Source of the DNA: Rhodopseudomonas boonkerdii
GTDB taxonomy: Bacteria; Pseudomonadota; Alphaproteobacteria; Rhizobiales; Xanthobacteraceae
NCBI RefSeq assembly: GCF_021184025.1
Contig: NZ_CP036537.1
Coordinates: forward strand, 5,237,001 to 5,301,000
Reading direction: 5' to 3'
Length of the DNA stretch: 64,000 bases
In this document: positions 1 to 64,000 of the stretch, in pieces
How the letters are laid out: the number at the start of each line of letters is the position of its first letter
Numbering within the stretch: position 1 is the stretch's first letter
Translations under genes and position numbers: made by a program
The notes under the pieces: model-generated
What the model saw: only the letters and a program-made list of their open reading frames with translations
What the model was told of the DNA's origin: nothing
Database searches by the model: none

Positions 1-107
1 GGGCCGATCAGGCCCGTCACACGACCTGCAGCCAGCGTCACCGAGGCGCCGGCAAGCGCGGTGAAGCCACCTTCATAGACCACCCTGACGTCGCGCGCCT
101 CAAGCAT
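1..107 (-). CDS. ABC transporter ATP-binding protein, LivG type (5' end only)
   Basis: Only the first 35 codons lie in the window and the gene continues past the left edge. The translation starts MLEARDVRVVYEGGFTALAG and reaches the beginning of a Walker A context (TGLIGP) at the window edge. This is the usual N-terminus of a cytoplasmic ATPase of the branched-chain amino acid (HAAT) ABC family. The ATG lies 4 bp after the stop of the periplasmic binding protein gene on the same strand, so the two are translated as one operon. LivG is more likely than LivF from gene order, but so few residues do not decide it. Confidence 0.75.
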   Translation of the reverse strand, partial: MLEARDVRVVYEGGFTALAGASVTLAAGRVTGLIG

Positions 108-111
108 CGCC

Positions 112-1332
112 TCAGCGGATCTCGCCGAGCAACTTGCTTTCGCCCGACTTGATGACGAAGTGGCCATAGCTGAGATTGGTCTGGTCGCCGTTCTTCGCGA
201 ACCTGAAGTCCGACGCAGCACCTGCATAACGGAATGGCTTGCCTTCGCGCAGCGCCTTCAAGGCCTCGGCGGGATCGCCGAGTGACGGCGCATCGGCATT
301 CACCAGCGTTGCGAATTCCGGACCGAACTTCGTCGCGTCAGCGCTCTTGGCTTTCTCGATGGCAAGCGCGGTAAGCACGATCTGATCGAACACCTGCGCG
401 CCGAAGGTCATGATGGTTCCCTCCGGCTTGCCGATCTCCTTCAGATAGCAGCTGTAGGCAACCGACTTGCCGACCGGCACCTGCTGCGTCCAGACCACGC
501 CTTCGGCGACATTGGCGCCGACATTCTTGACGAACTGGCCATTGCTGCCGGCGGCATTGCCGAAGGCGTAAATCTTGCTCTCATAGCCCGAGCGAAATGC
601 CTCCTTGGCGATGGCGCTCAGCTCGTTGATGTAAGCCGCAACGAACACCGCTTCCGGCTTCTTCCCAAAAACGCGTTCGACCTCGGTGCGATAGGACGGC
701 TGGCCGGCATTGAAGGAAACTTCATCCAGCACCTTCCCGCCGGCATCCGTGAACGCCTTGCGGAACGGAGCGATGGTGCTTTGGGTGAACGGCGTTTGCA
801 GTACGAGGATCGAGGCCGACTTCACGCCGTCCTTGACCATGGCCTTGGCAAACCCCTCTCCCCAGCTCTTACCATTGGTCTGGAAGCGCCAGATCAGATT
901 CTTCGTCTCGCCATCGGTGATCTCATCGGCGGAGCCAACGACGCTGAGCAGTACGCCCTTCTCCAGCGCGATCGGCTTGATGGCCAGCGCCACGGCGCTG
1001 CTCCACACGCCGCCGATCGAGACGACCTTATCCACGTCGATAAGCTTGCGCGCCGCGGCGACACCCGCGGTAGGCTGCGATTCATCGTCGGCGACCACGA
1101 GTTCGAGCTTGCGGCCGAGCACACCGCCGGCGTCGTTGACGATCTTCACCGCTGCACGCGCAGCCTGCTCCTCTTCCTGTCCATATGGGCCGCCGGTGCC
1201 GGTGAGAGGCGCCAGCAGGCCGATGCGCACAGGCCCCTCCTGCGCGAACCCGATCGACGAGCCAACGCATGCAGAGACCATGGCAACGGAAGCAACCAAC
1301 AGAAAGCGGCGCGAAAGAGAGGTGGTCAGCAC
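112..1332 (-). CDS. Branched-chain amino acid-type ABC transporter substrate-binding protein
   Basis: This is a periplasmic leucine-binding-protein-like receptor (peripla_BP_6 fold). It has an N-terminal signal peptide (SRRFLLVASVAMVSACVGSS) followed by the family start VRIGLLAPLTGTGGPYGQ, then motifs such as KLELVVADDESQPTAG and IGGVWSSAVALA. I place the start at the GTG at 1332: an AGGAG stands six bases upstream, whereas the ATG at 1338 would touch that site. That gives 406 aa, normal for the family. Its stop is 4 bp from an ATPase gene on the same strand. The ligand cannot be read from sequence; homologues bind amino acids, amides or aromatic acids. Confidence 0.9.
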   Translation of the reverse strand: MLTTSLSRRFLLVASVAMVSACVGSSIGFAQEGPVRIGLLAPLTGTGGPYGQEEEQAARAAVKIVNDAGGVLGRKLELVVADDESQPTAGVAAARKLIDVDKVVSIGGVWSSAVALAIKPIALEKGVLLSVVGSADEITDGETKNLIWRFQTNGKSWGEGFAKAMVKDGVKSASILVLQTPFTQSTIAPFRKAFTDAGGKVLDEVSFNAGQPSYRTEVERVFGKKPEAVFVAAYINELSAIAKEAFRSGYESKIYAFGNAAGSNGQFVKNVGANVAEGVVWTQQVPVGKSVAYSCYLKEIGKPEGTIMTFGAQVFDQIVLTALAIEKAKSADATKFGPEFATLVNADAPSLGDPAEALKALREGKPFRYAGAASDFRFAKNGDQTNLSYGHFVIKSGESKLLGEIR

Positions 1333-1657
1333 GGTCATCTCCTGACATGTCGCGGACATTCGGAAAGCATCTGTGCGAAGCAGTCCGCCGTCCAGCCTTC
1401 CAGCAAAAACAGGGGCTTGGTCAAGCGCGCCAGCGCGCGCGGGAACTCCCGTCCCGCGATCCAGCATCATTGTCAAGATAGCTTTATAAATAAGATATTC
1501 TCGCGTGCCGCGCGAGATCATGGGACTGCGATCCACCAAGACATTGCGCCCAGACAGAATATTTTTCCGCAGCGCATCCTGATGCAGCAGAGCGATTTCG
1601 AACCGAACCCGTCAGAGCGGCCGGAGCGCGCTCACCGCGATTTTCGCCATGGCGCCC
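1333..1657. other. Intergenic region between cysNC and the ABC operon
   Basis: About 325 bases without a supported gene. The stretch around 1490-1505 is AT-rich (TTTATAAATAAGATA) against a GC-rich background and could hold the promoter of the minus-strand ABC operon. No clear operator or terminator was recognised. Confidence 0.4.
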
Positions 1658-3556
1658 TTACTCGGCGGCTTCCAGCAGAATGCCCGTGAATCTCAGCATT
1701 TGCTCGATTTGCTCCGCCGATGCAGACACTTCGGAGGTCGATGTATCGATCTTCAGATCGACGTCACCAGGCGGCTGATACTCACCCGTGATGCCGGTAA
1801 AGCCCTGGATTTCACCCGCCCGCGCCTTTGCGTAATGACCCTTGGGATCGCGACTTTCACACACCTCGCTCGGCGTCGAGACATAGATCTCGCGGAAATT
1901 GTTACGCGCGATGCGGCGCGCTTCCGCGCGATCTTTCTGGAATGGCGACACCGCGGCGACGATGGCGATGTGACCATTCTGCGCGAGATGGTTGGCGACC
2001 TCCGCGAGCCGCCGGACATTCTCGCTGCGATCCGCCGGCGCAAAGCCGAGATCGCCATTCAGTCCCGCGCGCATGGTGTCGCCATCGAGCAGGATCGGTG
2101 AACCGCCATTGCGAAACAGCCGCCGCTCCAACGCCAGCGCCAAGGTCGATTTGCCCGAGCCCGGAAGCCCGGTGAACCAGACCACGGCACCGCGATGATG
2201 GAAACGTTCGGCCCGCTCCTGCGCCCCGAGATCGGACGCCACCGGAACGATATTGATTGCCGGCGCACGTTCCTCCGCCTGGACCGACAGAATGAGGCCG
2301 CCGCCCGCGATGCGCCCGTCGACCTCGATCACGAGACGTCCGGTCGGCGGACTGTCCGGATAGCGATCGGCCGCGACCGGTTGTGCGAGCAACAAATCGA
2401 CCTCGCCCACATGATTCCGTTCGATCGTCTGTCCCACGGCAGCAGCGAGATTGCCGGGATCGATGGCTTTCTCGATGCTTTCCACCATCGCCCTCACCTG
2501 CCGGACCCCGATCCGCACCACGATGGAGGCACGTGCCGTCAGCGGCTGCTCATGAAGCCAGAACAGACGTGTCCGCAGCCGCCTGACCGCGGCTGGCGCC
2601 GCTTCGGCTCGCGCGATGACATCGCCGCGCTCAACGAACAATTCACGGTCGAGCGTGATTCCGACCGAGTGCCCCGCGGCGATCGTTTCCGGCGCCGACG
2701 TCACCGACCAGCCTTCGATCGACTTGATCCGCGCCGTCTTGCCGGCCGGCATGACGGCAATCTCGTCGCCGACAGACAAATGCCCCGCCTCGATGCGGCC
2801 GGCCACGATGCGTCTGTCGTCGAATTTGTAGATGGCCTGCACCGGCAAGCGAAGCGGCCGATCATCGAGCGGGCGCGTGGTCTCGAACTGTTCGAAGGCT
2901 GCGATCACCGTCGGCCCGCGATACCAGGCCGCGCGATCGGTAAACTCGGCAACACCGTCGCCATCGCGGGCCGAAATCGGGATGACGGCCAGGGGCACTA
3001 CACCGAGCCCCGTAAGATGGTCCGAGATCTCATCTCGGATCACACTGAACCGCTCCTCGTCGAAGCCGACCTTGTCCATTTTGTTGACCACCACGGCCAC
3101 CTGCTTCACGCCGAGCAGATGCAGCAGATAGCCGTGGCGCCGGGTCTGGTCGCGCACGCCCTCGAGCGCGTCGACGATGAGCACGGCGCCATCGGCCTGC
3201 GCCGCACCGGTGATCATGTTGCGCAGGAATTCGGCGTGGCCCGGCGCATCGATCAGGACGACATCACGGCTTCTGGTGCGAAAGCGGATCTGGGTCGTGT
3301 CGATGGTAATACCCTGGTCGCGCTCGGTCTGCAGCGCATCGAGAAGGAACGACCATTCGAACGGCATGCCGCGCCGCTCGCTGGCCGCCTTGAGCGCTTC
3401 CAGCTTCCCGTTCGGCAGACTTCCCGTTTCGTGCAACAGGCGTCCTACCAATGTCGATTTGCCGTGATCGACGTGACCGACGATGACGACGCGCAGCTGC
3501 GGGCGCCGAGGCCCGGGAAGCAAAGCGGATGCGGAAATATCTGCCGACAAGGTCAT
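1658..3556 (-). CDS. cysNC: Bifunctional sulfate adenylyltransferase subunit 1 / adenylylsulfate kinase (CysNC)
   Basis: This cytoplasmic fusion makes activated sulfate. The N-terminal GTPase half (EF-Tu-like CysN) drives ATP sulfurylase with CysD, and the C-terminal APS kinase half (CysC) phosphorylates APS to PAPS. The GTPase G1 motif GHVDHGKST is near residue 25, with DAPGH (G3) and NKMD (G4) following. The kinase half starts near residue 440 with the Walker A loop [11 protein letters not shown]. The ATG at 3556 is 10 bases after the cysD stop, so the genes are cotranscribed; an in-frame extension to 3637 would run into cysD. Length (632 aa) fits CysNC/NodQ-type fusions of Rhizobiales. Confidence 0.95.
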
Positions 3557-3566
3557 GACACTGCTC

Positions 3567-4475
3567 TTACAGATAGCCGGCGGCGCGCAGCCGCTCGAAT
3601 GCGTCTTCGGTTTCGTGATCGAGAGCGCGGCCCGCACGCTCCGGCACCTTGCTGTTTTCCAGTTCGATCAGAATTTCGGCAATGGTTGCCGCTGTCGAAG
3701 CGACGGGATGCGTGATGTCGGCGTCCCCGAGCGAGCGATATCGCTTGCCGTCGCGCGCGAGATAGAGCGGAATGATCGGGATGTTTTCGCGCAGCGTGTA
3801 GGCCCAGATGTCCGCTTCGGTCCAATGCAGGATCGGATGCACGCGCAGATGCGCGCCGGGTGGCGGCGACGCGTTGAACTGATCCCAGAACTCGGGCGGC
3901 TGATCGCGCACGTCCCAGCCGCCTTCGACACCGCGCGGCGAGAATACCCGCTCCTTGGCGCGGGTGGCCTCTTCGTCGCGACGAATACCGGCAATCAGGC
4001 CATCGAACCCGTATTTCGCCAGCGCCTGCTTGAGGCCCTCGGTCTTGCGCGCCGCCGAGCGTGCTGCGGGCGGCAGGGTCGGATCGACCGCATCAATGGG
4101 CGGGCATGGCTCGATGCGCAGATCGAGATCCCACTCCTTCGCGTAACGATCGCGGAACGCATACATCTCCGGAAACTTCTTGCCGGTGTCGACATGCATT
4201 GCAGGGAATGGCACGTGGCCGAAGAAAGCCTTTCGCGCCAGCCAGATCATCACGTTGGAGTCCTTGCCGAGCGACCACAGCAAGGCGATCTTCTTCAACC
4301 GGGCAAAGGCCTCACGCAGGATGTAGATGCTTTGCGCCTCGAGTTCATCGAGATGGCTCATTGCCGGAGCAGCGATGGCGGCGGGGTGGTCGAGAACGGA
4401 AGAATCCATGGCAAAATCCGCGAGGTCTTTCGCCTCAAATCGAACGAAAGACGGACGCGCAGAAATTGCATCCAT
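3567..4475 (-). CDS. cysD: Sulfate adenylyltransferase subunit 2 (CysD)
   Basis: The catalytic subunit of ATP sulfurylase forms APS from sulfate and ATP with CysN. It is an N-type ATP pyrophosphatase with a PP-loop ([12 protein letters not shown]; SxGKDS form). Other family features are [20 protein letters not shown], the basic [14 protein letters not shown] segment, and [18 protein letters not shown]. It is first in the minus-strand cysD-cysNC operon and divergent from cysH. No good Shine-Dalgarno stands before 4475; in-frame ATGs at 4409 or 4361 ([11 protein letters not shown]) are also possible and the latter fits the usual family N-terminus. Confidence 0.95.
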
Positions 4476-4515
4476 AGAATCGAGGGATAAGAGGAGGAAA
4501 TTTCATTCTAACAAA

Positions 4516-4548
4516 ATCAAAAAGAAGAAATATTGCTCTCTTTTTGAT
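4516..4548. promoter_or_regulatory. Inverted repeat in the cysD/cysH divergent promoter
   Basis: Two perfect 10-bp arms, ATCAAAAAGA (4516-4525) and TCTTTTTGAT (4539-4548), are separated by 13 bases in an AT-rich 134-bp region between the two divergent sulfur genes. The position suggests a regulator-binding site controlling both operons. The protein that binds is not identifiable from the sequence. Confidence 0.5.
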
Positions 4549-4608
4549 TTACTATAGATCAGTATATAGAATCTTGTTCTAGTCAAGCCCCTCTTCGATG
4601 ATAGCAGC

Positions 4609-5322
4609 ATGTCCCCCACCGAGCGCGCCCTGCAAGCCACACACCTGAACGATCTGCTGCAGGCAGCCTCGCCCGCCGACGTGATCAGCACAGCGCTGAG
4701 CTTCGTTGGCCGCGACCGGCTCGCCGTCGTTTCATCCTTCGGGACACAGTCCGGCGCGCTGCTCAAGATCGTCGCCGACGTCGATCCGAACATCCCGGTG
4801 ATCTTCATCGACACCGGATGGATGTTCGCGGAGACGCTGCAGTATCGCGACGTGTTGGTGGATCAGCTCGGTCTGCGCCATGTGCGATCAGTCCTCCCGC
4901 AAGCAACAACACTTGCGCGCCTCGACCCCGATGCAGACCTATGGTCTGCCGATCCGGACGCCTGCTGCCAGTTACGCAAGGTCGATACACTGAATGCCGC
5001 GATGGCGGAGTTCGATGCATCCATCAACGGGCGCAAGCGCTTTCAGGCCGCGACACGCGCCGATATCCCGATCGTCGAGCTCGACGGCGACCAGTTCAAG
5101 TTCAATCCATTCGCGCGGATGACGCTGCCCGATATCGAATTGATTTACGCGACGGCCAATCTTCCGCAGCATCCTCTCGTGGCGGCGGGCTTCTCGTCGA
5201 TCGGCTGCATGCCCTGCACGTCGCGCACCCTGCCTGGCGAAGATCCGCGCGCCGGCCGCTGGCGCGGCCGGGCCAAGACGGAATGCGGTATCCACCGCAA
5301 GACGGAATCCTCACCGCCCTGA
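4609..5322 (+). CDS. cysH: Adenylyl-sulfate / phosphoadenylyl-sulfate reductase (CysH)
   Basis: The enzyme reduces activated sulfate to sulfite with thioredoxin in assimilatory sulfate reduction. Visible motifs are SSFGTQSGALLKIV (PP-loop-like), IFIDTGWMFAETLQYRD, the cysteine pair in DACCQLRKVD, GCMPCTS near residue 200, and the C-terminal catalytic cysteine in KTECGIH. The CC plus CxxC pattern marks the [4Fe-4S] form, which normally prefers APS over PAPS. That is notable beside an APS kinase, which may serve sulfation instead. It is transcribed away from cysD-cysNC, with the shared AT-rich promoter region before it. The length of 237 aa is normal. Confidence 0.95.
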   Translation: MSPTERALQATHLNDLLQAASPADVISTALSFVGRDRLAVVSSFGTQSGALLKIVADVDPNIPVIFIDTGWMFAETLQYRDVLVDQLGLRHVRSVLPQATTLARLDPDADLWSADPDACCQLRKVDTLNAAMAEFDASINGRKRFQAATRADIPIVELDGDQFKFNPFARMTLPDIELIYATANLPQHPLVAAGFSSIGCMPCTSRTLPGEDPRAGRWRGRAKTECGIHRKTESSPP

Positions 5323-5346
5323 GGCATTTTCTGCTTTGATGGAATC

Positions 5347-5492
5347 GTGTCCCGGACGCGATGCAGCATTCCAAGCGAAGCTTCGCAGAGCCGGGACCGC
5401 AACAGACGCCGAGCTTTGCACGGTCCCGGTTCTGCGAAGCAGGGTTGTCGGCGATGCTCTGCATCGCCTGCGCTGCTGCGCGCCCAGGACAC
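5347..5492. repeat. 146-bp compound palindromic repeat
   Basis: Inner arms GCTTCGCAGAGCCGGGACCG (5380-5399) and its near-complement at 5421-5440 pair 19 of 20 bases around a 21-base spacer. Outer ends start GTGTCCCGGACGCG (5347) and finish with CGCCCAGGACAC (5492) and also pair. The GTCCCGG...CCGGGAC core resembles intergenic palindromic elements dispersed in Bradyrhizobium-group genomes; that family assignment is from memory. It lies between two convergent genes and could also act as a structured terminator. Confidence 0.7.
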
Positions 5493-5494
5493 GT

Positions 5495-6343
5495 TCAGGC
5501 ACGATGAAAGACAAGTGCACGCAACTCGATGCTCTCGCGCGGCGGAGCGTCCGATGGCGTGGTGGGGTCGACGAAGGCGGTGTGTGGCCCGAACCGCGTC
5601 CGGCCATCGGATGCCGAATCGTAGCATTTCAACAGCAATGCCTCGTTCCGTTCCATCTCAGGAAAATAGAACCACTTATGACTGGGATGATAAGTGACGG
5701 AGTAGGTCTCGCCCTGACGATTTGGATAGATCAGATCGGACGCCACCAGATCTTTCTGAGCGACGCTGGTCCCATCGCACATCGCGAGCGGGGTATCCCT
5801 CAGCGGCCCTTTGATTGGCCGCCACAGGTTGATCACCTGCACACGACCGCGCAGCAGTTCGTCGGCCTCATCCGGCAGATGCTCGCGAACCCTGTTCGGC
5901 CCAGAGTGTAACGTCTGATCCACATGCACCCGGCTTGCCGGCTGACGTGGACCGCCACCGCGGACATCCGCCGCCCCTGCGACGCGCCGGCGCACGGTGT
6001 GGTCGAAGATAAACACCCTATCGGCGTCCAAACTGCTGCGAATGAATTCGCTCGCTTCCGGATAATAGACGCGCGTGACTTCTTCATCGTCGTAGAAGTC
6101 CTGCACTGTCGTGTGCTGATCGACGAGCTCAAAGCCTGCGCGGTCGAGCGTGAGCCTGCCCCGTATTGGACGACCATTGGTAATCTTGACCTGCACCGCC
6201 TGCGGCATCGCCGTGCTCTTGGGCTCGCCTGGCGGCGGATCATAGGCATAAGTCCGCGGCTTCTCGCGCATGGGCGCAAGATAGTTCAACTCCGCCGTCA
6301 CGTATGGCAAAGTTCCGCCCCGAATATCATAATGGATGGCCAC
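5495..6343 (-). CDS. CmcJ/NvfI-family oxidoreductase
   Basis: The 282-aa protein matches the CmcJ/NvfI oxidoreductase family (related to GA4 desaturase-like proteins and the CmcJ subunit of cephamycin C-7 methoxylation). Signature segments are VINLWRPIKGPLRDTPLAMC, DLIYPNRQGETYSVTYHPSH, KWFYFPEMERNEALLLKCYD and the tail DAPPRESIELRALVFH. The GTG at 6343 is chosen because GGGAG stands seven bases upstream; further-upstream in-frame codons lack family similarity. Bacterial members mostly have no known substrate, so only an oxidative role is inferred. It is monocistronic and ends against the palindromic repeat. Confidence 0.85.
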   Translation of the reverse strand: MAIHYDIRGGTLPYVTAELNYLAPMREKPRTYAYDPPPGEPKSTAMPQAVQVKITNGRPIRGRLTLDRAGFELVDQHTTVQDFYDDEEVTRVYYPEASEFIRSSLDADRVFIFDHTVRRRVAGAADVRGGGPRQPASRVHVDQTLHSGPNRVREHLPDEADELLRGRVQVINLWRPIKGPLRDTPLAMCDGTSVAQKDLVASDLIYPNRQGETYSVTYHPSHKWFYFPEMERNEALLLKCYDSASDGRTRFGPHTAFVDPTTPSDAPPRESIELRALVFHRA

Positions 6344-7140
6344 AGCGTTGCTCCCGTCATGATGTTGATCGTCACGATCGAGATTGACACGGCAACGCCC
6401 GACTTCAACGCACGCTGCGAAATAGCAACAAGCGCTCTGATTTTCCGCGCGCGGCGTCACATTCGTTCTGCCATACCGGGCATAACGCGCAGAATGCATG
6501 CCGATACGAATTCAGTAGCTGGTCAGCACCACAGAGCAGGCTGATTCACGTCGACCGGAACCTGGATGATGCCGTCGCCGGATCGCGGATGTGGAGGCTG
6601 CGCCTTTCCTCCCGCTTGCCGCTCACGCGAATGTCCGATGGCTCCGTCCGGAGCGGTGGACATCCCAGCTTGGATTGCAGCCGGAGACATTTCGGGCAAT
6701 GGCATCCGTGCCGGCCTCTTCGAGGAAGGCAGGCATTACATACAAACCTTTGAATTCGCTGATTTGTTCAGAAGCGACAGAGCTCAAGAAGTCGATGGTG
6801 CCCAGGGGCGGGTTGTCCCCGGCGATCATCAACGACAGCAAAATCAAGAACTTAAGACTACCGCGTTCGAGCTGTGTGTATCACCGAAATGTAGCATTGT
6901 CGATTGCTGAGCACTCGTGAGACCTCGTTCAAAATCGACACGTCGTTCTGCGCAACTAGGCCGATGCAACGCTCCTGAGAACGATCAGAGCTCCGGAACA
7001 CTAGATGGTGGAAGCACTATGAGCGTTCAGAACAGCGCGCATAGCCCGCATCCTATGGGCGCTGCTCTTCGAGCTACCAGACAACGGAGATATCGCGAAA
7101 AGAGGACCAGATTCGCCATTACCCCATCAGGGTCGATCTC
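6344..7140. other. Gene-poor stretch
   Basis: Roughly 800 bases in which several short open frames exist on both strands but none shows recognisable protein character or a convincing ribosome site. It precedes a decayed TetR gene and probably represents degraded sequence. Confidence 0.4.
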
Positions 7141-7320
7141 GCACTTTGCGAAAAGTGGCCGCAAGCGAAGCATCTAAAGTCCTTGCGTATTGCCGCAATG
7201 GTCACTGTAGGCGCGTTTCGTCTGGCAGTCGCTGCCTGGAGCAAGGATAATGGAAAACGTTCGCCCTCGGCCCATCTCCGCGAGACGTTTGCAACCCTCG
7301 AGAGCACATTTCAGGTATGA
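7141..7320 (+). pseudogene. TetR-type regulator remnant (C-terminal ~59 codons)
   Basis: The frame beginning at 7141 reads ALCEKWPQAKHLKSLRIAAM and continues to a TGA at 7318-7320. It aligns nearly residue for residue with the C-terminus of the intact TetR gene at 22247-22852 (ALCEKWPQVKHRKSLRVAAM...), with about five in six residues identical. No helix-turn-helix region remains upstream in any frame, so the 5' two thirds are lost. This is a dead paralogue, not a gene. Confidence 0.8.
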
Positions 7321-7464
7321 TCACCCGCGCGGAAGTGGATCGTGCAAGCTGGTATCGTGGCGTGGACGTCTTCACCATTGGTGAGGCGGCTTTAGAGCCC
7401 TGTATTGAAGTTTCGTTAATCGGATCGGACAACCTTGCGGCTCTGTCGAAACGCAATTCACCTC

Positions 7465-7504
7465 AAGGCCGCCTGCTCGTAAACGTATCGAGCGGCGGCC
7501 TTTT
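7465..7504 (+). terminator. Rho-independent terminator, plus strand
   Basis: Stem arms AAGGCCGCC-t-GCTCG (7465-7479) and CGAGCGGCGGCCTT (7489-7502) enclose a nine-base loop and are followed by a TTTT run. It lies downstream of the TetR remnant and would stop plus-strand transcription. Confidence 0.75.
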
Positions 7505-7527
7505 GTATTGAGAGGTCCGATAAGTCG

Positions 7528-7564
7528 AAAAAACCGGAGCCGCATCTGAGAAACGCGGCTCCGG
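7528..7564 (-). terminator. Rho-independent terminator, minus strand
   Basis: Perfect 10-bp arms CCGGAGCCGC (7534-7543) and GCGGCTCCGG (7555-7564) are followed, reading the minus strand, by six T residues (AAAAAA at 7528-7533 on the plus strand). It is well placed to end transcription of the minus-strand ORF at 7693-8091. Confidence 0.85.
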
Positions 7565-7692
7565 GCCGTCGCACTCAGACGCAGGGGCTGGCTCATGGCG
7601 GCGGCGCCCGAGCGCTAACCCGATCAACTTACACCAACCTTACAAATCGGACTTCCACACAGCCCTCCTATTGGCAGTCGAGTTGCGGTCTT

Positions 7693-8091
7693 CTAGGCCT
7701 TCGAATGGCCCGAGATAGGCACGTTGTTGAGGGCCAGACAGATTTCGTGGAGCCGAGAAGCGGGGATCCGGTTTTTCCCGCTCGAGGCAGTTGGCGCTCC
7801 GGATGGACATGTATGGACCAAGTCCCCCAGCCACGCCGGCGCATACTTATAAGCCAGATCGCAACGCTCATGGATCGCCCACGCGACGCCGACCGTCACG
7901 TCTCGTGACCAATTCTCGGTCGTGTTTATTGTGACGACACAGAGCGGACCGAAATACTCGCCGCCCATCAGATCGGTGATGACGGCTTCAAGATCGGAGC
8001 CGTTGACATCGGCTTCTCGCCAAACGCTGCCGCCATGGGCCATGACAATCGACGACGGGGTAGATGGCTCCAGCCCGAACGCATGACGCAC
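7693..8091 (-). CDS. Conserved hypothetical protein, possibly altered at both ends
   Basis: The central part (DLEAVITDLMGGEYFGPLCV followed by VTINTTENWSRDVTVGVAWA) resembles small uncharacterised proteins common in Bradyrhizobium, which carry a similar 'GEYSxPxxVVAFNTxEGWSRDVTEDIA' core. The usual N-terminus (STVYLVLDDFG-like) is only partly matched by SSIVMAHGGSVWREAD, and the C-terminal part is not recognised. The GTG at 8091 directly abuts GAGGAG, so the start is doubtful and a frameshift is possible. A strong minus-strand terminator stands 130 bases downstream, which supports a transcribed gene. Function unknown. Confidence 0.55.
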   Translation of the reverse strand: MRHAFGLEPSTPSSIVMAHGGSVWREADVNGSDLEAVITDLMGGEYFGPLCVVTINTTENWSRDVTVGVAWAIHERCDLAYKYAPAWLGDLVHTCPSGAPTASSGKNRIPASRLHEICLALNNVPISGHSKA

Positions 8092-8121
8092 CTCCTCAAC
8101 TATACGGCCTACTAAGATGAT

Positions 8122-8577
8122 GTGCTGGCGTTTGATCGCTTCCCGATCCCGCAGATGATCGAGCGAGCAATGGCGCCGTGTTGCACGTTACCTCGACCCA
8201 ATCGGTGCTGCCCATGCCCGAATCGATCACCGCCTACGCCGCCGCCAAGGGTGCGCTGAGGACCTACAGTAAATCCATTTCCAAAGAAGTGGGCCCAAAG
8301 GGGGGCCGGATCAACATCGTCTTCCCGGCTGGATCATGTCTGGGATGCCGTCGACCTGGTGAAGAATATGCAGGCTGCCAATGGCGTTACGTTCGAGGAA
8401 TCAACGCAAGCAATCATGGCCTGGATCGGCGGGATCCCGATCGGACGAGGTGCCGAGCCATATGAGGTCGCCGAAGCCATCGCCTTTCTGGCCTCGCATC
8501 GCGCCTCTTCAATTCATGGCACGGAGCTGGTCGTCGACGGGGCGCCGTCTCGACCGTTTGATCTCAGCAAGCGCTGA
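8122..8577 (+). pseudogene. Short-chain dehydrogenase/reductase, decayed
   Basis: SDR-type sequence is spread over two reading frames. VLAFDRFPIPQMIER is followed after a shift by NGAVLHVTSTQSVLPMPES and TAYAAAKGALRTYSKSISKE (catalytic Ser and YxxxK region). Another shift near 8340 leads to NMQAANGVTFEES and GIPIGRGAEPYEVAEAIAFL, ending in the family C-terminus IHGTELVVDGA. The N-terminal cofactor-binding half is missing. At least two frameshifts make it non-functional. Confidence 0.85.
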
Positions 8578-8599
8578 TCGTTGCGACGATGGCTGCGAC

Positions 8600-8722
8600 T
8601 TTAACGAGTTCGAACGCTATGGCTGGCGCCGGCTGCAAACTTGCTATCAAGCAGCAAGGCTTGGTTGTCAATCAAGAGAAGGTCCGCCGTCTCATGCGCA
8701 GGCATGACCTGCAGACCAGCGA
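8600..8722 (+). pseudogene. IS3-family transposase (OrfB) fragment
   Basis: FNEFERYGWRRLQT in one frame followed by KLAIKQQGLVVNQEKVRRLM and RRHDLQ in another matches the helix-turn-helix region of IS3-type OrfB proteins (RYGYRR...GLVVNHKKVRRLMREHDL). Only about 40 codons and one frameshift are visible. It lies between the SDR remnant and the 3' end of the autotransporter gene. Confidence 0.75.
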
Positions 8723-8736
8723 CCGCTTGTTTGAAA

Positions 8737-11700
8737 TTACCAGGTGAAGCGCGCGCCGGCCGAGAGCTGATGGCTTGTGGCGTTGCTGCGATATTCGCCG
8801 TTATACGCGGCGAATACGCTAAGGGACTCGCTGCGCCAGCCCGAAACTTTGGCGCTGACCAGGGCCGCGTTGCGGCCCGGCGCCGCCGCCGACACCAGAA
8901 AGGCATCGTCGAGCAGCGCGGCTTGGCTGGTCAGCGTTGTGTCGCGCAGATCATGGCCCCAGGCGAGCTTCAGTTCCGGGATAAACGTTGTGCCGTCGGT
9001 TGTGCGGAGGCGTGCGCTGAGGGCCGCGCCGGCGATGCTGGTCAGCTTGTCATAGGCTCGCGTGGCATAGGCGAGACCGATGGGCTGCTGGCTTTCGCTA
9101 TAGCCATCGCGGCGAAAACCCTGCCAGCTGAGGCCGCCGAATGGCTTCAGCACTAGGTCCGGCGTCAGGCTGAAGCGATAGCCCGCCTCCACGGCGGTGC
9201 CGAGGCCGATGCCATTGGTGCTGCCCTGCAGCGACGAACTCGAGAGCACGATCTGGCGGCTTGATGACATTGCACTGGGGCCACCGGCGATACGGACATC
9301 GACCACGGCCGCGCCCGGCGTCCAGCTCGCATAGAGTGCGCCGCCATAGGTATCGGACACGCCCTGCGTATCGATGCTCGTCGCCGATGTATGGGCGTAG
9401 CCGAAGGCAGCACCGGCCATCAGCGTATTGGAGAAGCGGCGATCGGCGCCGAGCGTGAAACCGGCACTGGTCGCCTTCGAGCCGGCGAGATCGCCGCTAT
9501 CACCGACGCGGCTGGTGCGGCCAAAACCCTGACCCCAGATGGCCCAGCCATCCTGCGCGCGCTCGCCTGGCCCGATGCTGGCAAAGGCGTTGAGCGCGGC
9601 CGAGGTCTCGGCGGTCAGCATGTTGCGGCCGGCGTAGGACAGCGCGAAGGACTGCGCCGCGCCGTTCTGGCCTGCGTCGCCACCGAAACCGACGATATCC
9701 TGACGATCGCCGATGGCGCCGAGGAAGCCGGCAAAGGCCTGCAGCGACGCGCTGGCGACGGCTGGCTGGCCGGGGCCGCTGAGCTGCGACAGCGCCTTTT
9801 CGACCTTCGCCTCGCTGTCGAGCTGATAGAGCGCATCATACAGCGCTTTCTCGGGGGCCGAAGGCACCACGCCGGGATCGGTGCGGTGGCTATCAAGCAG
9901 GCGCCCGACATGCTGCGCATTGGCATCGAGCGCGTCGGTATCGGCGAGATTGGTGAAGCTCGACGGCGTAACCGCAAGGGTGATCGAGGTCGGCAGATAG
10001 ATCAGGTCGAAGCGGGCGTTGTCCGCCAGCCCCTGGGTCGGCTGCACCAGGGTCGAGAAGGTGCCTGCGGTGCGTGCGCCGTAGAAGGCCTGCACGAAGG
10101 GCACTTCAGTGCCTATCTGGGCCGTGAAACCGCTGGGCGTACCGATGCTGCCGCGCAGGATCGGCGTCAGCGTGCCCGCGGCATAAAACACATTACCGGC
10201 ACCAGTGACATAAATCCGGTCATAGGTGCCGGGACCGCCCGCGACACCCGCGATGCCGTCGATATCGATCCGCGTGGTCGCGGTGGAGGTCAGCGTGACG
10301 TTGCCGTTGAAGGTCAGCGTGCCAGCCGAATTGCCGGCGGTGACGATGCCCGCGGTTATCGCATTATTGCCGATCAAATCCTGCAGATTAGCCATCTTGC
10401 CCGGCGACAGCGTGCCGGCGATCTGCGTGTTGCCATTGATCGTGCCGAAGCCGGCCAGCGTCGCCGGCCGGGCGATGCTCAGCAAATTGCCGACGGTCAT
10501 GCTGAGCGTGCCGTCCACCGATAGCGTGCCGAGCTGAGCGAATACATTGCCGCCGGCATTGGTGCGGCCGGAAATGGTCAGAATGCCGTCACCCGCTTTG
10601 GTGACGTCGCCCTGGGTCTGCAGCAACTGGCTCCAATAGGTCGTGCTGCCGGCGGCAACGGTCTCGGTCGCATTGGCGGCCAGCGTGGTCGGTCCGTCGG
10701 TAGCGCGGTCGAGCCGGATCAGGCCTTGGCCGAACACGGTATCGATGCCGGGCAGCCCGAGATCTTCGGTGGTGGAGAACAACAGATGCGACAGATCCTG
10801 CGCATTATAGGTGGGATTGGCCTGGATCAGCACGGCCAGCGTGCCTGACACAGTCGGTGCCGCCATGGATGTGCCGGAGAGATAGTCATAGCTGCTGTAA
10901 GGCACCGTCGAATAGAACTGTTGTTGAGCGTTGTCGCCGCCCGGCGCGGCCACGCACCAGCTCGCGGTGACGCCGCAGCGGTTCGAATAGTACGTCGCCT
11001 GCTTGTCTGCGGTGATGGCCATCACACCGATGATCTGGCCGGGCTGATTGCCGAGCGCGCTGTAATCGAGCCCGAGGCCTTGATCATCATAGACATTGGT
11101 ATGCGCATGGGCCGGCTGCACATAGGGATAGAGCGCGAGGCCGCTCGGATTGTTCGCCGCGTCCGGATGAAAACCGTAGTCATTGCCTGTGGCTGCAACG
11201 ATGATCTTGCCGGCGCTCAGAGCGCCAAGCACGGCATTATATGTCGCGCCGGACATCATCGTGTTGAGGCCCCACACCTGTAAGGCCGGTTTGGGGGGGA
11301 TATTCGGCCCGTAGCTCGCATTGTAGACCATGACGCCGTTCAGCCCGTCGAAATACGAAATAGGGGCTGCGCCAGCATCAGCGATCGCGTCGGTATATCC
11401 ATAATACGGATTGGAAAGGATGGTACGAATGGGGACCAGACTCGCGTCGTAGGCAACGCCATGCATCTGGCCAGCGACGTTGCGCGCCGCGATGATACCG
11501 GCGACATGGGTGCCGTGCTTGTCGTAGCGCACCACACCTTTCGCATCCACATACGGTAACTGCGGGGATACATCGTTTGGGTTATACGGGTTGTTGCCGA
11601 CGCCGATGAAGTTTACGGCGCGCGACAGATTCCATGCGCCGGCTAGTGCTGGGTGATTGATGTCGAAGCCGCTGTCGCCGACCGCGACTGTCACGCCGGC

Positions 11701-11931
11701 ACCCGTGAAACCGCGGTTGTAAGCCGCCTGCGCGTGGATCAGATCGAGCGGCCAGCCTTGTGGATTTGGACCTGTCTGAGCTGCCGTCCCTGCGATCCCG
11801 AGGCTGCTGAAAAGCGTTGTTCCCAGAAACAGCATCGACATCCGGCGCAGACGCCCTTCGATTTTCCCCACAAGAACTGCCCTTCCAACTACGCGGATCG
11901 CGCGCATCCCCATGCGCGTGGCCCATGCCAA
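8737..11931 (-). CDS. S8 (subtilisin-like) serine protease autotransporter
   Basis: A type Va secreted protease of 1,064 aa. After an extended signal region (hydrophobic MSMLFLGTTLFSSLGIAGTA near residues 31-50) comes the S8 peptidase domain with Asp86 (VAVGDSGFD), His139 (HGTHVAG), the oxyanion Asn250 (AATGND) and Ser355 (GTSMAAP). A beta-helical passenger with an autotransporter-associated strand (TQGDVTKAGDGILTISG) runs to about residue 750. The last ~270 residues form the outer-membrane beta-barrel and end in FTW, the usual terminal aromatic for BAM insertion. Starts at M1, M8 or M31 are possible. It stands alone, flanked by decayed DNA. Confidence 0.93.
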   Translation of the reverse strand: MAWATRMGMRAIRVVGRAVLVGKIEGRLRRMSMLFLGTTLFSSLGIAGTAAQTGPNPQGWPLDLIHAQAAYNRGFTGAGVTVAVGDSGFDINHPALAGAWNLSRAVNFIGVGNNPYNPNDVSPQLPYVDAKGVVRYDKHGTHVAGIIAARNVAGQMHGVAYDASLVPIRTILSNPYYGYTDAIADAGAAPISYFDGLNGVMVYNASYGPNIPPKPALQVWGLNTMMSGATYNAVLGALSAGKIIVAATGNDYGFHPDAANNPSGLALYPYVQPAHAHTNVYDDQGLGLDYSALGNQPGQIIGVMAITADKQATYYSNRCGVTASWCVAAPGGDNAQQQFYSTVPYSSYDYLSGTSMAAPTVSGTLAVLIQANPTYNAQDLSHLLFSTTEDLGLPGIDTVFGQGLIRLDRATDGPTTLAANATETVAAGSTTYWSQLLQTQGDVTKAGDGILTISGRTNAGGNVFAQLGTLSVDGTLSMTVGNLLSIARPATLAGFGTINGNTQIAGTLSPGKMANLQDLIGNNAITAGIVTAGNSAGTLTFNGNVTLTSTATTRIDIDGIAGVAGGPGTYDRIYVTGAGNVFYAAGTLTPILRGSIGTPSGFTAQIGTEVPFVQAFYGARTAGTFSTLVQPTQGLADNARFDLIYLPTSITLAVTPSSFTNLADTDALDANAQHVGRLLDSHRTDPGVVPSAPEKALYDALYQLDSEAKVEKALSQLSGPGQPAVASASLQAFAGFLGAIGDRQDIVGFGGDAGQNGAAQSFALSYAGRNMLTAETSAALNAFASIGPGERAQDGWAIWGQGFGRTSRVGDSGDLAGSKATSAGFTLGADRRFSNTLMAGAAFGYAHTSATSIDTQGVSDTYGGALYASWTPGAAVVDVRIAGGPSAMSSSRQIVLSSSSLQGSTNGIGLGTAVEAGYRFSLTPDLVLKPFGGLSWQGFRRDGYSESQQPIGLAYATRAYDKLTSIAGAALSARLRTTDGTTFIPELKLAWGHDLRDTTLTSQAALLDDAFLVSAAAPGRNAALVSAKVSGWRSESLSVFAAYNGEYRSNATSHQLSAGARFTW

Positions 11932-12290
11932 TCAAATAACACTTCGAGGAATACGTAGAAATGATTCGCCGCCCGGAAACTACGATGACTACGCCATTTG
12001 ATCGGGTATTTTGCGATACGGCTGGTCTCACCCGCGTTCGCAGCCCTGTGCTTACTTCCCAAGACTGAGACCTATAACCCCGACGGCAAAGGCGGCCTGG
12101 CGAGCACAGCCGATCCTATCGGTATAAGGCTTGAAGATGTGATATGACATAGCGGGACCTAAAGAAGCATGACGATAAGCTACAGTTACTATTGTCCAAA
12201 CAAAGACCTCGAAGGCAGAATCGTCCGCTCCCACGCCGGCGGCCTTTGAACGTTGTCACGTCGCACCTTGCCCGCTAGGATCTCTCCACA
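11932..12290. other. Upstream region of the autotransporter gene, no gene seen
   Basis: The minus-strand autotransporter promoter should lie here, but no confident -35/-10 pair was identified. Short open frames in this stretch have no protein-like features. Confidence 0.4.
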
Positions 12291-12379
12291 GCGCGCGATC
12301 TCGGCATCTCCACAAACTGGTTCTTCGCCGCCTTTTCGGCATCCCTGATTATCTCCGGACTGCTAGGTCCAAGGGTCGG
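12291..12379 (+). pseudogene. MFS permease fragment
   Basis: The frame from 12291 reads ARDLGISTNWFFAAFSASLI and then ISGLLGPRVG, typical of the second transmembrane helix and following loop of a major facilitator permease (AxLGISxxWFFAAFSxSLxxSGLLGPRxG). No other part of a permease gene is recognisable on either side, so this is a remnant. Confidence 0.7.
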
Positions 12380-12487
12380 GTCGCCGTCTGATCGGCCTTA
12401 CGGTCAGAGAAGTAGCAGGCTGGCGGCTTCCCTGCAAAACTAGCGGACGACTGACGCTGTCTGGCCGCAGTCGTCTTCACTAGCGGC

Positions 12488-12640
12488 AACAAAGTCGAAC
12501 TATCGACTTTCCCGAACTGGATTGGAGGTGTCCGAACCAACAAAGAACTCACGCTTGTGGTAGAGGGCGATCGGATGACTGAAAACTTCCAACGTCCCGA
12601 AGGGTCGAGGATTCGCATTACGTTCGAGCGGGTCCGCTAG
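12488..12640 (+). pseudogene. Lipocalin-like domain protein, C-terminal remnant
   Basis: The frame NKVELSTFPNWIGGVRTNKE ... RPEGSRIRITFERVR ends in TAG at 12638-12640. It resembles the C-terminal half of the intact lipocalin-like protein at 60689-61192 (KIESASFPNWEGQDQVRKFK) and related proteins ending in WxRV/WERV. The first half of the domain and a start are missing. Confidence 0.65.
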
Positions 12641-13310
12641 AGGCTGAAGAGGGCGATGCGGATCTATCCGCATCGCCTGTGCTGCCTAACGCTCGTCGAG
12701 TGAAGAGTGAGGTGCGCAGCAAACGGACATAGTGCGAAATCGGCAAATCAGATGCTAACGGTGTTAAGAGGTGCCGACTGCTTGTTGCTGCAAAGACGCA
12801 CGTCCGACGCGTATCTTGAGAGGACAGAACGAAGGACACGCTGGCACTTCCCGAGCCTCGATTGCTAGCAATATTACGCACACACGACCAAGCGTCGGCG
12901 AGCTAACAAAGTAAAGCCAGAGTGATCGTGCCGTCAACACGCCAGCATTGGCCAGGTAGGCTTGAAGGAGGGCGACGCGGACGAATTCGCCCCCTACAAC
13001 GCAGGTCATTTCCGGCGTGATGGCAGCCCCCAGGAGGGGCGTAAGTACGCGCAAGAGCGCAACGTCGCGTCGATCGTAGAAGTGCATGGGTTAGGCTCCG
13101 TCTCTCGAAGCATAATGGATGCTAACCATCACTTCTTTGGGGCTCAGATGTTTCTTGATGTTGCGGAGGAAGCTAACCGCTCTTCGATGTCGAGCACCGC
13201 TCGCATGCCGCATCATTTAAGCTGCGGCCCCCGCACCCCCTTCCACATGATGCACACACAGCGTTTGCGTGAGCTTCACTTGAGCTTGCCTGAGAAAGTT
13301 ATCTGATCAT
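12641..13310. other. Gene-free stretch
   Basis: About 670 bases between the lipocalin remnant and the histidine kinase gene. Open frames on both strands are present but show no family motifs, no transmembrane pattern and no supported starts. Confidence 0.4.
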
Positions 13311-14636
13311 CTACGCCGTACGCACGACCGCCACATTTGCAACGTCACGCTGGGCAGAAGAATTATCGCAACGAACGATGGAGAACCTGCTTCCGCGTTC
13401 GGCAGATGGGAGCAAGATCGACTGTCGTAGCCCGCGCGGCCGTCGGTTTTCGATCAACAATCGTCCATTAGACTTTTCAATAATTTCCTTTGCAATTGCG
13501 AGCCCCAATCCGGCTCCCGGAACTTGCTGCCTTCGGGCCGGGTCAACACGGAAGAACGGCTCGAATACACTGGCCATGAGATTTTCAGGGATGCCTGGCC
13601 CAGCATCTTCGATAATGACCGCACATTCCGACCCTTGCAGGTGGACAGTGACACGCGCGCCCTCGCCATGGGTTGCAGCATTGATGATCAGGTTTCGCAG
13701 GGCGCGGACAAAGGCAAGCGGCGCTACCGAAGCCTTAGCGCTCTCACATGGCCCACGCACGACGGCAAATTTCATTACTGCCAAATCATCGCATACGCGC
13801 CCAACCACGTCTTCAATGTCGATGATCTCGGTCTTGTCAGCGGACGTTTCTTCGCGAACAAGCTGTATGGCACTGTCGGCAATGCGATCCATTTCATCCA
13901 GATCGCTTAGCCATTCGGCCTTTTCGCTTTCCGGAAGAAATTCTACGCGAAGCCGCATTCTTGTCATCGGCGTTCGTAGGTCGTGGCCAGCGCCAGCTAC
14001 AAGCCGCATTCGGCTTTCGACGGCTTTCCTCAGGCTTGCTCCGAGCTTATTAAGCGCTTTTGCCGTAGCCCTGACCTCGTCGGGGCCTTCCTCGGGGATA
14101 TCTTCAAACGAACCACGAGCGTTGAGATTTGTAGCCAGTGTCTCCAGTATACTCAATCGACGCGTGATATGGTGAGCAGCAACAAGCGCGACCGCGGTTG
14201 TGCCAATGGTGATGATGGCCATCCACACCAGCGCGGCATACCAGACGAGGCGCGGTGGCCCGTGGGTGGGGCCAGGAAAGACAAGCCAACCGCTGCCGAG
14301 ATTGATCGAGATTGTCGGCGTCTTGCTGCCGTCGACCTGCGTTGCGATAACGTCGAAGCCGATCTTCTCTTGCGTGAAGGTATCTCGTAAGAGAGTTGTA
14401 GTATTTTCGATTATGCGACCGGAGCTTGGTGCCGACACAAGGCGAAGGTCCCGCCCCGCTTCCGCCCGTTCGTTCGACGGCGCAATCATGCGCACACGAT
14501 CAACAACGGCTTCAGCGAATTTCTTATCCCCAATCGCGCAGAGCGAATAATGGATGAGGATTGTCGAGAGCCCCACGACGCACACAATCGACAAGACAAG
14601 CGTCATGGCCATACGGGCGCGCAGCGTGTTCATCAT
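13311..14636 (-). CDS. Sensor histidine kinase (EnvZ/QseC-like)
   Basis: A membrane sensor of 441 aa. Transmembrane helices are at residues 9-31 and 133-155 and enclose a periplasmic sensor of about 100 residues. A HAMP-like segment follows, then HisKA with phospho-accepting His218 in GAGHDLRTPMTRMRLR. The HATPase_c domain has an N-box (RNLIINAATHG), DAGPGIP and GAGLGLAIAK. The ATG overlaps the TGA of the response regulator gene (ATGA), so the pair is translationally coupled. The signal is unknown. Confidence 0.93.
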   Translation of the reverse strand: MMNTLRARMAMTLVLSIVCVVGLSTILIHYSLCAIGDKKFAEAVVDRVRMIAPSNERAEAGRDLRLVSAPSSGRIIENTTTLLRDTFTQEKIGFDVIATQVDGSKTPTISINLGSGWLVFPGPTHGPPRLVWYAALVWMAIITIGTTAVALVAAHHITRRLSILETLATNLNARGSFEDIPEEGPDEVRATAKALNKLGASLRKAVESRMRLVAGAGHDLRTPMTRMRLRVEFLPESEKAEWLSDLDEMDRIADSAIQLVREETSADKTEIIDIEDVVGRVCDDLAVMKFAVVRGPCESAKASVAPLAFVRALRNLIINAATHGEGARVTVHLQGSECAVIIEDAGPGIPENLMASVFEPFFRVDPARRQQVPGAGLGLAIAKEIIEKSNGRLLIENRRPRGLRQSILLPSAERGSRFSIVRCDNSSAQRDVANVAVVRTA

Positions 14637-15355
14637 TCGGGCTCCACGTTCTCGACTGGCGCGGCAAACAGGTATCCGCCGTTCCGTATGGTTTTGATTA
14701 TCCGAAAGTCATCGCCGTCGCCGAGCTTTTTTCTTATTCTGCTCATAAGGACATCGACCGAACGGTCGAAAACCTCATCCTGTCCACGATTGGTGATTTC
14801 GAGCAGCTTGTCGCGGGTTAAGAGCTTGCCGGGACGTGTTACTAATGCATACAGCAGGTCGAATTCTGCCTCCGTCAGATCGAGCGGTGCTCCTGTTTCG
14901 TCGAGCAGCGATCTGCTGCCCGGTTGCAATGTGAACCTGCCGAATCGATGCATGCGGGCGTGAGACAGCCGGTTATCGTGCTCACCGTGCCGCCGGAGGA
15001 CGGCGCGGATGCGTGCCAGTAGCTCCCGAGGATTGAACGGTTTTCCGAGATAGTCGTCCGCTCCGATTTCAAGACCGATGATACGATCGACATCCTCTTT
15101 GAGGGCGGTGAGAAGAATCACTGGGATCTGAATATCCAGCCGTCGGAGATCTCGACAGATATCAAGACCGGAACCGTCCGGCAGCATAACATCGAGCACG
15201 ACAAGACTAATCTCATTGATGGCGAGAACATCGCCCATCGTTTTCCGGTCCGACGCCAGCGAAACGCGGAAATCCTGCTCGAGAAGATATCGCCCCAAAA
15301 GCTTCCGTATCGCGAGATCGTCATCGACGATCAGGATGTGTGGTTTACGCGTCAT
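14633..15355 (-). CDS. OmpR-family response regulator
   Basis: The receiver domain has the acidic pocket IVDDD at residues 9-13, phospho-acceptor Asp55 (VVLDVMLPDG) and Lys in PFNPRELLARIRAVLRR. A winged-helix DNA-binding domain follows (LDLTEAEFDLLYALVTRPGK, DRSVDVLMSRIRKKLGD). I start at the ATG at 15355 because MTRKPHILIVDDD is the normal N-terminus; an in-frame extension to 15421 is unsupported. It overlaps the partner kinase gene by four bases. Its targets may include the DUF3108 gene just upstream, but this is inference. Confidence 0.93.
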   Translation of the reverse strand: MTRKPHILIVDDDLAIRKLLGRYLLEQDFRVSLASDRKTMGDVLAINEISLVVLDVMLPDGSGLDICRDLRRLDIQIPVILLTALKEDVDRIIGLEIGADDYLGKPFNPRELLARIRAVLRRHGEHDNRLSHARMHRFGRFTLQPGSRSLLDETGAPLDLTEAEFDLLYALVTRPGKLLTRDKLLEITNRGQDEVFDRSVDVLMSRIRKKLGDGDDFRIIKTIRNGGYLFAAPVENVEPE

Positions 15356-15481
15356 TGTCTCAGGTCTTACTTTCGACGGGGCCGAGGTGTCGCGTGGCAA
15401 AGAGGCCGTCGATTTCACCATGCATATGGGATGCCATCCGCATTGAATATGGCTGCACCTCGGGAGCCACTGCCCAGCCGT

Positions 15482-16228
15482 TCAGGTGACACGACGAATG
15501 GTCACCGTTCCCAACGATAACGGCACCTCGATCCGGGTCGGCAGGCGAATGCCGTTCTCCTGGCGCGTTTTAGGAAAAGTGACGACGGCAATCGTCGGGC
15601 GTCCGTTTCCGGTTGGCCGGTGACCGGCGATCGGTCGGTGCACGGCGCGGCATTCGATCTCATCGTTCCTGGTCCCGCCTGCCACGATGTCGACGTTGAA
15701 ACGGCTGCTCCCGGTAAAAACCTGCGCGACGCCCGTGCATGGATTGTCGCTTTGAGACAGGCGTAAAAGCTCCGAAATGACGGCGCTGATCGGATCGAGC
15801 GCGTTTCTTCGATGGGCCTCTTCTAAAGGGATGAGTCCCCGTTGCTCGGATTCTGTTGGAGGGGGCTCAATCGAGACTGTCGCGGTTCGATCAGGCAAAA
15901 AGTCCACCGTGACAGCGCGTTCGGTTGCCCCCTCTGTGCGGAGCTGATACCGGGCCGGCACTATCTTGGCATCTCGCGAAAGTCCTTTTGAGGATGCCAC
16001 GAAGCGTGTGGATACGCCAAGAAGGGACACGTCACCGCGCAACGTCGCGGTATAGGCGCCAGCTTTTAGCTCGCCCGTCAATTGGCCGGACCCAATCGAG
16101 ATGCCCGACAATCTCGCCTCGTAGCGGGCACCGAATGTATCTGCTTGTGCAGGCGATATGCCGTAGACCAATGCCGTGAGCACCAAAAACCTCGCTACGA
16201 GGCAATGCACACCTGACCAGCCGATCAC
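15482..16228 (-). CDS. DUF3108 domain-containing exported protein
   Basis: The GTG at 16228, with GGAG six bases upstream, gives a 248-aa protein. It starts with a signal peptide (CLVARFLVLTALVYGISPAQA) followed by the DUF3108 pattern FGARYEARLSGISIGSGQLT, YTATLRGDVSLLGVSTRF, and NALDPISAVISELLRL. DUF3108 proteins are periplasmic and mostly uncharacterised, with a predicted beta-rich fold. A longer in-frame N-terminus to 16483 is arginine-rich and not protein-like. It is in the same orientation as the two-component pair, 126 bp upstream. Confidence 0.85.
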   Translation of the reverse strand: MIGWSGVHCLVARFLVLTALVYGISPAQADTFGARYEARLSGISIGSGQLTGELKAGAYTATLRGDVSLLGVSTRFVASSKGLSRDAKIVPARYQLRTEGATERAVTVDFLPDRTATVSIEPPPTESEQRGLIPLEEAHRRNALDPISAVISELLRLSQSDNPCTGVAQVFTGSSRFNVDIVAGGTRNDEIECRAVHRPIAGHRPTGNGRPTIAVVTFPKTRQENGIRLPTRIEVPLSLGTVTIRRVT

Positions 16229-16388
16229 GACTTGCTCCGAAGAAACATCATGTTCGCCCCCTATTCGACCGGTCGCGGGACGCGCCGCAAAGGAACGTCC
16301 GCGCACGGGTTGCCGGCGCAACTGTTCCGCGCCGGCCATTGTTGGACCAATCAAGGCAGGTTTTGGATGGGAATTTCTCTCAACGTTG

Positions 16389-16634
16389 CTAGACCGTCGG
16401 CGGCCGCTCGCCCGGTCGGCGGGCCGGACAAGATTGGGGGACGCATCGCAGCGCGTGCGCCCGTCGCCGCCCGATCTGGTCAATTGCGCGGCGGGGCCGA
16501 GCAGCGGGTGAGGACGCCGAATCGACGGTCTCCATCAACGCGACGAACTGCCTGAGATCATCGATTGGAACGCTGTTCAGGACGCGCCCAAGCAGCTGAA
16601 TGGTTTCCTCGGAAACACCGTCTCCACGGTCCAT
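16389..16634 (-). CDS. Small hypothetical protein
   Basis: An 81-aa frame starts at an ATG with an ideal AAGGAG six bases upstream. Its first 45 residues (MDRGDGVSEETIQLLGRVLN ... FVALMETVD) look like a real helical peptide. The rest (RRRAHALRCVPQSCPARRPG) is arginine/proline-rich and may come from a frameshift. It is the last member of the minus-strand run after the DUF2147 gene. No family is recognised. Confidence 0.45.
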   Translation of the reverse strand: MDRGDGVSEETIQLLGRVLNSVPIDDLRQFVALMETVDSASSPAARPRRAIDQIGRRRAHALRCVPQSCPARRPGERPPTV

Positions 16635-16676
16635 CGGCTGCTCCTTAGAGAAGGGGCTCATGTGCACTGGAAATCT

Positions 16677-17165
16677 CTAACGCTTGGCCGCTGGTGGCTT
16701 TGTGGCAGGCAGGGCCGGCGTTGCGACCCGCTGCAAGACGATGGTCTGTCCCATGGCTGGGATACCCATGTAGCCGCGGAGATGGAGCTTGCCATCAGTG
16801 ATCTCTGCCTTGCCGCTGACTAGGCGGCCGGAAGAGCCATCATAGAGGGTGCCGCCGGTCCACTCACCGTTCTGGTAGACCAACCCGGTGACCATCGTGA
16901 TGCCTTGGAGCGACCGCGACCGAAGCGCCGGATCCGGATTGAGTGTATCCTTTTTGAAGGTTGTTCCGTCGCTCTCGACGATTCGATTACCCCACAGGAT
17001 GCGTGCGTTGTATTCGGGGCCTGCCTTGAAAAACTCCAGCTTGACCGTTTCGGACTGCCACGTCCCGACGATGTCATCGGGCTGCGCCGCATTGGCGCCC
17101 CCCATTGGCGATGCGATGATGAGCGCAGCCACGATGGTGGCGGCAGCGTAAGTCTTCCAGATCAT
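16677..17165 (-). CDS. DUF2147 domain-containing exported protein
   Basis: A 162-aa protein with a signal peptide (TYAAATIVAALIIASPMGGA) and the DUF2147 hallmarks DIVGTWQSE, ARILWGNRI, LQGITMVTGLVYQNGEWTGG, LYDGSSGRLVSGKAEI and LHLRGYMGIPAMGQTIVLQR. The family is periplasmic with a lipocalin-like beta-barrel and no settled function. It follows the TPR and methyltransferase genes on the minus strand and probably shares their transcript. Confidence 0.9.
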   Translation of the reverse strand: MIWKTYAAATIVAALIIASPMGGANAAQPDDIVGTWQSETVKLEFFKAGPEYNARILWGNRIVESDGTTFKKDTLNPDPALRSRSLQGITMVTGLVYQNGEWTGGTLYDGSSGRLVSGKAEITDGKLHLRGYMGIPAMGQTIVLQRVATPALPATKPPAAKR

Positions 17166-17227
17166 TGGTCAGTTTTCCTTGCTGTGCCGTTAGTCCGGCG
17201 TCTCGGTGTTTATTGGATGGGGCTGCT

Positions 17228-17647
17228 TTAAAAGCTAGTGCGAGATGCGAGCTCAAATGCGGCTTTCGCCTGTTGCGTTTGCCCGGTGTCTCGCAGCAGC
17301 ACGCCGAACTGCGTCCAGATCTCGGCATGAGATTCATTGAGCTCCAGTGCTCTCCGAGCACAATCGAGCGCACGATCTCTATCCGACACGCCCTGATAGG
17401 CAGTAGACAGGTTGTGCCATAGCCAGCAGTTGTCCGGCCGCATCGAAACGGCGGCCAAAAACACCTCGACAGCCAGCTCATAGTTCTCAGCTCGCAGACA
17501 CATCGCTCCGAACTCGCGCAAGGCCGTCGAGAGTGCGCCGGTTCGCGTCTGTAGCGTAAGGAAGATCGGATACTCCTTCCCCCACTCTGCCAGTTTGGCG
17601 AGGACATCTCGCAGCTTCATCAGCGGTACGTCGCTAGTATGCGGCAT
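17228..17647 (-). CDS. Tetratricopeptide repeat protein
   Basis: A 139-aa protein with two or three TPR units: ENYELAVEVFLAAVSMRPDN, LWHNLSTAYQGVSDRDRALD/CARRALELNES, and IWTQFGVLLRDTGQTQQAKA. TPRs are protein-interaction scaffolds; no enzyme domain is present and no signal peptide is seen. The ATG at 17647 overlaps the end of the methyltransferase gene; an alternative start is at 17620. It belongs to the minus-strand run of 16.4-21 kb. Confidence 0.8.
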   Translation of the reverse strand: MPHTSDVPLMKLRDVLAKLAEWGKEYPIFLTLQTRTGALSTALREFGAMCLRAENYELAVEVFLAAVSMRPDNCWLWHNLSTAYQGVSDRDRALDCARRALELNESHAEIWTQFGVLLRDTGQTQQAKAAFELASRTSF

Positions 17648-18332
17648 GGGTTCCACCAACCAGGTTGACGCTCTCGCTTCCGCTCCGTGGTTCATCGGAT
17701 ATCTCCCGTTTTTCGCCGTTGAGCTTCAGATGCTTGTCTGCGTTACTAGCCGATAGGACTGGCCGCGCCGTCCTGCGGGTGAGCCTGTAAACCGCGGCTG
17801 GCGGGATGTTCAGGATTGCTCGATCGACAAGGGTGGCCTTAAGACCGAGCCTATCGAGAATACGACGCGGCACCGGACACCGGACACCGTAGGTGAATTG
17901 ATAGAATGCACCACCCGAGCGGATCACGGAAAACGCACCGTCCAGGATCGCTATGACCTTGCGAGGCGACATGTTTAGAAGAGGCAATCCGCTCACAACT
18001 GCGCCGATGTCCTGCTTGCCGAACAAACCCGACGATCCGATGCGTGCCGCATCCATCCAGAGAACGCGAGCGCCCGGGAAACGAAGCTGAAGGGTCTTCA
18101 CAAAATCGGATCCGTATTCGACGAGGCTAAGGTCGGATGGCCGAACACCCTGTTTGAGAAGTTTGTAGGTGAAAGCGCCTGTGCCGGGCCCGAGCTCGAT
18201 CACAGGCCCGGTCGACGGTCCGATTTCTCGCGTGATGAGCTCCGCAAGCGCATCGCTGGACGGCGCGATCGCGCCCACGCGGCTAGGCGAGGCAAGCCAC
18301 GCCAGGAAGAACGACATAAAGTCATGAGACAT
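17634..18332 (-). CDS. SAM-dependent methyltransferase, phospholipid N-methyltransferase (PmtA)-like
   Basis: A 232-aa class I methyltransferase with the SAM-binding motif VIELGPGTGAFTYKLL near residue 44. The N-terminus (FFLAWLASPSRVGAIAPSS) and the segments DLSLVEYGSDFVKTLQLRFPG and VVSGLPLLNMSP are typical of PmtA-type enzymes that methylate phosphatidylethanolamine. The C-terminal 40 residues are charged and unlike the family. The start ATG at 18332 (MSHDFM) is preferred over 18353. Substrate is inferred from family resemblance only; it sits between a Mo-hydroxylase gene and a TPR gene. Confidence 0.8.
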   Translation of the reverse strand: MSHDFMSFFLAWLASPSRVGAIAPSSDALAELITREIGPSTGPVIELGPGTGAFTYKLLKQGVRPSDLSLVEYGSDFVKTLQLRFPGARVLWMDAARIGSSGLFGKQDIGAVVSGLPLLNMSPRKVIAILDGAFSVIRSGGAFYQFTYGVRCPVPRRILDRLGLKATLVDRAILNIPPAAVYRLTRRTARPVLSASNADKHLKLNGEKREISDEPRSGSESVNLVGGTHAAY

Positions 18333-18363
18333 GGTGCACCTGGATTGTTGCATGACAGCTCGA

Positions 18364-20541
18364 TCAAGCCACGAATGGCAGGCTTGTGGTCGGCTTGCCC
18401 GTCAGAACCAGCAGGGCATTCGCAACAGCGGGGGCGATAGGCGGCACGCCCGGCTCGCCAACCCCCGACGGATGTCGTTGGGATGGAACGATATAGGTTT
18501 CTACAACCGGGGCCTCGTCGATGCGTAGGACCTCGTAGGTGTCGAAATTGTCCTGAGCGGGCACGCCGTTATCGAGCGTGATCTTGCCATACATGGCGGC
18601 GCTGAGGCCGAAGCAAATGCCTCCTTCCATCTGCGCCGCGATCTGATCGGGCGATACCGCTATCCCGCAGTCAATGGCACACACGACTCGACGGACACGC
18701 GGGCGCCCCGCGACGACTGCGACCTCGGCAACCTGAGCAACTACAGTTCCGAATGCCTCGTGGACAGCCAACCCGCGGGCCCAGTCGCCTGCCATTGAGC
18801 TTCCCCATCCGGCCCGCTCGCATGCAAGGTTGAGAACGGCCAGTCGCCGCTCGTCACCTGCTTTGCGATAAATCGCGCGCCGATATTCTGCCGGATCATG
18901 GTCGCCCAAACGAGCAAGCTGGTCTATCGTATGCTCCATCACCATTGCGGTGTGGGAGTGTCCGACCGAACGCCAAAAGCCGACCGGCACGCCCACGCTC
19001 GGCGAAAATACGCGGCAGTCGGCAACCGCGCAGCCTGCGACATATGGGGAGTCCTTGATGCCTTCCACTTGCGTCGCGTTAGGCCCAACCGGCAACAAGC
19101 TCTGTGCGACGGTGTGATGCCGCCAGGCAACGGGCAGCCCGTGGGCATCACGATCAACCCATAGGCGATGATGCGCCATCGGTCGATAATACCCGCCCGT
19201 CATGTCGTCCTCGCGCGTCCAGACCAGCTTCACGGGCCTGCCTTCGCCGATGTGTCGCGCGATGCGAACACTCTCTACGACATAGCCGGACGACATGCCG
19301 CCGCGCCGGCCAAATGATCCCCCGGCAGGCAACGTTTCGATTTGCACCATGCCGGGAAGAGTGACATTCGCAATTGCGCTGTTGACCTGGTCGACGGTCT
19401 GTAGCTGCGATGCGAAGGTGAGCTTAACCTTGCGCCCAACTACCTGCGCAACGCAATTCATGGGTTCCATCGGAGCATGCGCAAGGTACGGAAAATCGTA
19501 GGCCGCCTCGAATTCTGTTTCCTTGAAAGCCGCCGCTGCGTCGCCCTTTGCGTGGTACGACGCGCCGCGTTCATCGGTGCTGCCCCTGCCAATCTGCCGA
19601 TAGAGTTGCACAAGCTGTTCCGACGATCGCCTTTCCGTGCCGCTATCGTCCCAGGTGACGGTGAGCGCATCCTTGCCCTTACGGGCTGACCAGGTATCTC
19701 GAGCAACTACCGCCACTCCGCTCGGTATTGCAAAGACGTCGACAACGCCTTTGACCCTACGTGCGGCCGCGGAATCGAACGACTTAACCTTGCTGCCGAA
19801 ACGCGGTGGATGCGCAACCATCGCCACCAGCATTGCGGGCATCTGGACGTCCTGCGTGTAGGTTACGCCGCCAGTCGCTTTCAAAGCGCTATCCATCCTC
19901 CGCACGCGAGGCGATCCGACGAGCGTGAAATTTTTGATGTCTTTCAGAAGAGGCGCCGCAGGTGGCTCCTGCTTTGCCGCTAATTCCAAGAGATCACCAA
20001 AGCTCTCTTGACGGCCCGACGCTGCGTGAATGACCATGCTGTTGCGAACCTGTATCGATCCGGCCGAAACATCCCATTTAGCTGCAGCGGCAAGAACGAA
20101 CATATCTCGCGCAGCGGCGCCTGCAGTTCGCAATTGAGTCCAGGCGGCGGCGATGGAGCTCGATCCCGCCGTAACCTGCATGCCCTTGTCCCTATTTCTG
20201 TAGATAGCGGCGTTGGCAGGCGCGGACATAACCCTTACTTTGTCCCAGTCCGCGTCCAATTCCTCCGCGACGATGGCCGATACGCCAGCGTGGGTACCCT
20301 GCCCCATTTCCTGAAAGGCGTTGACGACAGTCACCCAATTATCGCGATCGATTTTGATGAACGGCCCGAATGGACTGCTCAAAGGCGCTTCGGCACCAAT
20401 GCTCAGGGCCGCTGACGCAACGGCGCCAAAATTTGCAGCAGTGTACCCGACAACCAAGGCACCGCCGGCCAGGCTCCCGCCCAGCAAGAGCTTGCGTCGC
20501 GTAAGAGTGAAGGCACTCGAATTCGTTTTTGGCGACGTCAT
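18364..20541 (-). CDS. Molybdopterin-dependent hydroxylase large subunit (IorB-like), Tat-exported
   Basis: A 725-aa xanthine-oxidase-family catalytic subunit of the isoquinoline 1-oxidoreductase beta / membrane-bound aldehyde dehydrogenase type. The N-terminus has a twin-arginine signal (TRRKLLLGGSLAGGALVVGY). Mo-cofactor motifs include NAFQEMGQGTHAGVSAIVAE, PAGGSFGRRGGMSSGYVVES and the C-terminal GVGEPGVPPIAPAVANAL holding the catalytic Glu. The ATG overlaps the stop of the 2Fe-2S subunit gene (TGATG). No cytochrome c subunit gene is adjacent. The substrate may be an N-heterocycle or an aldehyde. Confidence 0.92.
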   Translation of the reverse strand: MTSPKTNSSAFTLTRRKLLLGGSLAGGALVVGYTAANFGAVASAALSIGAEAPLSSPFGPFIKIDRDNWVTVVNAFQEMGQGTHAGVSAIVAEELDADWDKVRVMSAPANAAIYRNRDKGMQVTAGSSSIAAAWTQLRTAGAAARDMFVLAAAAKWDVSAGSIQVRNSMVIHAASGRQESFGDLLELAAKQEPPAAPLLKDIKNFTLVGSPRVRRMDSALKATGGVTYTQDVQMPAMLVAMVAHPPRFGSKVKSFDSAAARRVKGVVDVFAIPSGVAVVARDTWSARKGKDALTVTWDDSGTERRSSEQLVQLYRQIGRGSTDERGASYHAKGDAAAAFKETEFEAAYDFPYLAHAPMEPMNCVAQVVGRKVKLTFASQLQTVDQVNSAIANVTLPGMVQIETLPAGGSFGRRGGMSSGYVVESVRIARHIGEGRPVKLVWTREDDMTGGYYRPMAHHRLWVDRDAHGLPVAWRHHTVAQSLLPVGPNATQVEGIKDSPYVAGCAVADCRVFSPSVGVPVGFWRSVGHSHTAMVMEHTIDQLARLGDHDPAEYRRAIYRKAGDERRLAVLNLACERAGWGSSMAGDWARGLAVHEAFGTVVAQVAEVAVVAGRPRVRRVVCAIDCGIAVSPDQIAAQMEGGICFGLSAAMYGKITLDNGVPAQDNFDTYEVLRIDEAPVVETYIVPSQRHPSGVGEPGVPPIAPAVANALLVLTGKPTTSLPFVA

Positions 20542-20984
20542 CAGACCACTCCCGCGGCGTCTTTGATGGCGGCCCTGATCCGCTGATACGTCCCGCAACG
20601 GCAGATATTGCCTGCCATGGCAGCGTCAATGTCGGAGTCAGTCGGCTTTGGGTTTGCGGCAAGCAACGCTGCCGCTTGCATGATCTGGCCGGACTGGCAA
20701 TAACCGCACTGCGCAACGTCGCGCTTGATCCAAGCGCGCTGAAGCGGGTGATCGCCCCCAAGCCCTTCGATCGTCGTGATCTTCATTCCCTGTGCGCTTT
20801 CGACCGAGAGCGAACAAGAGCGGACCGCATGGCCATCGACCAGCACAGTACACGCACCGCACTGCGCGGCCCCACAGCCGTACTTTGTGCCAGTCAGCTG
20901 AAGATGGTCGCGGATCACCCAAAGAAGCGGCGTGTCGGGATCAACGTCGATCGTCAAACCTCGGCCATTGATTTGGAGCTGCAT
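20541..20984 (-). CDS. (2Fe-2S)-binding small subunit of a molybdenum hydroxylase (IorA-like)
   Basis: A 147-aa electron-transfer subunit with two [2Fe-2S] clusters. The plant-ferredoxin-type cluster is in [18 protein letters not shown], and the second cluster is in [16 protein letters not shown] plus [15 protein letters not shown]. It passes electrons from the Mo-cofactor subunit encoded directly downstream with overlapping stop and start. The ATG at 20984 ([15 protein letters not shown]) matches the family start; an extension to 21017 would run into the operator pair. Two TetR-type operator motifs lie just upstream. Confidence 0.93.
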
Positions 20985-21011
20985 ATCCCGCCTCGCTAGA
21001 TGATCTTTATA

Positions 21012-21047
21012 TCGCACTGGGTGTAATCTTATTTACACTCAGTGCGA
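21012..21047. promoter_or_regulatory. Paired TetR-type operators before the Fe-S/Mo operon
   Basis: Two quasi-palindromes, TCGCACTGGGTGTAA (21012-21026) and TTACACTCAGTGCGA (21033-21047), are inverted copies of each other with centres 21 bp apart. They end 28 bp before the start of the 2Fe-2S subunit gene. The same motif occurs twice in front of the TetR gene at 22247, which is therefore the likely binder and probably a repressor. Confidence 0.75.
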
Positions 21048-21206
21048 TCTTGCAAGTTGTGTGTTGGCGTCATTGTGTCGCGGCATCGGAGGGGAAAATC
21101 GTTTCGCGTCACCGAACATCAGATGCGCCCGCCGACCGAATTGATGTCGCGGCACTAAAGGGCGGCCGCATGTCGCGATTATTTCCGAAGTTGTCTGCGG
21201 CGTCGG
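21048..21206. other. Short spacer between the Mo-hydroxylase operon promoter and the SDR gene 3' end
   Basis: No gene or terminator hairpin with a T-run was recognised here. The SDR gene reads towards the operator pair, so its transcript would run into the operon unless it stops in this spacer. Confidence 0.35.
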
Positions 21207-22157
21207 TCAGGCCGATGCCGTTTGTCGAGCCGGTGAATGCTCGGCATGCGGCTCTCCGAAGGAAACTCCTGCTAAAACCTGCGACAAATCCCAAAGCTGA
21301 GCGGCATCCCCGCGATTTTGCGCACGCTCCGGAATTCGCGCAGGCGCCGGGTTGCCGCGGATCTCGCTCCACCGGTCTGGCCCGTAGTAACCTCCCGGTT
21401 TCGCCCCGGAGGACGTGGCTGCAAACAGGGTTGGATATGCGCCTTGAGCCGGGGATTGAAAAACGAACCACAGCAACTGACGCAGCAGGAACGAGGTGCT
21501 TAGTTTTCCGGAGCCGTTCGGAATGAGCTCCGTGCGCGCCAAGCCCGGGTGCACTGCTAGGCTTGCGACACCCCATCCGTTCTCTTGGCTGCGCCGCTGT
21601 AGCTCGAATGCGAACATCAACTGTGCGAGCTTCGACTGGCCATAAGCCTCGAAGGCTTTGTACGAGCGCTCGCTCTGTAGATCATCGAAATTGATCCGCG
21701 CACCACGGTTGGCGATGCTTGATACGCTGATCACTCTTGGTGCGGTGCCTCTGCGCAATAGCGGGAGCACGTGCGACGTCAGGGCAAAATGTCCGAGGTA
21801 GTTAGTCCCGAATTGCAACTCGAAACCGTCAACTGTGACTTCTCGCCTTGGCGGGGTCATGACCCCTGCATTGTTGATCAACATATCGATGCGGTCGTAA
21901 ACCGCGTTCAAACGACGACCGAACGCTGCGATGGAGGCTAAATCCGCGAGATCGACTTGTTCGAAAACAAGGGATGCTTGCGGAATCTGTGCTTTGATTT
22001 CCTTGACGGCTGCGGCTCCCTTGCCGGCGCTCCGTCCGGCAATGATGACCTTCCAGCCGATCTTTGACAGCGCCAGCGCTGTCTCGAAGCCTAATCCTCC
22101 GGTCCCAGTAATGACGACACGGCCCGTCGTGCCTGCTGTTTCAACTGCATTGTTCAC
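21207..22157 (-). CDS. Short-chain dehydrogenase/reductase (retinol-dehydrogenase/WWOX-like)
   Basis: A 316-aa NAD(P)-dependent oxidoreductase with a Rossmann glycine motif (VVITGTGGLGFETA), RS in IIAGRSAGKG suggesting NADP, NNAGVM, and the catalytic tetrad region SVSSIANRG ... YGQSKLAQLMFA. The start is GTG at 22157, with AAGGAG six bases upstream. The C-terminal extension after GGYYGPD resembles other long SDRs. It is divergent from the TetR gene across two operator motifs and so likely controlled by it. Substrate unknown. Confidence 0.88.
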   Translation of the reverse strand: MNNAVETAGTTGRVVITGTGGLGFETALALSKIGWKVIIAGRSAGKGAAAVKEIKAQIPQASLVFEQVDLADLASIAAFGRRLNAVYDRIDMLINNAGVMTPPRREVTVDGFELQFGTNYLGHFALTSHVLPLLRRGTAPRVISVSSIANRGARINFDDLQSERSYKAFEAYGQSKLAQLMFAFELQRRSQENGWGVASLAVHPGLARTELIPNGSGKLSTSFLLRQLLWFVFQSPAQGAYPTLFAATSSGAKPGGYYGPDRWSEIRGNPAPARIPERAQNRGDAAQLWDLSQVLAGVSFGEPHAEHSPARQTASA

Positions 22158-22177
22158 GGAGCACTCCTTGCAAAACG

Positions 22178-22216
22178 TTACACTCTGTGCGACAATGAAT
22201 ATTGCACTGAGTGCGA
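22178..22216. promoter_or_regulatory. Paired TetR-type operators in the SDR/tetR divergent promoter
   Basis: TTACACTCTGTGCGA (22178-22192) and TTGCACTGAGTGCGA (22202-22216) match the two sites before the 2Fe-2S/Mo operon and have centres 24 bp apart. They lie between the GTG of the SDR gene and the TTG of the regulator gene, which is the standard layout for an autoregulated divergent TetR system. Confidence 0.78.
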
Positions 22217-22246
22217 TATTTCAAGTGGTGATCCGAAGGCTTAACA

Positions 22247-22852
22247 TTGGCGATCGATAATCCGGAGACGAACGAGGGTCTGCGAGAACGCAAACGTCGT
22301 GAGACGTTGGCGCGGATCGCCGAGACCGGACTTCGGCTGTTCATGACCGACGGATATGAGAACACGACTTTGGAGGCCATTGCCGAAGCAGCTGGAATTT
22401 CCCGAAGGACGTTTTTCTATTACTTCAAATCCAAAGAAGACATCATTCTGGTTTGGCAGAGCAATTTCACGAGCCTGATGCGCGCCGCTGTAATCGCCGA
22501 ACCTTCGGACGAAACGCCGGTCAACACGGTGAAGAATGCTCTTTTAAAACTAGCCAGTAACTATCATTCAGATCAAAGCATCGTGCTGGACCGGGTCATT
22601 CGATCGAGCCCTGCGCTCATGTCGGCGAGCCACGCGAAGTACATTGCCCAGGAGCAAGCAATCTTCGAAGCGCTTTGCGAGAAGTGGCCTCAGGTGAAGC
22701 ATCGAAAGTCCTTGCGTGTTGCTGCAATGGTCACTGTGGGCGCGCTGCGGCTCGCAGTCGACGCTTGGAGCAACGACAACGGAAAACGTCCACCCTCGGC
22801 CTACCTCCGCGAGACGTTTTCGACCCTTGAGGGGACATTCCAGTCTGAGTAA
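22247..22852 (+). CDS. TetR/AcrR-family transcriptional regulator
   Basis: A 201-aa repressor-type protein. The N-terminal helix-turn-helix is RRETLARIAETGLRLFMTDG YENTT with EAIAEAAGISRRTFFYYFKS K, near residues 15-60, followed by an all-helical ligand domain. The start is the TTG at 22247, with CGAAGG upstream. It is divergent from the SDR gene and flanked by four operator motifs shared with the Fe-S/Mo operon. A C-terminal fragment of a close paralogue persists at 7141-7320. The inducer is unknown, possibly a substrate of the Mo-hydroxylase. Confidence 0.9.
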   Translation: MAIDNPETNEGLRERKRRETLARIAETGLRLFMTDGYENTTLEAIAEAAGISRRTFFYYFKSKEDIILVWQSNFTSLMRAAVIAEPSDETPVNTVKNALLKLASNYHSDQSIVLDRVIRSSPALMSASHAKYIAQEQAIFEALCEKWPQVKHRKSLRVAAMVTVGALRLAVDAWSNDNGKRPPSAYLRETFSTLEGTFQSE

Positions 22853-23055
22853 TGCTCTCAACAGCTCATAGGTAGTTGGTCCGGAATATATCGTACAAAG
22901 TGGCTGGCGGCATGCTCGCTCTTTCGCGGCGACCTGAGAGCATGTTGTTGTTTAAACAATCATCGCCGCGACCTACTGTCACTCGTCTCATCAGTCGCCG
23001 GTTATCTCAATGTCCTGAGCTATCAGTTGATGGTCTGACGTCAGCAGGAGCCGCG

Positions 23056-23961
23056 TCAGTTCGTCGCCTTCCAGTTATAGCTCTGCATGAAGTCAAGAAA
23101 GGCGCGCATGGCGGCGCTGGGAAGACGGCGGTTGGGATAGTAGAGAAACCAGTGAGGCAAGATGGGGCTCCAGTTGCAGAGAAGCTCTACCAAGCGGCCG
23201 CTTTGGACATACGGTTTCGCGTAGTCATCGAAGATGTGAGCTATCCCTCTACCCGCCAGTGCGGCTTGCAATTCATTGTGCGCAGAACTGACCGTCAAGC
23301 GGCCCATCGGAGTGACTTCGATATCCTCGTTCCCCTCGGTGAATCGCCAAGTAACCAGCGCTCCGCCAGGAAAACGTCTTTTAATGCAATCGTGACCACC
23401 GAGTTCGTGCGGCGTTTGTGGCTCGCCCCAACTCTTGATGTATTCGGGTGAGGCGACAATCGAGTACCTAAGCGCGGGGCCAAGCGGGAGTGCAATCATG
23501 TCCTGCGCAAGTTGGTTGCCGAATCTGACACCGGCATCGAAGCCTTGTTCGACAATATCGATCACCGCCGCATCGCTGATGATCTCGATTTTGACGTCGG
23601 GGTAAGCGTCCATGAAGTGGAACACCAGCGGGCACAGGATATGATCGATAGCAGGCCCCGGTGCGTTAATTCTTAGGGTTCCGGATGGGCTGTCCCGCAA
23701 TTCATCGACTTCTGCGATGGCAAGCCTGATGTCGCTCAACGCAGGGGCCAAGCGTTGAAGCAGGCGTTGCCCTGCTTCCGTAGGCGAAACGCTCCTCGTC
23801 GTGCGATTGAGGAGCCGGATGCCGAGTGCTTCTTCCAAGGCGTTTATCGTCTGGCTCAACGCCGATGAAGACACCCCGCGCTCAAGCGCCGCCGCCCGGA
23901 AGCCACCGCAGCGGACGATTGAGACGAACACATCGAAGCTGTCGAGCCGAACCGGGTTCAT
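23056..23961 (-). CDS. LysR-family transcriptional regulator
   Basis: A 301-aa LysR protein with N-terminal winged HTH ([54 protein letters not shown]) and a periplasmic-binding-protein-like effector domain ([20 protein letters not shown]). The C-terminus ([20 protein letters not shown]) is of the CrgA/DmlR subgroup. The ATG at 23961 gives a normal N-terminus; 24000 is possible. It is divergent from the MBL-fold and aldo/keto reductase genes, which it probably controls. Confidence 0.9.
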
Positions 23962-24116
23962 TGCGAAGCGTGTCTTACCAAGCCGATCATAACTGCGCAT
24001 CTTATCGGTTCAATATCGTCGTGTCATCGTTGACGGCAGCGAACCTGGAGCCGCCTTCTTTCGCCCACTGGCCGCCAGGCCGGAATGTAGGGGCGTGCGC
24101 AATTAACGGAAAAACG

Positions 24117-25109
24117 ATGAACGCCTTAACCCTGAACCGACGCACCATTATGCTGTCTGCCGCCGCGGGTGCATCGAGCTTAGTTGTCCCGCCCATCGGC
24201 GGTTCCGGTCGCGCGAAGGCACAAGCCGCTTCCTCGCTCGGCGGGAATTCTGGCTACTACCACTTCCGAGTTGGCGACATCCGGGCGACCGTCTTGAGCG
24301 ACGGCGTCATCAGCGGCCCCCCGCGGGTCTATGCGAGCGACGCGCCCGAGGCGGAGCTTCGAGCGGTGCTGCGGCACGCATTTCTTCCCACCGACCACAT
24401 GAATCTCAACCTCAACACACTGCTGATCGAAACCGGCGGGCGGCGGATCCTGATCGAGGCCGGCGCAGGCAAGACGATGGGGCCGAATGGCGGTCGCATC
24501 TTTGAAAACCTGGCGGCGATCGGACTCAGTGCGGCGGATATTGACGCGATCGTCATCTCGCATACCCATCCCGACCATGTGGGTAATCTGCGAACGGCCG
24601 ACGGCGGCAAGGCCTTTCCACGCGCCACCGTGTTCGTGCCGAAAGCGGATTGGGACTTCTTCGTGCGCACCGATCCAGACCTTTCCTACATGCCCGTGCC
24701 ACAGGATTTCCGCGCGCGTTTCGCGGCAGCCATCCAGAATAGCCTCGAGCCGGCCAAAAAAGAGCTCGCGCTCTATGAGGCCGGCGCCGAGATTATCCCG
24801 GGCCTCACGACGATTGTCGCGTCCGGGCACACGCCGGGGATGGCGACGTTTCTCGTTCATTCCGGCAACGACCAGCTGCTGCTGACGGCAGACCTTGCCT
24901 ATCACCCGGTCGTCAACGTGGACAGGCCTTGGATCCCGGGCCCAGATCGCGACAAGGAGACGGCCCTAGCCTCCCGTCGGCGCATCTTCGACAGGGCAGC
25001 GACCGACCGTATACCCGTGCTTGGCTTCCACTTCCCGTTCCCTGGGCTCGGTCGGCTGCTCAAGACGGACGGCGCATACGCTTGGGTGCCCGCCAATTGG
25101 CAATTCTGA
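24117..25109 (+). CDS. Exported MBL-fold metallo-hydrolase
   Basis: A 330-aa metallo-beta-lactamase-fold hydrolase. The zinc motif ISHTHPDHVGN (HxHxDH) is near residue 147, a second His is in ASGHTPGMATFL, and an Asp is in LLTADLAYHP. The N-terminus NRRTIMLSAAAGASSLVV looks like a Tat or Sec signal, so it is probably periplasmic. Similar proteins include quorum-lactonase-like and uncharacterised hydrolases. The ATG at 24117 is the first with protein-like sequence. The aldo/keto reductase gene follows 21 bp downstream. Confidence 0.88.
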   Translation: MNALTLNRRTIMLSAAAGASSLVVPPIGGSGRAKAQAASSLGGNSGYYHFRVGDIRATVLSDGVISGPPRVYASDAPEAELRAVLRHAFLPTDHMNLNLNTLLIETGGRRILIEAGAGKTMGPNGGRIFENLAAIGLSAADIDAIVISHTHPDHVGNLRTADGGKAFPRATVFVPKADWDFFVRTDPDLSYMPVPQDFRARFAAAIQNSLEPAKKELALYEAGAEIIPGLTTIVASGHTPGMATFLVHSGNDQLLLTADLAYHPVVNVDRPWIPGPDRDKETALASRRRIFDRAATDRIPVLGFHFPFPGLGRLLKTDGAYAWVPANWQF

Positions 25110-25130
25110 CAATTTAGAAAGATAAAATTC

Positions 25131-26213
25131 ATGGACCAATCGAAAATCAATCGACGCGGTTTTTTGAGCACAATGGGCGCGGCGGCAACCGGTCTTGGCA
25201 TAGCTGGTCGGGCTTCAGCACAGATCCAGACGACGGACGCTGCCCCGTCCGCTGCGAGATCGAGCCAAGATGTACTGACCCGCACCGTGCCACGCACGGG
25301 CGAACGGGTCACAGCCTTGGGTCTCGGCACCTTCCTTACCTTCGACCTGAAACCCGGTGATCGGCGCGACGCTCTTAGGCAGGTTTTCGAACGGTACGTC
25401 ACCGCTGGCGGTCGCGTGATCGACACATCGCCGCTCTACGGCTCGGCCGAACTCAGCGTGGGCCAGTTCATGGGCGGGTATGCGGGATCCGATGGGATGT
25501 TCCTCGCCAACAAGGTCTGGGCCACCGGAGAATATTTAGGTGATGAAAGCCGCGCTGAGGAAAGCTTTCGGCAATCGCGGCTACGCACCTGGCGCGCCAC
25601 GATCAATCTCATGCAATGTCACAGCATCACCAATGCGCCTGTCGTTATCCCACTCATGAAGGCCTGGAAGCGGCAAGGCCTAATTCGTTATGTCGGGGTC
25701 ACCCATCATGAATCGGCAGCCCAGGATCAGTTGACGAACATCGTTGAACGCGACGATGTCGACTTTATCCAGACCAACTACTCCATCTTCAACCGCGACG
25801 CCGAGCGCCGCCTGCTTCCGGCTGCGGCCGACAAGGGAGTCGGTGTGCTCATCAATCTGCCGCTCGAAAAGGCACGGCTGATGAAGGTGGTCGAGGGACG
25901 GCCGCTACCGGGTTTTGCGCAGGAGTTCGGCGCAACCAGTTGGGCGCAGTTTTTCCTGAAATGGGTCCTGGCGCACCCGGCCGTAACCAGCGTACTTTGT
26001 GGCACATCCAATCCCGACCACATGAGCGATAATGTCCAGGCGATGATCGGCCCGCTTCCCGATACGCGCACGCGCGCTCGTATGGTCGCGCACATGGAGT
26101 CAATTCCCGGCTTCAGCTCGATCGGCACGATGCCTTGGTACCCCGGGAAGGAGAATATGTATGCCGGTCTGATCCGCGACGCGCAGGCCAACGCCGCACG
26201 ACGATTGCAGTGA
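25131..26213 (+). CDS. Aldo/keto reductase with Tat-like signal
   Basis: A 360-aa AKR-fold NADPH oxidoreductase. The catalytic tetrad is visible as Asp and Tyr in VIDTSPLYGSAE, Lys in LANKVWATG and His in LMQCHSITN. The N-terminus (INRRGFLSTMGAAATGLGIA) is a twin-arginine signal, common in a subgroup of secreted or periplasmic AKRs of unknown substrate. It is transcribed with the MBL hydrolase gene. Confidence 0.9.
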   Translation: MDQSKINRRGFLSTMGAAATGLGIAGRASAQIQTTDAAPSAARSSQDVLTRTVPRTGERVTALGLGTFLTFDLKPGDRRDALRQVFERYVTAGGRVIDTSPLYGSAELSVGQFMGGYAGSDGMFLANKVWATGEYLGDESRAEESFRQSRLRTWRATINLMQCHSITNAPVVIPLMKAWKRQGLIRYVGVTHHESAAQDQLTNIVERDDVDFIQTNYSIFNRDAERRLLPAAADKGVGVLINLPLEKARLMKVVEGRPLPGFAQEFGATSWAQFFLKWVLAHPAVTSVLCGTSNPDHMSDNVQAMIGPLPDTRTRARMVAHMESIPGFSSIGTMPWYPGKENMYAGLIRDAQANAARRLQ

Positions 26214-26259
26214 TCGTTCGCTTCCTTCCGCACCACACGTCGTCTTGAGCGTTACAGGA

Positions 26260-26337
26260 CTAAGCTTTCGCCCAGAGAGCAAGACCAGCGCTTTCGACGA
26301 CGATGAAAGTCGCGCTAAGCAAAAGCGCCCAACTTCC
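26260..26337 (-). pseudogene. C-terminal membrane-protein fragment
   Basis: A 25-codon frame GSWALLLSATFIVVESAGLA plus LWAKA and a stop looks like the last transmembrane helix of a membrane transporter. It directly abuts the truncated MFS gene but is in another frame. It may be the distal end of that MFS gene after an internal deletion, or the tail of an unrelated permease. Confidence 0.4.
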
Positions 26338-26883
26338 CTAGCATACTGGGAGCACGGGGACCCACGCGGCGTTCGCCAGCGTGACGGCGGCTGCAGTAAA
26401 CAGAGGTGCCGTCGGCGCAACGGCGCCGAGCGCGCCCCCCAATACGGATCCAAACATAAAGCCCAGGGCCGCTACCGCGCGGAGCATACCGAAGATGCGG
26501 CCGCGATCAGCCGGTTCATGGACGTCGGCCACGTACGCATAAACCGTACTGATGCTTCCAGCGGTGAAGCCGTCGATGATGCGGCCGAGGAATAGCACCC
26601 ACAGCGCGCCGCCATATCCGAAGATCAGATAGCCTGCGGCTGAACCCAACAGTGACACGAGGAGGATCGGACGCCGCCCATACCGGTCGCTGAGAAACCC
26701 AAGCACCGGTGCTGCGAAGAATGAGCAGAGTGCGAATACGGCGACGATGAGTCCGACATAAAGTCCGATGAGGTCGTGGCGCACATATTGCCCGACCAGA
26801 AACGGGATCACCGGCAGGATGATGGTGAAGCCCGCTACGTTGAGAAACAGCGAGACGGCGAGTAGAACGGTGCGGTTCGCCAT
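26338..26883 (-). pseudogene. MFS transporter, truncated after six helices
   Basis: The frame from ATG 26883 encodes the N-terminal half of a TetA/Bcr-like drug:H+ antiporter: LLAVSLFLNVAGFTIILPVI, PVLGFLSDRYGRRPILLVSL (motif A), GRIIDGFTAGSISTVYAYVA and GFMFGSVLGGALG (motif C region). It stops after about 181 residues at LANAAWVPVLPVC, just after helix 6. A complete member has about 400 residues, so this is probably a pseudogene. Upstream and antisense is the TetR gene. Confidence 0.8.
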
Positions 26884-27160
26884 GATGGACCGCAGCGGCG
26901 AAGTTGAGACGGCATCTTGCACGAGGTGCCTCCGGTTTGGAATCGTCCGGAGCGAGATGCCGATCGACAACCACACGGACGAACCACCGCGCGGCCAGAG
27001 CCGCGGCGGGGATCGTCGGGGGTTCTAAGGTCCGCAAGAATTCGCGGAGCAAAGAGGAGAGCCTCCGGAAGGACGGAGGGGCGCGGGCCTACCGAAACCG
27101 TGCCTGCCTTTTTCGACGCGGCTCAAATAGCACGAAATGCCGAGCTGGCAAGCGGCAATT

Positions 27161-27721
27161 CTACGTGGAGTCCGGTGCGAGAGCCGCGACGAGGATTGCG
27201 ACCTGGACATCGATCAAGCGACGCATGTCATCGACGCCTGTTGCCCCTTCGCGCAGTCCTCTTAGCGAATGAACGATCGTCCGGGCAACATCCTCCGGCT
27301 TCGCTCGCAAAGTCGAGCGGGCGACGGCATCTTGGATGAGTTCGGTAATCAATGCCTGGAAGTTGGCGTAGACGGCTTTGACGGCGCTGAACCGCAGATC
27401 GAACAGGTCTGCGGAATCTGGATGTATTTCGGCAAGCTGGACGCCATCAAGTCCCCACGATGTGCAGGCGTGCGAAAGCTTCGCGGCGATCCCTTCGAGT
27501 CCAGGAAGCGCTTCTCGAAGCTCTTTGAGCTTCTCGCGATCCATGCGTTCGATGACGCGATCAAAAACGGCCTGCTTGTCCGGAAACAGTAGATACAATG
27601 CGGGGCGAGACATGCCCGCCTCGGCGGCAATGTCTCCCATCGTCGTCTTTGCGTATCCGAAACGCGTGAAAACGGCCGTCGCCGCTTCTATCGCGCTGTT
27701 TTCCTTCGATTCCTTCTTCAT
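27161..27721 (-). CDS. TetR/AcrR-family transcriptional regulator
   Basis: A 186-aa regulator with the N-terminal HTH TAVFTRFGYAKTTMGDIAAE AGMSRPALYLLFPDKQAVF (residues 14-53) and a helical C-terminal domain (TetR_C-type, VARTIVHSLRGLREGATGVD). It is divergent from the DUF1330-like gene. Two identical-architecture operators (TGACA-N13-TGTCA) lie between the genes, so autoregulation and control of the neighbour are likely. Confidence 0.9.
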   Translation of the reverse strand: MKKESKENSAIEAATAVFTRFGYAKTTMGDIAAEAGMSRPALYLLFPDKQAVFDRVIERMDREKLKELREALPGLEGIAAKLSHACTSWGLDGVQLAEIHPDSADLFDLRFSAVKAVYANFQALITELIQDAVARSTLRAKPEDVARTIVHSLRGLREGATGVDDMRRLIDVQVAILVAALAPDST

Positions 27722-27734
27722 GATCCCCGAATCT

Positions 27735-27796
27735 TGACAATTGGTCGGAAAATGTCAATTAGTCATGACGACATGACAAATTCCGATAAAATGTCA
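27735..27796. promoter_or_regulatory. Tandem operators TGACA-N13-TGTCA
   Basis: Site 1 spans 27735-27757 and site 2 spans 27774-27796; each has TGACA and TGTCA arms exactly 13 bases apart, with centres 39 bp apart. They fill the 90-bp region between the divergent TetR gene and the DUF1330-like gene. The pattern supports a start for the latter at 27812, because longer in-frame starts would place the operators inside the coding sequence. Confidence 0.75.
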
Positions 27797-27811
27797 GATT
27801 CGAGGTTGCCC

Positions 27812-28228
27812 ATGAATATGAACGAGATGTCTCCGCATGCGCTGGAATCCGCGATTTCAACAATCGGCAACAGCCCCGTCGCTCTCGTCAACCTGCTCTG
27901 GTTTCGAGAGACGCCGCAATATCCTGAAGGATTCGTTGGCGGCAAACCGACGGCGCAAGCGGCTTATTTCGAAGGCTACGCGCAAGCGTTCCGCGAGATC
28001 GCCAAGGAATTGGGAGTGACCTCCGAACTCCTTTATGCAGGAAACCGCGTCGCCGGACTGCTCACGGACGCCGGAGACGACTGGGATCAGATCGTCGTGG
28101 TCCGTTATGCGCGCTTGGCGGATTTGAAACTGATCATGGACACGGATGCGTATCGCACGAAGGCTGCGCCGCACCGCCTCGCGGCCGTAGAGAACTGGCG
28201 CTTCTTTGCGACCAAACAATTCGCTTAG
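27812..28228 (+). CDS. DUF1330-like dimeric alpha/beta-barrel protein
   Basis: A 138-aa cytoplasmic protein with NSPVALVNLLWFRE, AAYFEGYAQAFREIAKELGV, ELLYAGNRVAGLL, DDWDQIVVVRYARLADLKLI and the end YRTKAAPHRLAAVENWRF. This pattern fits the DUF1330/dimeric ferredoxin-like barrel fold, whose members are small and mostly uncharacterised. The ATG at 27812 has GAGG seven bases upstream. Control by the divergent TetR protein is likely. Confidence 0.8.
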   Translation: MNMNEMSPHALESAISTIGNSPVALVNLLWFRETPQYPEGFVGGKPTAQAAYFEGYAQAFREIAKELGVTSELLYAGNRVAGLLTDAGDDWDQIVVVRYARLADLKLIMDTDAYRTKAAPHRLAAVENWRFFATKQFA

Positions 28229-28468
28229 TGAACGAGCGCGATAGAGACAGCGCGTCGCTGAGCACGCTAGCTATGCGGGATCAAAGTGCGGGCTTACTGG
28301 TCGAGGTCGGCGATCTCGAACGCAAGTGCGAATCTTCAGTGACGGTCGATATTTCTGTCTGACTGGTCAGGTGGCGATTGACAGGGGCCTCGGCCATGAG
28401 GGCCGATCGCCGACGCGCTGACGGCGGCCAATTAGTCACGCGGCTCCCGGCATCAGGCCTGTTGGCCT
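28229..28468. other. Intergenic, nothing recognised
   Basis: About 240 bases between the DUF1330-like gene and the MHYT remnant with no supported ORF, hairpin with T-run or operator. Confidence 0.35.
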
Positions 28469-28710
28469 ATGGGGATGTGGGCCCTTGATGTTCCGAGACA
28501 CTTACGTTGGTCGCTCGACCTCGTTTTTGTCTCGATCGTTCTCGGGATGGCATTCTGCTGTGCAGCGCTCAGCGTTGCATCCCGCTTTCAGGACGGCCCT
28601 GGATCTTGCGTCGCAGCACTGTTACTCACGGTGGCCATCGTCACCCGTCATTTCACCGCAATGGGCGCAGTGGAAGTCATCCCAGATCCAGCAGGGCGCC
28701 CATTGCGTTG
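28469..28710 (+). pseudogene. MHYT sensor-domain fragment
   Basis: The frame reads LDVPRHLRWSLDLVFVSIVL, then SVASRFQDGPG, AALLLTVAIVTRHFTAMGAV and EVIPDPAG. This matches one repeat unit of the MHYT membrane domain (xxHFTxMGAVxxxPDP), which normally precedes GGDEF/EAL or kinase domains. No other repeat and no output domain follows; the frame then runs into the HxlR gene on the opposite strand. A remnant of a larger sensor gene. Confidence 0.7.
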
Positions 28711-28726
28711 TCGCTTTCTCCTGCTG

Positions 28727-29275
28727 TTATGGCGCTCGTAATTGCTGGCGTCGACGCCCCGCAGCCGCGGCGCGCGCGATGCGTTGCTCCCGTCCTTGCG
28801 TGACACGCCACCGCATAAGGTCATCCGCGCCAGGACCGACTTCGATGGCCAATGTCGGCTGATCCTTCGCGACCTTTTTGGCCGCATCGACCGCCACCAG
28901 CGCCAGGGTGAAACCCGAATCCCCATCGACAAATCGCAGCGGGATCTTGCGCTTTTCCTGCAGGCGCCACCTATCGCCGATCTGGATCATCGCTTGAATC
29001 AGAAGGACGATATCCTGCCCACGTTTGCTCGGCAGGTATTCGTATCGATCGGGACGGGTCTGATAGAGGCGACGCTCGACGAGCCCCGTCTCTTCAAGTC
29101 TCTTCAGACGATCGGACAAGGTCGCGTTGGTCGCGCCGCTCGATGTTTGCAGATCGTTGTAGCGGGAAAGACCAAGCAAAAGGTCGCGCATGATCATCAG
29201 CCCCCAACGATCGCCGATGGCCTCCATCACCTCGGCTACCGAGCAATTCATGCCCTCAAGACCGTTGGATCTCAC
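28727..29275 (-). CDS. HxlR-family transcriptional regulator
   Basis: A 182-aa MarR-like winged-helix regulator of the HxlR class. The N-terminal family pattern is CSVAEVMEAIGDRWGLMIMR DLLLGLSRYNDL, followed by SDRLKRLEETGLVERRLYQT and RYEYLPSKRGQDI. The C-terminal third (ARAAAAGRRRQQLRAP) is low-complexity and may be an artefact of a shifted stop. The start may be GTG 29275 or ATG 29251. It is divergent from the NmrA-like gene, with a repeated operator between them. Confidence 0.88.
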   Translation of the reverse strand: MRSNGLEGMNCSVAEVMEAIGDRWGLMIMRDLLLGLSRYNDLQTSSGATNATLSDRLKRLEETGLVERRLYQTRPDRYEYLPSKRGQDIVLLIQAMIQIGDRWRLQEKRKIPLRFVDGDSGFTLALVAVDAAKKVAKDQPTLAIEVGPGADDLMRWRVTQGREQRIARAAAAGRRRQQLRAP

Positions 29276-29299
29276 TTTACCTGCCCCATGATGACGTCG

Positions 29300-29336
29300 C
29301 TCTCATTATAAGAGTTGATCACTCTCATGATAAGAG
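29300..29336. promoter_or_regulatory. Repeated HxlR-type operator
   Basis: CTCTCATTATAAGAG (29300-29314) and CTCTCATGATAAGAG (29322-29336) are two copies of one quasi-palindrome, 22 bp apart. They lie between the divergent HxlR and NmrA-like genes, so the HxlR protein is the likely binder. Confidence 0.75.
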
Positions 29337-29372
29337 CTAATTGCTTCGTCGGCAATGTTCGAGGAGTTGCGC

Positions 29373-30455
29373 ATGTCTCAGTTATCTCGAATTTTCGTGA
29401 TCGGGGCCACCGGTGCCCAAGGTATTCCCGTCGTGCGGGGTCTAGTCGGCGATGGCCGCTATTCAGTTCTCGCGCTGACGCGCGATTCTTCCTCCGCACG
29501 CGCCAAGTCGTTGGCAACCATGGGGGACGTAAATTTCTTGGAAGGCACTTTCGCGGATGAAGCGATCCTACGGCAGGGTATGCAGGCCTGCGACGGCGTA
29601 TTCATGAACCTCGACGGCTTCAATGCTGGCGAGAAAACCGAAATGTATTGGGCTATCCGAGCCTATGAGATCGCCTTAGAAGAGCGGATCAAGTTTTTCG
29701 TCTACGGCAATCTCGACTACACACTAAAAAAAGCTGGTTACAACTCTGCGTTCCGCACCGGGCACTACGACGGCAAGGGCAGGATTGGCGAATGGATTTT
29801 GAGCCAAAGCCGATCTGGCAGCAGCGACATGGGCGCCGCCCTGTTCACCAGCGGGCCCTACATTGAAATGGCTTTTTCGGGCGGAACGCCAATGACGCCG
29901 CGGATGGAGGATGGCGTCTTGACTTGGCGCGTACCTCTGGGCGACGGAGCGGTGGTTCATGTCGCACTTGAGGATTGTGCCTATTATGTTCGATGGCTGT
30001 TCGACAATCCGGAGCGCTCTAACGGCATGGATCTTGAAGTTGCCATCGAGCATGTCCGCTATGCCGATCTGGCCGCTGCGTTCGAACGGGTTACGGGTTG
30101 CCCTGCACGCTATGTTGACACCGACATAACCGCTTATTTCGCGCCGATGCAGGCCATCGCCGCGCAGCCGGCCGGCTACAATGCCGACCCCACCGACAAG
30201 AGCACGATGAGTTTCCAAGAAAACTTCACCGGCTTCTGGAATCAGTGGAAACACAACATCATTACCCGCGACTACGCATTGCTGGATCGGATTCACCCCA
30301 ATCGGATCAGGTCTGCCGAGGACTGGATGAGGCGCGAGGAGCGACGCGCCAAGGAATCGGGATCCGAAACGCTCTGGGAGCGGGTGCAACCGGGCACGAT
30401 TACCCAACGGCGCATTTTGAAGCTGAGCGAGGATCAACGACGCGGCGCGCTTTGA
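29373..30455 (+). CDS. NmrA/HSCARG-like NAD(P)-binding protein
   Basis: A 360-aa Rossmann-fold protein of the NmrA branch of atypical SDRs: IFVIGATGAQGIPVVRGLVG (GxxGxxG), ALTRDSSSARAKSLA, DGVFMNLDGF and FVYGNLDYTLKKAGYNSAFR. NmrA proteins sense the redox state or reduce quinones. The start at 29373 is fixed by GAGGAG six bases upstream, in preference to ATG 29355. The divergent HxlR gene and tandem operators suggest quinone/electrophile-inducible expression, a common HxlR role; that link is inference. Confidence 0.87.
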   Translation: MSQLSRIFVIGATGAQGIPVVRGLVGDGRYSVLALTRDSSSARAKSLATMGDVNFLEGTFADEAILRQGMQACDGVFMNLDGFNAGEKTEMYWAIRAYEIALEERIKFFVYGNLDYTLKKAGYNSAFRTGHYDGKGRIGEWILSQSRSGSSDMGAALFTSGPYIEMAFSGGTPMTPRMEDGVLTWRVPLGDGAVVHVALEDCAYYVRWLFDNPERSNGMDLEVAIEHVRYADLAAAFERVTGCPARYVDTDITAYFAPMQAIAAQPAGYNADPTDKSTMSFQENFTGFWNQWKHNIITRDYALLDRIHPNRIRSAEDWMRREERRAKESGSETLWERVQPGTITQRRILKLSEDQRRGAL

Positions 30456-30463
30456 CGTGATCT

Positions 30464-30492
30464 CGGCGGCCGCGCATTCAGCGCGACCGCCG
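30464..30492. terminator. Hairpin between convergent genes
   Basis: Arms CGGCGGCCGCGC (30464-30475) and GCGCGACCGCCG (30481-30492) pair 11 of 12 bases around a five-base loop, between the convergent NmrA-like and tautomerase genes. No T-run follows, so termination would be inefficient or Rho-dependent. Confidence 0.45.
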
Positions 30493-30546
30493 GTGACGCA
30501 ATGCCAAAATTGGGCTATGCGCGCCCCATGGCGATGCAGAGATACG

Positions 30547-30927
30547 TCATGCGTATTGCGCGATGCCGTTGCCGAGCGACCAATTCTCCTTCTCGACCTC
30601 GACGAGCGAGATAAAGACATCCTCGGGCCGCAGACCAGGGTTTTCGCTAAGCAATTCCGCGATGCGTTTGAACAGCGCTTTCTTCTGCTCGATGGTGCGC
30701 GTATTGTTTGCGGTGATTTTGATGAAGACCAGATCGTCGGTGCGTGCAATACCGAGGAAAGACGCGTCGTAACGGAAGTTCGCCGACTCATGCTCCGTAA
30801 TGATGGCGAAGTCGTTGTCCTCCGGCACGTTGAAGGTTTCGTTCATCGCTTGATGAAAACTGTCGCAGATGGCTTGCCGATAGGCTTCCGGCTTGCCCGA
30901 GCGGAGCGAGATATGTGTTAGAGGCAT
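30547..30927 (-). CDS. Tautomerase-family protein
   Basis: A 126-aa member of the tautomerase superfamily. The start ATG at 30927 gives MPLTHISLRSGKPEAYRQAI, so the catalytic Pro2 is exposed after Met removal, as in 4-oxalocrotonate tautomerase and MIF-like proteins. Other marks are RIAELLSENPGLRPEDVFIS and ENWSLGNGIAQY, of the MSAD-like long form. An in-frame extension to 30957 would bury the proline. It is divergent from a LysR gene and likely acts on a keto-enol intermediate; the true substrate is unknown. Confidence 0.85.
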   Translation of the reverse strand: MPLTHISLRSGKPEAYRQAICDSFHQAMNETFNVPEDNDFAIITEHESANFRYDASFLGIARTDDLVFIKITANNTRTIEQKKALFKRIAELLSENPGLRPEDVFISLVEVEKENWSLGNGIAQYA

Positions 30928-30996
30928 CGTTGATCCTTTTGTCTCGGAAGCTTTCACAGTAAGCGCATTCCGCTACTCTGGAACGCTATGTCGGGT

Positions 30997-31009
30997 TATT
31001 TCAGAAATA
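30997..31009. promoter_or_regulatory. LysR promoter palindrome
   Basis: TATTTCAGAAATA is a perfect 13-base palindrome 13 bases before the LysR start and in the tautomerase/LysR divergent region. A near copy (TATTTCAGAGAT) precedes the paralogous LysR gene at 53060. It is probably a LysR site or a core promoter part. Confidence 0.45.
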
Positions 31010-31022
31010 GCGATCCAAAATC

Positions 31023-31877
31023 ATGGAACAGCCTCTCGATCTGGACACCGTCCAAGCCTTCGTCCGTGTGGCCGACCTTGGCAGCTTCACTCGCGCTGCA
31101 GACGCGCTGAACACGACGCAGGCCGCCATAAGCCTGAAGCTTAAGAGACTCGAAACGCGGCTTGGCTGCCGTCTCGTCGAGCGTACGCCCCGATACATGG
31201 AGATCACCGCGAAAGGAGCGACGTTTTTGGAGATCGCCCGCGAACTCATTAGCGTGCATGACCGTGCGCTTGCGGTGATGACGCAACCTCGGCAGCGCCT
31301 TGGTATCGGCATCAGCGACCACGTCGCGGGACCGGAGCTCCCCGCTCTGATTGCGCGGATGAACGCCCTCGATCCGCAGCTATTGATCGAGATCCGTATC
31401 GGATCCTCCGGCGACTTACTTCAAAGTTTCGATCGGCGTGAACTCGATACGGTGATCGTCCGCCTGCAGGATGGTCGGGCCGGGGGTGAAATCCTCGCGG
31501 AGGAAAAATTCGGTTGGTTTACATCGCCTGGGTGGCACCATCGGGTGGGCGAACCTCTGTCCATCGCAACTATGGCAGAGCCCTGCGGTGTGCGTGCCAT
31601 CGCTCTACAGCTTCTCGATAAGGCCGGCATACCGTGGAGGGAAGTGTTCGTCGGAGGTGGCGTCGGGGCCGTTTCGGCGGCGGTCATGGCCGGGGTTGGC
31701 GTGGCCGCGCTCGCCCCGCGTATGTTGCCGCTCGGCGCGATTGACATAGGCGCAAAGCTCGGTCTTCCCGATCTACCGTGCTTGCCAATCCTACTACATA
31801 CAAGGGTCAGGGATGGTCGAGCGCGGGAAGCGGTTGACGCCCTTTCTGCGGCGTTCAAAAGCGCCGTGCGCCCCTAA
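31023..31877 (+). CDS. LysR-family transcriptional regulator
   Basis: A 284-aa LysR protein with HTH LDTVQAFVRVADLGSFTRAA DALNTTQAAISLKLKRLETR and effector domain starting GIGISDHVAGPELPALI. It is a clear paralogue of the LysR at 53060 (same length, same order of motifs such as VERTPRYMEI and FVGGGVGAVSAAVMAGVGVA). It is divergent from the tautomerase gene and probably regulates it. The start ATG follows CAAAATC without a strong ribosome site. Confidence 0.9.
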   Translation: MEQPLDLDTVQAFVRVADLGSFTRAADALNTTQAAISLKLKRLETRLGCRLVERTPRYMEITAKGATFLEIARELISVHDRALAVMTQPRQRLGIGISDHVAGPELPALIARMNALDPQLLIEIRIGSSGDLLQSFDRRELDTVIVRLQDGRAGGEILAEEKFGWFTSPGWHHRVGEPLSIATMAEPCGVRAIALQLLDKAGIPWREVFVGGGVGAVSAAVMAGVGVAALAPRMLPLGAIDIGAKLGLPDLPCLPILLHTRVRDGRAREAVDALSAAFKSAVRP

Positions 31878-32105
31878 CAATGGCCGTCGCTCACACCACC
31901 CATCTTGATGGGAACCCGGCACGTAGGCGAACGCAAGGTCCGGCACGAAGTGCTCATGTTTGTCTATAGGTCATCTGCTAACCCGATTGTGTTGATGCTC
32001 GCCTGTGCTGGCGCAAACTGCACTCGTCTGCAGCTGGACGGCAAAGTTCATATACAATGCGGACAAGATGCAAAACACCGCCATGCTCCCCCCCCCGTGG
32101 CGAGC
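31878..32105. other. Intergenic, nothing recognised
   Basis: About 230 bases between the LysR gene and a decayed acyl-CoA dehydrogenase gene with no supported feature. Confidence 0.35.
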
Positions 32106-32488
32106 CTAGCTCGGAAACAGCGACAGATCCGCCAGCGGCGCACCACCCGGATAGTCAGACGGCGCTCCCGCCAAATGAATCAGACGGCCGACGTGGAGCG
32201 GGTACTGCAGGTGGAGGGAGATATCGGTGAGCATGCCGGCGAGCTTTTTCTGCACCAGTTAGGTGGCGGCGAGCGGACGATTGAATTGCTTGCGGTGTAA
32301 TGGCGGGCGCGTTCCATGCAGTATCGGCTGTGCCAAGCATGCCCCACGAGATGCCGTAGCGAGCGCGATTGCGGCAGCCGAACGGATCCTTGAGACCCGA
32401 CACGTTGTGCAAAAGGTTCTCTTCCGGACGGAAACGCCGTCCATGAGGATTTCACCGGTGACCGAGCGCGCAGCGAAAGCTTAACCAT
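32106..32488 (-). pseudogene. Glutaryl-CoA dehydrogenase-like (GcdH) remnant
   Basis: Minus-strand pieces in alternating frames match the middle of a GcdH-type acyl-CoA dehydrogenase. In order they are [56 protein letters not shown] and [18 protein letters not shown] with VGRL. Intact enzymes read 'NRARYGIxWGxxGAA...DRKQFxRPLAxxQLVQKKLADM'. Frameshifts and a TAG at 32106-32108 show it is inactive, and both ends of the gene are gone. Confidence 0.8.
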
Positions 32489-32629
32489 CTATGGCGCGGA
32501 AGAACCGCAACATCTGCGTTCCGCGCTTTCAATATTAGCATTTCCGCCAGCAGATTCTTGCTGCGTCCGTGCATTCCTTTTCCGTATATCGACATTGAGC
32601 CAACTAATTCCGACGATGTCGTCTCGCCG

Positions 32630-33598
32630 TTATTCCATCTTAATGCCCAGTTCGGTCACCGTTTTCGTCCAGCTTGCAGTCTCACGATCGACGAAGCCAA
32701 CAATATCCTCGTCGGAAATCTGCGGCACGACGGCGCCCTGCACTTCCCATGCTTTGAGGACGGCAGGCTGTGTCAGTGCGCCTTTAACTGCACCGCGGAT
32801 CTTGGCAACGAGATCCGGCGGGGTATTAGCTGGTGCCCAGATCGCATACCAGATCGAGGCATCCAGCTCCGGCCCTCCGGCCTCGGTAATTGTCGGAATG
32901 TCTGGAAAGCGGGACGACCTTTTGGTGACGGTCAGTGCCAAGGCTTTAAGCTTCTGGCCCTCGATCTGAGGTGCCGACGTCCCCATCCCGTCGAACATCA
33001 TGTCGCACACGCCAGCTATTAGGTCGGTGATCGCTGCGGCCGTACCGCGATATGGCACGTGAAGAATGTCCACCCCGGCCTTCCGTTTGAACATCTCGCC
33101 AAGGATATGCTGGGAAGTGCCATTTCCAGACGAGCAGTAGCTCAATTTGCCGGGGTTTTGTTTCGCTTCCTTGACGATATCGGACACGGTCTTGAATCGA
33201 GAGTTCGCTGGGACCACTAGAACGTTCGGAACATCAGCCGTAATCGCAATCGGAATGAAATCCTTGTCGATGCGATAGCCACGTGATGGGTACACGGCTT
33301 CAGCCATAGGCTGGTGAACGCCACCAGCCAAAAGGACGTTTCCGTCCGGAGCAGCCTTTGCGGCCGCGAGCACGCCAATTGTTCCCCCCGCACCTGAGCG
33401 GTTCTCGATGATAATCCTGTGCGGAAGTTGCTCGCTCAGTACCGACGAGATCGGACGGGCGAAACTATCGACGCCTCCTCCCGGTCCGTACGGGACGATG
33501 ATCTTCCCGATCTTAGTCGGCCATTCTGCCGCCGATATCGATCTCGTCGAGTAGGACGTCAATGCCAGGATGACGGCAACAGACAAAAGCGCACGCAA
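32630..33598 (-). CDS. Tripartite tricarboxylate transporter (Bug-family) solute-binding protein
   Basis: A periplasmic receptor of the TctC/Bug family. It has a signal peptide (LRALLSVAVILALTSYSTRS) and the typical sequence IIVPYGPGGGVDSFARPISS, IIENRSGAGGTIGVLAAAKA, PDGNVLL, HVPYRGTAAAITDLIAG and FPDIPTITEAGGPELDASIW. The start is a TTG at 33598 with GGAGG seven bases upstream, giving 322 aa; upstream in-frame Met codons lack this site. Bug proteins bind small carboxylates. It is divergent from the ThDP decarboxylase genes and may deliver their pathway substrate. No TctA/TctB permease gene is near. Confidence 0.9.
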   Translation of the reverse strand: MRALLSVAVILALTSYSTRSISAAEWPTKIGKIIVPYGPGGGVDSFARPISSVLSEQLPHRIIIENRSGAGGTIGVLAAAKAAPDGNVLLAGGVHQPMAEAVYPSRGYRIDKDFIPIAITADVPNVLVVPANSRFKTVSDIVKEAKQNPGKLSYCSSGNGTSQHILGEMFKRKAGVDILHVPYRGTAAAITDLIAGVCDMMFDGMGTSAPQIEGQKLKALALTVTKRSSRFPDIPTITEAGGPELDASIWYAIWAPANTPPDLVAKIRGAVKGALTQPAVLKAWEVQGAVVPQISDEDIVGFVDRETASWTKTVTELGIKME

Positions 33599-33939
33599 GT
33601 TCGATCCTCCCAATGTTGGAACGCACCGGGGATGCAACTGGCATCGGATCATCGTCCTCCTGCGGTCAATGCCGACGCAGAGGCTTTCTCCCCATTCCGT
33701 TCTTGTTGGGAATGACCGTGGCCGCGGACTGCCATGTGGTCCAATTGAAAAGCTTGATCCCAATATTCAGCGTTCATATGGGCAAAAACGCCTACCCAAT
33801 TCCGAGACCGATTGATCCCCCTTATACGCTTAGATGGAAATCAGATTTCCGTCGGTCGCAGATTTGCTGTCTTTGTGCTCGTTCACGCCCCTCCACGTCT
33901 CCGCGGACGGGGTTCGCAGCGACAGGAGGAAGATCTGCA

Positions 33940-34485
33940 ATGGCAGCGCATGACAATCCCGATCAAAAGACCCGACCATGGCAACGCGATGCGTACGCCA
34001 CGTTCAAAGCGACGAGGGTTAGTCACGTCATCTACGTTCCGGACGGCGGCCACCAAGGGTTGATCTCGCTCTGCGCAAACGACCCAGACATCTCGACAAC
34101 CGTCTTGACCAGTGAACAAGAGGGCGTCGGTCTTTCGGCTGGTCTCTGGCTGGGCGGCATCAAAAGTGTGCTTCTCATGCAGTCGAGTGGCGTCGGAAAT
34201 TGTCTCAATCTCTTTTCGCTCCCCGAGGGCTGTCGTCTTCCCCTGGTGCTTCTGGTCACCATGCGCGGGGAATTCGCAGAGTTCGTTCCGACACAAATTC
34301 CTATGGGGAAGCGAACGCCAGCTGCGTTGGAGTTGATGGGATTTGACACCTTTCGTCTCGACGACGAGAGCGCAACTTCGGACATCGTTTCAGGCGCAAT
34401 CGACCACGCGTTTTTCTCAAAACGTTCAGTTGCGGTGCTGATCTCGCAGAGAATGATCGGACGTAAGAATTGGGGTATCAAATGA
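33940..34485 (+). CDS. ThDP-dependent decarboxylase, PYR-domain (alpha) subunit, sulfopyruvate/phosphonopyruvate decarboxylase-like
   Basis: A 181-aa protein equal to the pyrimidine-binding half of a ThDP enzyme: HVIYVPDGGHQGLI, LTSEQEGVGLSAGLWLGG (with the conserved cofactor-activating Glu) and LMQSSGVGNCLNLFSL, followed by PLVLLVTMRGEFAEFVPTQI. This matches ComD-type sulfopyruvate decarboxylase and the N-half of phosphonopyruvate decarboxylase. The ATG at 33940 has AGGAGG upstream. It overlaps the beta-subunit gene by four bases (ATGA), so the two form one enzyme. The 2-keto acid substrate is not known. Confidence 0.85.
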   Translation: MAAHDNPDQKTRPWQRDAYATFKATRVSHVIYVPDGGHQGLISLCANDPDISTTVLTSEQEGVGLSAGLWLGGIKSVLLMQSSGVGNCLNLFSLPEGCRLPLVLLVTMRGEFAEFVPTQIPMGKRTPAALELMGFDTFRLDDESATSDIVSGAIDHAFFSKRSVAVLISQRMIGRKNWGIK

Positions 34486-35063
34486 TCAAGCGTCGACAAG
34501 CCGTTTCATCTATACTTTCTGATCGCGCAGACGGGATTGCAGTCGCGGGCCTTGGCTCGCCGGTTTACGATGTGTATGCCGCAGGCGATCACCCGCTGAA
34601 TTTTTACAATTGGGGAGCGATGGGATCTGCGGTGATGGTCGGTCTTGGCCTTGCATTGGCCCAGCCGAAGCGAACCGTCATCGTTTTCACCGGGGACGGC
34701 GAAATGCTGATGGGATTGGGTAGTCTTTGCACCGTCGCCCAGCACAAGCCATCAAACCTGCACATCGTTGTCCTCGACAACGAGCAGTATGCCGAAACGG
34801 GTATGCAGAAAACTGCGACCGGATTCGGCACTGATCTGTCGGCGGTAGCCGCGGCGGTCGGCTTCGAACATGTTCGGACGCTACGTGATCAGAATGGTAT
34901 CGAGGATCTTCAAAAATCGATCCAGACGTCCGATCACCTCACCTTTACCGTGCTGAAAATCGAGGCAGGCGATCAGCCCCGGACTGTGCCGATGCGGGAT
35001 GGTGCTGCCATCGCATTCCGCTTCAGATCCGCCCTACTCGGACAGGCCCAGGCCGAGGGCTAG
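34482..35063 (+). CDS. ThDP-dependent decarboxylase, PP-domain (beta) subunit
   Basis: A 193-aa subunit carrying the pyrophosphate-binding half of the cofactor site. The ThDP motif starts GDGEMLMGLGSL and ends at the Asn in VVLDNEQYAETG; upstream FYNWGAMGSAVMVGLGLALA is also typical. With the alpha subunit encoded just before it, this resembles ComE/sulfopyruvate decarboxylase beta and AepY/Ppd C-terminal halves. The start at 34482 overlaps the alpha stop. Confidence 0.87.
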   Translation: MIKRRQAVSSILSDRADGIAVAGLGSPVYDVYAAGDHPLNFYNWGAMGSAVMVGLGLALAQPKRTVIVFTGDGEMLMGLGSLCTVAQHKPSNLHIVVLDNEQYAETGMQKTATGFGTDLSAVAAAVGFEHVRTLRDQNGIEDLQKSIQTSDHLTFTVLKIEAGDQPRTVPMRDGAAIAFRFRSALLGQAQAEG

Positions 35064-35226
35064 CCACCGAGGAATGACGTTCTGGAAGGGCGTTGGCGCC
35101 ATGCCATCGACTAACGCCCTTCACGGCCGCGTAAATCATCGCCTTCACCGATCCGATCTGGCTTCACAGGTACACAATGCCGTCTGCATCGGAAGTTGAA
35201 TGACACACGCGTTTGTACGGGGCTTT

Positions 35227-35625
35227 ATGCTCGACCGAGAACTGTGGTCCTTCGTCTAATCCGAGCTGTCAGGTCTTAGGCCATCTACTATGGAGGCCTC
35301 GGCTGCGGCGCCAAGCATTGGCGAAATGGCCGCTATCGCGATCAAAGAGGTTCCCGACAATTTCGTCCTTATCGGCTTGTCGCTGGGCGGATACGTCACC
35401 CACGAGATCGCGCGTCGCGTTCCGGAAAGGGTCACCGCCTTGGTGGTGGTTGCGTCATCCGCGCGGGCGGACACGCTAGAGCAGATAAAACGCAAAGAAA
35501 TTGATGTCCGCCTGCTCAGCGCCTCTTCCGAGGCCTGAGTCCGTCGGGCTCGCGCTCTTGTTGTACCCGATCGAAGGTCCGACAGGTCGTTGATCGACGC
35601 GATCCAGACATGGGAGCTCGATTAA
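35227..35625 (+). pseudogene. Alpha/beta-hydrolase, interrupted
   Basis: The frame from 35227 begins with the family-like MLDRELWSFV, meets a TAA at 35257-35259 and continues in the same frame with PSIGEMAAIAIKEVPDNFVL, IGLSLGGYVTHEIARRVPER (GxSxG nucleophile elbow) and ASSARADTLEQIKRKE. After a shift near 35530, a piece LIDAIQTW remains. Intact homologues run to about 230 residues; premature stop and lost C-terminus make this a pseudogene. Confidence 0.75.
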
Positions 35626-35640
35626 CCAACGCGTCGAAGG

Positions 35641-36030
35641 TCAAGGAACCAACACGCCCTTCCCTGTCGTCTGGGTATCGAATAGACGATAAGCCTCGTC
35701 CGCATTCTGGAGCGCCCACGAATGTGTGAACAGGCTGTCGATGTCCAGTTTCCGCTCCGAAGCAAAGCGGGCGCACGCAGCCTGCCCGTTCTTGCTGAAC
35801 GTCCAGCTTCCAAAAACAGATAGCTGCTTTCTGTTCATATCATTGCTGACGTCGATCGTGACGTCGCCGCCTTCACCAAGGAAAACAACACGGCCCCACT
35901 TCCGAACGGATTTGATGGCCGCGGATCTGGCAACGGCGGTGCCGGAGCAATCCATCGTACATTCGGCACCGAAACCTCCCGTCAGGTCTCTGACGGCAGA
36001 TACCAAGTCGTCTCTACGGGCATCAATGAT
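35641..36030 (-). pseudogene. Zinc-type alcohol dehydrogenase, 3' part (split by IS)
   Basis: This holds the last ~127 codons of a medium-chain dehydrogenase: ARRDDLVSAVRDLTGGFGAE, CTMDCSGTAVARSAAIKSVR, GRVVFLGEGGDVTIDV and YRLFDTQTTGKGVLVP. Joining it to the 5' part at 37541-38206 after removing the IS and one copy of the 9-bp direct repeat restores one frame of 348 residues, reading GASEIIDARRDDLV across the junction. The split is therefore due to the insertion and may be recent. Confidence 0.88.
36022..36030. repeat. 9-bp direct repeat, left flank of IS (target duplication)
   Basis: ATCAATGAT occurs here and at 37541-37549, exactly bordering the element. The perfect repair of the dehydrogenase frame when one copy is removed supports target duplication, although IS3 elements usually duplicate 3-5 bp. 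Confidence 0.75.
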
Positions 36031-36104
36031 TGTTCGTCGTCAGATAATTTGAGACCGCTCAGGCATTTCGAGAAGGGAGGATCTGGCTCATCTAGGGTTA
36101 AAGT

Positions 36105-37085
36105 TTAAGCGGCTTGCAATCGATGCTGCAAGCGGCGGTTTGCAATGGTTTCACGTTTGATGCGCGCACGCTCAGTCAGGATGGTTTCGGCTCGGCCGAA
36201 GTAAACATCCGCAGGCGTGAGGTTGTCGATGCTCTCATGATAGCGGTGATGGTTGTAGTGTTCGACGAAGCCGCTGACCTGACGTTCGAGGTCCCTCGGT
36301 AAATGGTAATTCTCGAGCAGGATGCGGTTCTTCAAGGTCTGATGCCAGCGCTCGATCTTGCCTTGGGTCTGGGGATGATACGGCGCACCGCGCACATGCT
36401 GCATATCCTTGCCCTTGAGCCAGGTGGCCAGATCTTCCGCGACGTAACTTGATCCGTTGTCGCTCAGAAGCCGTGGCCGCTGCTTTATATTGACGTGGTC
36501 CAGGCCTGAGGCGGCAAGCGCCTGATCGAGCGTGGCCGTGACGTCGGAGGCGCACATGGTGGGACCAAGCCTCCAGGCCACAATGTAACGAGAGAAGTCG
36601 TCGAGCACCGTCGATAGATAGTACCAGCCCCAGCCAGTGATCTTGAGGTAGGTGAAGTCGGTCTGCCAAAGCTGGTTGATCGCCGTGGTCTTGTCCTTGA
36701 ACTCATTAGCCGCCTTGATCACCACATAGGCGGGGCTGGTGATCAGGTCGTGCGCCTTCAGCAGCCGATAGACCGAAGCCTCGGAGACAAAGTATTTTCT
36801 CTCGTCGGTGAAGCGCACCGCCAGCTCTCGCGGCGACAGCTCGGGGTGTTCCAGTGCCAGATCGACGATCTGACCGCGGACATCGTCCGGGATGCGATTC
36901 CAGACCCGGTCCGGCTTGGAGCGGTGATCGGCCAGCGCCTCGATGCCACCCTCGCGATAGCGATCGTACCATCTATAAAAGGTGGCTCGCGGGATGCCGA
37001 GCTTTTCCAACGTGCGCCTGGCAGGCAGATGCGATTGCTCGACCAGCGCGATTATTTCGGATTTCTCGGATGCTGGATACCTCAT
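36105..37085 (-). CDS. IS3-family transposase OrfB (DDE integrase)
   Basis: A 326-aa transposase. The N-terminal HTH is RTLEKLGIPRATFYRWYDRY REGG. The rve/DDE core has the first Asp in LWQTDFTYLKITGWGWYYLS, the second in LLSDNGSSYVAEDLATWL and the Glu in HPQTQGKIERWHQTLKNR. The C-terminal HYNHHRYHESIDNLTPADVY is typical of IS3 members. The ATG overlaps the OrfA TGA, so expression is probably coupled by reinitiation rather than the classic -1 frameshift. Confidence 0.93.
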   Translation of the reverse strand: MRYPASEKSEIIALVEQSHLPARRTLEKLGIPRATFYRWYDRYREGGIEALADHRSKPDRVWNRIPDDVRGQIVDLALEHPELSPRELAVRFTDERKYFVSEASVYRLLKAHDLITSPAYVVIKAANEFKDKTTAINQLWQTDFTYLKITGWGWYYLSTVLDDFSRYIVAWRLGPTMCASDVTATLDQALAASGLDHVNIKQRPRLLSDNGSSYVAEDLATWLKGKDMQHVRGAPYHPQTQGKIERWHQTLKNRILLENYHLPRDLERQVSGFVEHYNHHRYHESIDNLTPADVYFGRAETILTERARIKRETIANRRLQHRLQAA

Positions 37086-37456
37086 GCCTCGTTTTCCCCA
37101 GCCCCGTTCATGCTTTTTTTGAGCAGGCGGTTCTCCAGGGTCAGGTCGGCCACCACCTCCTTCAATTCGGAGGCTTCGCGGCGAAGGTCTTTCACCTCAC
37201 CGGACGTGGCGGAACGGGCCGTGTCACCCGCCAGGCGGCGTTTGCCGGCCTCCAGAAACTCCTTCGACCAACCGTAATACATCGAGGCGGCAATGCCTTC
37301 GCGGCGGCACAGCTCGGAGATGTTCTCCTCGCCGCGCAGTCCTTCCAGCACGATACGGATCTTCTCTTCCGCCGAATACTGCCGACGCGTCTGCCGCCGG
37401 ATATCTTTTAGCACTTGTTCTGCGGGCGCTTTGCCCAGTTCGGATTTCTGCTTCAT
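37082..37456 (-). CDS. IS3-family transposase OrfA
   Basis: A 124-aa DNA-binding partner of OrfB. It has a helix-turn-helix (YSAEEKIRIVLEGLRGEENI SELCRREGIAASMYYGW) and a C-terminal leucine-rich coiled coil (ELKEVVADLTLENRLLKKSM). The ATG is preceded by GGAGC. Together with OrfB it makes up the coding content of the element at 36031-37540. Confidence 0.92.
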   Translation of the reverse strand: MKQKSELGKAPAEQVLKDIRRQTRRQYSAEEKIRIVLEGLRGEENISELCRREGIAASMYYGWSKEFLEAGKRRLAGDTARSATSGEVKDLRREASELKEVVADLTLENRLLKKSMNGAGENEA

Positions 37457-37540
37457 CTTCGCTCCTGACGGCTACGATGAACCAGAAATCCTCCTTTCGT
37501 GAAGTCCCTCATTTGGTCTCAGAGGCGATGACGCCGAACA

Positions 37541-37549
37541 ATCAATGAT
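37541..37549. repeat. 9-bp direct repeat, right flank of IS
   Basis: ATCAATGAT, the partner of the copy at 36022-36030. Read on the minus strand it encodes the Ile-Ile-Asp of the interrupted dehydrogenase. Confidence 0.75.
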
Positions 37550-38206
37550 CTCGCTTGCTCCGAATTCCTTGGCTCGCTGTAGCCTGCCCTCATCAATATC
37601 GAGCGCAATCACTCGCGCACCCATCGCCGCCGCGAGTTGCGTTCCGCTCAACCCGACCGGGCCTTGGCCGAAGATCGCGATGGTCTCGTTGCCACGTAGT
37701 CCCAGGCGATCCAGACCGCCCCACGCCGTGCCGGTACCGCAAGAAATGGCGGCGCCCGCCTTAAAGGACAAATCCGCCGGGAGCGCAATGATCGAGTCTG
37801 CGGGGACGCGCATGAACTTGGCATGTGCGCCATCGCCGTTCGCGCCAAAGGTCGTCGATCCGTCGTCGCACATCTGGGTCCAACCGCCTCGGCACTGGTG
37901 GCAGCACCCACAGCCTGCGTAATGATGGTTCATCACACGTGTGCCGATCCTGGCCAATGGGCTCCGAACGCCCTTACCGGCCTCAACAACAACGCCGCAT
38001 GGTTCGTGTCCGGCAATGATGGGTTTGTCCGACTTCTTCCCCAGACCGATGGAGGCCGCTCCGTCGGCCGCGCGGTAGTATTTTAAATCACTACCGCACA
38101 TACCGGACGCCTTGATCTCGATGATGACGTCCCCGGGTCCCGGAGTCGGATCGGGCACGTCTCGCACTTCGAGTTTGCGATTTCCGAGAAAATAGACCGC
38201 TTTCAT
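37541..38206 (-). pseudogene. Zinc-type alcohol dehydrogenase, 5' part (split by IS)
   Basis: The first 222 codons of a medium-chain, threonine-dehydrogenase-like enzyme. Visible are the catalytic zinc ligands in GMCGSDLKYY and IIAGHEPCG, the structural zinc cysteines in HYAGCGCCHQCRGGWTQMC, and the Rossmann motif AIFGQGPVGLSGTQLAAAMG. The reading frame runs into the IS and ends there with unrelated residues. Before insertion it probably interconverted an alcohol and an aldehyde/ketone in the surrounding pathway. Confidence 0.9.
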
Positions 38207-38254
38207 TGAGCTTATCCGCCAGTTCTCGTCGTATTTTCTTGAGCAGGAAGTGGC

Positions 38255-39667
38255 TCAGTTCGATTGCGAGAGGTTCAACAACTTGCCGGGGTTCATCAGC
38301 AGATCCGGATCAAACGCCACCTTCAGGCTCCGCATGAGACTAAGCTCGGTCGCCGAGCGATGGGCTTGAAGGAGTTCGGTTTTAGCCTGACCGATGCCGT
38401 GCTCCGCAGAGAACGATCCGCCGAGGTCAATGGCCGTCCCGTACACGATCTCGTTCACGGCCCGCATACTTTCCGAGGTCGGCGCAAGCTCTCCATCTAC
38501 CGGGAAAATGACATTGAAATGGATGTTGCCGTCGCCGACGTGCCCGAAAGGTACGACGTTCGCCTCCGGAAAAGCCTTCTCGAGCTGTGATCGACCATGC
38601 TTGAGTAGATTAGCGACCTGCGCGATTGGCACAGACACATCGTGCTTGATATCTCGCCCGGCTTTCTTCTGAAGTTCGGTCTGGTCTTCGCGCAACCGCC
38701 AGAACTGCTTCTGCTGATCCACGTTCTGAGCAATGGCGGCGTCAACGACCAGACCGTCCGAGATGGCATCAGCAAGGAAGGTTTCGAGCAAATCTTTCAA
38801 GCCGTCCGTTTGCCGGGATGACGTCAGTTCTATCAATACATAGTGGGATGCGGCCTCCACGGGCGAGCGGAGACCATGAGATTTCGCCAAATCAATGCAA
38901 GGACCTGACAGGTATTCGATCGCGCGAACGTTCCCGTCGGCTGCGGACCGGAGCTTTACCCAGAGACGCAGAACGTCATCTTCGGTCTCAAGGGCACAGA
39001 ATGCGATTTCCCTGACGACGGGCGCCGGCACGAGCTTCATGTTCGCCGCCGTAATGAAGCCGAGCGTGCCTTCCGAACCCGCAAACAGATGCTTCAAAGC
39101 GTACCCGGCGTTGTCTTTCCGCAGGCTGCGAAGTCCGTCCCATATGCGACCGTCCGGGAGGACAGCCTCGATCCCCAGAAGAAGGTCGCGAGCGCTTCCA
39201 TAGCGAACGGCCGAAATGCCGCCAGCATTCGTTGCGAGCGCCCCTCCGAGGGTCGCTGTCCCCTCCGAGGCAAACGATAGAGAAAAATGCGCATCTGCTT
39301 CCTCGGCGGCGGCTTGCAGATCGGCAATCGTAACTCCAGCTTCGGCCACGATCGACAGATCGACATTGTCCACCTTGCGGATCGTCCGCAGGCCCCCGGT
39401 CGTGACAAGGACCTGCTTTCCGGAAGCGTCTGGAGTCGCTGCTCCGACCAAACCGGTGTTGCCGCCTTGGGGGACCATCGCCGTCCCCATCGCGTGACAG
39501 ATTTGAACGGCTTGCGATAGCGCCTTGGTTGAACTCGGGCGAAGCACGCAGGCCGCGCTGCCATGGACCAACCCGCGCCAATCGGAAAGATACTGTTGGG
39601 CGATCTCCGGATCGGTAATGCACTGCGGTCCGAGAAGCTCCTTGAGCTGCTCGACAACCGTTCTCAT
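38255..39667 (-). CDS. FAD-linked D-2-hydroxyacid dehydrogenase (GlcD/Dld-like)
   Basis: A 470-aa flavoprotein of the PCMH-FAD/VAO family. The FAD-binding part has MVPQGGNTGLVGAATPDASG and GGALATNAGGISAVRYGSAR; the C-terminal domain has FGHVGDGNIHFNVIFPVDG and the final SFSAEHGIGQAKTELLQAHR. Such enzymes oxidise D-lactate, glycolate or D-2-hydroxyglutarate to the 2-keto acid. The ATG at 39667 overlaps the thioesterase stop (ATGA). Inferred role: supply of the 2-keto acid to the ThDP decarboxylase encoded nearby. Confidence 0.9.
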   Translation of the reverse strand: MRTVVEQLKELLGPQCITDPEIAQQYLSDWRGLVHGSAACVLRPSSTKALSQAVQICHAMGTAMVPQGGNTGLVGAATPDASGKQVLVTTGGLRTIRKVDNVDLSIVAEAGVTIADLQAAAEEADAHFSLSFASEGTATLGGALATNAGGISAVRYGSARDLLLGIEAVLPDGRIWDGLRSLRKDNAGYALKHLFAGSEGTLGFITAANMKLVPAPVVREIAFCALETEDDVLRLWVKLRSAADGNVRAIEYLSGPCIDLAKSHGLRSPVEAASHYVLIELTSSRQTDGLKDLLETFLADAISDGLVVDAAIAQNVDQQKQFWRLREDQTELQKKAGRDIKHDVSVPIAQVANLLKHGRSQLEKAFPEANVVPFGHVGDGNIHFNVIFPVDGELAPTSESMRAVNEIVYGTAIDLGGSFSAEHGIGQAKTELLQAHRSATELSLMRSLKVAFDPDLLMNPGKLLNLSQSN

Positions 39668-40080
39668 ATCAATTTCCATGTCGATGTCGCATGCGCGATG
39701 GCCTCACCTGACTGATCGGTGGCGAGGGATTGCAGGAAGAAGGTCTTGCGTCCCTTCTTGAGAAAGGTCGCGCGACACGTCACCGGTCCAGAACGAACTG
39801 ATGCAAGGTATTGAACCTTCATCTCAATGGTCGCACCCGCACCGAATTGGTGATGCAAGAGATGTCCCATCGAAATATCGAGAGCGGTCGCAAGGACGCC
39901 ACCATGGAGGGACCCCTGCGGATTGTACGCATGGGGTTTCACCTCGAACTTCACGGTGCAATCGTCATGGCCGTATGCCACCTCCATTCCAAAAAACCGG
40001 GACAGGAAGAATGAACCGAACTCATGGCGGCCGTCCCCGACGGCCGCCTCGATGAGACCTCTTACATCGCTCTCAACCAT
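39664..40080 (-). CDS. PaaI-family hotdog thioesterase
   Basis: A 138-aa acyl-CoA thioesterase-like protein. The hotdog-fold signature is NPQGSLHGGVLATALDISMG; MKVQYLASVRSGPVTCRATF and KTFFLQSLATDQSGEAIAHA follow. The ATG at 40080 (MVESDVRGLIEAAV) is chosen because it lies 11 bases after the CaiB-gene stop; a longer frame to 40167 overlaps that gene. It may hydrolyse or proof-read the CoA ester made by the adjacent CoA-transferase. Confidence 0.85.
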   Translation of the reverse strand: MVESDVRGLIEAAVGDGRHEFGSFFLSRFFGMEVAYGHDDCTVKFEVKPHAYNPQGSLHGGVLATALDISMGHLLHHQFGAGATIEMKVQYLASVRSGPVTCRATFLKKGRKTFFLQSLATDQSGEAIAHATSTWKLI

Positions 40081-40091
40081 CGTTTTCCTCA

Positions 40092-41327
40092 CTATTCGGC
40101 GGCCTCGGTCCTGTTCGGGCCGAAAGCTCCGCCCTCGGCCAGTTTGTCGAATTGCGCCCTCGACCATCCCAGCCAGTTCTCGAAAACTTCGAACGTATGC
40201 TCTCCGAGCAGCGGCGGCGCAGTGGAATCCGCGGGGGCTTCGTCGTCGAAGCGGATCGGCCTGGCGACGAATTTAACGTCTCCTGCAACCTTGTGTTCGA
40301 CCGATTGGACCATATTGCGCTCGATGAGCTGCGGAGCCTCACAGACCTCGCCGACCGTCCGTATCGCACCGCACGGAATCCCGGCTTTGCCCAGAAGTCC
40401 GAGCCATTCCTCGCGGCTCTTGCCAAGAAAAATCGGGTGCAAAAACTCGACGAGAATCGCGCGGTTCGCCGCACGTTTGGGGGCCTGATCGAAGCGCGGG
40501 TCCTTTTCCAGATCCTTGCGATCGATCACGTCGCAGAACAGGCCCCAAAATTTGTCGTTTGCCACGCCGACATTGATCCATCCGTCGCTCGCCTGGAAGG
40601 TCTCGTACGGGCTGATCGTCGGATGGACGTTGCCGCGTCGCTTCGGGCTTTCGCCGGTCGCGAAGTACATGCCCGCGTTGAAAGTCAGCAGTGACGCCAT
40701 AGCGTCCAGCATGGATACATCCACGCGGCCGCCCTTCCCGCTCCGCTCGCGCTTCATGAGCGCGGCCAGAACGGCCTGCGACGCGTAAAGACCGGTCACA
40801 AGGTCTGCGATCGAGGTGCCGACTTTCATCGGCGGCCCCACAGGATCACCTGTGATGTCCATGACGCCGGATTCTCCCTGCAGGATCAGGTCGTATCCCG
40901 GGCGATTGGCGTCGGGGCCGGTCCGTCCAAATCCGGAAATGCTGCACTGGAGTAGACGCGGGTTGTTCTTGCTCATCGCGTCAAAGCTGAGGCCCCAGCG
41001 ATCGAGGGTGCCCGGCCGGAAATTGTCGATCACGACATCGGCCTTTTGAGTAAGCGCCAATACTGCGTCGCGCCCCGCAGGCGACTTGAGATCGACGGTG
41101 CAGCTTCTCTTGTTGCGGTTGACGGAGAGGAAGTACGAACTTTCACCGTTAACGAATGGGGGGCCGTAGCGGCGACTTTCGTCGCCGTTACGGGGATCCT
41201 CGATCTTGACAACGTCCGCCCCGAGATCGCCGAGGTGCATCGTCGCAAAAGGTCCGGAGACCACGCGGCAGAGATCAAGAACTCGAACGCCAGAGAGCGG
41301 CTCGTTGTCAGACGATCGCATCCGCAA
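40092..41327 (-). CDS. CaiB/BaiF-family (class III) CoA-transferase
   Basis: A 411-aa enzyme that moves CoA between acids. Family features are LSGVRVLDLCRVVSGPFATM, LGDLGADVVKIEDPRNGDES, NRNKRSCTVDLKSPAGRDAV and the catalytic Asp around residue 146 (RPGYDLILQGESGVMDITGD), then DVSMLDAMASLL. It overlaps the end of the HAD gene by 20 bases or less (start 41327 or 41321) and precedes the thioesterase gene. It probably activates the acid produced by the pathway. Confidence 0.92.
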   Translation of the reverse strand: MRMRSSDNEPLSGVRVLDLCRVVSGPFATMHLGDLGADVVKIEDPRNGDESRRYGPPFVNGESSYFLSVNRNKRSCTVDLKSPAGRDAVLALTQKADVVIDNFRPGTLDRWGLSFDAMSKNNPRLLQCSISGFGRTGPDANRPGYDLILQGESGVMDITGDPVGPPMKVGTSIADLVTGLYASQAVLAALMKRERSGKGGRVDVSMLDAMASLLTFNAGMYFATGESPKRRGNVHPTISPYETFQASDGWINVGVANDKFWGLFCDVIDRKDLEKDPRFDQAPKRAANRAILVEFLHPIFLGKSREEWLGLLGKAGIPCGAIRTVGEVCEAPQLIERNMVQSVEHKVAGDVKFVARPIRFDDEAPADSTAPPLLGEHTFEVFENWLGWSRAQFDKLAEGGAFGPNRTEAAE

Positions 41328-42009
41328 GATCCTTCATGGTTTCAACGGTGATGTCGGGCTGGTGGGGCGTCTGCTCGAACGGACGGTTGCGACGATTGAT
41401 CATCGCGCTGCGCATACCGGCCGACTTGGCGCCGATCACGTCGAACGCATGGTTCGCAACGAAGAGGATCTGCTCCGGCTTGAGGCCGAGGATCTCGGCG
41501 GCCTTGGTGTAGGTAGCTCGGTGCGGCTTGAACGAATTCGCTTCGGCAACCGAGATCACTTTGTCGAACGGCACCTTGTGATACTTCTTGGCGGTTTCCA
41601 GCATGTCCGGATCGCCGTTGGAAAGGACCACGAGCTTGTACTTGGTCTGGAGCTTCGCCAGAGCTTCCGGAACTTCAGGGAAGCACTCAAGCTTTTCGAT
41701 CTCGCCGACGAGATACTTGACCTCGTCCTTGGTGTACTTGATGCCCGAGCGGTCCAGCACCTGCGAGACCGCACGATGGCCGATTTCGCGATACGGCGTG
41801 TGTTCGCGGTGAAGTAGCGCGTCGATCATCGAATTTTCGAAGTGCGTACGGCGCCACCAGGTGACGAACGAGTTCGGGTTGCCCGTCCAGCCCTTCTCCT
41901 TGAGAAACGGAGTCGCGATTTTGACGAGGCCGCCCTGCATATCGACCACGGTACCGTACTGGTCGAACATGCAGACTTTCACTTCATTCTTGATTTCTTC
42001 GTAGCTCAT
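41308..42009 (-). CDS. HAD-family hydrolase, 2-haloacid dehalogenase (type II)-like
   Basis: A 233-aa HAD enzyme. Nucleophile Asp16 is in KVCMFDQYGTVVDMQ (FDxYGT as in L-2-haloacid dehalogenases rather than DxDGT). Ser/Asn of motif II are in KLVVLSNGDPDM, Lys of motif III in NSFKPHRATY, and the acidic motif is FVANHAFDVIGAKSAGM. Type II dehalogenases convert L-2-haloacids to D-2-hydroxyacids with inversion. The start 42009 follows GAGGGAAG. It heads the minus-strand operon HAD-CaiB-thioesterase-FAD enzyme-(alcohol dehydrogenase), divergent from a LysR gene. Actual dehalogenation is inferred from motifs only. Confidence 0.85.
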   Translation of the reverse strand: MSYEEIKNEVKVCMFDQYGTVVDMQGGLVKIATPFLKEKGWTGNPNSFVTWWRRTHFENSMIDALLHREHTPYREIGHRAVSQVLDRSGIKYTKDEVKYLVGEIEKLECFPEVPEALAKLQTKYKLVVLSNGDPDMLETAKKYHKVPFDKVISVAEANSFKPHRATYTKAAEILGLKPEQILFVANHAFDVIGAKSAGMRSAMINRRNRPFEQTPHQPDITVETMKDLADAIV

Positions 42010-42089
42010 TTGACTTCCCTCGGTTGACGTTATGGGAGCTTGATAGGTCCGATGCGCATATTTCAAAAATGGATTTGTCTTCTTGTTTT

Positions 42090-42104
42090 ATTCGTCTTAT
42101 GAAT
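42090..42104. promoter_or_regulatory. Probable LysR box (T-N11-A)
   Basis: ATTC-N7-GAAT, an interrupted palindrome with the T-N11-A core of LysR-type regulators, sits 20 bases before the LysR start and 80 bases before the divergent HAD start. It could serve autoregulation and activation of the catabolic operon. Confidence 0.5.
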
Positions 42105-42124
42105 AGTAGAGAGGAATTCGCGAC

Positions 42125-43030
42125 GTGAACCTGCGATCGATCGATCTGAACTTGCTGGTGGCGCTGGACGCTTTGCTGTCTGAGCGACATGTCACCAAAG
42201 CGTCCGACAAGGTCGGCCTCAGCCAACCGGCCATGAGCAACGCACTTAGCCGTCTGCGTGGGATGTTTTCGGACGAGCTCCTCGTGCGAACAGCGACAGG
42301 AATGACGCCTACGCCGCGAGCGCTCGAACTGGTCGATCCGCTTCGCCAACTCCTGCGGCAGGTTGAACGGGTTCTCGAAAGCGACGCGGGCTTCGATCCG
42401 GAAGCGACCAGACGAACCTTCACGATGCGGATGTCGGATATTCTGGCGTGCCTTCTGTTGCCGAAGCTCATGGCCCAGAGCCGGAATGCTCCGTCGATTG
42501 GATATAACGTCCTGCATCTGCCGCCAGCTCAGACGATCGACGCTCTCGAAAGAGATGAGGTTGATCTCGCAATCAGCATGGGGCTCGATCACTCCAATGC
42601 CATCCGATCCAAGGAGTTGCTGCGGGATCGCATGGTTTGCATCATGCGGAAGTCGCATCCCGTCGCGCGATCCAAAACCATCTCGTTCGAGGACTTCATT
42701 GCGCAGGAACATATGAAGGTCTCGATGAGCCCCACGGACCTGAGATTCGTCGATGACGTACTTGGCGAAATCGGTCGCGAGCGCAAAATCGTTCTCAATG
42801 TCCCTCACTGGCTCGTCGTTCCTCATGTGTTGAAGAAAACCAATTTGATTGCGGTGATGCCGGGCCAGCTTGCCGCTGTACTCATGGACGCGGATCTGAA
42901 GATGTTCGATGTCCCCTTCGAGTCCGCGCCCTTTTCGTGGTTGATGTACTGGCATCGCCGCTACGACCAGAGCAACGCAAACCGCTGGCTTCGCAATCAA
43001 GTCCAAGCGGTTTGCGAGAGCTTCAATTAA
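42125..43030 (+). CDS. LysR-family transcriptional regulator (NodD/NahR-like)
   Basis: A 301-aa regulator whose N-terminus IDLNLLVALDALLSERHVTK ASDKVGLSQPAMSNALSRLR is of the NodD/NahR subgroup, which commonly responds to aromatic or chlorinated ligands. The effector domain shows VDLAISMGLDHSN and a C-terminal MYWHRRYDQSNANRWLRNQV, also typical of that subgroup. The start is a GTG at 42125. It is divergent from the HAD-CaiB operon, and its stop overlaps that of the convergent MFS gene (43027-43030). Confidence 0.9.
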   Translation: MNLRSIDLNLLVALDALLSERHVTKASDKVGLSQPAMSNALSRLRGMFSDELLVRTATGMTPTPRALELVDPLRQLLRQVERVLESDAGFDPEATRRTFTMRMSDILACLLLPKLMAQSRNAPSIGYNVLHLPPAQTIDALERDEVDLAISMGLDHSNAIRSKELLRDRMVCIMRKSHPVARSKTISFEDFIAQEHMKVSMSPTDLRFVDDVLGEIGRERKIVLNVPHWLVVPHVLKKTNLIAVMPGQLAAVLMDADLKMFDVPFESAPFSWLMYWHRRYDQSNANRWLRNQVQAVCESFN

Positions 43031-44436
43031 GCGCTTACACGCGCGGTCGTCTGCGCAGTGACACGGTCGTCCGCATCGACGTTGCCGACGTCCTCAAGGC
43101 CGCGTCCCTTGGTTTCGAAGCCAAAAATCAGGAAGATGACGGCCTGGAATACGAGTATTCCGGCGAGCGTTGCGAGAACTCCAAACAGGCCTTTCCAGGC
43201 GAAGATGGCGACCACGACGAACTGGACGATTGCCGTGGCGATGCGACCGGCGGTGGCGCTGATCGCCGTTCCGCGCAGTCGATACTTTGTCGGAAACAGT
43301 TCCGGAACATGCATCGCGAACCCTGTGGCCAGCATCACGTAGATCACCGAGACCAAGCAGAAGCCGACGACGATGAGACCTGCGCCATCTCCCATGAACG
43401 GATAGATGAAGCCCAAGGCCGCCGCGACTAGGGACGAACCGATAATCGAGGCCTTGCGACCAATGCGATCGGCCAGCAACAACCCAATGAACGAGCCGAT
43501 AGGTCCACCGAGCGACATCAGGGTCGTGAACTCGAGCGACGATACGACGCTGTGCCCTCCCTTGATCAAGAACGTGGGGAGCCACCCTATGAAGCCGTAG
43601 AGGCTGAACCCGACGACGACGTGCAGAAGACAGCCAAGCAGGGTGCGGCTCAGGAATGGCGGCAGAAACAGCTTCCAGACTGATCCGGCAGGAGATGTGT
43701 CACGCGCGATCTCGGTCACGGGCGGAAGCGGTCCTTTTTTGGACGCTTCGGTTTCGATTGCGCGCAGAACCTGTTCGGCCTCTTCCGTAAGTCCATTCTC
43801 AGCCAGCCAGCGCGGAGATTCCGGCATGGACTTTCGCATCACCCAGATGACCATCGCGAGAACACCCACGATGCCGAACATATATCGCCATCCGAAAGTG
43901 GGAATGACCCACAGGCCAATGATCGATGACGCAAAGAGCGCGAAGTTGGTGATGACGGCGAGCAGTCCGATCCATCGCCCCCGAGAGGATGCCGGGACGA
44001 ATTCCGTCAATGTTGCGTAGCCAACGACGATCTCGGCTCCCAACCCAATGCCGATCACGAAGCGGCATGCGATGAGCCACGTCATGTTCGGCGCAAACGC
44101 GGCCACCAGCGAGGCAAGTCCGAAGATCGCAAGATTGATTTGATAGGTGAATCGCCGCCCGTATCGGTCGCCCAGGATGCCCGCAAACCACGCACCGATC
44201 GTCATGCCGACGAATGTCGCAGAAACGAATGTGGCGTTTAGTTCGAGGGTAGACCATCCCTCCTTCAGGACCGCGCCGAGGACACCACCGGCGAGGTAGA
44301 TGTCGAAAGCATCGAGGAACATGCCTGCCCCAATGAGCGCCAAGATGCGCCAGTGGAATGAGCAAATCGGCAAGCGATCAAGACGCGCGCCTGCGTTCAA
44401 ATTGGTGGTGTTTGGAGTTATCCCCGCAGTCTGCAT
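43027..44436 (-). CDS. MFS transporter, AAHS (aromatic acid:H+ symporter)-like
   Basis: A 469-aa permease with 12 predicted helices. Motif A is in AGILGDRYGRRFTYQINLAI, and there is GIGLGAEIVVGYATLTEFVP (sugar/acid-porter type), a central charged loop with ESPRWLAENGLTEEAEQVLR, and a second motif A-like LLADRIGRKASI. This is typical for inner-membrane uptake of aromatic or other organic acids (PcaK/NiaP-like). It is upstream of nothing else on its strand until the aldehyde dehydrogenase gene and probably imports the substrate of the local pathway. Confidence 0.9.
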   Translation of the reverse strand: MQTAGITPNTTNLNAGARLDRLPICSFHWRILALIGAGMFLDAFDIYLAGGVLGAVLKEGWSTLELNATFVSATFVGMTIGAWFAGILGDRYGRRFTYQINLAIFGLASLVAAFAPNMTWLIACRFVIGIGLGAEIVVGYATLTEFVPASSRGRWIGLLAVITNFALFASSIIGLWVIPTFGWRYMFGIVGVLAMVIWVMRKSMPESPRWLAENGLTEEAEQVLRAIETEASKKGPLPPVTEIARDTSPAGSVWKLFLPPFLSRTLLGCLLHVVVGFSLYGFIGWLPTFLIKGGHSVVSSLEFTTLMSLGGPIGSFIGLLLADRIGRKASIIGSSLVAAALGFIYPFMGDGAGLIVVGFCLVSVIYVMLATGFAMHVPELFPTKYRLRGTAISATAGRIATAIVQFVVVAIFAWKGLFGVLATLAGILVFQAVIFLIFGFETKGRGLEDVGNVDADDRVTAQTTARVSA

Positions 44437-44651
44437 TTCCCGTCCCTGACATTGTTGTCGGTTTGGGCGCAGTCTCCACTCGGGGGGCGTGAAAGCTAAT
44501 GGATATCCGGAATTCCGTCATTCGCCTGACCGATGAGGCGTTTCGTCGCAGCTCATAGCAAGGTTACACATCCCGCGACGACGCCACCCATGACGTCCAC
44601 GGGTGGCGTTGCGGATTTGCTGTTGGCGGAAGATGCGCGGCGCGACGGGAC
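44437..44651. other. Spacer with hairpin 44581-44609
   Basis: Perfect 9-bp arms ACGCCACCC (44581-44589) and GGGTGGCGT (44601-44609) flank an 11-base loop, 43 bases after the aldehyde dehydrogenase stop. There is no T-run, so it could be a Rho-dependent stop, an attenuator or an operator for the MFS gene. No gene is present in this stretch. Confidence 0.5.
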
Positions 44652-46133
44652 TTAGTTCAACCGCATGATGAAAGGGTTTGCAGGCCTTTCGCTCGCGTTG
44701 TTGATCCACGTCGTTTTGACCTGCATGTAGCTCTTGATCATGTCTTGGCCGCTCTCACGTCCGAGACCGCTGTCCTTCACTCCGCCGAAGGGAGCCATAA
44801 AGCTCAGTGCGCGGTAAGTGTTGATCCAGACCGTGCCCGATTGAAGTCCTTTTGACATACGGAACGCGCGAGGCATGTCCTTGGTCCAAACACCGGCGGC
44901 AAGTCCGTAATTCGAGTTGTTGGCAATCCGCAGAGCATCCGCTTCGTCATCAAACGGGATAACCGCCAGCACCGGTCCGAAGATTTCGCGCTGAGCAAGC
45001 TGCGAGGCGTTATCCACGTCTCGGAAGATGGTCGGTTGGACGAACAGACCGCCAGTTGCGTACTTGATGGGCTCGCCGCCGAACGCAACGACTGCCCCTT
45101 CCTTCTTCGCGTCCGCAATGCAGGAGATCACCTTCTGATAGTGTGGCAGATTGGCAAGAGGGCCCATCTGCGTTTCCGGATCGAGCGGGTCGCCGATCTT
45201 CACGCCCTCCGCCAGTTCACGAATCTTCGACAAGAACAGGTCGTAGACCGAGCGCTGGAGAAGCAGACGCGATCCTGCGATACATGTCTGGCCCGCCGCC
45301 GCGAAGATCCCGGAAGCAACGCCTGCCGCCGCCGCATCCAGGTCTGCATCCTCGAACACGATATTGGGCGACTTCCCGCCAAGCTCCAGCGTTACGTGCT
45401 TGAGATCACCGGCGGCGGCCTTGTTGATGGCTTTACCAGCGGCGTCCGAGCCGGTGAAGGCGATTTTCGCCACGTCTGGGTGGGCGACCAGTGGAGCGCC
45501 GACACCCTGCCCGGTGCCGCAGACCACGTTCACGACGCCCGCTGGAAAACCCGCTTCTTCAAATAGCTCCGCAAATGCAATCGTGGACGCACTCGCATAT
45601 TCCGAGGGCTTGATCACGAACGTATTTCCAGCCGCGAGACCGGGGGCGAGCTTCCAGGCGAGAAGAAGCAGCGGAGAATTCCAGGCGGTGATTGCGGCGA
45701 TAACCCCCAACGGCTCCCAGGTTGTAAAGACGAAATGGTCGGACTTGTCGATCGGAAGGACGCCGCCCTCAACTTTGTCGGCCAATCCGCCATAGTAGTA
45801 AAACCATTGAGGAATAGTCTTCAGCTGAACCAACATCTCATTGATGAGCTTGCCGTTATCTCGCACCTCAAGCTCTGCCAGCCGTTCAGCATTGGCTGAG
45901 ATCAGGTCTCCGGCGCGGCGAAGCATAGCGCCCCGCGCCGTCGCCGAAATGCCTGCCCATTGCGACGATCCGAATGCGGTCCTAGCGGCCGCCACGGCGG
46001 CATTGACGTCGGATTGATCGCTATCCGGAATCTCGCACCAATTTTCATTGCGATACGGGTCGAGGCTGGGCATCCATTTCCCAGAAGCCGCCGGCCGCAA
46101 TTTCCCATCGATCAGATTTTCAAAACGTTGCAC
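44652..46133 (-). CDS. NAD(P)-dependent aldehyde dehydrogenase
   Basis: A 493-aa ALDH. The catalytic Cys284 is in GQTCIAGSRLLLQ, and the general base Glu250 with cofactor loop is in VTLELGGKSPNIVFEDADLD. TAWNSPLLLLAWKLAPGLAA and TFVIKPSEYAS follow the oxyanion Asn pattern, and FTGSDAAGKAI is the Rossmann segment. The C-terminus ALSFMAPFGGVKDSGLGRES is normal. In the local pathway it could oxidise the aldehyde released by the ThDP decarboxylase to the acid used by the CoA-transferase; this is inference from context. Confidence 0.93.
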   Translation of the reverse strand: MQRFENLIDGKLRPAASGKWMPSLDPYRNENWCEIPDSDQSDVNAAVAAARTAFGSSQWAGISATARGAMLRRAGDLISANAERLAELEVRDNGKLINEMLVQLKTIPQWFYYYGGLADKVEGGVLPIDKSDHFVFTTWEPLGVIAAITAWNSPLLLLAWKLAPGLAAGNTFVIKPSEYASASTIAFAELFEEAGFPAGVVNVVCGTGQGVGAPLVAHPDVAKIAFTGSDAAGKAINKAAAGDLKHVTLELGGKSPNIVFEDADLDAAAAGVASGIFAAAGQTCIAGSRLLLQRSVYDLFLSKIRELAEGVKIGDPLDPETQMGPLANLPHYQKVISCIADAKKEGAVVAFGGEPIKYATGGLFVQPTIFRDVDNASQLAQREIFGPVLAVIPFDDEADALRIANNSNYGLAAGVWTKDMPRAFRMSKGLQSGTVWINTYRALSFMAPFGGVKDSGLGRESGQDMIKSYMQVKTTWINNASERPANPFIMRLN

Positions 46134-46519
46134 TGTTGTCCTCCTGGGATTTTCGACCGTCCAAATCCCGACATCTCAAGGACGGCGGGCCTTCGCACCG
46201 AGTTGTCGTAATCGCCAGCTCTTCACCAACAAAACTTTGATATGGCGCCATTCACTGCCTTTATAAGGGTAAGCTTGAACGCGGCTAATGAGGATTGAGA
46301 GCGTCCGCAAGCCGAGTATCTCGGAGAAAGCGCCATTGGGCAGCGGTCCGCCTCATACCAGCGGCCATGTGGACACACTGCAGCGGCGCTTGCGCTGCGG
46401 CGCGGTGGCATCTCCATTCTCTGCGGCGTTAGGCTCTGTTTTGCCGTGCTGAAAAGCTTTTGTGGTGAGCGGCCGGGTCATCGTGGACGGGATTGAGGCC
46501 GTCTTATCGCCCCGATGGA
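46134..46519. other. Intergenic, no gene recognised
   Basis: About 385 bases between the aldehyde dehydrogenase start and the end of the AraC gene. Only low-quality short frames are present. Confidence 0.4.
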
Positions 46520-47278
46520 TCATTGCGAAAAATATGCGCTCGGCGATCGCCCCAGCGACCGGCGAAACATGGCGGAAAATGCGCTTGGGCTGTCGTAACC
46601 GCAATCCAGCGCCACGTTGAGGATCGACTGCCCTTCGGCGAGCAGGACGAGGGCATGCAGCAATCTTGCCTGCTGTTGCCAACGGGCAAAGCTCATTCCG
46701 GTCTGCTTCTTGAAAAGCCGCATGAAACTCGACCGGCTCATATGCGCCACCGTTGCGGCCGCGGCGAGCGAGATAGAATGCACTGGTGCATGCCGGATCG
46801 TCTCGCACAACTGCACGAGGGCGCGGTGCTCCGGCCACGGCAGGCCGAGCGGTTCGGTCGGGACGAAGGACAGTTCAAGAAGCAGCAGTCGGGTCAGCGC
46901 CTGTCTGAATTCCGGCCCTTTCGCAGATCTCGGGAGATCGGCCAGCCGCAGAATGAGCTCGCGCAGAAGCGGACTGACGGCGACCACGGCGCACGTGGCA
47001 GGCAGGTGTGGCAATCCCGCCGGATCGATCAGCAACGCGCGAAACTGCACAGTTGCGTGGCTATGGGTCTGGTGCGCGATACCCGGCGGCACCCAGACGG
47101 CGCGGCTCGGCGGGACGACCCAAGTTCCCTCTGCCGTCGTAACCGCGACGACGCCGCCGATCGCATAGACGAGCTGCGCCTCGGCGTGCTGGTGCACGAA
47201 GCTGTCAAAACGATCCGCGTCTCGGCTGATGACGACGACCGGTCCATGCATCTGATTTGACCTTTTCGCGACGATCAT
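46520..47278 (-). CDS. AraC-family transcriptional regulator with cupin sensor
   Basis: A 252-aa regulator. The N-terminal AraC_binding cupin (FVHQHAEAQLVYAIGGVVAV, VVPPSRAVWVPPGIAHQTHS) is followed by a C-terminal double HTH (LAAAATVAHMSRSSFMRLFK, ILNVALDCGYDSPSAFSAMF RRSLGRSP). The type is close to NimR/YdeO-like regulators of efflux genes. It is divergent from the emrAB-like operon across about 85 bp and very likely controls it. The start may be 47278 or 47251. Confidence 0.92.
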   Translation of the reverse strand: MIVAKRSNQMHGPVVVISRDADRFDSFVHQHAEAQLVYAIGGVVAVTTAEGTWVVPPSRAVWVPPGIAHQTHSHATVQFRALLIDPAGLPHLPATCAVVAVSPLLRELILRLADLPRSAKGPEFRQALTRLLLLELSFVPTEPLGLPWPEHRALVQLCETIRHAPVHSISLAAAATVAHMSRSSFMRLFKKQTGMSFARWQQQARLLHALVLLAEGQSILNVALDCGYDSPSAFSAMFRRSLGRSPSAYFSQ

Positions 47279-47362
47279 TGCCACGCCCTCGCGAGAGTAG
47301 CGCATTCCTGCCAGCTATGGGAACCGCACTGCTTCTCGCCGTATCTCCCGTCAAGCGAACCC

Positions 47363-48484
47363 ATGGCCGACAACGCCCTGCCAAATGCCACCCCGCGAAT
47401 CTTTAGTTCTTTGCGACGACGACATTTGGCTGCGCTGCTCATCGGAGCGGTTGCAGCCTCAGGATGTGTTTTCGCCATACAGTGGTGGCGGACGGGTCGT
47501 TTCATGATCGCGACCGACAACGCCTATGTGCGTGCCGACATAGTCACCATCGCGCCGCGCATTTCCGGAATCATGGCGATCGTCGAGGTGAGGGACAATC
47601 AGCAAGTCTATAGTGGCGACGTGCTTGCCCGGATCGACGACCGCGACTATCGCGCACGGCTCCGCCAGGCAGACGGATCGGTGACCACGGCGCATGCCGG
47701 GGTCACGAGCCAGCAGGCGCATATCGCCAATCTCGATGCCAAGCTGACACAACAGCAAAGTACGATCGCGGAAAGGACCGCCGCCGTTGCGGTCCGCGAG
47801 GCTGAAGCGCAACTTGCGGAGCTGGACTATCAGCGGCAGCTCTATCTGTCCGGTCAGCAGGCGTCGAGCATCCAGCGCCTGCAATCGGCTGAAGCCGACC
47901 AGCGGAAGGCAACCGCTTCGCTAACCGAGGCCCGCGCGTCGCTGTCGACTGCAAAAGCTGCTCTGGCGGTGCTTGGCACGGAACGCGACGCCGCAAGAGC
48001 TGACCTCGACAGCCGACGCGGCGCTTTGGAGCAGGCACTAGGCGCGCGGGACATTGCACGCCTCGACCTGGAGCGCACCGCCATCCGGTCACCGGCGAAC
48101 GGATGGGTCGGACAGCGTGCAGTTCGCGAGGGCCAATATGCAGAGACGGGAATGCCGCTCATGGCCATCGTGCCTGGCGACATCTATGTGATCGCAAATT
48201 ACAAGGAGACGCAGATCGACCGCATCCGGCCGGGGCAGCCGGCTAGCGTCATCGTCGATGCGCTTGGCGGCATTTCGCTGACAGGTCACGTGGACAGCAT
48301 GGCCCCTGCATCCGGCGCGCAGTTTGCCTTGCTCCCACCCGACAATGCGACAGGCAATTTCACCAAAATCGTGCAACGCATGCCGCTGCGTATCCGGATC
48401 GATGCGGATCAAGCACGCACGAGCGAATTGCGACCGGGCATGTCCGTGGAGGCGACCGTCGATACCCGTGAGCCAGCGCGGTGA
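47363..48484 (+). CDS. HlyD/EmrA-family membrane-fusion protein
   Basis: A 373-aa periplasmic adaptor anchored by one N-terminal helix (LAALLIGAVAASGCVFAIQW). The family start TDNAYVRADIVTIAPRISGI and DNQQVYSGDVLARIDDRDYR is followed by a long coiled-coil hairpin (residues ~95-215), then the barrel domain TAIRSPANGWVGQRAVREGQ and YVIANYKETQIDRIRPGQPA. It links the DHA2 pump encoded directly downstream (four-base overlap) to an outer-membrane channel, whose gene is not present here. Confidence 0.93.
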   Translation: MADNALPNATPRIFSSLRRRHLAALLIGAVAASGCVFAIQWWRTGRFMIATDNAYVRADIVTIAPRISGIMAIVEVRDNQQVYSGDVLARIDDRDYRARLRQADGSVTTAHAGVTSQQAHIANLDAKLTQQQSTIAERTAAVAVREAEAQLAELDYQRQLYLSGQQASSIQRLQSAEADQRKATASLTEARASLSTAKAALAVLGTERDAARADLDSRRGALEQALGARDIARLDLERTAIRSPANGWVGQRAVREGQYAETGMPLMAIVPGDIYVIANYKETQIDRIRPGQPASVIVDALGGISLTGHVDSMAPASGAQFALLPPDNATGNFTKIVQRMPLRIRIDADQARTSELRPGMSVEATVDTREPAR

Positions 48485-50061
48485 CCGCCGCCCGCCCACA
48501 GGACATCGACGCGATCGTTCCCCTGCGCGCCTGGGTCGCTGTGCTGGGCGCCGTGCTCGGCTGCTTCATGGCCGGCATGAATGTGCATGTGACCAACGCG
48601 TCACTCCCAGATGTACGCGGCTCGCTTGGCGCCTCGTTCGAAGAGGGATCCTGGATCACCACAGCCTATCTTGTCGCCGAGATCATTGTGATTCCGATGA
48701 CCGGCTGGTTGGTCTCGGTATTCTCCATCCGCCGCGTATTGATGACCGGCACCGGCGGCTTCATCATCTTTTCTTTTGCCTGCTCGACCGCGCCGGACAT
48801 CGGAACGATGATTGCCGCACGCGCCTTGCAGGGCGCGTTTGGCGGGGTGCTCATTCCGCTGTCGTTTCAGATCACTATCGGCGAATTGCCGAGATCGAAA
48901 CACCCATTCGGAATGGCGCTTTTCGCAATCGCCAACAATGTGGCGCAGGCCGCAGGACCCTCAATCGGCGGCTGGCTCACCGATGCACTTAGCTGGCGAT
49001 GGATTTTTTATCTTCAGGTGCCCCCGGGATTGCTGCTACTGATGGCGATTGGCTGGGCCATGCCGCGACAGCAAGCAAAACTGGGAAAGCTGCGAAGCGG
49101 CGACTGGGGCGGCATAGCCACGATGGCCTGCGGGCTCGCCGCGCTACAGATCATGCTGGAGCAAGGCGAACGCGAGGACTGGTTCGCCTCCGCATTCATC
49201 GTCGGCGCTGCGGCGACCTCGCTGCTGAGCCTCGCGGCCTTCGTGCTGATCGAGTTGCAACGCCGTGCGCCGCTAATCAATCTGCGCCTGCTGGGGCATT
49301 ACAATTTCGGACTTGCCAGCCTGATGCAATTTGCCTTCGGCGCTGTCGCGTTTGGCGTTGTTTTTCTGCTGCCGAACTACTTTGCCGAATTGCACGGCTA
49401 CAATGCCGAGCAGATCGGTGCGACGATGGTACCATATGGACTGATTCAGCTGGCTATGTCTTTCGCCGCACCGAAGCTGATGCAGTGGAGCAATGTCCGA
49501 ATCGTCATCGTGACCGGATTTGTCATCATGGCGATCGGCTGCCTGATGAATATCCATCTCGACAGCAATGCGGCGGCAAATGTCATCGTCCCGTCGCTGA
49601 TTATTCGCGGCATCGGCCAATCCCTGATCGTGGTCGCTCTCGGTGTGATGGCCGTGGACGGGCTGGACAAGGCCGAACTGGGCTCGGCATCCGGCCTGTT
49701 CTCGACCGTGCGCAATGTCGGCGGCGCCATCGGGATCGCTTTGTCTAGCCAGATTGTGGTGGAACGGGCGAAATTGCATGCGGCGCGCATCGGCGAGCAG
49801 GTGACCCTCTTCTCGAGCGAAGCGAGGGAGCGCATGATGGAGCTCGTTCGGCTGCTCAGCCATCTCCATGCCAGCCGTGAAGCGACAATGAATAACGCAA
49901 CGCTGGCCGCGGTGCGGCAACAGGCACTGGCGATCCTCGACAGGAAGGTCCGGCACGAAGCGATGCTGCTGGCGTATAGCGATGCATTCCTCATCGCCGG
50001 ACTATCGATGCTGGCCTGCGCAGGCTGCACTTTGCTGTTGCGACGCGCAAGCCGTAGATAG
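48481..50061 (+). CDS. DHA2-family (EmrB-like) MFS multidrug efflux pump
   Basis: A 526-aa permease with 14 predicted helices. It begins LRAWVAVLGAVLGCFMAGMN, with VHVTNASLPDVRGSLGAS (EmrB motif), SWITTAYLVAEIIVIPMTGW, and motif C-like GPSIGGWLTDALSWRWIFYL followed by VPPG. The start is a GTG at 48481 inside the EmrA stop (GTGA), so the two are coupled. It exports hydrophobic or acidic compounds; control by the divergent AraC protein is likely. Confidence 0.92.
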   Translation: MTAARPQDIDAIVPLRAWVAVLGAVLGCFMAGMNVHVTNASLPDVRGSLGASFEEGSWITTAYLVAEIIVIPMTGWLVSVFSIRRVLMTGTGGFIIFSFACSTAPDIGTMIAARALQGAFGGVLIPLSFQITIGELPRSKHPFGMALFAIANNVAQAAGPSIGGWLTDALSWRWIFYLQVPPGLLLLMAIGWAMPRQQAKLGKLRSGDWGGIATMACGLAALQIMLEQGEREDWFASAFIVGAAATSLLSLAAFVLIELQRRAPLINLRLLGHYNFGLASLMQFAFGAVAFGVVFLLPNYFAELHGYNAEQIGATMVPYGLIQLAMSFAAPKLMQWSNVRIVIVTGFVIMAIGCLMNIHLDSNAAANVIVPSLIIRGIGQSLIVVALGVMAVDGLDKAELGSASGLFSTVRNVGGAIGIALSSQIVVERAKLHAARIGEQVTLFSSEARERMMELVRLLSHLHASREATMNNATLAAVRQQALAILDRKVRHEAMLLAYSDAFLIAGLSMLACAGCTLLLRRASRR

Positions 50062-50084
50062 CGCATGCAGCACCCCCGCTGCGT

Positions 50085-51518
50085 CTAATCCGGGCGCCTT
50101 TCGCCCGGCAACCAGAGCGACAGGATGCAGCCGCCGATGAGAAGCAGCACATTACAGCTGAGCGCTGCACAGAAGGCCTGCGCATGAGATGCAGCATCGG
50201 AGGCTTCGCCCAGCACCGTGAAGAAAACGCCACCAATGATAGCAACGCCCAGCGCTGCGCCGATCTGGAAGGTCGAGATCGCAATCCCCGAAGCCAGCCC
50301 CGCATGGCGCGGATCGACCCTGCCGATCACCGCCTTGATCACCGATGGCAGCACGATGCCATAACCGAGCCCGGCGACCAGCAGCGCAGCACCGATGTAG
50401 CCGGATGCCCCTACCTGAACCGACAGCGCCAAGGCACCGAAGCCGATGATCTGCACCACAAAGCCAAGCGTCAAGGCGCGCGGGCCAAGTCGCTGCATGA
50501 TCCGCGCCGAAGCAAAAGATGCAGCAAAATAGCCCACTGCAAACGGTAGTGTTCGCAGTCCCGCATCCGCCGTGGCGATATGCAGCCCATCCTGCAGATA
50601 GACCGAGAAGGTCAGGTAGAACGCGGACAGCATATAGAACAGCGCCGCCATGATGACGCCGGTCGCGAAGCCGGGCTCGAAGAACAGCGACAGCTCGACC
50701 AGCGGCGTGCCACCCCGGGCGGTCAGACGACGCCCGAACGTCACGAAGGCGAACAACGCCGCGGGCGATGCCAGCAGCATCGCGACAAGCCACCAGGGCC
50801 ATCCCATCTGGCGGCCTTCGACCAGCGGATAGACGAGCAGACCGAGCGCGAGCGAAAGTAGCACCACGCCGCCAAGATCGAGCCTTTGCGCCTCTTCAGC
50901 GCGCGTATCGGTCAGAAACAATACGCTGCCGACGATGGCGACGAGGCCGACCGGCACATTGATGAGAAAAATCGCCTGCCAGGTAAAACCGAGTAGATGG
51001 GACGACACCAGCACGCCGCCAAAGATCTGCCCGGCGATATTGGCAAGGCCGAATGTCGCACCATATAGAGCAAGCGCCGTGGTCTGCTCGCCCGCGGGAA
51101 ACAGCACACGTATCGAAGCTAGTACCTGTGGTGCCATTGCGGTGGCCAGCAACCCCTGCAACACGCGTCCGGCGATCAGCATGGACGGCGACCAAGCGAT
51201 GCCGCACAGTACCGATGCCAGGGTGAAACCGGCGATGCCGGTGATGAACAAGCGCTTTCGCCCCAGCCAATCACCAAGCCGACCGCCCGTGATCAGGAAT
51301 ACCGCGTAGGCGGCGGCATAGGCAGAGATCACGAATTGCACATCGCTCGATGTCGCCTGCAGATCCGAGCGTATTGCCGGCAATGCCAGATTGACGACGT
51401 TGAAGTCAAACACCGGCAGAAACGCGCCGATCAGCAGGATCGGTAGCGCCAGCCAGCGACGCTCGTCGCCTTGTTGCGCGGTCGCGGCATCGGCCGCCGT
51501 GGTAACGTTGATACTCAT
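50085..51518 (-). CDS. DHA2-family MFS transporter
   Basis: A 477-aa permease with 14 predicted helices. It has ALPILLIGAFLPVFDFNVVN LALPAIRSDLQ (DHA2 first helix), GGRLGDWLGRKRLFITGIAG (motif A) and GQIFGGVLVSS with FTWQAIFLINVPVGLVAIVG. It is 15 bp downstream of the amidase gene and convergent with the EmrB-like gene, only 23 bp away. It may import an amide for the amidase or export a product. Confidence 0.9.
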   Translation of the reverse strand: MSINVTTAADAATAQQGDERRWLALPILLIGAFLPVFDFNVVNLALPAIRSDLQATSSDVQFVISAYAAAYAVFLITGGRLGDWLGRKRLFITGIAGFTLASVLCGIAWSPSMLIAGRVLQGLLATAMAPQVLASIRVLFPAGEQTTALALYGATFGLANIAGQIFGGVLVSSHLLGFTWQAIFLINVPVGLVAIVGSVLFLTDTRAEEAQRLDLGGVVLLSLALGLLVYPLVEGRQMGWPWWLVAMLLASPAALFAFVTFGRRLTARGGTPLVELSLFFEPGFATGVIMAALFYMLSAFYLTFSVYLQDGLHIATADAGLRTLPFAVGYFAASFASARIMQRLGPRALTLGFVVQIIGFGALALSVQVGASGYIGAALLVAGLGYGIVLPSVIKAVIGRVDPRHAGLASGIAISTFQIGAALGVAIIGGVFFTVLGEASDAASHAQAFCAALSCNVLLLIGGCILSLWLPGERRPD

Positions 51519-51533
51519 AACGGTCTCCGTTGA

Positions 51534-52925
51534 TTAGAGCGTGGGATGCCGGCGATGCCAGTCGGTGGCTTGCTGATAGGCATGGCCCGCTCGCACCAGC
51601 AGCGCCTCGTCAAGATGCCGACCCACGAGCTGGAAAGAGAGCGGCATGCCCAGCGCAGTAAACCCGCCGGGCAGCGTGATAGTCGGGCTGCCGGACATAT
51701 CGAATGGCGTGGCATAGCGCAGGAAGCCAGCCAGCCCTTCCGAAGTCGCGAACAGTTCAGCTTCTTGCGCGAGGGTGAAATCGGCACGCGTCTGCGTCGG
51801 CACCAGCAACAGATCGATATCCAAGAACATCGCGGCGAGCGCGCCGCTGAAGGACAGACGCTGATGATGCGCCTTCATGAGCACGCTGGCATCGATTGCG
51901 CGGCCCGCTTCGATCAATTGCGCCAGACCGCCATAGGCTTCCGCATGCAGCGGATAAGTGGGCTCATGGGCGATCGCGGTTTCCACCGCGCAATAGGAGC
52001 CCCAGGCCGCCATCACCGCCGAGGGATCAGGGACCGTCACTTCCTTGATGACGGCGCCGCTGCTTTCGAAGACTTTGCGGGCATCGCGCACCGCCGCCAC
52101 CACATCCGGATCACACCCGTTTTCGTTGTAACGAACGTCCACGCCGATGCGCAGACCGCTTACACCATGATCGAGGCCGGCGAGATAATCCGGCACATCT
52201 TCGGCAAGGGTCGTCGGATCGTTGGAATCGCGACCGGCAATGACGCGGAGCATGTAACCGGCATCCGAGGCCGAGCGCGCCATTGGACCGATATGATCGA
52301 GACTAGCCGCCAGCGCAAAGACGCCGTGGCGGCTGACTCGGCCCCAGGTCGGCTTCAAACCCGTGACGCCATTGGCTGCCGAAGGAAACCGGATCGAGCC
52401 TCCAGTGTCACTGCCCAGCGCCGCGAAACAAAGACCGGCGGCGGTAGCGACACCCGAACCGCTCGATGATGCCCCGGCGTAATAGTCGGCGTTCCATGGA
52501 TTTAGCGGCGGCGCGATCGCGGGATGATGCGAGATGAAGGCGCCTTCGGTGAGCTGCAGCTTGCCGAGCAGAACAGCGCCAGCGTCACGCAACCGTTCGA
52601 CCACCGTAGCATCGAAGCTCGGCCGATGATGGGCATGAAGCGGCATGCCGGCTGCTGTCACGATCCCTGCGGTATTGATGATATCCTTCACGGCAATCGG
52701 AATGCCGTGCAACGGCCCGCGATCGACGCCATGCGTGAGTTCGGCTTCTGCCCAGCGGGCCTGTTCGCGGGCGACATCGGCCGTCACGGTCGCAAAGGAT
52801 CGCAATGCCGGATCGATCTCGCCGATCCGCCGCAATAGCGCCTCAGTCAACTCCGTCGGGGAGATCTTGCGTGACCGGATCGCCGCCGCCGTCTCCATCA
52901 TCGTCCCATAATGCCATTCCGTCAT
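51534..52925 (-). CDS. Amidase-signature family hydrolase
   Basis: A 463-aa amidase/amidohydrolase. The Ser-cisSer-Lys triad is visible (numbering from the upstream GTG, two residues longer): Lys82 in GIPIAVKDIINTAG, cis-Ser155 in GASSSGSGVATAAG, and nucleophile Ser179 in GSDTGGSIRFPSAANGVTGL. The protein is cytoplasmic, with the normal C-terminal GSPTITLPGGFTALGMPLSF. Substrates of the family range from aryl amides to Glu-tRNA; the absence of gatB/gatC argues for small-amide hydrolysis. It is divergent from the LysR gene. Confidence 0.92.
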   Translation of the reverse strand: MTEWHYGTMMETAAAIRSRKISPTELTEALLRRIGEIDPALRSFATVTADVAREQARWAEAELTHGVDRGPLHGIPIAVKDIINTAGIVTAAGMPLHAHHRPSFDATVVERLRDAGAVLLGKLQLTEGAFISHHPAIAPPLNPWNADYYAGASSSGSGVATAAGLCFAALGSDTGGSIRFPSAANGVTGLKPTWGRVSRHGVFALAASLDHIGPMARSASDAGYMLRVIAGRDSNDPTTLAEDVPDYLAGLDHGVSGLRIGVDVRYNENGCDPDVVAAVRDARKVFESSGAVIKEVTVPDPSAVMAAWGSYCAVETAIAHEPTYPLHAEAYGGLAQLIEAGRAIDASVLMKAHHQRLSFSGALAAMFLDIDLLLVPTQTRADFTLAQEAELFATSEGLAGFLRYATPFDMSGSPTITLPGGFTALGMPLSFQLVGRHLDEALLVRAGHAYQQATDWHRRHPTL

Positions 52926-53027
52926 TGCCACGTCCTGCCGGTCCTGCAGTGGCGATCCGATACCGAGGGGCCCGCCGATGCGAAGAAACTAAAAGCGACT
53001 TGAAAATAACGAAACGGGATGTTTGAA

Positions 53028-53039
53028 TATTTCAGAGAT
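53028..53039. promoter_or_regulatory. Motif shared with the 31-kb LysR promoter
   Basis: TATTTCAGAGAT, 20 bases before the LysR start, is nearly the same as the palindrome TATTTCAGAAATA before the paralogous LysR gene at 31023. It may be a common LysR site or a -10-like element. Confidence 0.35.
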
Positions 53040-53059
53040 CACAAGATGGTATGTATTAG

Positions 53060-53914
53060 ATGCTCGCCCTCGACGTCGAATCCGTGCAGGCCTTTGTTCT
53101 GGTGGCTGATTTTCAAAGCTTTACGCGTGCGGCCGAGGCGCTCGATACGTCGCAGGCCGCGATCAGCATGCGGTTGAAACGGCTTGAGGAGAGGTTGGGC
53201 GAGCGCCTCATCGAGCGGACGCCGCGATTGGTACGGCTGTCCGCGCGCGGCGCCGCTTTCCTCAGCGCCGCCCGCGATTTCCTGGCGGCGCACGAGCGGG
53301 CGGTCGCCGGGCTCACCATCTCACCCCGGCGGTTCACGCTCGGCATTGCCGATCAGGTCGCAGGCCCTGAACTGCCCGCCCTCCTCGCCCGACTCGGCGC
53401 CTATGATCCTGCATTGGTAATCGAGGTGCAGATTGAAGCATCGCGCAGCCTGCTGGAGGCGTTCGATCGCGGCAGCCTAGATGCCGCCATCGTCCGCCGC
53501 GAGGATGATCGGCGCGACGGCGAGGTCCTGACGGAGGAGCGCTTTAGCTGGTTCGCGACGCCCGGCTTCGAATATAGAAGCGGCGAAGCGATCCGCCTCG
53601 CCTCGCTGGCGCCCTCCTGCGGCGTGCGCAATATCGCAACGCGTGCACTCGATGCCGCAGATATCGACTGGATCGAAGTGTTTGTCGGCGGCGGCATGAC
53701 CGCCATTGGCGCTGCCGTATCGGCCGGCCTTGCGGTTGCGGCCCTCGCCCAGCGCGTGGCCCCGCAGGGGGTCGTCGATATCAGCGCGCGGTTCGGACTG
53801 CCGCCGCTACCGTCATCGCAGATCGTGCTGCATTCGTCGCTGTCCGACCCGCGGTCGCGCGGCGCGCTGCGCACCATCGCGGCAGCGTTTCGCGAGCATC
53901 GGGCATCTGCTTGA
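53060..53914 (+). CDS. LysR-family transcriptional regulator
   Basis: A 284-aa protein with the HTH VESVQAFVLVADFQSFTRAA EALDTSQAAISMRLKRLEER and effector part FTLGIADQVAGPELPALLAR. It is paralogous to the LysR at 31023, with equal length and conserved blocks throughout. It is divergent from the amidase/MFS operon and presumably regulates it. It is convergent with the GNAT gene, 18 bp away. Confidence 0.9.
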   Translation: MLALDVESVQAFVLVADFQSFTRAAEALDTSQAAISMRLKRLEERLGERLIERTPRLVRLSARGAAFLSAARDFLAAHERAVAGLTISPRRFTLGIADQVAGPELPALLARLGAYDPALVIEVQIEASRSLLEAFDRGSLDAAIVRREDDRRDGEVLTEERFSWFATPGFEYRSGEAIRLASLAPSCGVRNIATRALDAADIDWIEVFVGGGMTAIGAAVSAGLAVAALAQRVAPQGVVDISARFGLPPLPSSQIVLHSSLSDPRSRGALRTIAAAFREHRASA

Positions 53915-53932
53915 CGGCGCAGGCGCTGCGGC

Positions 53933-54391
53933 TCACGCTGCATCCGCCAGATCGATGCTGAAGCGCAGGGCGCGCGCCAGCAGCCCGTGCCGGAAATAGA
54001 AGCGATGGCCGAGCACATTGGTCAGCGGCGTATCGAGCACCAAACGTGTGCAGCCCGCGCTGCGAGCTTCCGCTTTCAGACGATCCATCATCACCCGACC
54101 AACCCCGCCGCTGCGGACATTGGCATCGGTAACGAGATCGTCGACATAGAAATGCACCCCGTGGAACAAATTTTCCTGCAGACGGAAGCCTGCCAATGCA
54201 GCCGGTGAACCGGACCGCCAGAGCGCCATGAGCCGGTAGCCCGCCATGGTCTGGCTGCGCCAGCGCGCAACGAACTCCTGTTCGGAGGCAAGATGTGGGC
54301 GCAATTGACGCATCAGCAGAAAACAGGTCGCCACCTCTGCCTCGTTGTCGATATAGCGGATGTCATGCGCCGGGGATGTCATCCCGGTCAT
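53933..54391 (-). CDS. GNAT-family N-acetyltransferase
   Basis: A 152-aa acyl-CoA-dependent transferase. The core is FYVDDLVTDANVRSGGVGRV MMDRLKAEARSAGCTRLVLD, with the pyrophosphate-binding R-SGGVGR loop (Q/RxxGxG/A form), then TNVLGHRFYFRHGLLARALR at the C-terminus. The start may be 54391 or 54382, overlapping the end of the epimerase gene by at most four bases. Substrate unknown. Confidence 0.87.
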   Translation of the reverse strand: MTGMTSPAHDIRYIDNEAEVATCFLLMRQLRPHLASEQEFVARWRSQTMAGYRLMALWRSGSPAALAGFRLQENLFHGVHFYVDDLVTDANVRSGGVGRVMMDRLKAEARSAGCTRLVLDTPLTNVLGHRFYFRHGLLARALRFSIDLADAA

Positions 54392-55116
54392 TGGCCTGCC
54401 CTCCAATTCGCCGACCATCCCCAGGTTCGTTTTGCCTTGTCGCTGCTAACAGTGCCGTCGTCTTCAGTCAGATTGTAAATGCCGGGCGCCCCGATCCGGA
54501 CCGCCAAGACCGCGGCGCGGGCTGCGGCATCGACATGAAGCGGCGCGGCGCCTTGGGCTGCACCAGAGCCTGTGCCTGGCCCGTAGAGACGGCCATAACG
54601 CAGTACTATCCCCTCGCACGGCGCCGCGGCGACCTGAGCCTCCAGGCTAGCGACTCCCCGCGCCGAAACGCCGGCGCGCCCTTCCGCATCGACAGCCAGC
54701 GCATCCTCTTCGCGATGGGGTAGTGGACCATCCGCATAGGCGAAGGCCACACTCTGGGCAATCAGACGCCGGGCCCTCGCGGCCGAAGATGCGGCGACTA
54801 GATTGCGGGTTCCCTCTTCGCGGATGCGAGCATTGCGCGCCGTGGCCTCGGCCATCCGGGCCGGATCGAGCCCCGCCGGCAGATCCGTGAGTTGGTGCAT
54901 GACAACGGTGGGCTGCGCTGCCACCACCGCCGCGGTCAGCGCCTCGGCGTCGAATACATCGACCACCGCGACCTCGATGCCCCGCGCCTGCAGCGCCGCC
55001 ACTTTGCTGTGCGCCCGCGTAGTTCCGACCACGCGCCATCCGTCCGCGACAAGTAGCGGCGCCACCCGGCTGCCGATTGCGCCGGCCGCTCCCGCGAGAA
55101 AAATCGTTCTATTCAT
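54388..55116 (-). CDS. NAD-dependent epimerase/dehydratase-like protein
   Basis: A 242-aa extended-SDR-type protein: IFLAGAAGAIGSRVAPLLVA (GxxGxxG), RRLIAQSVAFAYADGPLPHR and LRYGRLYGPGTGSGAAQGAA. The Tyr-x-x-x-Lys motif is not obvious, so it may be a binding rather than a catalytic member. The ATG at 55116 is chosen for the clean Rossmann start. It is divergent from the MarR gene across 85 bp with a direct repeat and is probably MarR-controlled, together with the GNAT gene. Confidence 0.85.
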   Translation of the reverse strand: MNRTIFLAGAAGAIGSRVAPLLVADGWRVVGTTRAHSKVAALQARGIEVAVVDVFDAEALTAAVVAAQPTVVMHQLTDLPAGLDPARMAEATARNARIREEGTRNLVAASSAARARRLIAQSVAFAYADGPLPHREEDALAVDAEGRAGVSARGVASLEAQVAAAPCEGIVLRYGRLYGPGTGSGAAQGAAPLHVDAAARAAVLAVRIGAPGIYNLTEDDGTVSSDKAKRTWGWSANWRAGQ

Positions 55117-55164
55117 TGCGTCACCCGTCGATGGCGATGGCACTTCGGCGCCGATCGCTCTACA

Positions 55165-55194
55165 TATCAGAGCACGAACATATTATCAGAGCAC
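55165..55194. promoter_or_regulatory. Direct repeat before the MarR gene
   Basis: TATCAGAGCAC occurs at 55165-55175 and 55184-55194 (19-base period), followed by CGAAC and TGACA. The second copy extends to the short palindrome TCAG-N4-CTGA. It ends seven bases before the MarR start and is well placed for autoregulation and control of the divergent epimerase gene. Confidence 0.6.
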
Positions 55195-55201
55195 TGACAT
55201 T

Positions 55202-55669
55202 ATGCGCAAGCCACCCCGACATCACCTTCCGGCCCCCGGCGAGAACAAACGCGGCAAGGACGGCTATCTCGGCTATCTGTTGCGCCAGGCCGCCGGCGCC
55301 TATCGCCACCGCATGGACCGAGCTCTTGCTGATCTCGATGTCACCCCTCCGCAATTTTCGATCATGACGATGATCCATGCCTATCCGGGGATCTCCAATG
55401 CCGACATCGCGCGGCTCGCCCTTCTCACGCCGCAGACGGTGAGCGTGATCATCGGCAATCTCAAACGGTCGGACAGGATCAGGCGATTGCCGCACGATGT
55501 GCATGGTCGCATCCTGCAGATCGAATTGACAGACACCGGCCTCACGATGCTGCGCCAATGCCGCAAGCGCGTGCATGCGCTGGAGGCCGAACTCGCCGAC
55601 GGCTTTTCAGCCGGCGATCAGGCGGTGATCCGCCGCTGGCTGGTCGCAATCGCGCATGGCGATGCCTGA
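55202..55669 (+). CDS. MarR-family transcriptional regulator
   Basis: A 155-aa winged-helix regulator: GYLLRQAAGAYRHRMDRALA, VTPPQFSIMTMIHAYPGISN ADIARLALLTPQTVSVIIGN, then the wing RIRRLPHDVHGRILQIELTD. The start at 55202 is the first Met after the direct-repeat operator; longer in-frame frames upstream are antisense to the epimerase gene. MarR proteins usually sense phenolic compounds. It is convergent with the oxidoreductase gene, 4 bp away. Confidence 0.9.
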   Translation: MRKPPRHHLPAPGENKRGKDGYLGYLLRQAAGAYRHRMDRALADLDVTPPQFSIMTMIHAYPGISNADIARLALLTPQTVSVIIGNLKRSDRIRRLPHDVHGRILQIELTDTGLTMLRQCRKRVHALEAELADGFSAGDQAVIRRWLVAIAHGDA

Positions 55670-55673
55670 CGGA

Positions 55674-56714
55674 TCATACGGTTGGCGTGCCGGCCGAAAT
55701 GACAACCTTTCCGAACGGCCCGCGATCGAGATGAGCGAATGCATCGGGCGCTGTGCCGAATGGATAGACGCGGTCGATAACAGGCTTGATCTCTTTTTCT
55801 GCAAAGGCTTTGACCATTCGCTCGAAGGCGCGGCGGTGCCCGACCGAGACGCCCTGGATGGTCGCCCGCCTCAGCATCAGCGGCACCGCGGCAAGGCAGA
55901 TATCCGGACCTTCCAGGAAGCCAATCAGGGAAACGCGCCCCTCGCTCGCAATGGCGGAGAGCGACTGCGCAAGATGATTGCCTCCAATCACTTCCAGAAT
56001 GTGATCGACGCCCCTGCCATCGGTCACCCGGAGCGCTTCGTCGACCCAATCGCGGCCCTCGGACGTGTCGATGCCGTGAAACGCACCGAGTGCCATCGCT
56101 CGCTTCAGCTTGCCGGGATCGCGCGACGTGACTATCACACGGGCACCGAAGGCGGTTGCGATCTGAAGGCCGAACAGGGAAACGCCGCCGGTGCCCTGCA
56201 CGAGGACGACTTGCCCCGCGCGCAACTGACCTGTTTCCATCAGCGCAAACCAAGCAGTCAAAGCCGCGATCGGCAATGTGGCCGCTTCCTCGTCCGAGAG
56301 CGTTGGCGGCGAATGTACGATCGCATGTTCGGGAAGCGCGACATAGTCCGCCAGCACGCCCGGCAGCGGCCCACCCAAGGACAGCCCGTGCGTCAGCATC
56401 TCCGCAGGCGGCGGACCGTCGATCCACTGCGTCCAGAAATTCGCCATCACGCGCTCGCCTGTGGCGAAGCGGGTGACATCCTCCCCGGTTGCGACGATCC
56501 GGCCTGCCAGGTCCGAGGCCGGGACAAACGGCATCCGCGGAAGCCCAGGCAGCAACTGGCCTTCGATCACGAGCTTGTCGCGATAATTCAATGAGACCGC
56601 GCCGACCCGGACCAGAACCTCGTTTGGCTTGAAGGCAGGAACGGGCGCATGCGTCAGCGCCAAATTCGCTTTTCCAAAAGCTGGCAACTGCCAGGCCTTC
56701 ATCATATCGGTCAT
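55674..56714 (-). CDS. Zinc-independent MDR oxidoreductase (quinone oxidoreductase-like)
   Basis: A 346-aa medium-chain dehydrogenase/reductase. The GroES-like part has [20 protein letters not shown] and [20 protein letters not shown]; the Rossmann part has [20 protein letters not shown] (GxGxxG). The Cys/His zinc ligands are not evident and NYRDK replaces the usual GICGxD, as in quinone oxidoreductase/YhfP-like members that use NADPH. The start is 56714 or 56702. It is divergent from a LysR gene. Confidence 0.87.
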
Positions 56715-56830
56715 GCAGAAATCCCGGTCCCATGGGCGGCTGCAATGCCGCACTTCGCCATGACCTTATTGACATCCATCACGCGCATGTGGCGCTTTGT
56801 TTTCGCAAGATTTGCTCGATCAGGTCGCCA

Positions 56831-57763
56831 ATGACATCAGCTCCGCACTCGCATCTCGCCGGCATTACCGCATTCGTGCAGGCGGTCGATGCCGGCAGTT
56901 TCACGGGCGCGGCCGCGCGTATCGGCCTCTCGAAATCGGCCGTGGCAAAGAATGTTGCGCGGCTTGAAGAGCGGATAGGCGTCCGATTGCTCGAACGGAC
57001 GACGCGACGCCTCGGACTGACCGCCGAGGGCCGAACCTATTATGAGAGCTGCCTAAAAATAATCACCGAATTGAACGGCGTAGAAAGCGTGCTCGCGGCA
57101 GGCCGACACGAGGTCAACGGTTTGTTACGTGTGAGTTTGCCGGTTTCGTTTGGGCCAAGATGGATCATGCCCATTCTGCTCCAGGTCGCTCGCCGCCACC
57201 CCGCGCTTCGGCTCGATGTCTCGTTTACCGACCGGCGGGTGGATTTGATCGACGATGGTATCGACCTTGTCGTTCGTATAGGAGATCCCGGCGATATGGC
57301 GAGTCTCGCGGGGCGCCGGATCGGCAGTCAAAATTCCCTGATTTGCGGCGCGCCCGCTTACCTCGACTTGCGCGGGCGACCGATGGCCGTCACCGACCTG
57401 CCACGCCACGACTGCATCGTCTATGCGCGGGACGGCCGCGCTCTGCCATGGGAGTTGCAAGATGCGGCCGGGATGCCTATCGCCATTCGGCCAACGGCAA
57501 GGCACACCGTCAGCCATGGGGAAGCCCTACGCGACACGGCTATAGCCGGTGCCGGTATCGCCTATCTGGCGACATGGCTGGTCGCCGACGATCTGAACGC
57601 GTCGCGCCTCGAGGCGCTATCGATACGTTCAGGCTCGGAAGCGCCGCCCATCCACGTCTTGTGGCCTCACGCGCGTGGATTGCCCCCGAAAGTGCGGGTC
57701 GTCGTCGATGAATTGGTGGAGCACTTTCTGCCAGTGCCGCCGTGGGATCGCCAACGAAATTGA
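56831..57763 (+). CDS. LysR-family transcriptional regulator
   Basis: A 310-aa protein: LAGITAFVQAVDAGSFTGAA ARIGLSKSAVAKNVARLEER IGVRLLERTTRRLGLTAEG in the HTH, and GLLRVSLPVSFGPRWIMPIL with VDLIDDGIDLVVRIGDPGD in the effector domain, a CrgA/DmlR-type pattern. The ATG at 56831 is preferred over the upstream in-frame 56732. It is divergent from the quinone-oxidoreductase-like gene and probably its regulator. Confidence 0.9.
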   Translation: MTSAPHSHLAGITAFVQAVDAGSFTGAAARIGLSKSAVAKNVARLEERIGVRLLERTTRRLGLTAEGRTYYESCLKIITELNGVESVLAAGRHEVNGLLRVSLPVSFGPRWIMPILLQVARRHPALRLDVSFTDRRVDLIDDGIDLVVRIGDPGDMASLAGRRIGSQNSLICGAPAYLDLRGRPMAVTDLPRHDCIVYARDGRALPWELQDAAGMPIAIRPTARHTVSHGEALRDTAIAGAGIAYLATWLVADDLNASRLEALSIRSGSEAPPIHVLWPHARGLPPKVRVVVDELVEHFLPVPPWDRQRN

Positions 57764-57800
57764 GTCTGTCGATCGCCAATTTATGGGCACGAAGCCAAAC

Positions 57801-58511
57801 TCAAGCGCCCGCCCGGCGGGCGATCCAGGCGCCCCAGAACAGGCTGCCGAAGAAGCGCAGCGCGTCCTCGAAACCGGCTTCGTTCAGCAAAGCGATTACC
57901 GCCTCCTCCGAATGCGGCGGCTCCGCACCTTGCAAGATCTTCTGCATTTTCGCAGAGGCCTCGCCGGCATCCGCGCCATTCATCCGCCAGCGGGCCGCCC
58001 AGGCCGCCATCAGCAAGGGCTGCGAGGCATAGGCGCGATAATTGCCGGCGACCACGATCGGCGCACCCGGCCGCAAGCGCGCCGCGATCTCGGCCAGTAT
58101 CCCCTGCTTGGCCGCATCACCCGACAAATGATGCAGAACGCCGATCATGATGGCCGCATCGAAAGCATTGGTGGACGCGACATCGCTGAGCGGGCCGAGG
58201 ATGATCTCGACCCGATCCGACACGCCGGCATCGATCAGGTTGCTGCGCGCGAGATCGAGCATCGGCGGCGACGGATCGACCGCGACGAACGACCATCCTG
58301 GTTCGAGCCGCGCCGCTGCGATGATCTCGCCGGCTGTTCCGCCCGCGCCGACTACGAGCACGCGCGCAATGCTGCCCTCGCCGAGCGCGGCCGACAGCAT
58401 GCAGGCGGACAGTTCATGGCAGGCATCGTAACCCGCGAGCGCAATCCGGCTCTGGCGGGCATATTCGCCGGCGCGCGATGCGTCGAATTTGGCGGCGGAA
58501 TCCTGAGTCAT
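57801..58511 (-). CDS. Class I SAM-dependent methyltransferase
   Basis: A 236-aa protein with the SAM motif VLVVGAGGTAGEIIAAARLE (VGAGxxAG form), Asp at the end of strand 2 in FVAVDPSPPMLDLARSN, and AAIMIGVLHHLSGDAAKQGI. It resembles UbiE/TylF-like small-molecule methyltransferases. It is the last gene of the minus-strand cluster lipocalin-enolase-GFA-RidA-methyltransferase, 14 bp after RidA. Confidence 0.85.
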   Translation of the reverse strand: MTQDSAAKFDASRAGEYARQSRIALAGYDACHELSACMLSAALGEGSIARVLVVGAGGTAGEIIAAARLEPGWSFVAVDPSPPMLDLARSNLIDAGVSDRVEIILGPLSDVASTNAFDAAIMIGVLHHLSGDAAKQGILAEIAARLRPGAPIVVAGNYRAYASQPLLMAAWAARWRMNGADAGEASAKMQKILQGAEPPHSEEAVIALLNEAGFEDALRFFGSLFWGAWIARRAGA

Positions 58512-58525
58512 GTTTGCACGCCCCG

Positions 58526-58987
58526 CTATTTGAGCGCTATCGTGGCTTCGACTTCGACTGCTGCATTGCGCGGCAGTTGCGCAACGCCGACACTGGTGCG
58601 GGCGTGGCCGCCGCGCTCCTTGCCGAACAGTTCGAAGATCAGTTGCGAGGCGCCGTCGGCAACCTGGCTTTGCCCCGAAAAATCAGCGGCGCTGTGAACA
58701 AAGACCGTGAGCTTGAGCACGCGGTCCACCCGCTCCAGCGAGCCCAGCGCATCGCGCAGCGCTGTCAGCACGCGGATGAAGGCGACGCGCGCGCCGTGTT
58801 TGCCCTGCGCAATATCGACATCGCGGCCGACCTGGCCCTGCACCAACACATGATCGCCATCGCGGGGCAGCTGCCCGCTGACATAGGCAATATCACCATG
58901 GACGACAACCGGCTGATAGGCCGCGCCGGCCGCAGCTGCCGCGTGCAGTTCAATGCCTTGTTCTTTCAGTCGCTGCTCGAGATTCAT
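58526..58987 (-). CDS. RidA/YjgF-family protein
   Basis: A 153-aa member of the YjgF/YER057c/UK114 family (YjgF_endoribonc-like subgroup): YQPVVVHGDIAYVSGQLPRD, then HGARVAFIRVLTALRDALGS LERVDRVLKLTVFVHSAADF and GHARTSVGVAQLPRNAAVEV EA. The conserved Arg in ARTSVG and the Glu near the end match RidA proteins that deaminate reactive enamine/imine intermediates. Its place beside a dehydratase suggests removal of such an intermediate. Confidence 0.9.
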   Translation of the reverse strand: MNLEQRLKEQGIELHAAAAAGAAYQPVVVHGDIAYVSGQLPRDGDHVLVQGQVGRDVDIAQGKHGARVAFIRVLTALRDALGSLERVDRVLKLTVFVHSAADFSGQSQVADGASQLIFELFGKERGGHARTSVGVAQLPRNAAVEVEATIALK

Positions 58988-59059
58988 TTTATTTACCTTT
59001 GTATCGGCACGGCAGCAAACATCCGCTGCATCGTGGCCGCGCGAGATGTATTGAGATAC

Positions 59060-59443
59060 TCAGATCGTCAAGCTGCTTCCTGCAATGTGGATGCGTGGCA
59101 AGCTATCGAGATCGAGGTCATCGATACACCTGACATTCACGGCCCAGCCCTCGAAGCGTGCCATCCCTGCATCCTGCTCCTCCTTCGTCGGAGCGCTCGG
59201 TCGCCGGAAGGGCATCACACCGCATATCGGACAAAAATAATCCGCCGCCGTGCCCGTTCCCCAACGATAAACCCTGAGTCGATCGAGCGGCGTCAGAAAG
59301 CGGATCTCATTGTCGTTGACGCGGAAATTCAGCGTGCCGCGCCGGCGACAGATCGAGCAGTCGCATTCCCGGAGTTGGTCGATATCGGCTTCGATTTCAA
59401 AGCGCGTGTCACCGCAATGGCATCGACCATGATGAATAGACAT
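59060..59443 (-). CDS. GFA (glutathione-dependent formaldehyde-activating)-like protein
   Basis: A 127-aa zinc protein with the GFA/CENP-V cysteine pattern: GRCHCGDTRFE, LRECDCSICRRRGTLNF and ADYFCPICGVMPFRRPS. Such proteins bind glutathione or simply zinc and are mostly uncharacterised. It lies between the RidA and enolase-superfamily genes in the same orientation, with gaps of about 70 bp. Confidence 0.9.
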   Translation of the reverse strand: MSIHHGRCHCGDTRFEIEADIDQLRECDCSICRRRGTLNFRVNDNEIRFLTPLDRLRVYRWGTGTAADYFCPICGVMPFRRPSAPTKEEQDAGMARFEGWAVNVRCIDDLDLDSLPRIHIAGSSLTI

Positions 59444-59511
59444 CTAGCTCCTTCACGAGATCTGCAATGGCCCAAAGGACGATAGTGCTTAGCAAGAGCC
59501 ACGCGGTCTCC

Positions 59512-60666
59512 TCAAACCAGCGCGCGGAATGCCCGCCATGCGTCGTCATGGGTCTCGAAACCAATGCCCGGCGCCTCCGGCAGCGCGACATGGCCATTCT
59601 CGATGATGCTGGGGACGCCGGCGAACGGATAGAAGCCGGCCGGCGTGATTTCTGCACCGCCGAGGCGCAGCGCTGCCACCAGATGAAAGCCGAAAAGATG
59701 TCCGCCATGCGGCCAGAACGCCTGCCGCGGCCAATCCTTGGTTACGAAATGATCGATGATCTTCAGATAGCCCGGCAATCCGTAGCAATGCACGGGATCG
59801 AACAACAGGATGTCCGTTCCGCGGCGCAGTCCGCCATGCCAGTCGAGCAGCCTCGCTTCCTGGACCGAGAACAGCGCCTCCCCAGCGGCAATCGGCCCGT
59901 CGTAACGCGCGGCGACCGAGGCCAGCGTTTCGAAATCATGCGGATCGCATATGTCCTCGAACCACCACAGCTTGAACGGCGCTAGCGCTACAGCAACCTC
60001 GCTCGCATTGGTGGCGTCGTAGCGGTTCATCGCATCGACGGCGAGACGCGCACTATTTGCCACCTGCTTGGCCGCCACCTCGATGCGCCGCAGGTCGGTG
60101 CCAAGATCGGCACCGCCGATCTTGATCTTGGCACGCGTAAAGCCGAGATCGGCAAATGAGCGGATTTCAGCCGATAGTCTAGCGAGATCATCTCGCGGAT
60201 AAGGATAGCCGCCGCTCGCATAGACCGCGATACGCGGCGGTGGCGACGCCTGCTGCAGGCGCTCGCAGATGAACCGATACAGCGGGAGATCGGCGATCTT
60301 GGCCGCCGCATCCCAGATTGCCATATCAAGCGTACCAACGGCCACGCATCTCTCACCATGGCCGCCCAGCTTCTCGCCGGCCATCATCACGTCCCATGCA
60401 CGAAACGGATCGAGATTGGTGCCGTCGCGGTTCAACAAATCGGCCTCACCGGCCTTGAGCAAACGCGGCGCAAAACGCTCACGGATCAAGCCGCCCTGGG
60501 CGAAGCGGCCGACCGATGCGAAGCCGTAGCCGATGACCGGCGCGCCGGCGCGCATGACATCGGTCATCACGGCCACCAGGCTGGTGGTCAGGCCGCCGGA
60601 AGGAATGCCCGCATCGCGATAGCGGGAGATCGGAATCGACTGTTCGCGAATATCGACGATGCGCAT
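59512..60666 (-). CDS. Enolase-superfamily acid-sugar dehydratase (D-tartrate dehydratase-like)
   Basis: A 384-aa mandelate racemase/muconate-lactonising-type enzyme. The KxK base is in RAKIKIGGADLGTDLRRIEV. Metal ligands are Asp in LAVDAMNRYD, Glu in WWFEDICDPHDFET and Glu in AAGEALFSVQEARLL; a His is in FWPHGGHLFGFHLVAALRLG. This layout, with KIGGAD and PHGGH, matches the D-tartrate dehydratase group described from Bradyrhizobium, so dehydration of a hydroxyacid to a 2-keto acid is likely. The exact substrate is open. It is 22 bp downstream of the lipocalin-like gene. Confidence 0.87.
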   Translation of the reverse strand: MRIVDIREQSIPISRYRDAGIPSGGLTTSLVAVMTDVMRAGAPVIGYGFASVGRFAQGGLIRERFAPRLLKAGEADLLNRDGTNLDPFRAWDVMMAGEKLGGHGERCVAVGTLDMAIWDAAAKIADLPLYRFICERLQQASPPPRIAVYASGGYPYPRDDLARLSAEIRSFADLGFTRAKIKIGGADLGTDLRRIEVAAKQVANSARLAVDAMNRYDATNASEVAVALAPFKLWWFEDICDPHDFETLASVAARYDGPIAAGEALFSVQEARLLDWHGGLRRGTDILLFDPVHCYGLPGYLKIIDHFVTKDWPRQAFWPHGGHLFGFHLVAALRLGGAEITPAGFYPFAGVPSIIENGHVALPEAPGIGFETHDDAWRAFRALV

Positions 60667-60688
60667 GTGCTATCCTTCTGGCGCTGGC

Positions 60689-61192
60689 TTACTTCAATCG
60701 CCGCCACACCGAGATCGGCGTATTGCCGTCCGGACGCGGCGGCACGCTGTAGCTCAGCTCATCGCCTTCGAGCTTGAACTTGCGCACCTGGTCCTGGCCC
60801 TCCCAATTCGGGAACGAGGCGCTTTCAATCTTGAAGGTCAGGGTGGACGACGCGAAATCGGCGGTCAGTTTGCCGTAATGGGTGCTGGAGCCGAGGACCG
60901 CGGATTCATATTCGGCCGGCGTCGCCGCCTGCTTGTTCGCCGAGGCGAATTTCGCCCGCTCCGACTTGAAGATCTGGAGCGAATACCGCCCCTCATTGTC
61001 GACGATCAGCAGCCCCTTCGGCGCCGCGCCATAGTCCCGCGTCCGGCTGCCATCAGCATGAATGACGTCGGCGGCAACCAGCGTCCAGGTTCCCGCCAGG
61101 GACTCGCCGGCGTCAGCCGCTTGAGGGCGCACCGCTGCAAGCAGCAGGCCCATGCCGAGCAAAAACACGCCCAGCGCCTTGAAGTTGTTCAT
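60689..61192 (-). CDS. Lipocalin-like domain exported protein
   Basis: A 167-aa protein with a signal peptide (FKALGVFLLGMGLLLAAVRP) and the lipocalin_5-type pattern LAGTWTLVAADVIHADGSRT RDYGAAPKGLLIVDNEGRYS, ATPAEYESAVLGSSTHYGKL and SFPNWEGQDQVRKFKLEGDE. The ATG at 61192 has GGAGAT six bases upstream; the longer in-frame frame upstream is antisense to the LysR gene. It heads the cluster ending in the methyltransferase and may bind a small ligand in the periplasm. A decayed relative lies at 12488-12640. Confidence 0.87.
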   Translation of the reverse strand: MNNFKALGVFLLGMGLLLAAVRPQAADAGESLAGTWTLVAADVIHADGSRTRDYGAAPKGLLIVDNEGRYSLQIFKSERAKFASANKQAATPAEYESAVLGSSTHYGKLTADFASSTLTFKIESASFPNWEGQDQVRKFKLEGDELSYSVPPRPDGNTPISVWRRLK

Positions 61193-61291
61193 GAAAGTAT
61201 CTCCGTTTGCAGAACGCTCGCGAACAGATACGCCTTTCCACTGATAAGAAAATTCGATAATTTCGATATACCATCTGCGAAAAACCGAACA

Positions 61292-62218
61292 ATGAAACTG
61301 ATCAATCTCGATATCGATGCGCTGCGGACGATCGTGACCGCGCAACAGCTCGGCAGTTTCAACCGCGCGGCGATGCAGATCGGCCGGTCGCAATCGGCCG
61401 TGAGCCAGCAGATTCACAAGCTCGAAGAGCAGATCGGCGAACCCTTGTTTCGTCGCCACGGCCGTGGCCTTGCACTGACTGATGCCGGCGATGTCGTGGT
61501 GGCCTACGCGCGGCGAATCCTCGATCTTAATGACGAGATGGTGTTGGCCGCGCGGGGCCATGGCATCGCAGGCGTGGTCCGGCTCGGGCTGCCGGCGGAT
61601 TTCGCCGAAGCCTGGCTTCCCACGGTGCTCGGGCGCTTCAAGCGCAGCCACCCCGCCGTTCATGTGGAGGTCGTGGTCGATCGCAACCGGCGCCTCTTGG
61701 AGCGCCTCGACAATGGCGACCTCGATCTCGTGCTCGCGCTCAACAATGCGACGCGCGGCGACGCCGAAGCGATCGCGTCGCTGCCACTGGTCTGGATCGG
61801 GCCACGCGCCGACATCGAGGTATGGCGCAGCGGCGAGCCGATCCCGCTCGCCGTGTATGAAGCGCCGTGTTTCTTTCGCGAAAAGGCGCTGGCGGCGCTG
61901 GACCAGGCCGGCATTGCCTGGCGCATCGCCTTCAGCAGTTCGAGCCTGCGGGGATTGTGGGCGGCGGTGGAGGCGGGTCTCGGCATCACGCTGCGCACCG
62001 GCGCGGGACTGCCGGACAATCTGCGCGCGCTGGTCGCCGGCGGCGATCTGCCGGCCGTCCCTAAGCTCGGAATTTCGCTCAGCCTGCATGATGCCAAGCG
62101 CACCATGACCCCCGCGGCGAAACGGCTACGGTCGATCGTGGTCGAGACGCTGGAAAACCAGCTGCTCACGACCGCGCATCACAACACCGCACGGATCAGC
62201 GACAGCAGCCGGGCTTGA
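61292..62218 (+). CDS. LysR-family transcriptional regulator
   Basis: A 308-aa regulator with the HTH LDIDALRTIVTAQQLGSFNR AAMQIGRSQSAVSQQIHKLE EQIGEPLFRRHGRGLALTDA and an effector domain beginning GVVRLGLPADFAEAWLPTVL. It is of the subgroup often controlling aromatic-acid efflux or uptake genes. It is divergent from the lipocalin/enolase cluster (99 bp apart, AT-rich) and overlaps the 3' end of the HlyD gene by 40 bp, so it may regulate either neighbour. Confidence 0.9.
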   Translation: MKLINLDIDALRTIVTAQQLGSFNRAAMQIGRSQSAVSQQIHKLEEQIGEPLFRRHGRGLALTDAGDVVVAYARRILDLNDEMVLAARGHGIAGVVRLGLPADFAEAWLPTVLGRFKRSHPAVHVEVVVDRNRRLLERLDNGDLDLVLALNNATRGDAEAIASLPLVWIGPRADIEVWRSGEPIPLAVYEAPCFFREKALAALDQAGIAWRIAFSSSSLRGLWAAVEAGLGITLRTGAGLPDNLRALVAGGDLPAVPKLGISLSLHDAKRTMTPAAKRLRSIVVETLENQLLTTAHHNTARISDSSRA

Positions 62219-63090
62219 TGGCCCTCGCTGGGCTCGCCGATGGCGATACTGCATGTCATTCCCATGGCCAACATGACGGTGGACGGCGCGCTGTCGATAT
62301 GCAGGCGCACCGGAATCCGCTGTGCCAGCCGCACCCAGGTGAAGACCGGATTGACGCTGGGCAGGCCGAGATGATCCGGGGTGGCATTGGCATCGGCGAT
62401 GCCACGCCCGATGCTTTCCACATGCCCGGTCACCGGATCGTCGAAGCCCATCATGCGGATTTCAGCATGCGCACCGGTGCGGATGGTGCGCAACTGAGTT
62501 TCCTCAAAATAGCCGGTGACCCAGAAGCTGCCGGCGTCGATCATCGCGACCTTGGTGGTGCCAGCCACGGCGTAATCGCCGGGCCGCATCCGCAGATTGG
62601 TCACATAGCCATCGACTGACGCACGCACCGTCGCCCGCGCCAGATTCAGCTTGGCGAGATTGAATGCCGCCTGCGCGCTTTGGAAATCTGCCTCCGCGAT
62701 CGATGCTGCGCCGACCGCCTGCTCGATCACCTCCACCGAGGCAACGCCGACCAGCGCCGAACGCCGCCGCGCCGTCGATGCCTGCAGCTGCATCGTTTGC
62801 CGCCGCGCTTCCAGAGTGGATATCGCCTGATCAACGGCGAGCTGAAAACGCTCGGGATCGATCTGATAAAGAATGTCGCCACGATGGACGAGCTGATTGT
62901 CGACAACATGGACCTCGCGAATGGTGCCCGACACTTCCGGCGCGATCTGGACCACATCAGCGCTGATACGGCCGTCGCGCGTCCATGGCGCCAGCATGTA
63001 TTGATGCCAGAGTGCAATTGTGAGGACGATCGACACTCCGACCATCGCGAGGGTCAGGATAGGACGAATGGCGGCTTTCAGATGCAGCAT
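62179..63090 (-). CDS. HlyD-family membrane-fusion protein (AaeA-like)
   Basis: A 303-aa efflux adaptor with an N-terminal membrane anchor (LTLAMVGVSIVLTIALWHQY) and APWTRDGRISADVVQIAPEV SGTIREVHVVDNQLVHRGDI, LYQIDPERFQLAV, a short coiled coil and the barrel VRASVDGYVTNLRMRPGDYA with FWVTGYFEETQLRTI. The preceding DUF1656 and FUSC genes identify an AaeXAB-type system for export of p-hydroxybenzoate-like aromatic acids. The start at 63090 gives MLHLKAAIRPI. Confidence 0.9.
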   Translation of the reverse strand: MLHLKAAIRPILTLAMVGVSIVLTIALWHQYMLAPWTRDGRISADVVQIAPEVSGTIREVHVVDNQLVHRGDILYQIDPERFQLAVDQAISTLEARRQTMQLQASTARRRSALVGVASVEVIEQAVGAASIAEADFQSAQAAFNLAKLNLARATVRASVDGYVTNLRMRPGDYAVAGTTKVAMIDAGSFWVTGYFEETQLRTIRTGAHAEIRMMGFDDPVTGHVESIGRGIADANATPDHLGLPSVNPVFTWVRLAQRIPVRLHIDSAPSTVMLAMGMTCSIAIGEPSEGHQARLLSLIRAVL

Positions 63091-63104
63091 CAGAGCAGTC
63101 CGGG

Positions 63105-63299
63105 CTAGACAAAACGAACAAGAAGGGCGGTGACGGACAGCCACAGCGCGCATTCCAACAGCGCGGGGTGCCAGAACCAGCGCAGCAATCCCGCATGAGC
63201 GAGCAACCGGCGCAGCGCCACGAAGATTGGCAGCGCCGCTCCCGCATAAATCATGAACGGCGCAACATAAACGCCAACCAGATTGACCTCACTCAGCAT
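63105..63299 (-). CDS. DUF1656 small membrane protein (AaeX-like)
   Basis: A 64-aa protein with two predicted helices: MLSEVNLVGVYVAPFMIYAG with AALPIFVALRRLL, and LLECALWLSVTALLVRFV. DUF1656 proteins are encoded between the FUSC pump and HlyD adaptor genes of aromatic-acid efflux systems. The ATG at 63299 overlaps the 3' end of the FUSC gene by 11 bases. Confidence 0.9.
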   Translation of the reverse strand: MLSEVNLVGVYVAPFMIYAGAALPIFVALRRLLAHAGLLRWFWHPALLECALWLSVTALLVRFV

Positions 63300-64000
63300 G
63301 GCGTTTCCTGTCGCGGTGAAAGAAGGCGGCATGTTCCGCAAGCAGCGCGGCGATATCGTCGAACGAGGACGCGAGCAGTCGTGACGCATACGCTGCATCC
63401 TTCGCGCGTTGCAGCCGTTCCGCCGCCCTGCGCGCCTCGCGCGCCATGCGGGCCGGATCGCCCCGGCTTGCCTTCAAGGCGGCAAGGCCCTGACCTGCGG
63501 CGTCGCGGCAACTCGGCGGCAGCGCGTCGCCGGACAGAGCCTGCCGAATGCGGAAGATCGCCCTGCCGAGGTGGATCGCCGCTAGACCGTCGCCGATGAT
63601 CTTGGGCAATCCTGTGCTGTCACCCTTGAGCTGCACCGCCGCGAGCACCAATCGCTGATGCTGGCGATGCTGCCATGCCAACCGATGGCTGCGCGGCGCG
63701 CCCCTCAGCAGGGCCAATGCGTCATCGCGCAGCGCCGCCGAGATCCGCCCCGCTTGCTTGGCTCCATTGCGCGGAAACAACACCTTAAAGCTCAGCACCG
63801 TGAAAACGCCTGACAGGATGAATGCGGCGCTAGAATTCAGGTAATTCGCCACGTCGAACACCATGGGATTGGTCGGCCCGACCATCGTCATGAATGTCAG
63901 CAGATAGGCGGTGCCGGCCGGTGCCGTTCTGGGGATGGTCGTGGCCACCAGCCCCGCGATCCAGAATGGCAGCATCGCGGCGATCAGCAGCGGAAAGCCG
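63289..64000 (-). CDS. FUSC-family efflux transporter, C-terminal part (AaeB-like)
   Basis: The visible 237 codons continue beyond the right edge. Three hydrophobic segments are followed by a helical cytoplasmic tail: PFWIAGLVATTIPRTAPAGT AYLLTFMTMVGPTN, YLNSSAAFILSGVFTVLSFK VLFPRN, then AALRDDALALLRGAPRSHRL. This is the second half of a fusaric-acid-resistance/AaeB-type pump. It is first in the operon with the DUF1656 and HlyD genes. Confidence 0.87.
   Translation of the reverse strand, partial: GFPLLIAAMLPFWIAGLVATTIPRTAPAGTAYLLTFMTMVGPTNPMVFDVANYLNSSAAFILSGVFTVLSFKVLFPRNGAKQAGRISAALRDDALALLRGAPRSHRLAWQHRQHQRLVLAAVQLKGDSTGLPKIIGDGLAAIHLGRAIFRIRQALSGDALPPSCRDAAGQGLAALKASRGDPARMAREARRAAERLQRAKDAAYASRLLASSFDDIAALLAEHAAFFHRDRKRHAE

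Follow-up and report, generated by a model that had tools for sequence, protein, structure and literature searches.

A recurring, modular gene cluster in Rhodopseudomonas boonkerdii that may degrade a small dicarboxylic acid

The window analysed here, a 64,000-nucleotide stretch of the Rhodopseudomonas boonkerdii genome, carries between positions 32630 and 46133 a set of roughly ten genes, encoding enzymes of known types, that has seemingly been passed around and reassembled among soil bacteria, and that seems to degrade a small dicarboxylic acid. We give a probability of about 0.45 to a modular catabolic cluster, spread horizontally, with a small (approximately C4-C5) epoxy- or halo-(hydroxy)dicarboxylate as its candidate substrate. 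The genes, their linkage, the recurrence of their modules and their active-site signatures are the observations from which we infer all the reactions, their order and the substrate. The cluster offers a testable substrate class for a subfamily of HAD hydrolases, and for a family of two-subunit ThDP enzymes.

Gene content of the cluster

A sequence-only reading had listed these genes, including an interrupted alcohol dehydrogenase (ADH), within 13.5 kb. Scans with Pfam and NCBIfam profiles located all of them in the interval, each matching its family, with the ADH cut by an insertion element:

32630..33763, minus strand: TctC/Bug solute receptor of a tripartite tricarboxylate transporter (Pfam TctC, 214 bits)
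~33940..34485, plus strand: ThDP decarboxylase alpha subunit, VPD-G/A-GH motif (weak sulfopyru_alph match, below cut-off)
34470..35063, plus strand: ThDP decarboxylase beta subunit (TPP_enzyme_C; sulfopy_beta 147.3 bits, cut-off 221.5)
35212..35607, plus strand: alpha/beta-hydrolase-like remnant (42% over 134 residues, E 8e-28, to ORF 5312-6028 of locus L085)
35641..36006, minus strand: Zn ADH, C-terminal piece (ADH_zinc_N)
36022..37549, minus strand: element inside the ADH, read as IS3-type (rve and HTH_Tnp_1 ORFs; 35-nt inverted repeats)
37472..38206, minus strand: Zn ADH, N-terminal piece (ADH_N; 3' end overlaps the element)
38255..39679, minus strand: predicted FAD D-2-hydroxy(di)carboxylate dehydrogenase, GlcD/D-2-HGDH-type (nearest solved 3pm9, human D-2-HGDH 6lpn)
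39664..40167, minus strand: hotdog thioesterase (4HBT; TIGR00369 56.2 against 36.6)
40092..41327, minus strand: CaiB-type class III CoA-transferase (CoA_transf_3, 449 bits)
41308..42066, minus strand: HAD type II hydrolase, D-x-Y-G-T nucleophile and Ala-x-His motifs (TIGR01428, above cut-off)
42125..43030, plus strand: LysR regulator, in divergent orientation to HAD (Pfam)
43027..44436, minus strand: AAHS-type MFS transporter (TIGR00895 166.5 bits, cut-off 418.55)
44652..46133, minus strand: aldehyde dehydrogenase, ALDH (best NCBIfam family betaine-aldehyde dehydrogenase, below cut-off)

The HAD, CaiB, thioesterase and FAD genes overlap consecutively (gaps of -20, -76 and -16), and these end-to-end overlaps lead us to read them as one transcription unit, 58 bp from the divergent LysR gene. 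The remnant between the ThDP beta and ADH genes has a tentative name, taken from its likeness to the L085 ORF. The element contains ORFs at 37082-37456 (minus; HTH_Tnp_1) and 36105-37085 (minus; rve), between imperfect, 77% complementary repeats at 36022-36056 and 37515-37549, and its assignment as IS3-type is a reading of this layout. Unbroken relatives of the ADH are present in three other loci (L065, L069 and L073), to which the N-terminal piece, searched apart from the C-terminal piece, is 76-78% identical. The broken state of the ADH in this genome was counted against the proposed pathway.

Recurrence in other genomes

The synteny sample retained 80 HAD loci, and in 39 of them the HAD gene was accompanied by CaiB, thioesterase and LysR genes; these 39 loci span 13 named genera, with 21 from Bradyrhizobium. 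Counted singly, the thioesterase was present in 40 of the 80 and LysR in 47. Such recurring synteny indicates that the grouping is not a product of chance. None of the window's neighbours was seen above threshold beside the HAD gene in 31 of the 80 loci, eight of these stretches being shorter than 10 kb and 14 at least 16 kb long. CaiB was also lacking from most loci of wider draws.

The ThDP, FAD, ADH and ALDH genes were missing from most HAD stretches that were retrieved, so the core can do without them; in HAD clusters, the ThDP pair, ADH and ALDH are recurring, optional modules. Of the transporters, TctC/Bug relatives at least 45% identical accompanied HAD in 5/80 loci, and AAHS-type relatives at least 60% identical in 25/80, with Bradyrhizobium the only named genus. 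ALDH relatives at least 55% identical occurred in 8/80 loci (81% in L222). This clade is rare elsewhere: among 300 genomes from the order to which genome G393 belongs, the one carrier was G393 itself. All 25 NCBIfam families shown for the ALDH score below their cut-offs.

Active sites of the encoded enzymes

The HAD protein scores 156.5 bits against the NCBIfam type II model, above the curated cut-off of 125.4, which is one mark of an L-2-haloacid dehalogenase. The dehalogenase 3um9 ranks first in a profile search, and cis-epoxysuccinate hydrolases score about equally with the dehalogenases. With dehalogenases 1qq5 and 3um9 it has in common the D-x-Y-G-T motif, a Ser-Asn, Arg72, Ser149, Lys180 and Asp209, and 14 of the 15 tracked active-site positions are invariant in all 80 relatives. 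In L-2-haloacid dehalogenases, a Ser-x-Asn motif preceding a conserved Asp carries catalytic weight. However, where 1qq5 and 3um9 have Ser-x-Asn, all 80 relatives have Ala204-x-His206; the Asn is also seen in 1zrm, the chain of which has Ala in place of Ser.

The Ala-x-His motif is instead shared with the cis-epoxysuccinate hydrolase CESH[L] (HAD type II; PDB 8wnh and 8wmt), which is among the best-scoring solved relatives, and has the catalytic Asp, Arg (R55/R72), Asn, Lys and later Asp in common with the window's enzyme. The nucleophile Asp, proton-donor Arg and water-activating His of CESH[L] (D18, R55 and H190) correspond to D35, R72 and H206. Yet the Tyr58/Arg59 clamp for the second carboxylate is missing, with His75/Phe76 opposite (His in 80/80; Phe in 75, Tyr in 5), a placement judged from the ungapped motif where the pairwise alignments are gapped. 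Gln20 is replaced by Tyr, and Glu212 of the Glu-His dyad falls in an alignment gap, the nearest position being Glu in the window and Gly in 59/80. Judged from its residues, the HAD enzyme resembles the epoxysuccinate hydrolases in its Ala-x-His, yet departs in other characters from these and from the dehalogenases. The subfamily and its kin are abundant, with 7897 of 8000 candidates scoring at E <= 1e-30, and every source-given name among the 120 matches listed is some form of 'haloacid dehalogenase', a label that may mislead.

The flavoenzyme retains Arg386, Thr390, Lys401, His434, His441, Asn443, Glu475 and His476 of D-2-HGDH (6lpn), with Tyr432 replaced by Phe. Two papers describe these residues as binding substrate and metal; Thr390 and Lys401 are the two that hold the second carboxylate when D-2-hydroxyglutarate or D-malate is bound (PMC7801405, PMC10589216). 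Hence, bar Y432F, the pocket has the residues for both carboxylates (R386, T390, K401, Y432, N443), the metal and the hydroxyl, as do nine of the ten flavoenzyme matches in HAD loci, the tenth being a partial sequence. In contrast to 6lpn, the window's enzyme is bacterial, lies in an operon with HAD, and has a predicted activity; and whereas the LDHD/GlcD pocket is hydrophobic, its own is charged, with Lys, Thr and Asn. This pocket makes it more likely that the pathway handles a dicarboxylate, a candidate substrate class that refines the sequence-only reading. The best NCBIfam family for CaiB is succinate-glutarate CoA-transferase (357 against a cut-off of 750), and its nearest solved relatives are 10uh (named formyl-CoA transferase), 4ed9 and the SUGCT 9br6.

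The best-known kin of the ThDP pair use as substrates analogues of oxaloacetate that bear an anion at C3. The two genes overlap by 16 bases; the alpha start is inferred, with the listed 181-aa protein taken as the window's own. Alpha is 68-73% identical to relatives in L023, L065, L095 and L222, and the VPD-G/A-GH motif is present in 9/9 aligned members, whereas chain 9u8r has VPDS. The nearest solved relative of beta is 9iz3_B, the RhiEF beta chain. One paper, which is also our source for LumKL, names three functions for this two-subunit family, in coenzyme M, rhizocticin and lumichrome (PMC12746152). The split layout is common to ComDE, RhiEF and LumKL, and the sequence kinship runs through ComDE models and RhiEF chains. 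Unlike these, the window's pair sits in a catabolic setting with ALDH and CaiB, and scores below the ComDE cut-offs (TIGR03845/TIGR03846: 115.2 against 147.95, and 147.3 against 221.5). Against the phosphonopyruvate decarboxylase model TIGR03297 the subunits score 63.9 and 111.9 (cut-off 312.5), low values being expected when each is scored singly against a fused model. Many relatives carry the source labels 'sulfopyruvate decarboxylase alpha subunit' or 'phosphonopyruvate decarboxylase'. Names of the sulfopyruvate decarboxylase type are probably wrong for such soil proteins.

The candidate pathway and its alternatives

In the dicarboxylate reading, the MFS or Bug systems would take up the acid, and HAD would hydrolyse a C-X bond (epoxide or halide) via a covalent aspartyl ester, yielding a 2-hydroxydicarboxylate. 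The most specific candidate would be the conversion of cis-epoxysuccinate or halosuccinate to (2R,3R)-tartrate or D-malate. The flavoenzyme pocket, the CaiB scores, the kinship of the ThDP pair, and the RipC-like lyases and tartrate-dehydrogenase-like genes of related loci speak for a dicarboxylate; against this reading stand the missing carboxylate clamp of HAD, the low lyase scores, the narrow base of the tartrate link, the dispensable ThDP, FAD, ADH and ALDH genes, and the HAD loci without the window's neighbours. Through the conserved core, CaiB might then form a CoA ester, which a CitE-type lyase would cleave in several beta/gamma members, with the thioesterase releasing CoA. Through the optional modules, the flavoenzyme or Zn-ADH might oxidise the 2-hydroxyl to give a 2-oxo-dicarboxylate, from which the ThDP enzyme would take off CO2, leaving a semialdehyde for ALDH to oxidise. 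The order previously suggested, from hydroxyacid through 2-oxoacid, aldehyde and acid to CoA, is chemically plausible. A bolder version is improbable, at around one chance in five: that the ThDP pair has a fourth function, the decarboxylation of a 2-oxo-dicarboxylate such as oxaloacetate or oxaloglycolate, in a new oxidative route from epoxysuccinate or halosuccinate via tartrate or D-malate, 2-oxo-dicarboxylate and semialdehyde to acid, beside the CoA/lyase branch. The HAD subfamily catalysing the first step of this route would then belong neither with the classical haloacid dehalogenases nor with the epoxysuccinate hydrolases known so far.

The most serious alternative, though still unlikely, is that two independent guilds with different substrates, the HAD-CaiB-thioesterase-LysR core and a ThDP-ALDH(-ADH) module, came together through horizontal transfer within one catabolic island. 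ThDP genes were seen in 3/80 HAD stretches and not in the other 77; HAD was seen beside one of 35 distant ThDP paralogue loci and not beside the remaining 34 (ThDP at or below ~52% identity); and 6/7 plasmid loci viewed have the ThDP pair with ALDH nearby and no HAD. In the window itself, the ThDP genes lie beyond the broken ADH, on the opposite strand. However, the window's own ThDP clade lies in HAD clusters in all five genomes with context seen, four of them found HAD-first (window, L023, L065 and L095) and G754 ThDP-first, the last with ALDH, ThDP alpha and beta, CitE, thioesterase, CaiB, LysR, MFS and HAD within ~15 kb. These five clusters are differently arranged, a pattern more suggestive of selection than of a single accident passed on by descent. 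In the more distant L011, HAD adjoins another ThDP pair (43/51% identical) and ALDH on one strand, and the rarity of the ALDH clade outside these clusters also speaks against two guilds. The earlier proposal of a single pathway has partial support: the recurring core and the close ThDP, ALDH and ADH relatives within HAD clusters indicate that the genes belong together, but the ThDP paralogues without HAD and the neighbourless HAD loci count against it. The check for unrelated contexts thus had a split outcome, with the window's ThDP clade in HAD clusters in all five contexts seen and distant relatives mostly elsewhere.

Other alternatives alter the substrate. The route first suggested, from a monocarboxylic 2-haloacid via D-2-hydroxyacid, 2-oxoacid and aldehyde to acid, fits the type II score, the retained dehalogenase residues, the rank of 3um9 and the presence of a D-2-hydroxyacid flavoenzyme, but is rather improbable given His in place of the dehalogenase Asn, the similar scores of epoxysuccinate hydrolases, the charged flavoenzyme pocket, and the dicarboxylate enzymes that give the best CaiB scores. 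A sulfolactate/sulfopyruvate or phosphonopyruvate route, previously the main alternative, is now disfavoured and very improbable: the ThDP subunits are nearest ComD/ComE and RhiE/RhiF among named families, and many relatives bear the corresponding labels, but neither subunit reaches the curated cut-off of either family (a low score being expected against the fused phosphonopyruvate model), and none of the cluster genes scanned reached the cut-off for a sulfoacetaldehyde or phosphonate enzyme. We know of no role for CaiB, the thioesterase or HAD in those routes. Equally far-fetched is a mandelate-like pathway, in which flavoenzyme, ThDP decarboxylase, ALDH and CoA transfer would process an aromatic 2-hydroxyacid. 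The AAHS-type transporter, weak beta-subunit matches to benzoylformate decarboxylases, and phenylacetaldehyde dehydrogenases among the ALDH matches would suit it; against it stand the same pocket and CaiB scores, the restriction of the AAHS gene (at 60% identity or more) to Bradyrhizobium among named genera, and a HAD enzyme left without a role.

Additional genes in related loci

Six beta/gamma HAD loci and G754 add a CitE-type lyase gene, which was not seen in the window's cluster. These genes are nearest RipC, the itaconate C-C lyase, but score 111.5-146.4 against the RipC/Ccl cut-off of 375 (NF038242; L054, L067, L071, L073, L076 and L222, with L082 left out). As in itaconate degradation by a CoA-transferase and Ccl/RipC, a class III CoA-transferase adjoins the lyase in these loci, whereas the HAD and ThDP modules are extra. 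In two Halorussus HAD loci, where HAD is 36% identical and without Arg72, tartrate-dehydrogenase-like genes score 467.2 and 464.6 bits (cut-off 470.4), a tartrate link that comes from two congeneric plasmids among the five haloarchaeal loci viewed.

The cluster recurs as a core with optional modules

The cluster at window positions 32630-46133 is real, recurrent and modular, and its enzymes are of known kinds. The following features orient the comparisons.

41308-42066, minus strand: HAD type II hydrolase (HAD)
38255-39679, minus strand: D-2-HGDH-like FAD dehydrogenase (the flavoenzyme)
36022-37549: IS3-type element interrupting the zinc alcohol dehydrogenase (ADH)

An alignment of five HAD proteins was used for a profile scan of genome contigs, which returned 323 stretches with a relative, the best 80 being kept. 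With identity thresholds applied, HAD, the CaiB-type CoA-transferase, the thioesterase and the LysR regulator occurred together in 39 of these 80 loci, while the flavoenzyme was found in 10, the aldehyde dehydrogenase (ALDH) in eight, the Bug receptor in five, ADH in four and the ThDP enzyme in three. This core and its recurring modules rule out a chance neighbourhood, and the sequence-only reading was right that the genes are linked. Many of the 80 loci are from Bradyrhizobium and hence non-independent; those bearing the core span 13 named genera, with Bradyrhizobium contributing 21/39. When neighbours in the best 80 of the 323 were instead counted at E <= 1e-10 and 40% coverage, CaiB and LysR were each present in 47, the thioesterase in 40, the MFS permease in 28, the flavoenzyme in 11, Bug and ALDH in 10 each, the N-terminal part of ADH in eight, and ThDP alpha and beta in three each. 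In Achromobacter denitrificans (locus L065), the LysR, HAD, CaiB and thioesterase core is joined by Bug, ALDH, ADH and the complete ThDP pair, in an order unlike that of the window. Bradyrhizobium niftali (L023) combines the ThDP enzyme with HAD, CaiB, the thioesterase and the flavoenzyme. The closest HAD relative with a named organism among the matches listed was from Bradyrhizobium sp. ORS 111 (93%).

The core is common among the closest HAD relatives, but it is not universal, because CaiB is mostly missing from the HAD loci of wider draws. None of the window's neighbours exceeded the identity threshold in 31/80 loci, of which eight were under 10 kb and 14 were at least 16 kb. CaiB was absent from all four other HAD loci in the first 121 genomes (L010-L013), one of which (L011) has adjoining genes for HAD, both ThDP subunits and ALDH, and was present in one of six further loci from the window's order, probably L056 again. 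HAD occurred in 5/300 genomes of the order of G393, the A. denitrificans genome, and neither CaiB nor the thioesterase was found in the stretches fetched around four further HAD loci there, one probably being L075 again. HAD also lies near a ketopantoate reductase-like (ApbA) gene in L048, L057, L058, L012 and L097 (the L058 gene was scanned; that of L097 is from annotation), possibly a second type of HAD partnership.

The ThDP pair and its clade

ThDP beta matched 80 places in 62/297 genomes of the window's order. The 34 viewed, of the 79 outside the window, were all paralogues at most about 52% identical; ALDH was nearby in four and CaiB in one, and HAD was within about 8 kb of none. Adding genome G074, which carries L011 and whose ThDP pair adjoins HAD and ALDH, places HAD beside 1/35. 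All eight HAD genomes among the 297 hold a ThDP paralogue (7/7 without the window; hypergeometric 1.2e-5). This count was set aside as evidence, since genome size confounds it and the genes were seen adjacent only in G074, the G081 contig being too short to tell.

The window's own ThDP clade was distinct in the genome scan, where matches to the L065 alpha subunit fall from 82% to 56%; the listing of alpha proteins declines more gradually, from roughly 80 proteins at 60-86% to others at 55-61%. With the cut-off set to E <= 1e-70, members of the clade were detected in 1/349 genomes of the order of G393 (G393 itself), 1/65 of the genus of G396 (G754) and 1/146 of the genus of G372 (G372 itself). 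Among 39 HAD-bearing genomes, drawn from 40 of the 80 loci, it was present in three, always inside the HAD cluster. All five genomes with known context place it there, four of them being the window's or reached through HAD, and G754 the single case reached from ThDP. The order in G754 is ALDH, ThDP alpha, ThDP beta, CitE-like, thioesterase, CaiB, LysR, MFS and HAD, with other genes interspersed. The ALDH clade (E <= 1e-195, scoring up to five candidates in each genome) was found in 1/300 genomes of the order of G393, that of L065.

On plasmids, 38 records had a ThDP alpha relative (best 55%), and the seven loci viewed included ALDH in six, a CoA-transferase in four, a CoA-ester lyase in three and HAD in none. 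Six plasmid loci (L098-L102 and L104), from Mesorhizobium, Sinorhizobium, Deinococcus, Sphingobium, Variovorax and Burkholderia, have distant ThDP pairs near ALDH, with a CoA-transferase in 4/6, and MaoC and a CoA-ester lyase in 3/6. These sets may represent a wider catabolic guild.

Layout and setting in the window

Every gene listed from sequence alone was confirmed by ORF calls and family searches. On the minus strand, the HAD, CaiB, thioesterase and flavoenzyme genes overlap, and are followed by ADH; a gap of 58 bp separates HAD from the divergent LysR gene upstream. The two ThDP genes share 16 bases and are divergent from the Bug gene. The ADH step may be missing in this genome, unless the flavoenzyme substitutes; relatives without the interruption are present in L065, L069 and L073.

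The window (G000:C1:5237001-5301000) lies within a 5.63-Mb single-contig genome. Its GC content is mostly below that of the flanks across about 12-50 kb, and HAD had no match at E <= 1e-40 in the 17 other genomes searched from the genus, both compatible with a horizontally acquired island. The region is flanked by two similar-looking LysR genes (31023-31877 and 53060-53914); in Pandoraea capi, a 50% relative of the first (L067, 5402-6256) is close to the HAD cluster. A gene remnant between ThDP beta and ADH (35212-35607) has 42% identity over 134 residues to an ALDH-adjacent ORF in L085 (5312-6028), which resembles an alpha/beta hydrolase. About 13 kb from the cluster, an MR/MLE-type enzyme (59512-60666) has a distant likeness to talarate/galactarate dehydratase (104.7 against a cut-off of 500); L082 and the Halorussus loci likewise have MR/MLE genes in the vicinity of HAD.

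The hydrolase lies between two families

The solved structures nearest to HAD are cis-epoxysuccinate hydrolases and L-2-haloacid dehalogenases (85.4 versus 82.8 bits), and in a profile search a dehalogenase ranks first (106.9 versus 102.9 bits). Fourteen positions are invariant in 80/80 relatives (D35, Y37, T39, R72, R73, H75, S149, N150, K180, Y186, A204, H206, F208 and D209), and position 76 has Phe in 75 and Tyr in the other five. H206 has His190/His221 as its counterparts in the epoxysuccinate hydrolases, whereas the dehalogenases 1qq5, 3um9 and 1zrm have Asn there. Yet the histidine alone is no bar to dehalogenation, because the dehalogenase DehRhb is described as having its own His/Glu dyad (PMC6100074). 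The Tyr58/Arg59 reported to hold the second carboxylate in an epoxysuccinate hydrolase (PMC10869282) fall opposite His75/Phe76 by the ungapped motif. The alignment is gapped at Glu212, and the nearest position is Glu in the window but Gly in 59/80. By the tests applied, HAD therefore belongs to neither family; its chemistry is probably similar in kind, through a covalent ester on Asp. The usual phosphatase motif is D-x-D, and a phosphatase was rejected on the D-x-Y of HAD.

Haloarchaeal relatives (36%) keep the cap motif and are missing R72. Two Halorussus loci have a nearby thioesterase, CaiB, MR/MLE enzyme, Ldh-family enzyme and tartrate dehydrogenase-like gene (467.2 and 464.6 bits against a cut-off of 470.4); such neighbours were in none of three other haloarchaeal loci viewed.

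Substrate clues favour hydroxydicarboxylates

Among the clues to substrate class, the strongest is the predicted pocket of the flavoenzyme, whose best alignments were to 3pm9 and human D-2-HGDH. The pocket keeps Arg386, Thr390, Lys401, His434, His441, Asn443, Glu475 and His476 of D-2-HGDH, with Tyr432 replaced by Phe, and the same pattern is present in 9/10 homologues from HAD loci, the tenth match stopping short of these positions. For D-2-hydroxyglutarate, the second carboxylate is reported to be held by Thr390, Lys401 and Asn443, and for D-malate by the first two, with GlcD and LDHD described as differing at these positions (PMC7801405, PMC10589216). The top curated family scores of CaiB were to dicarboxylate CoA-transferases, though far under cut-offs; among solved chains, 10uh (named formyl-CoA transferase) was first and 9br6, a succinate-hydroxymethylglutarate CoA-transferase, third.

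A D-2-hydroxydicarboxylate would be the natural hinge of the pathway, as the HAD product, the flavoenzyme substrate and the acid for possible CaiB activation. (2R,3R)-tartrate shares the D-malate arrangement at C2 under configuration rules, hence a HAD of the epoxysuccinate type would be compatible with a flavoenzyme of the D-malate type. The earlier proposal of a 2-haloacid start is probably wrong if that acid is monocarboxylic. The alternative, a sulfolactate/sulfopyruvate or phosphonopyruvate route, is unlikely, being disfavoured by curated family scores, although single subunits would be expected to score low against the fused phosphonopyruvate decarboxylase model. Both sulfopyruvate and phosphonopyruvate are analogues of oxaloacetate, which makes activity of a related ThDP enzyme on a 2-oxo-dicarboxylate a reasonable hypothesis. 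No description of such a cluster was found among the open-licence papers listed. A CitE-type gene is present in six beta- or gammaproteobacterial HAD loci (L054, L067, L071, L073, L076 and L082) and in G754; the six of these seven that were scored were nearest to RipC, far under its cut-off, and L055 has a more distant CitE-type gene.
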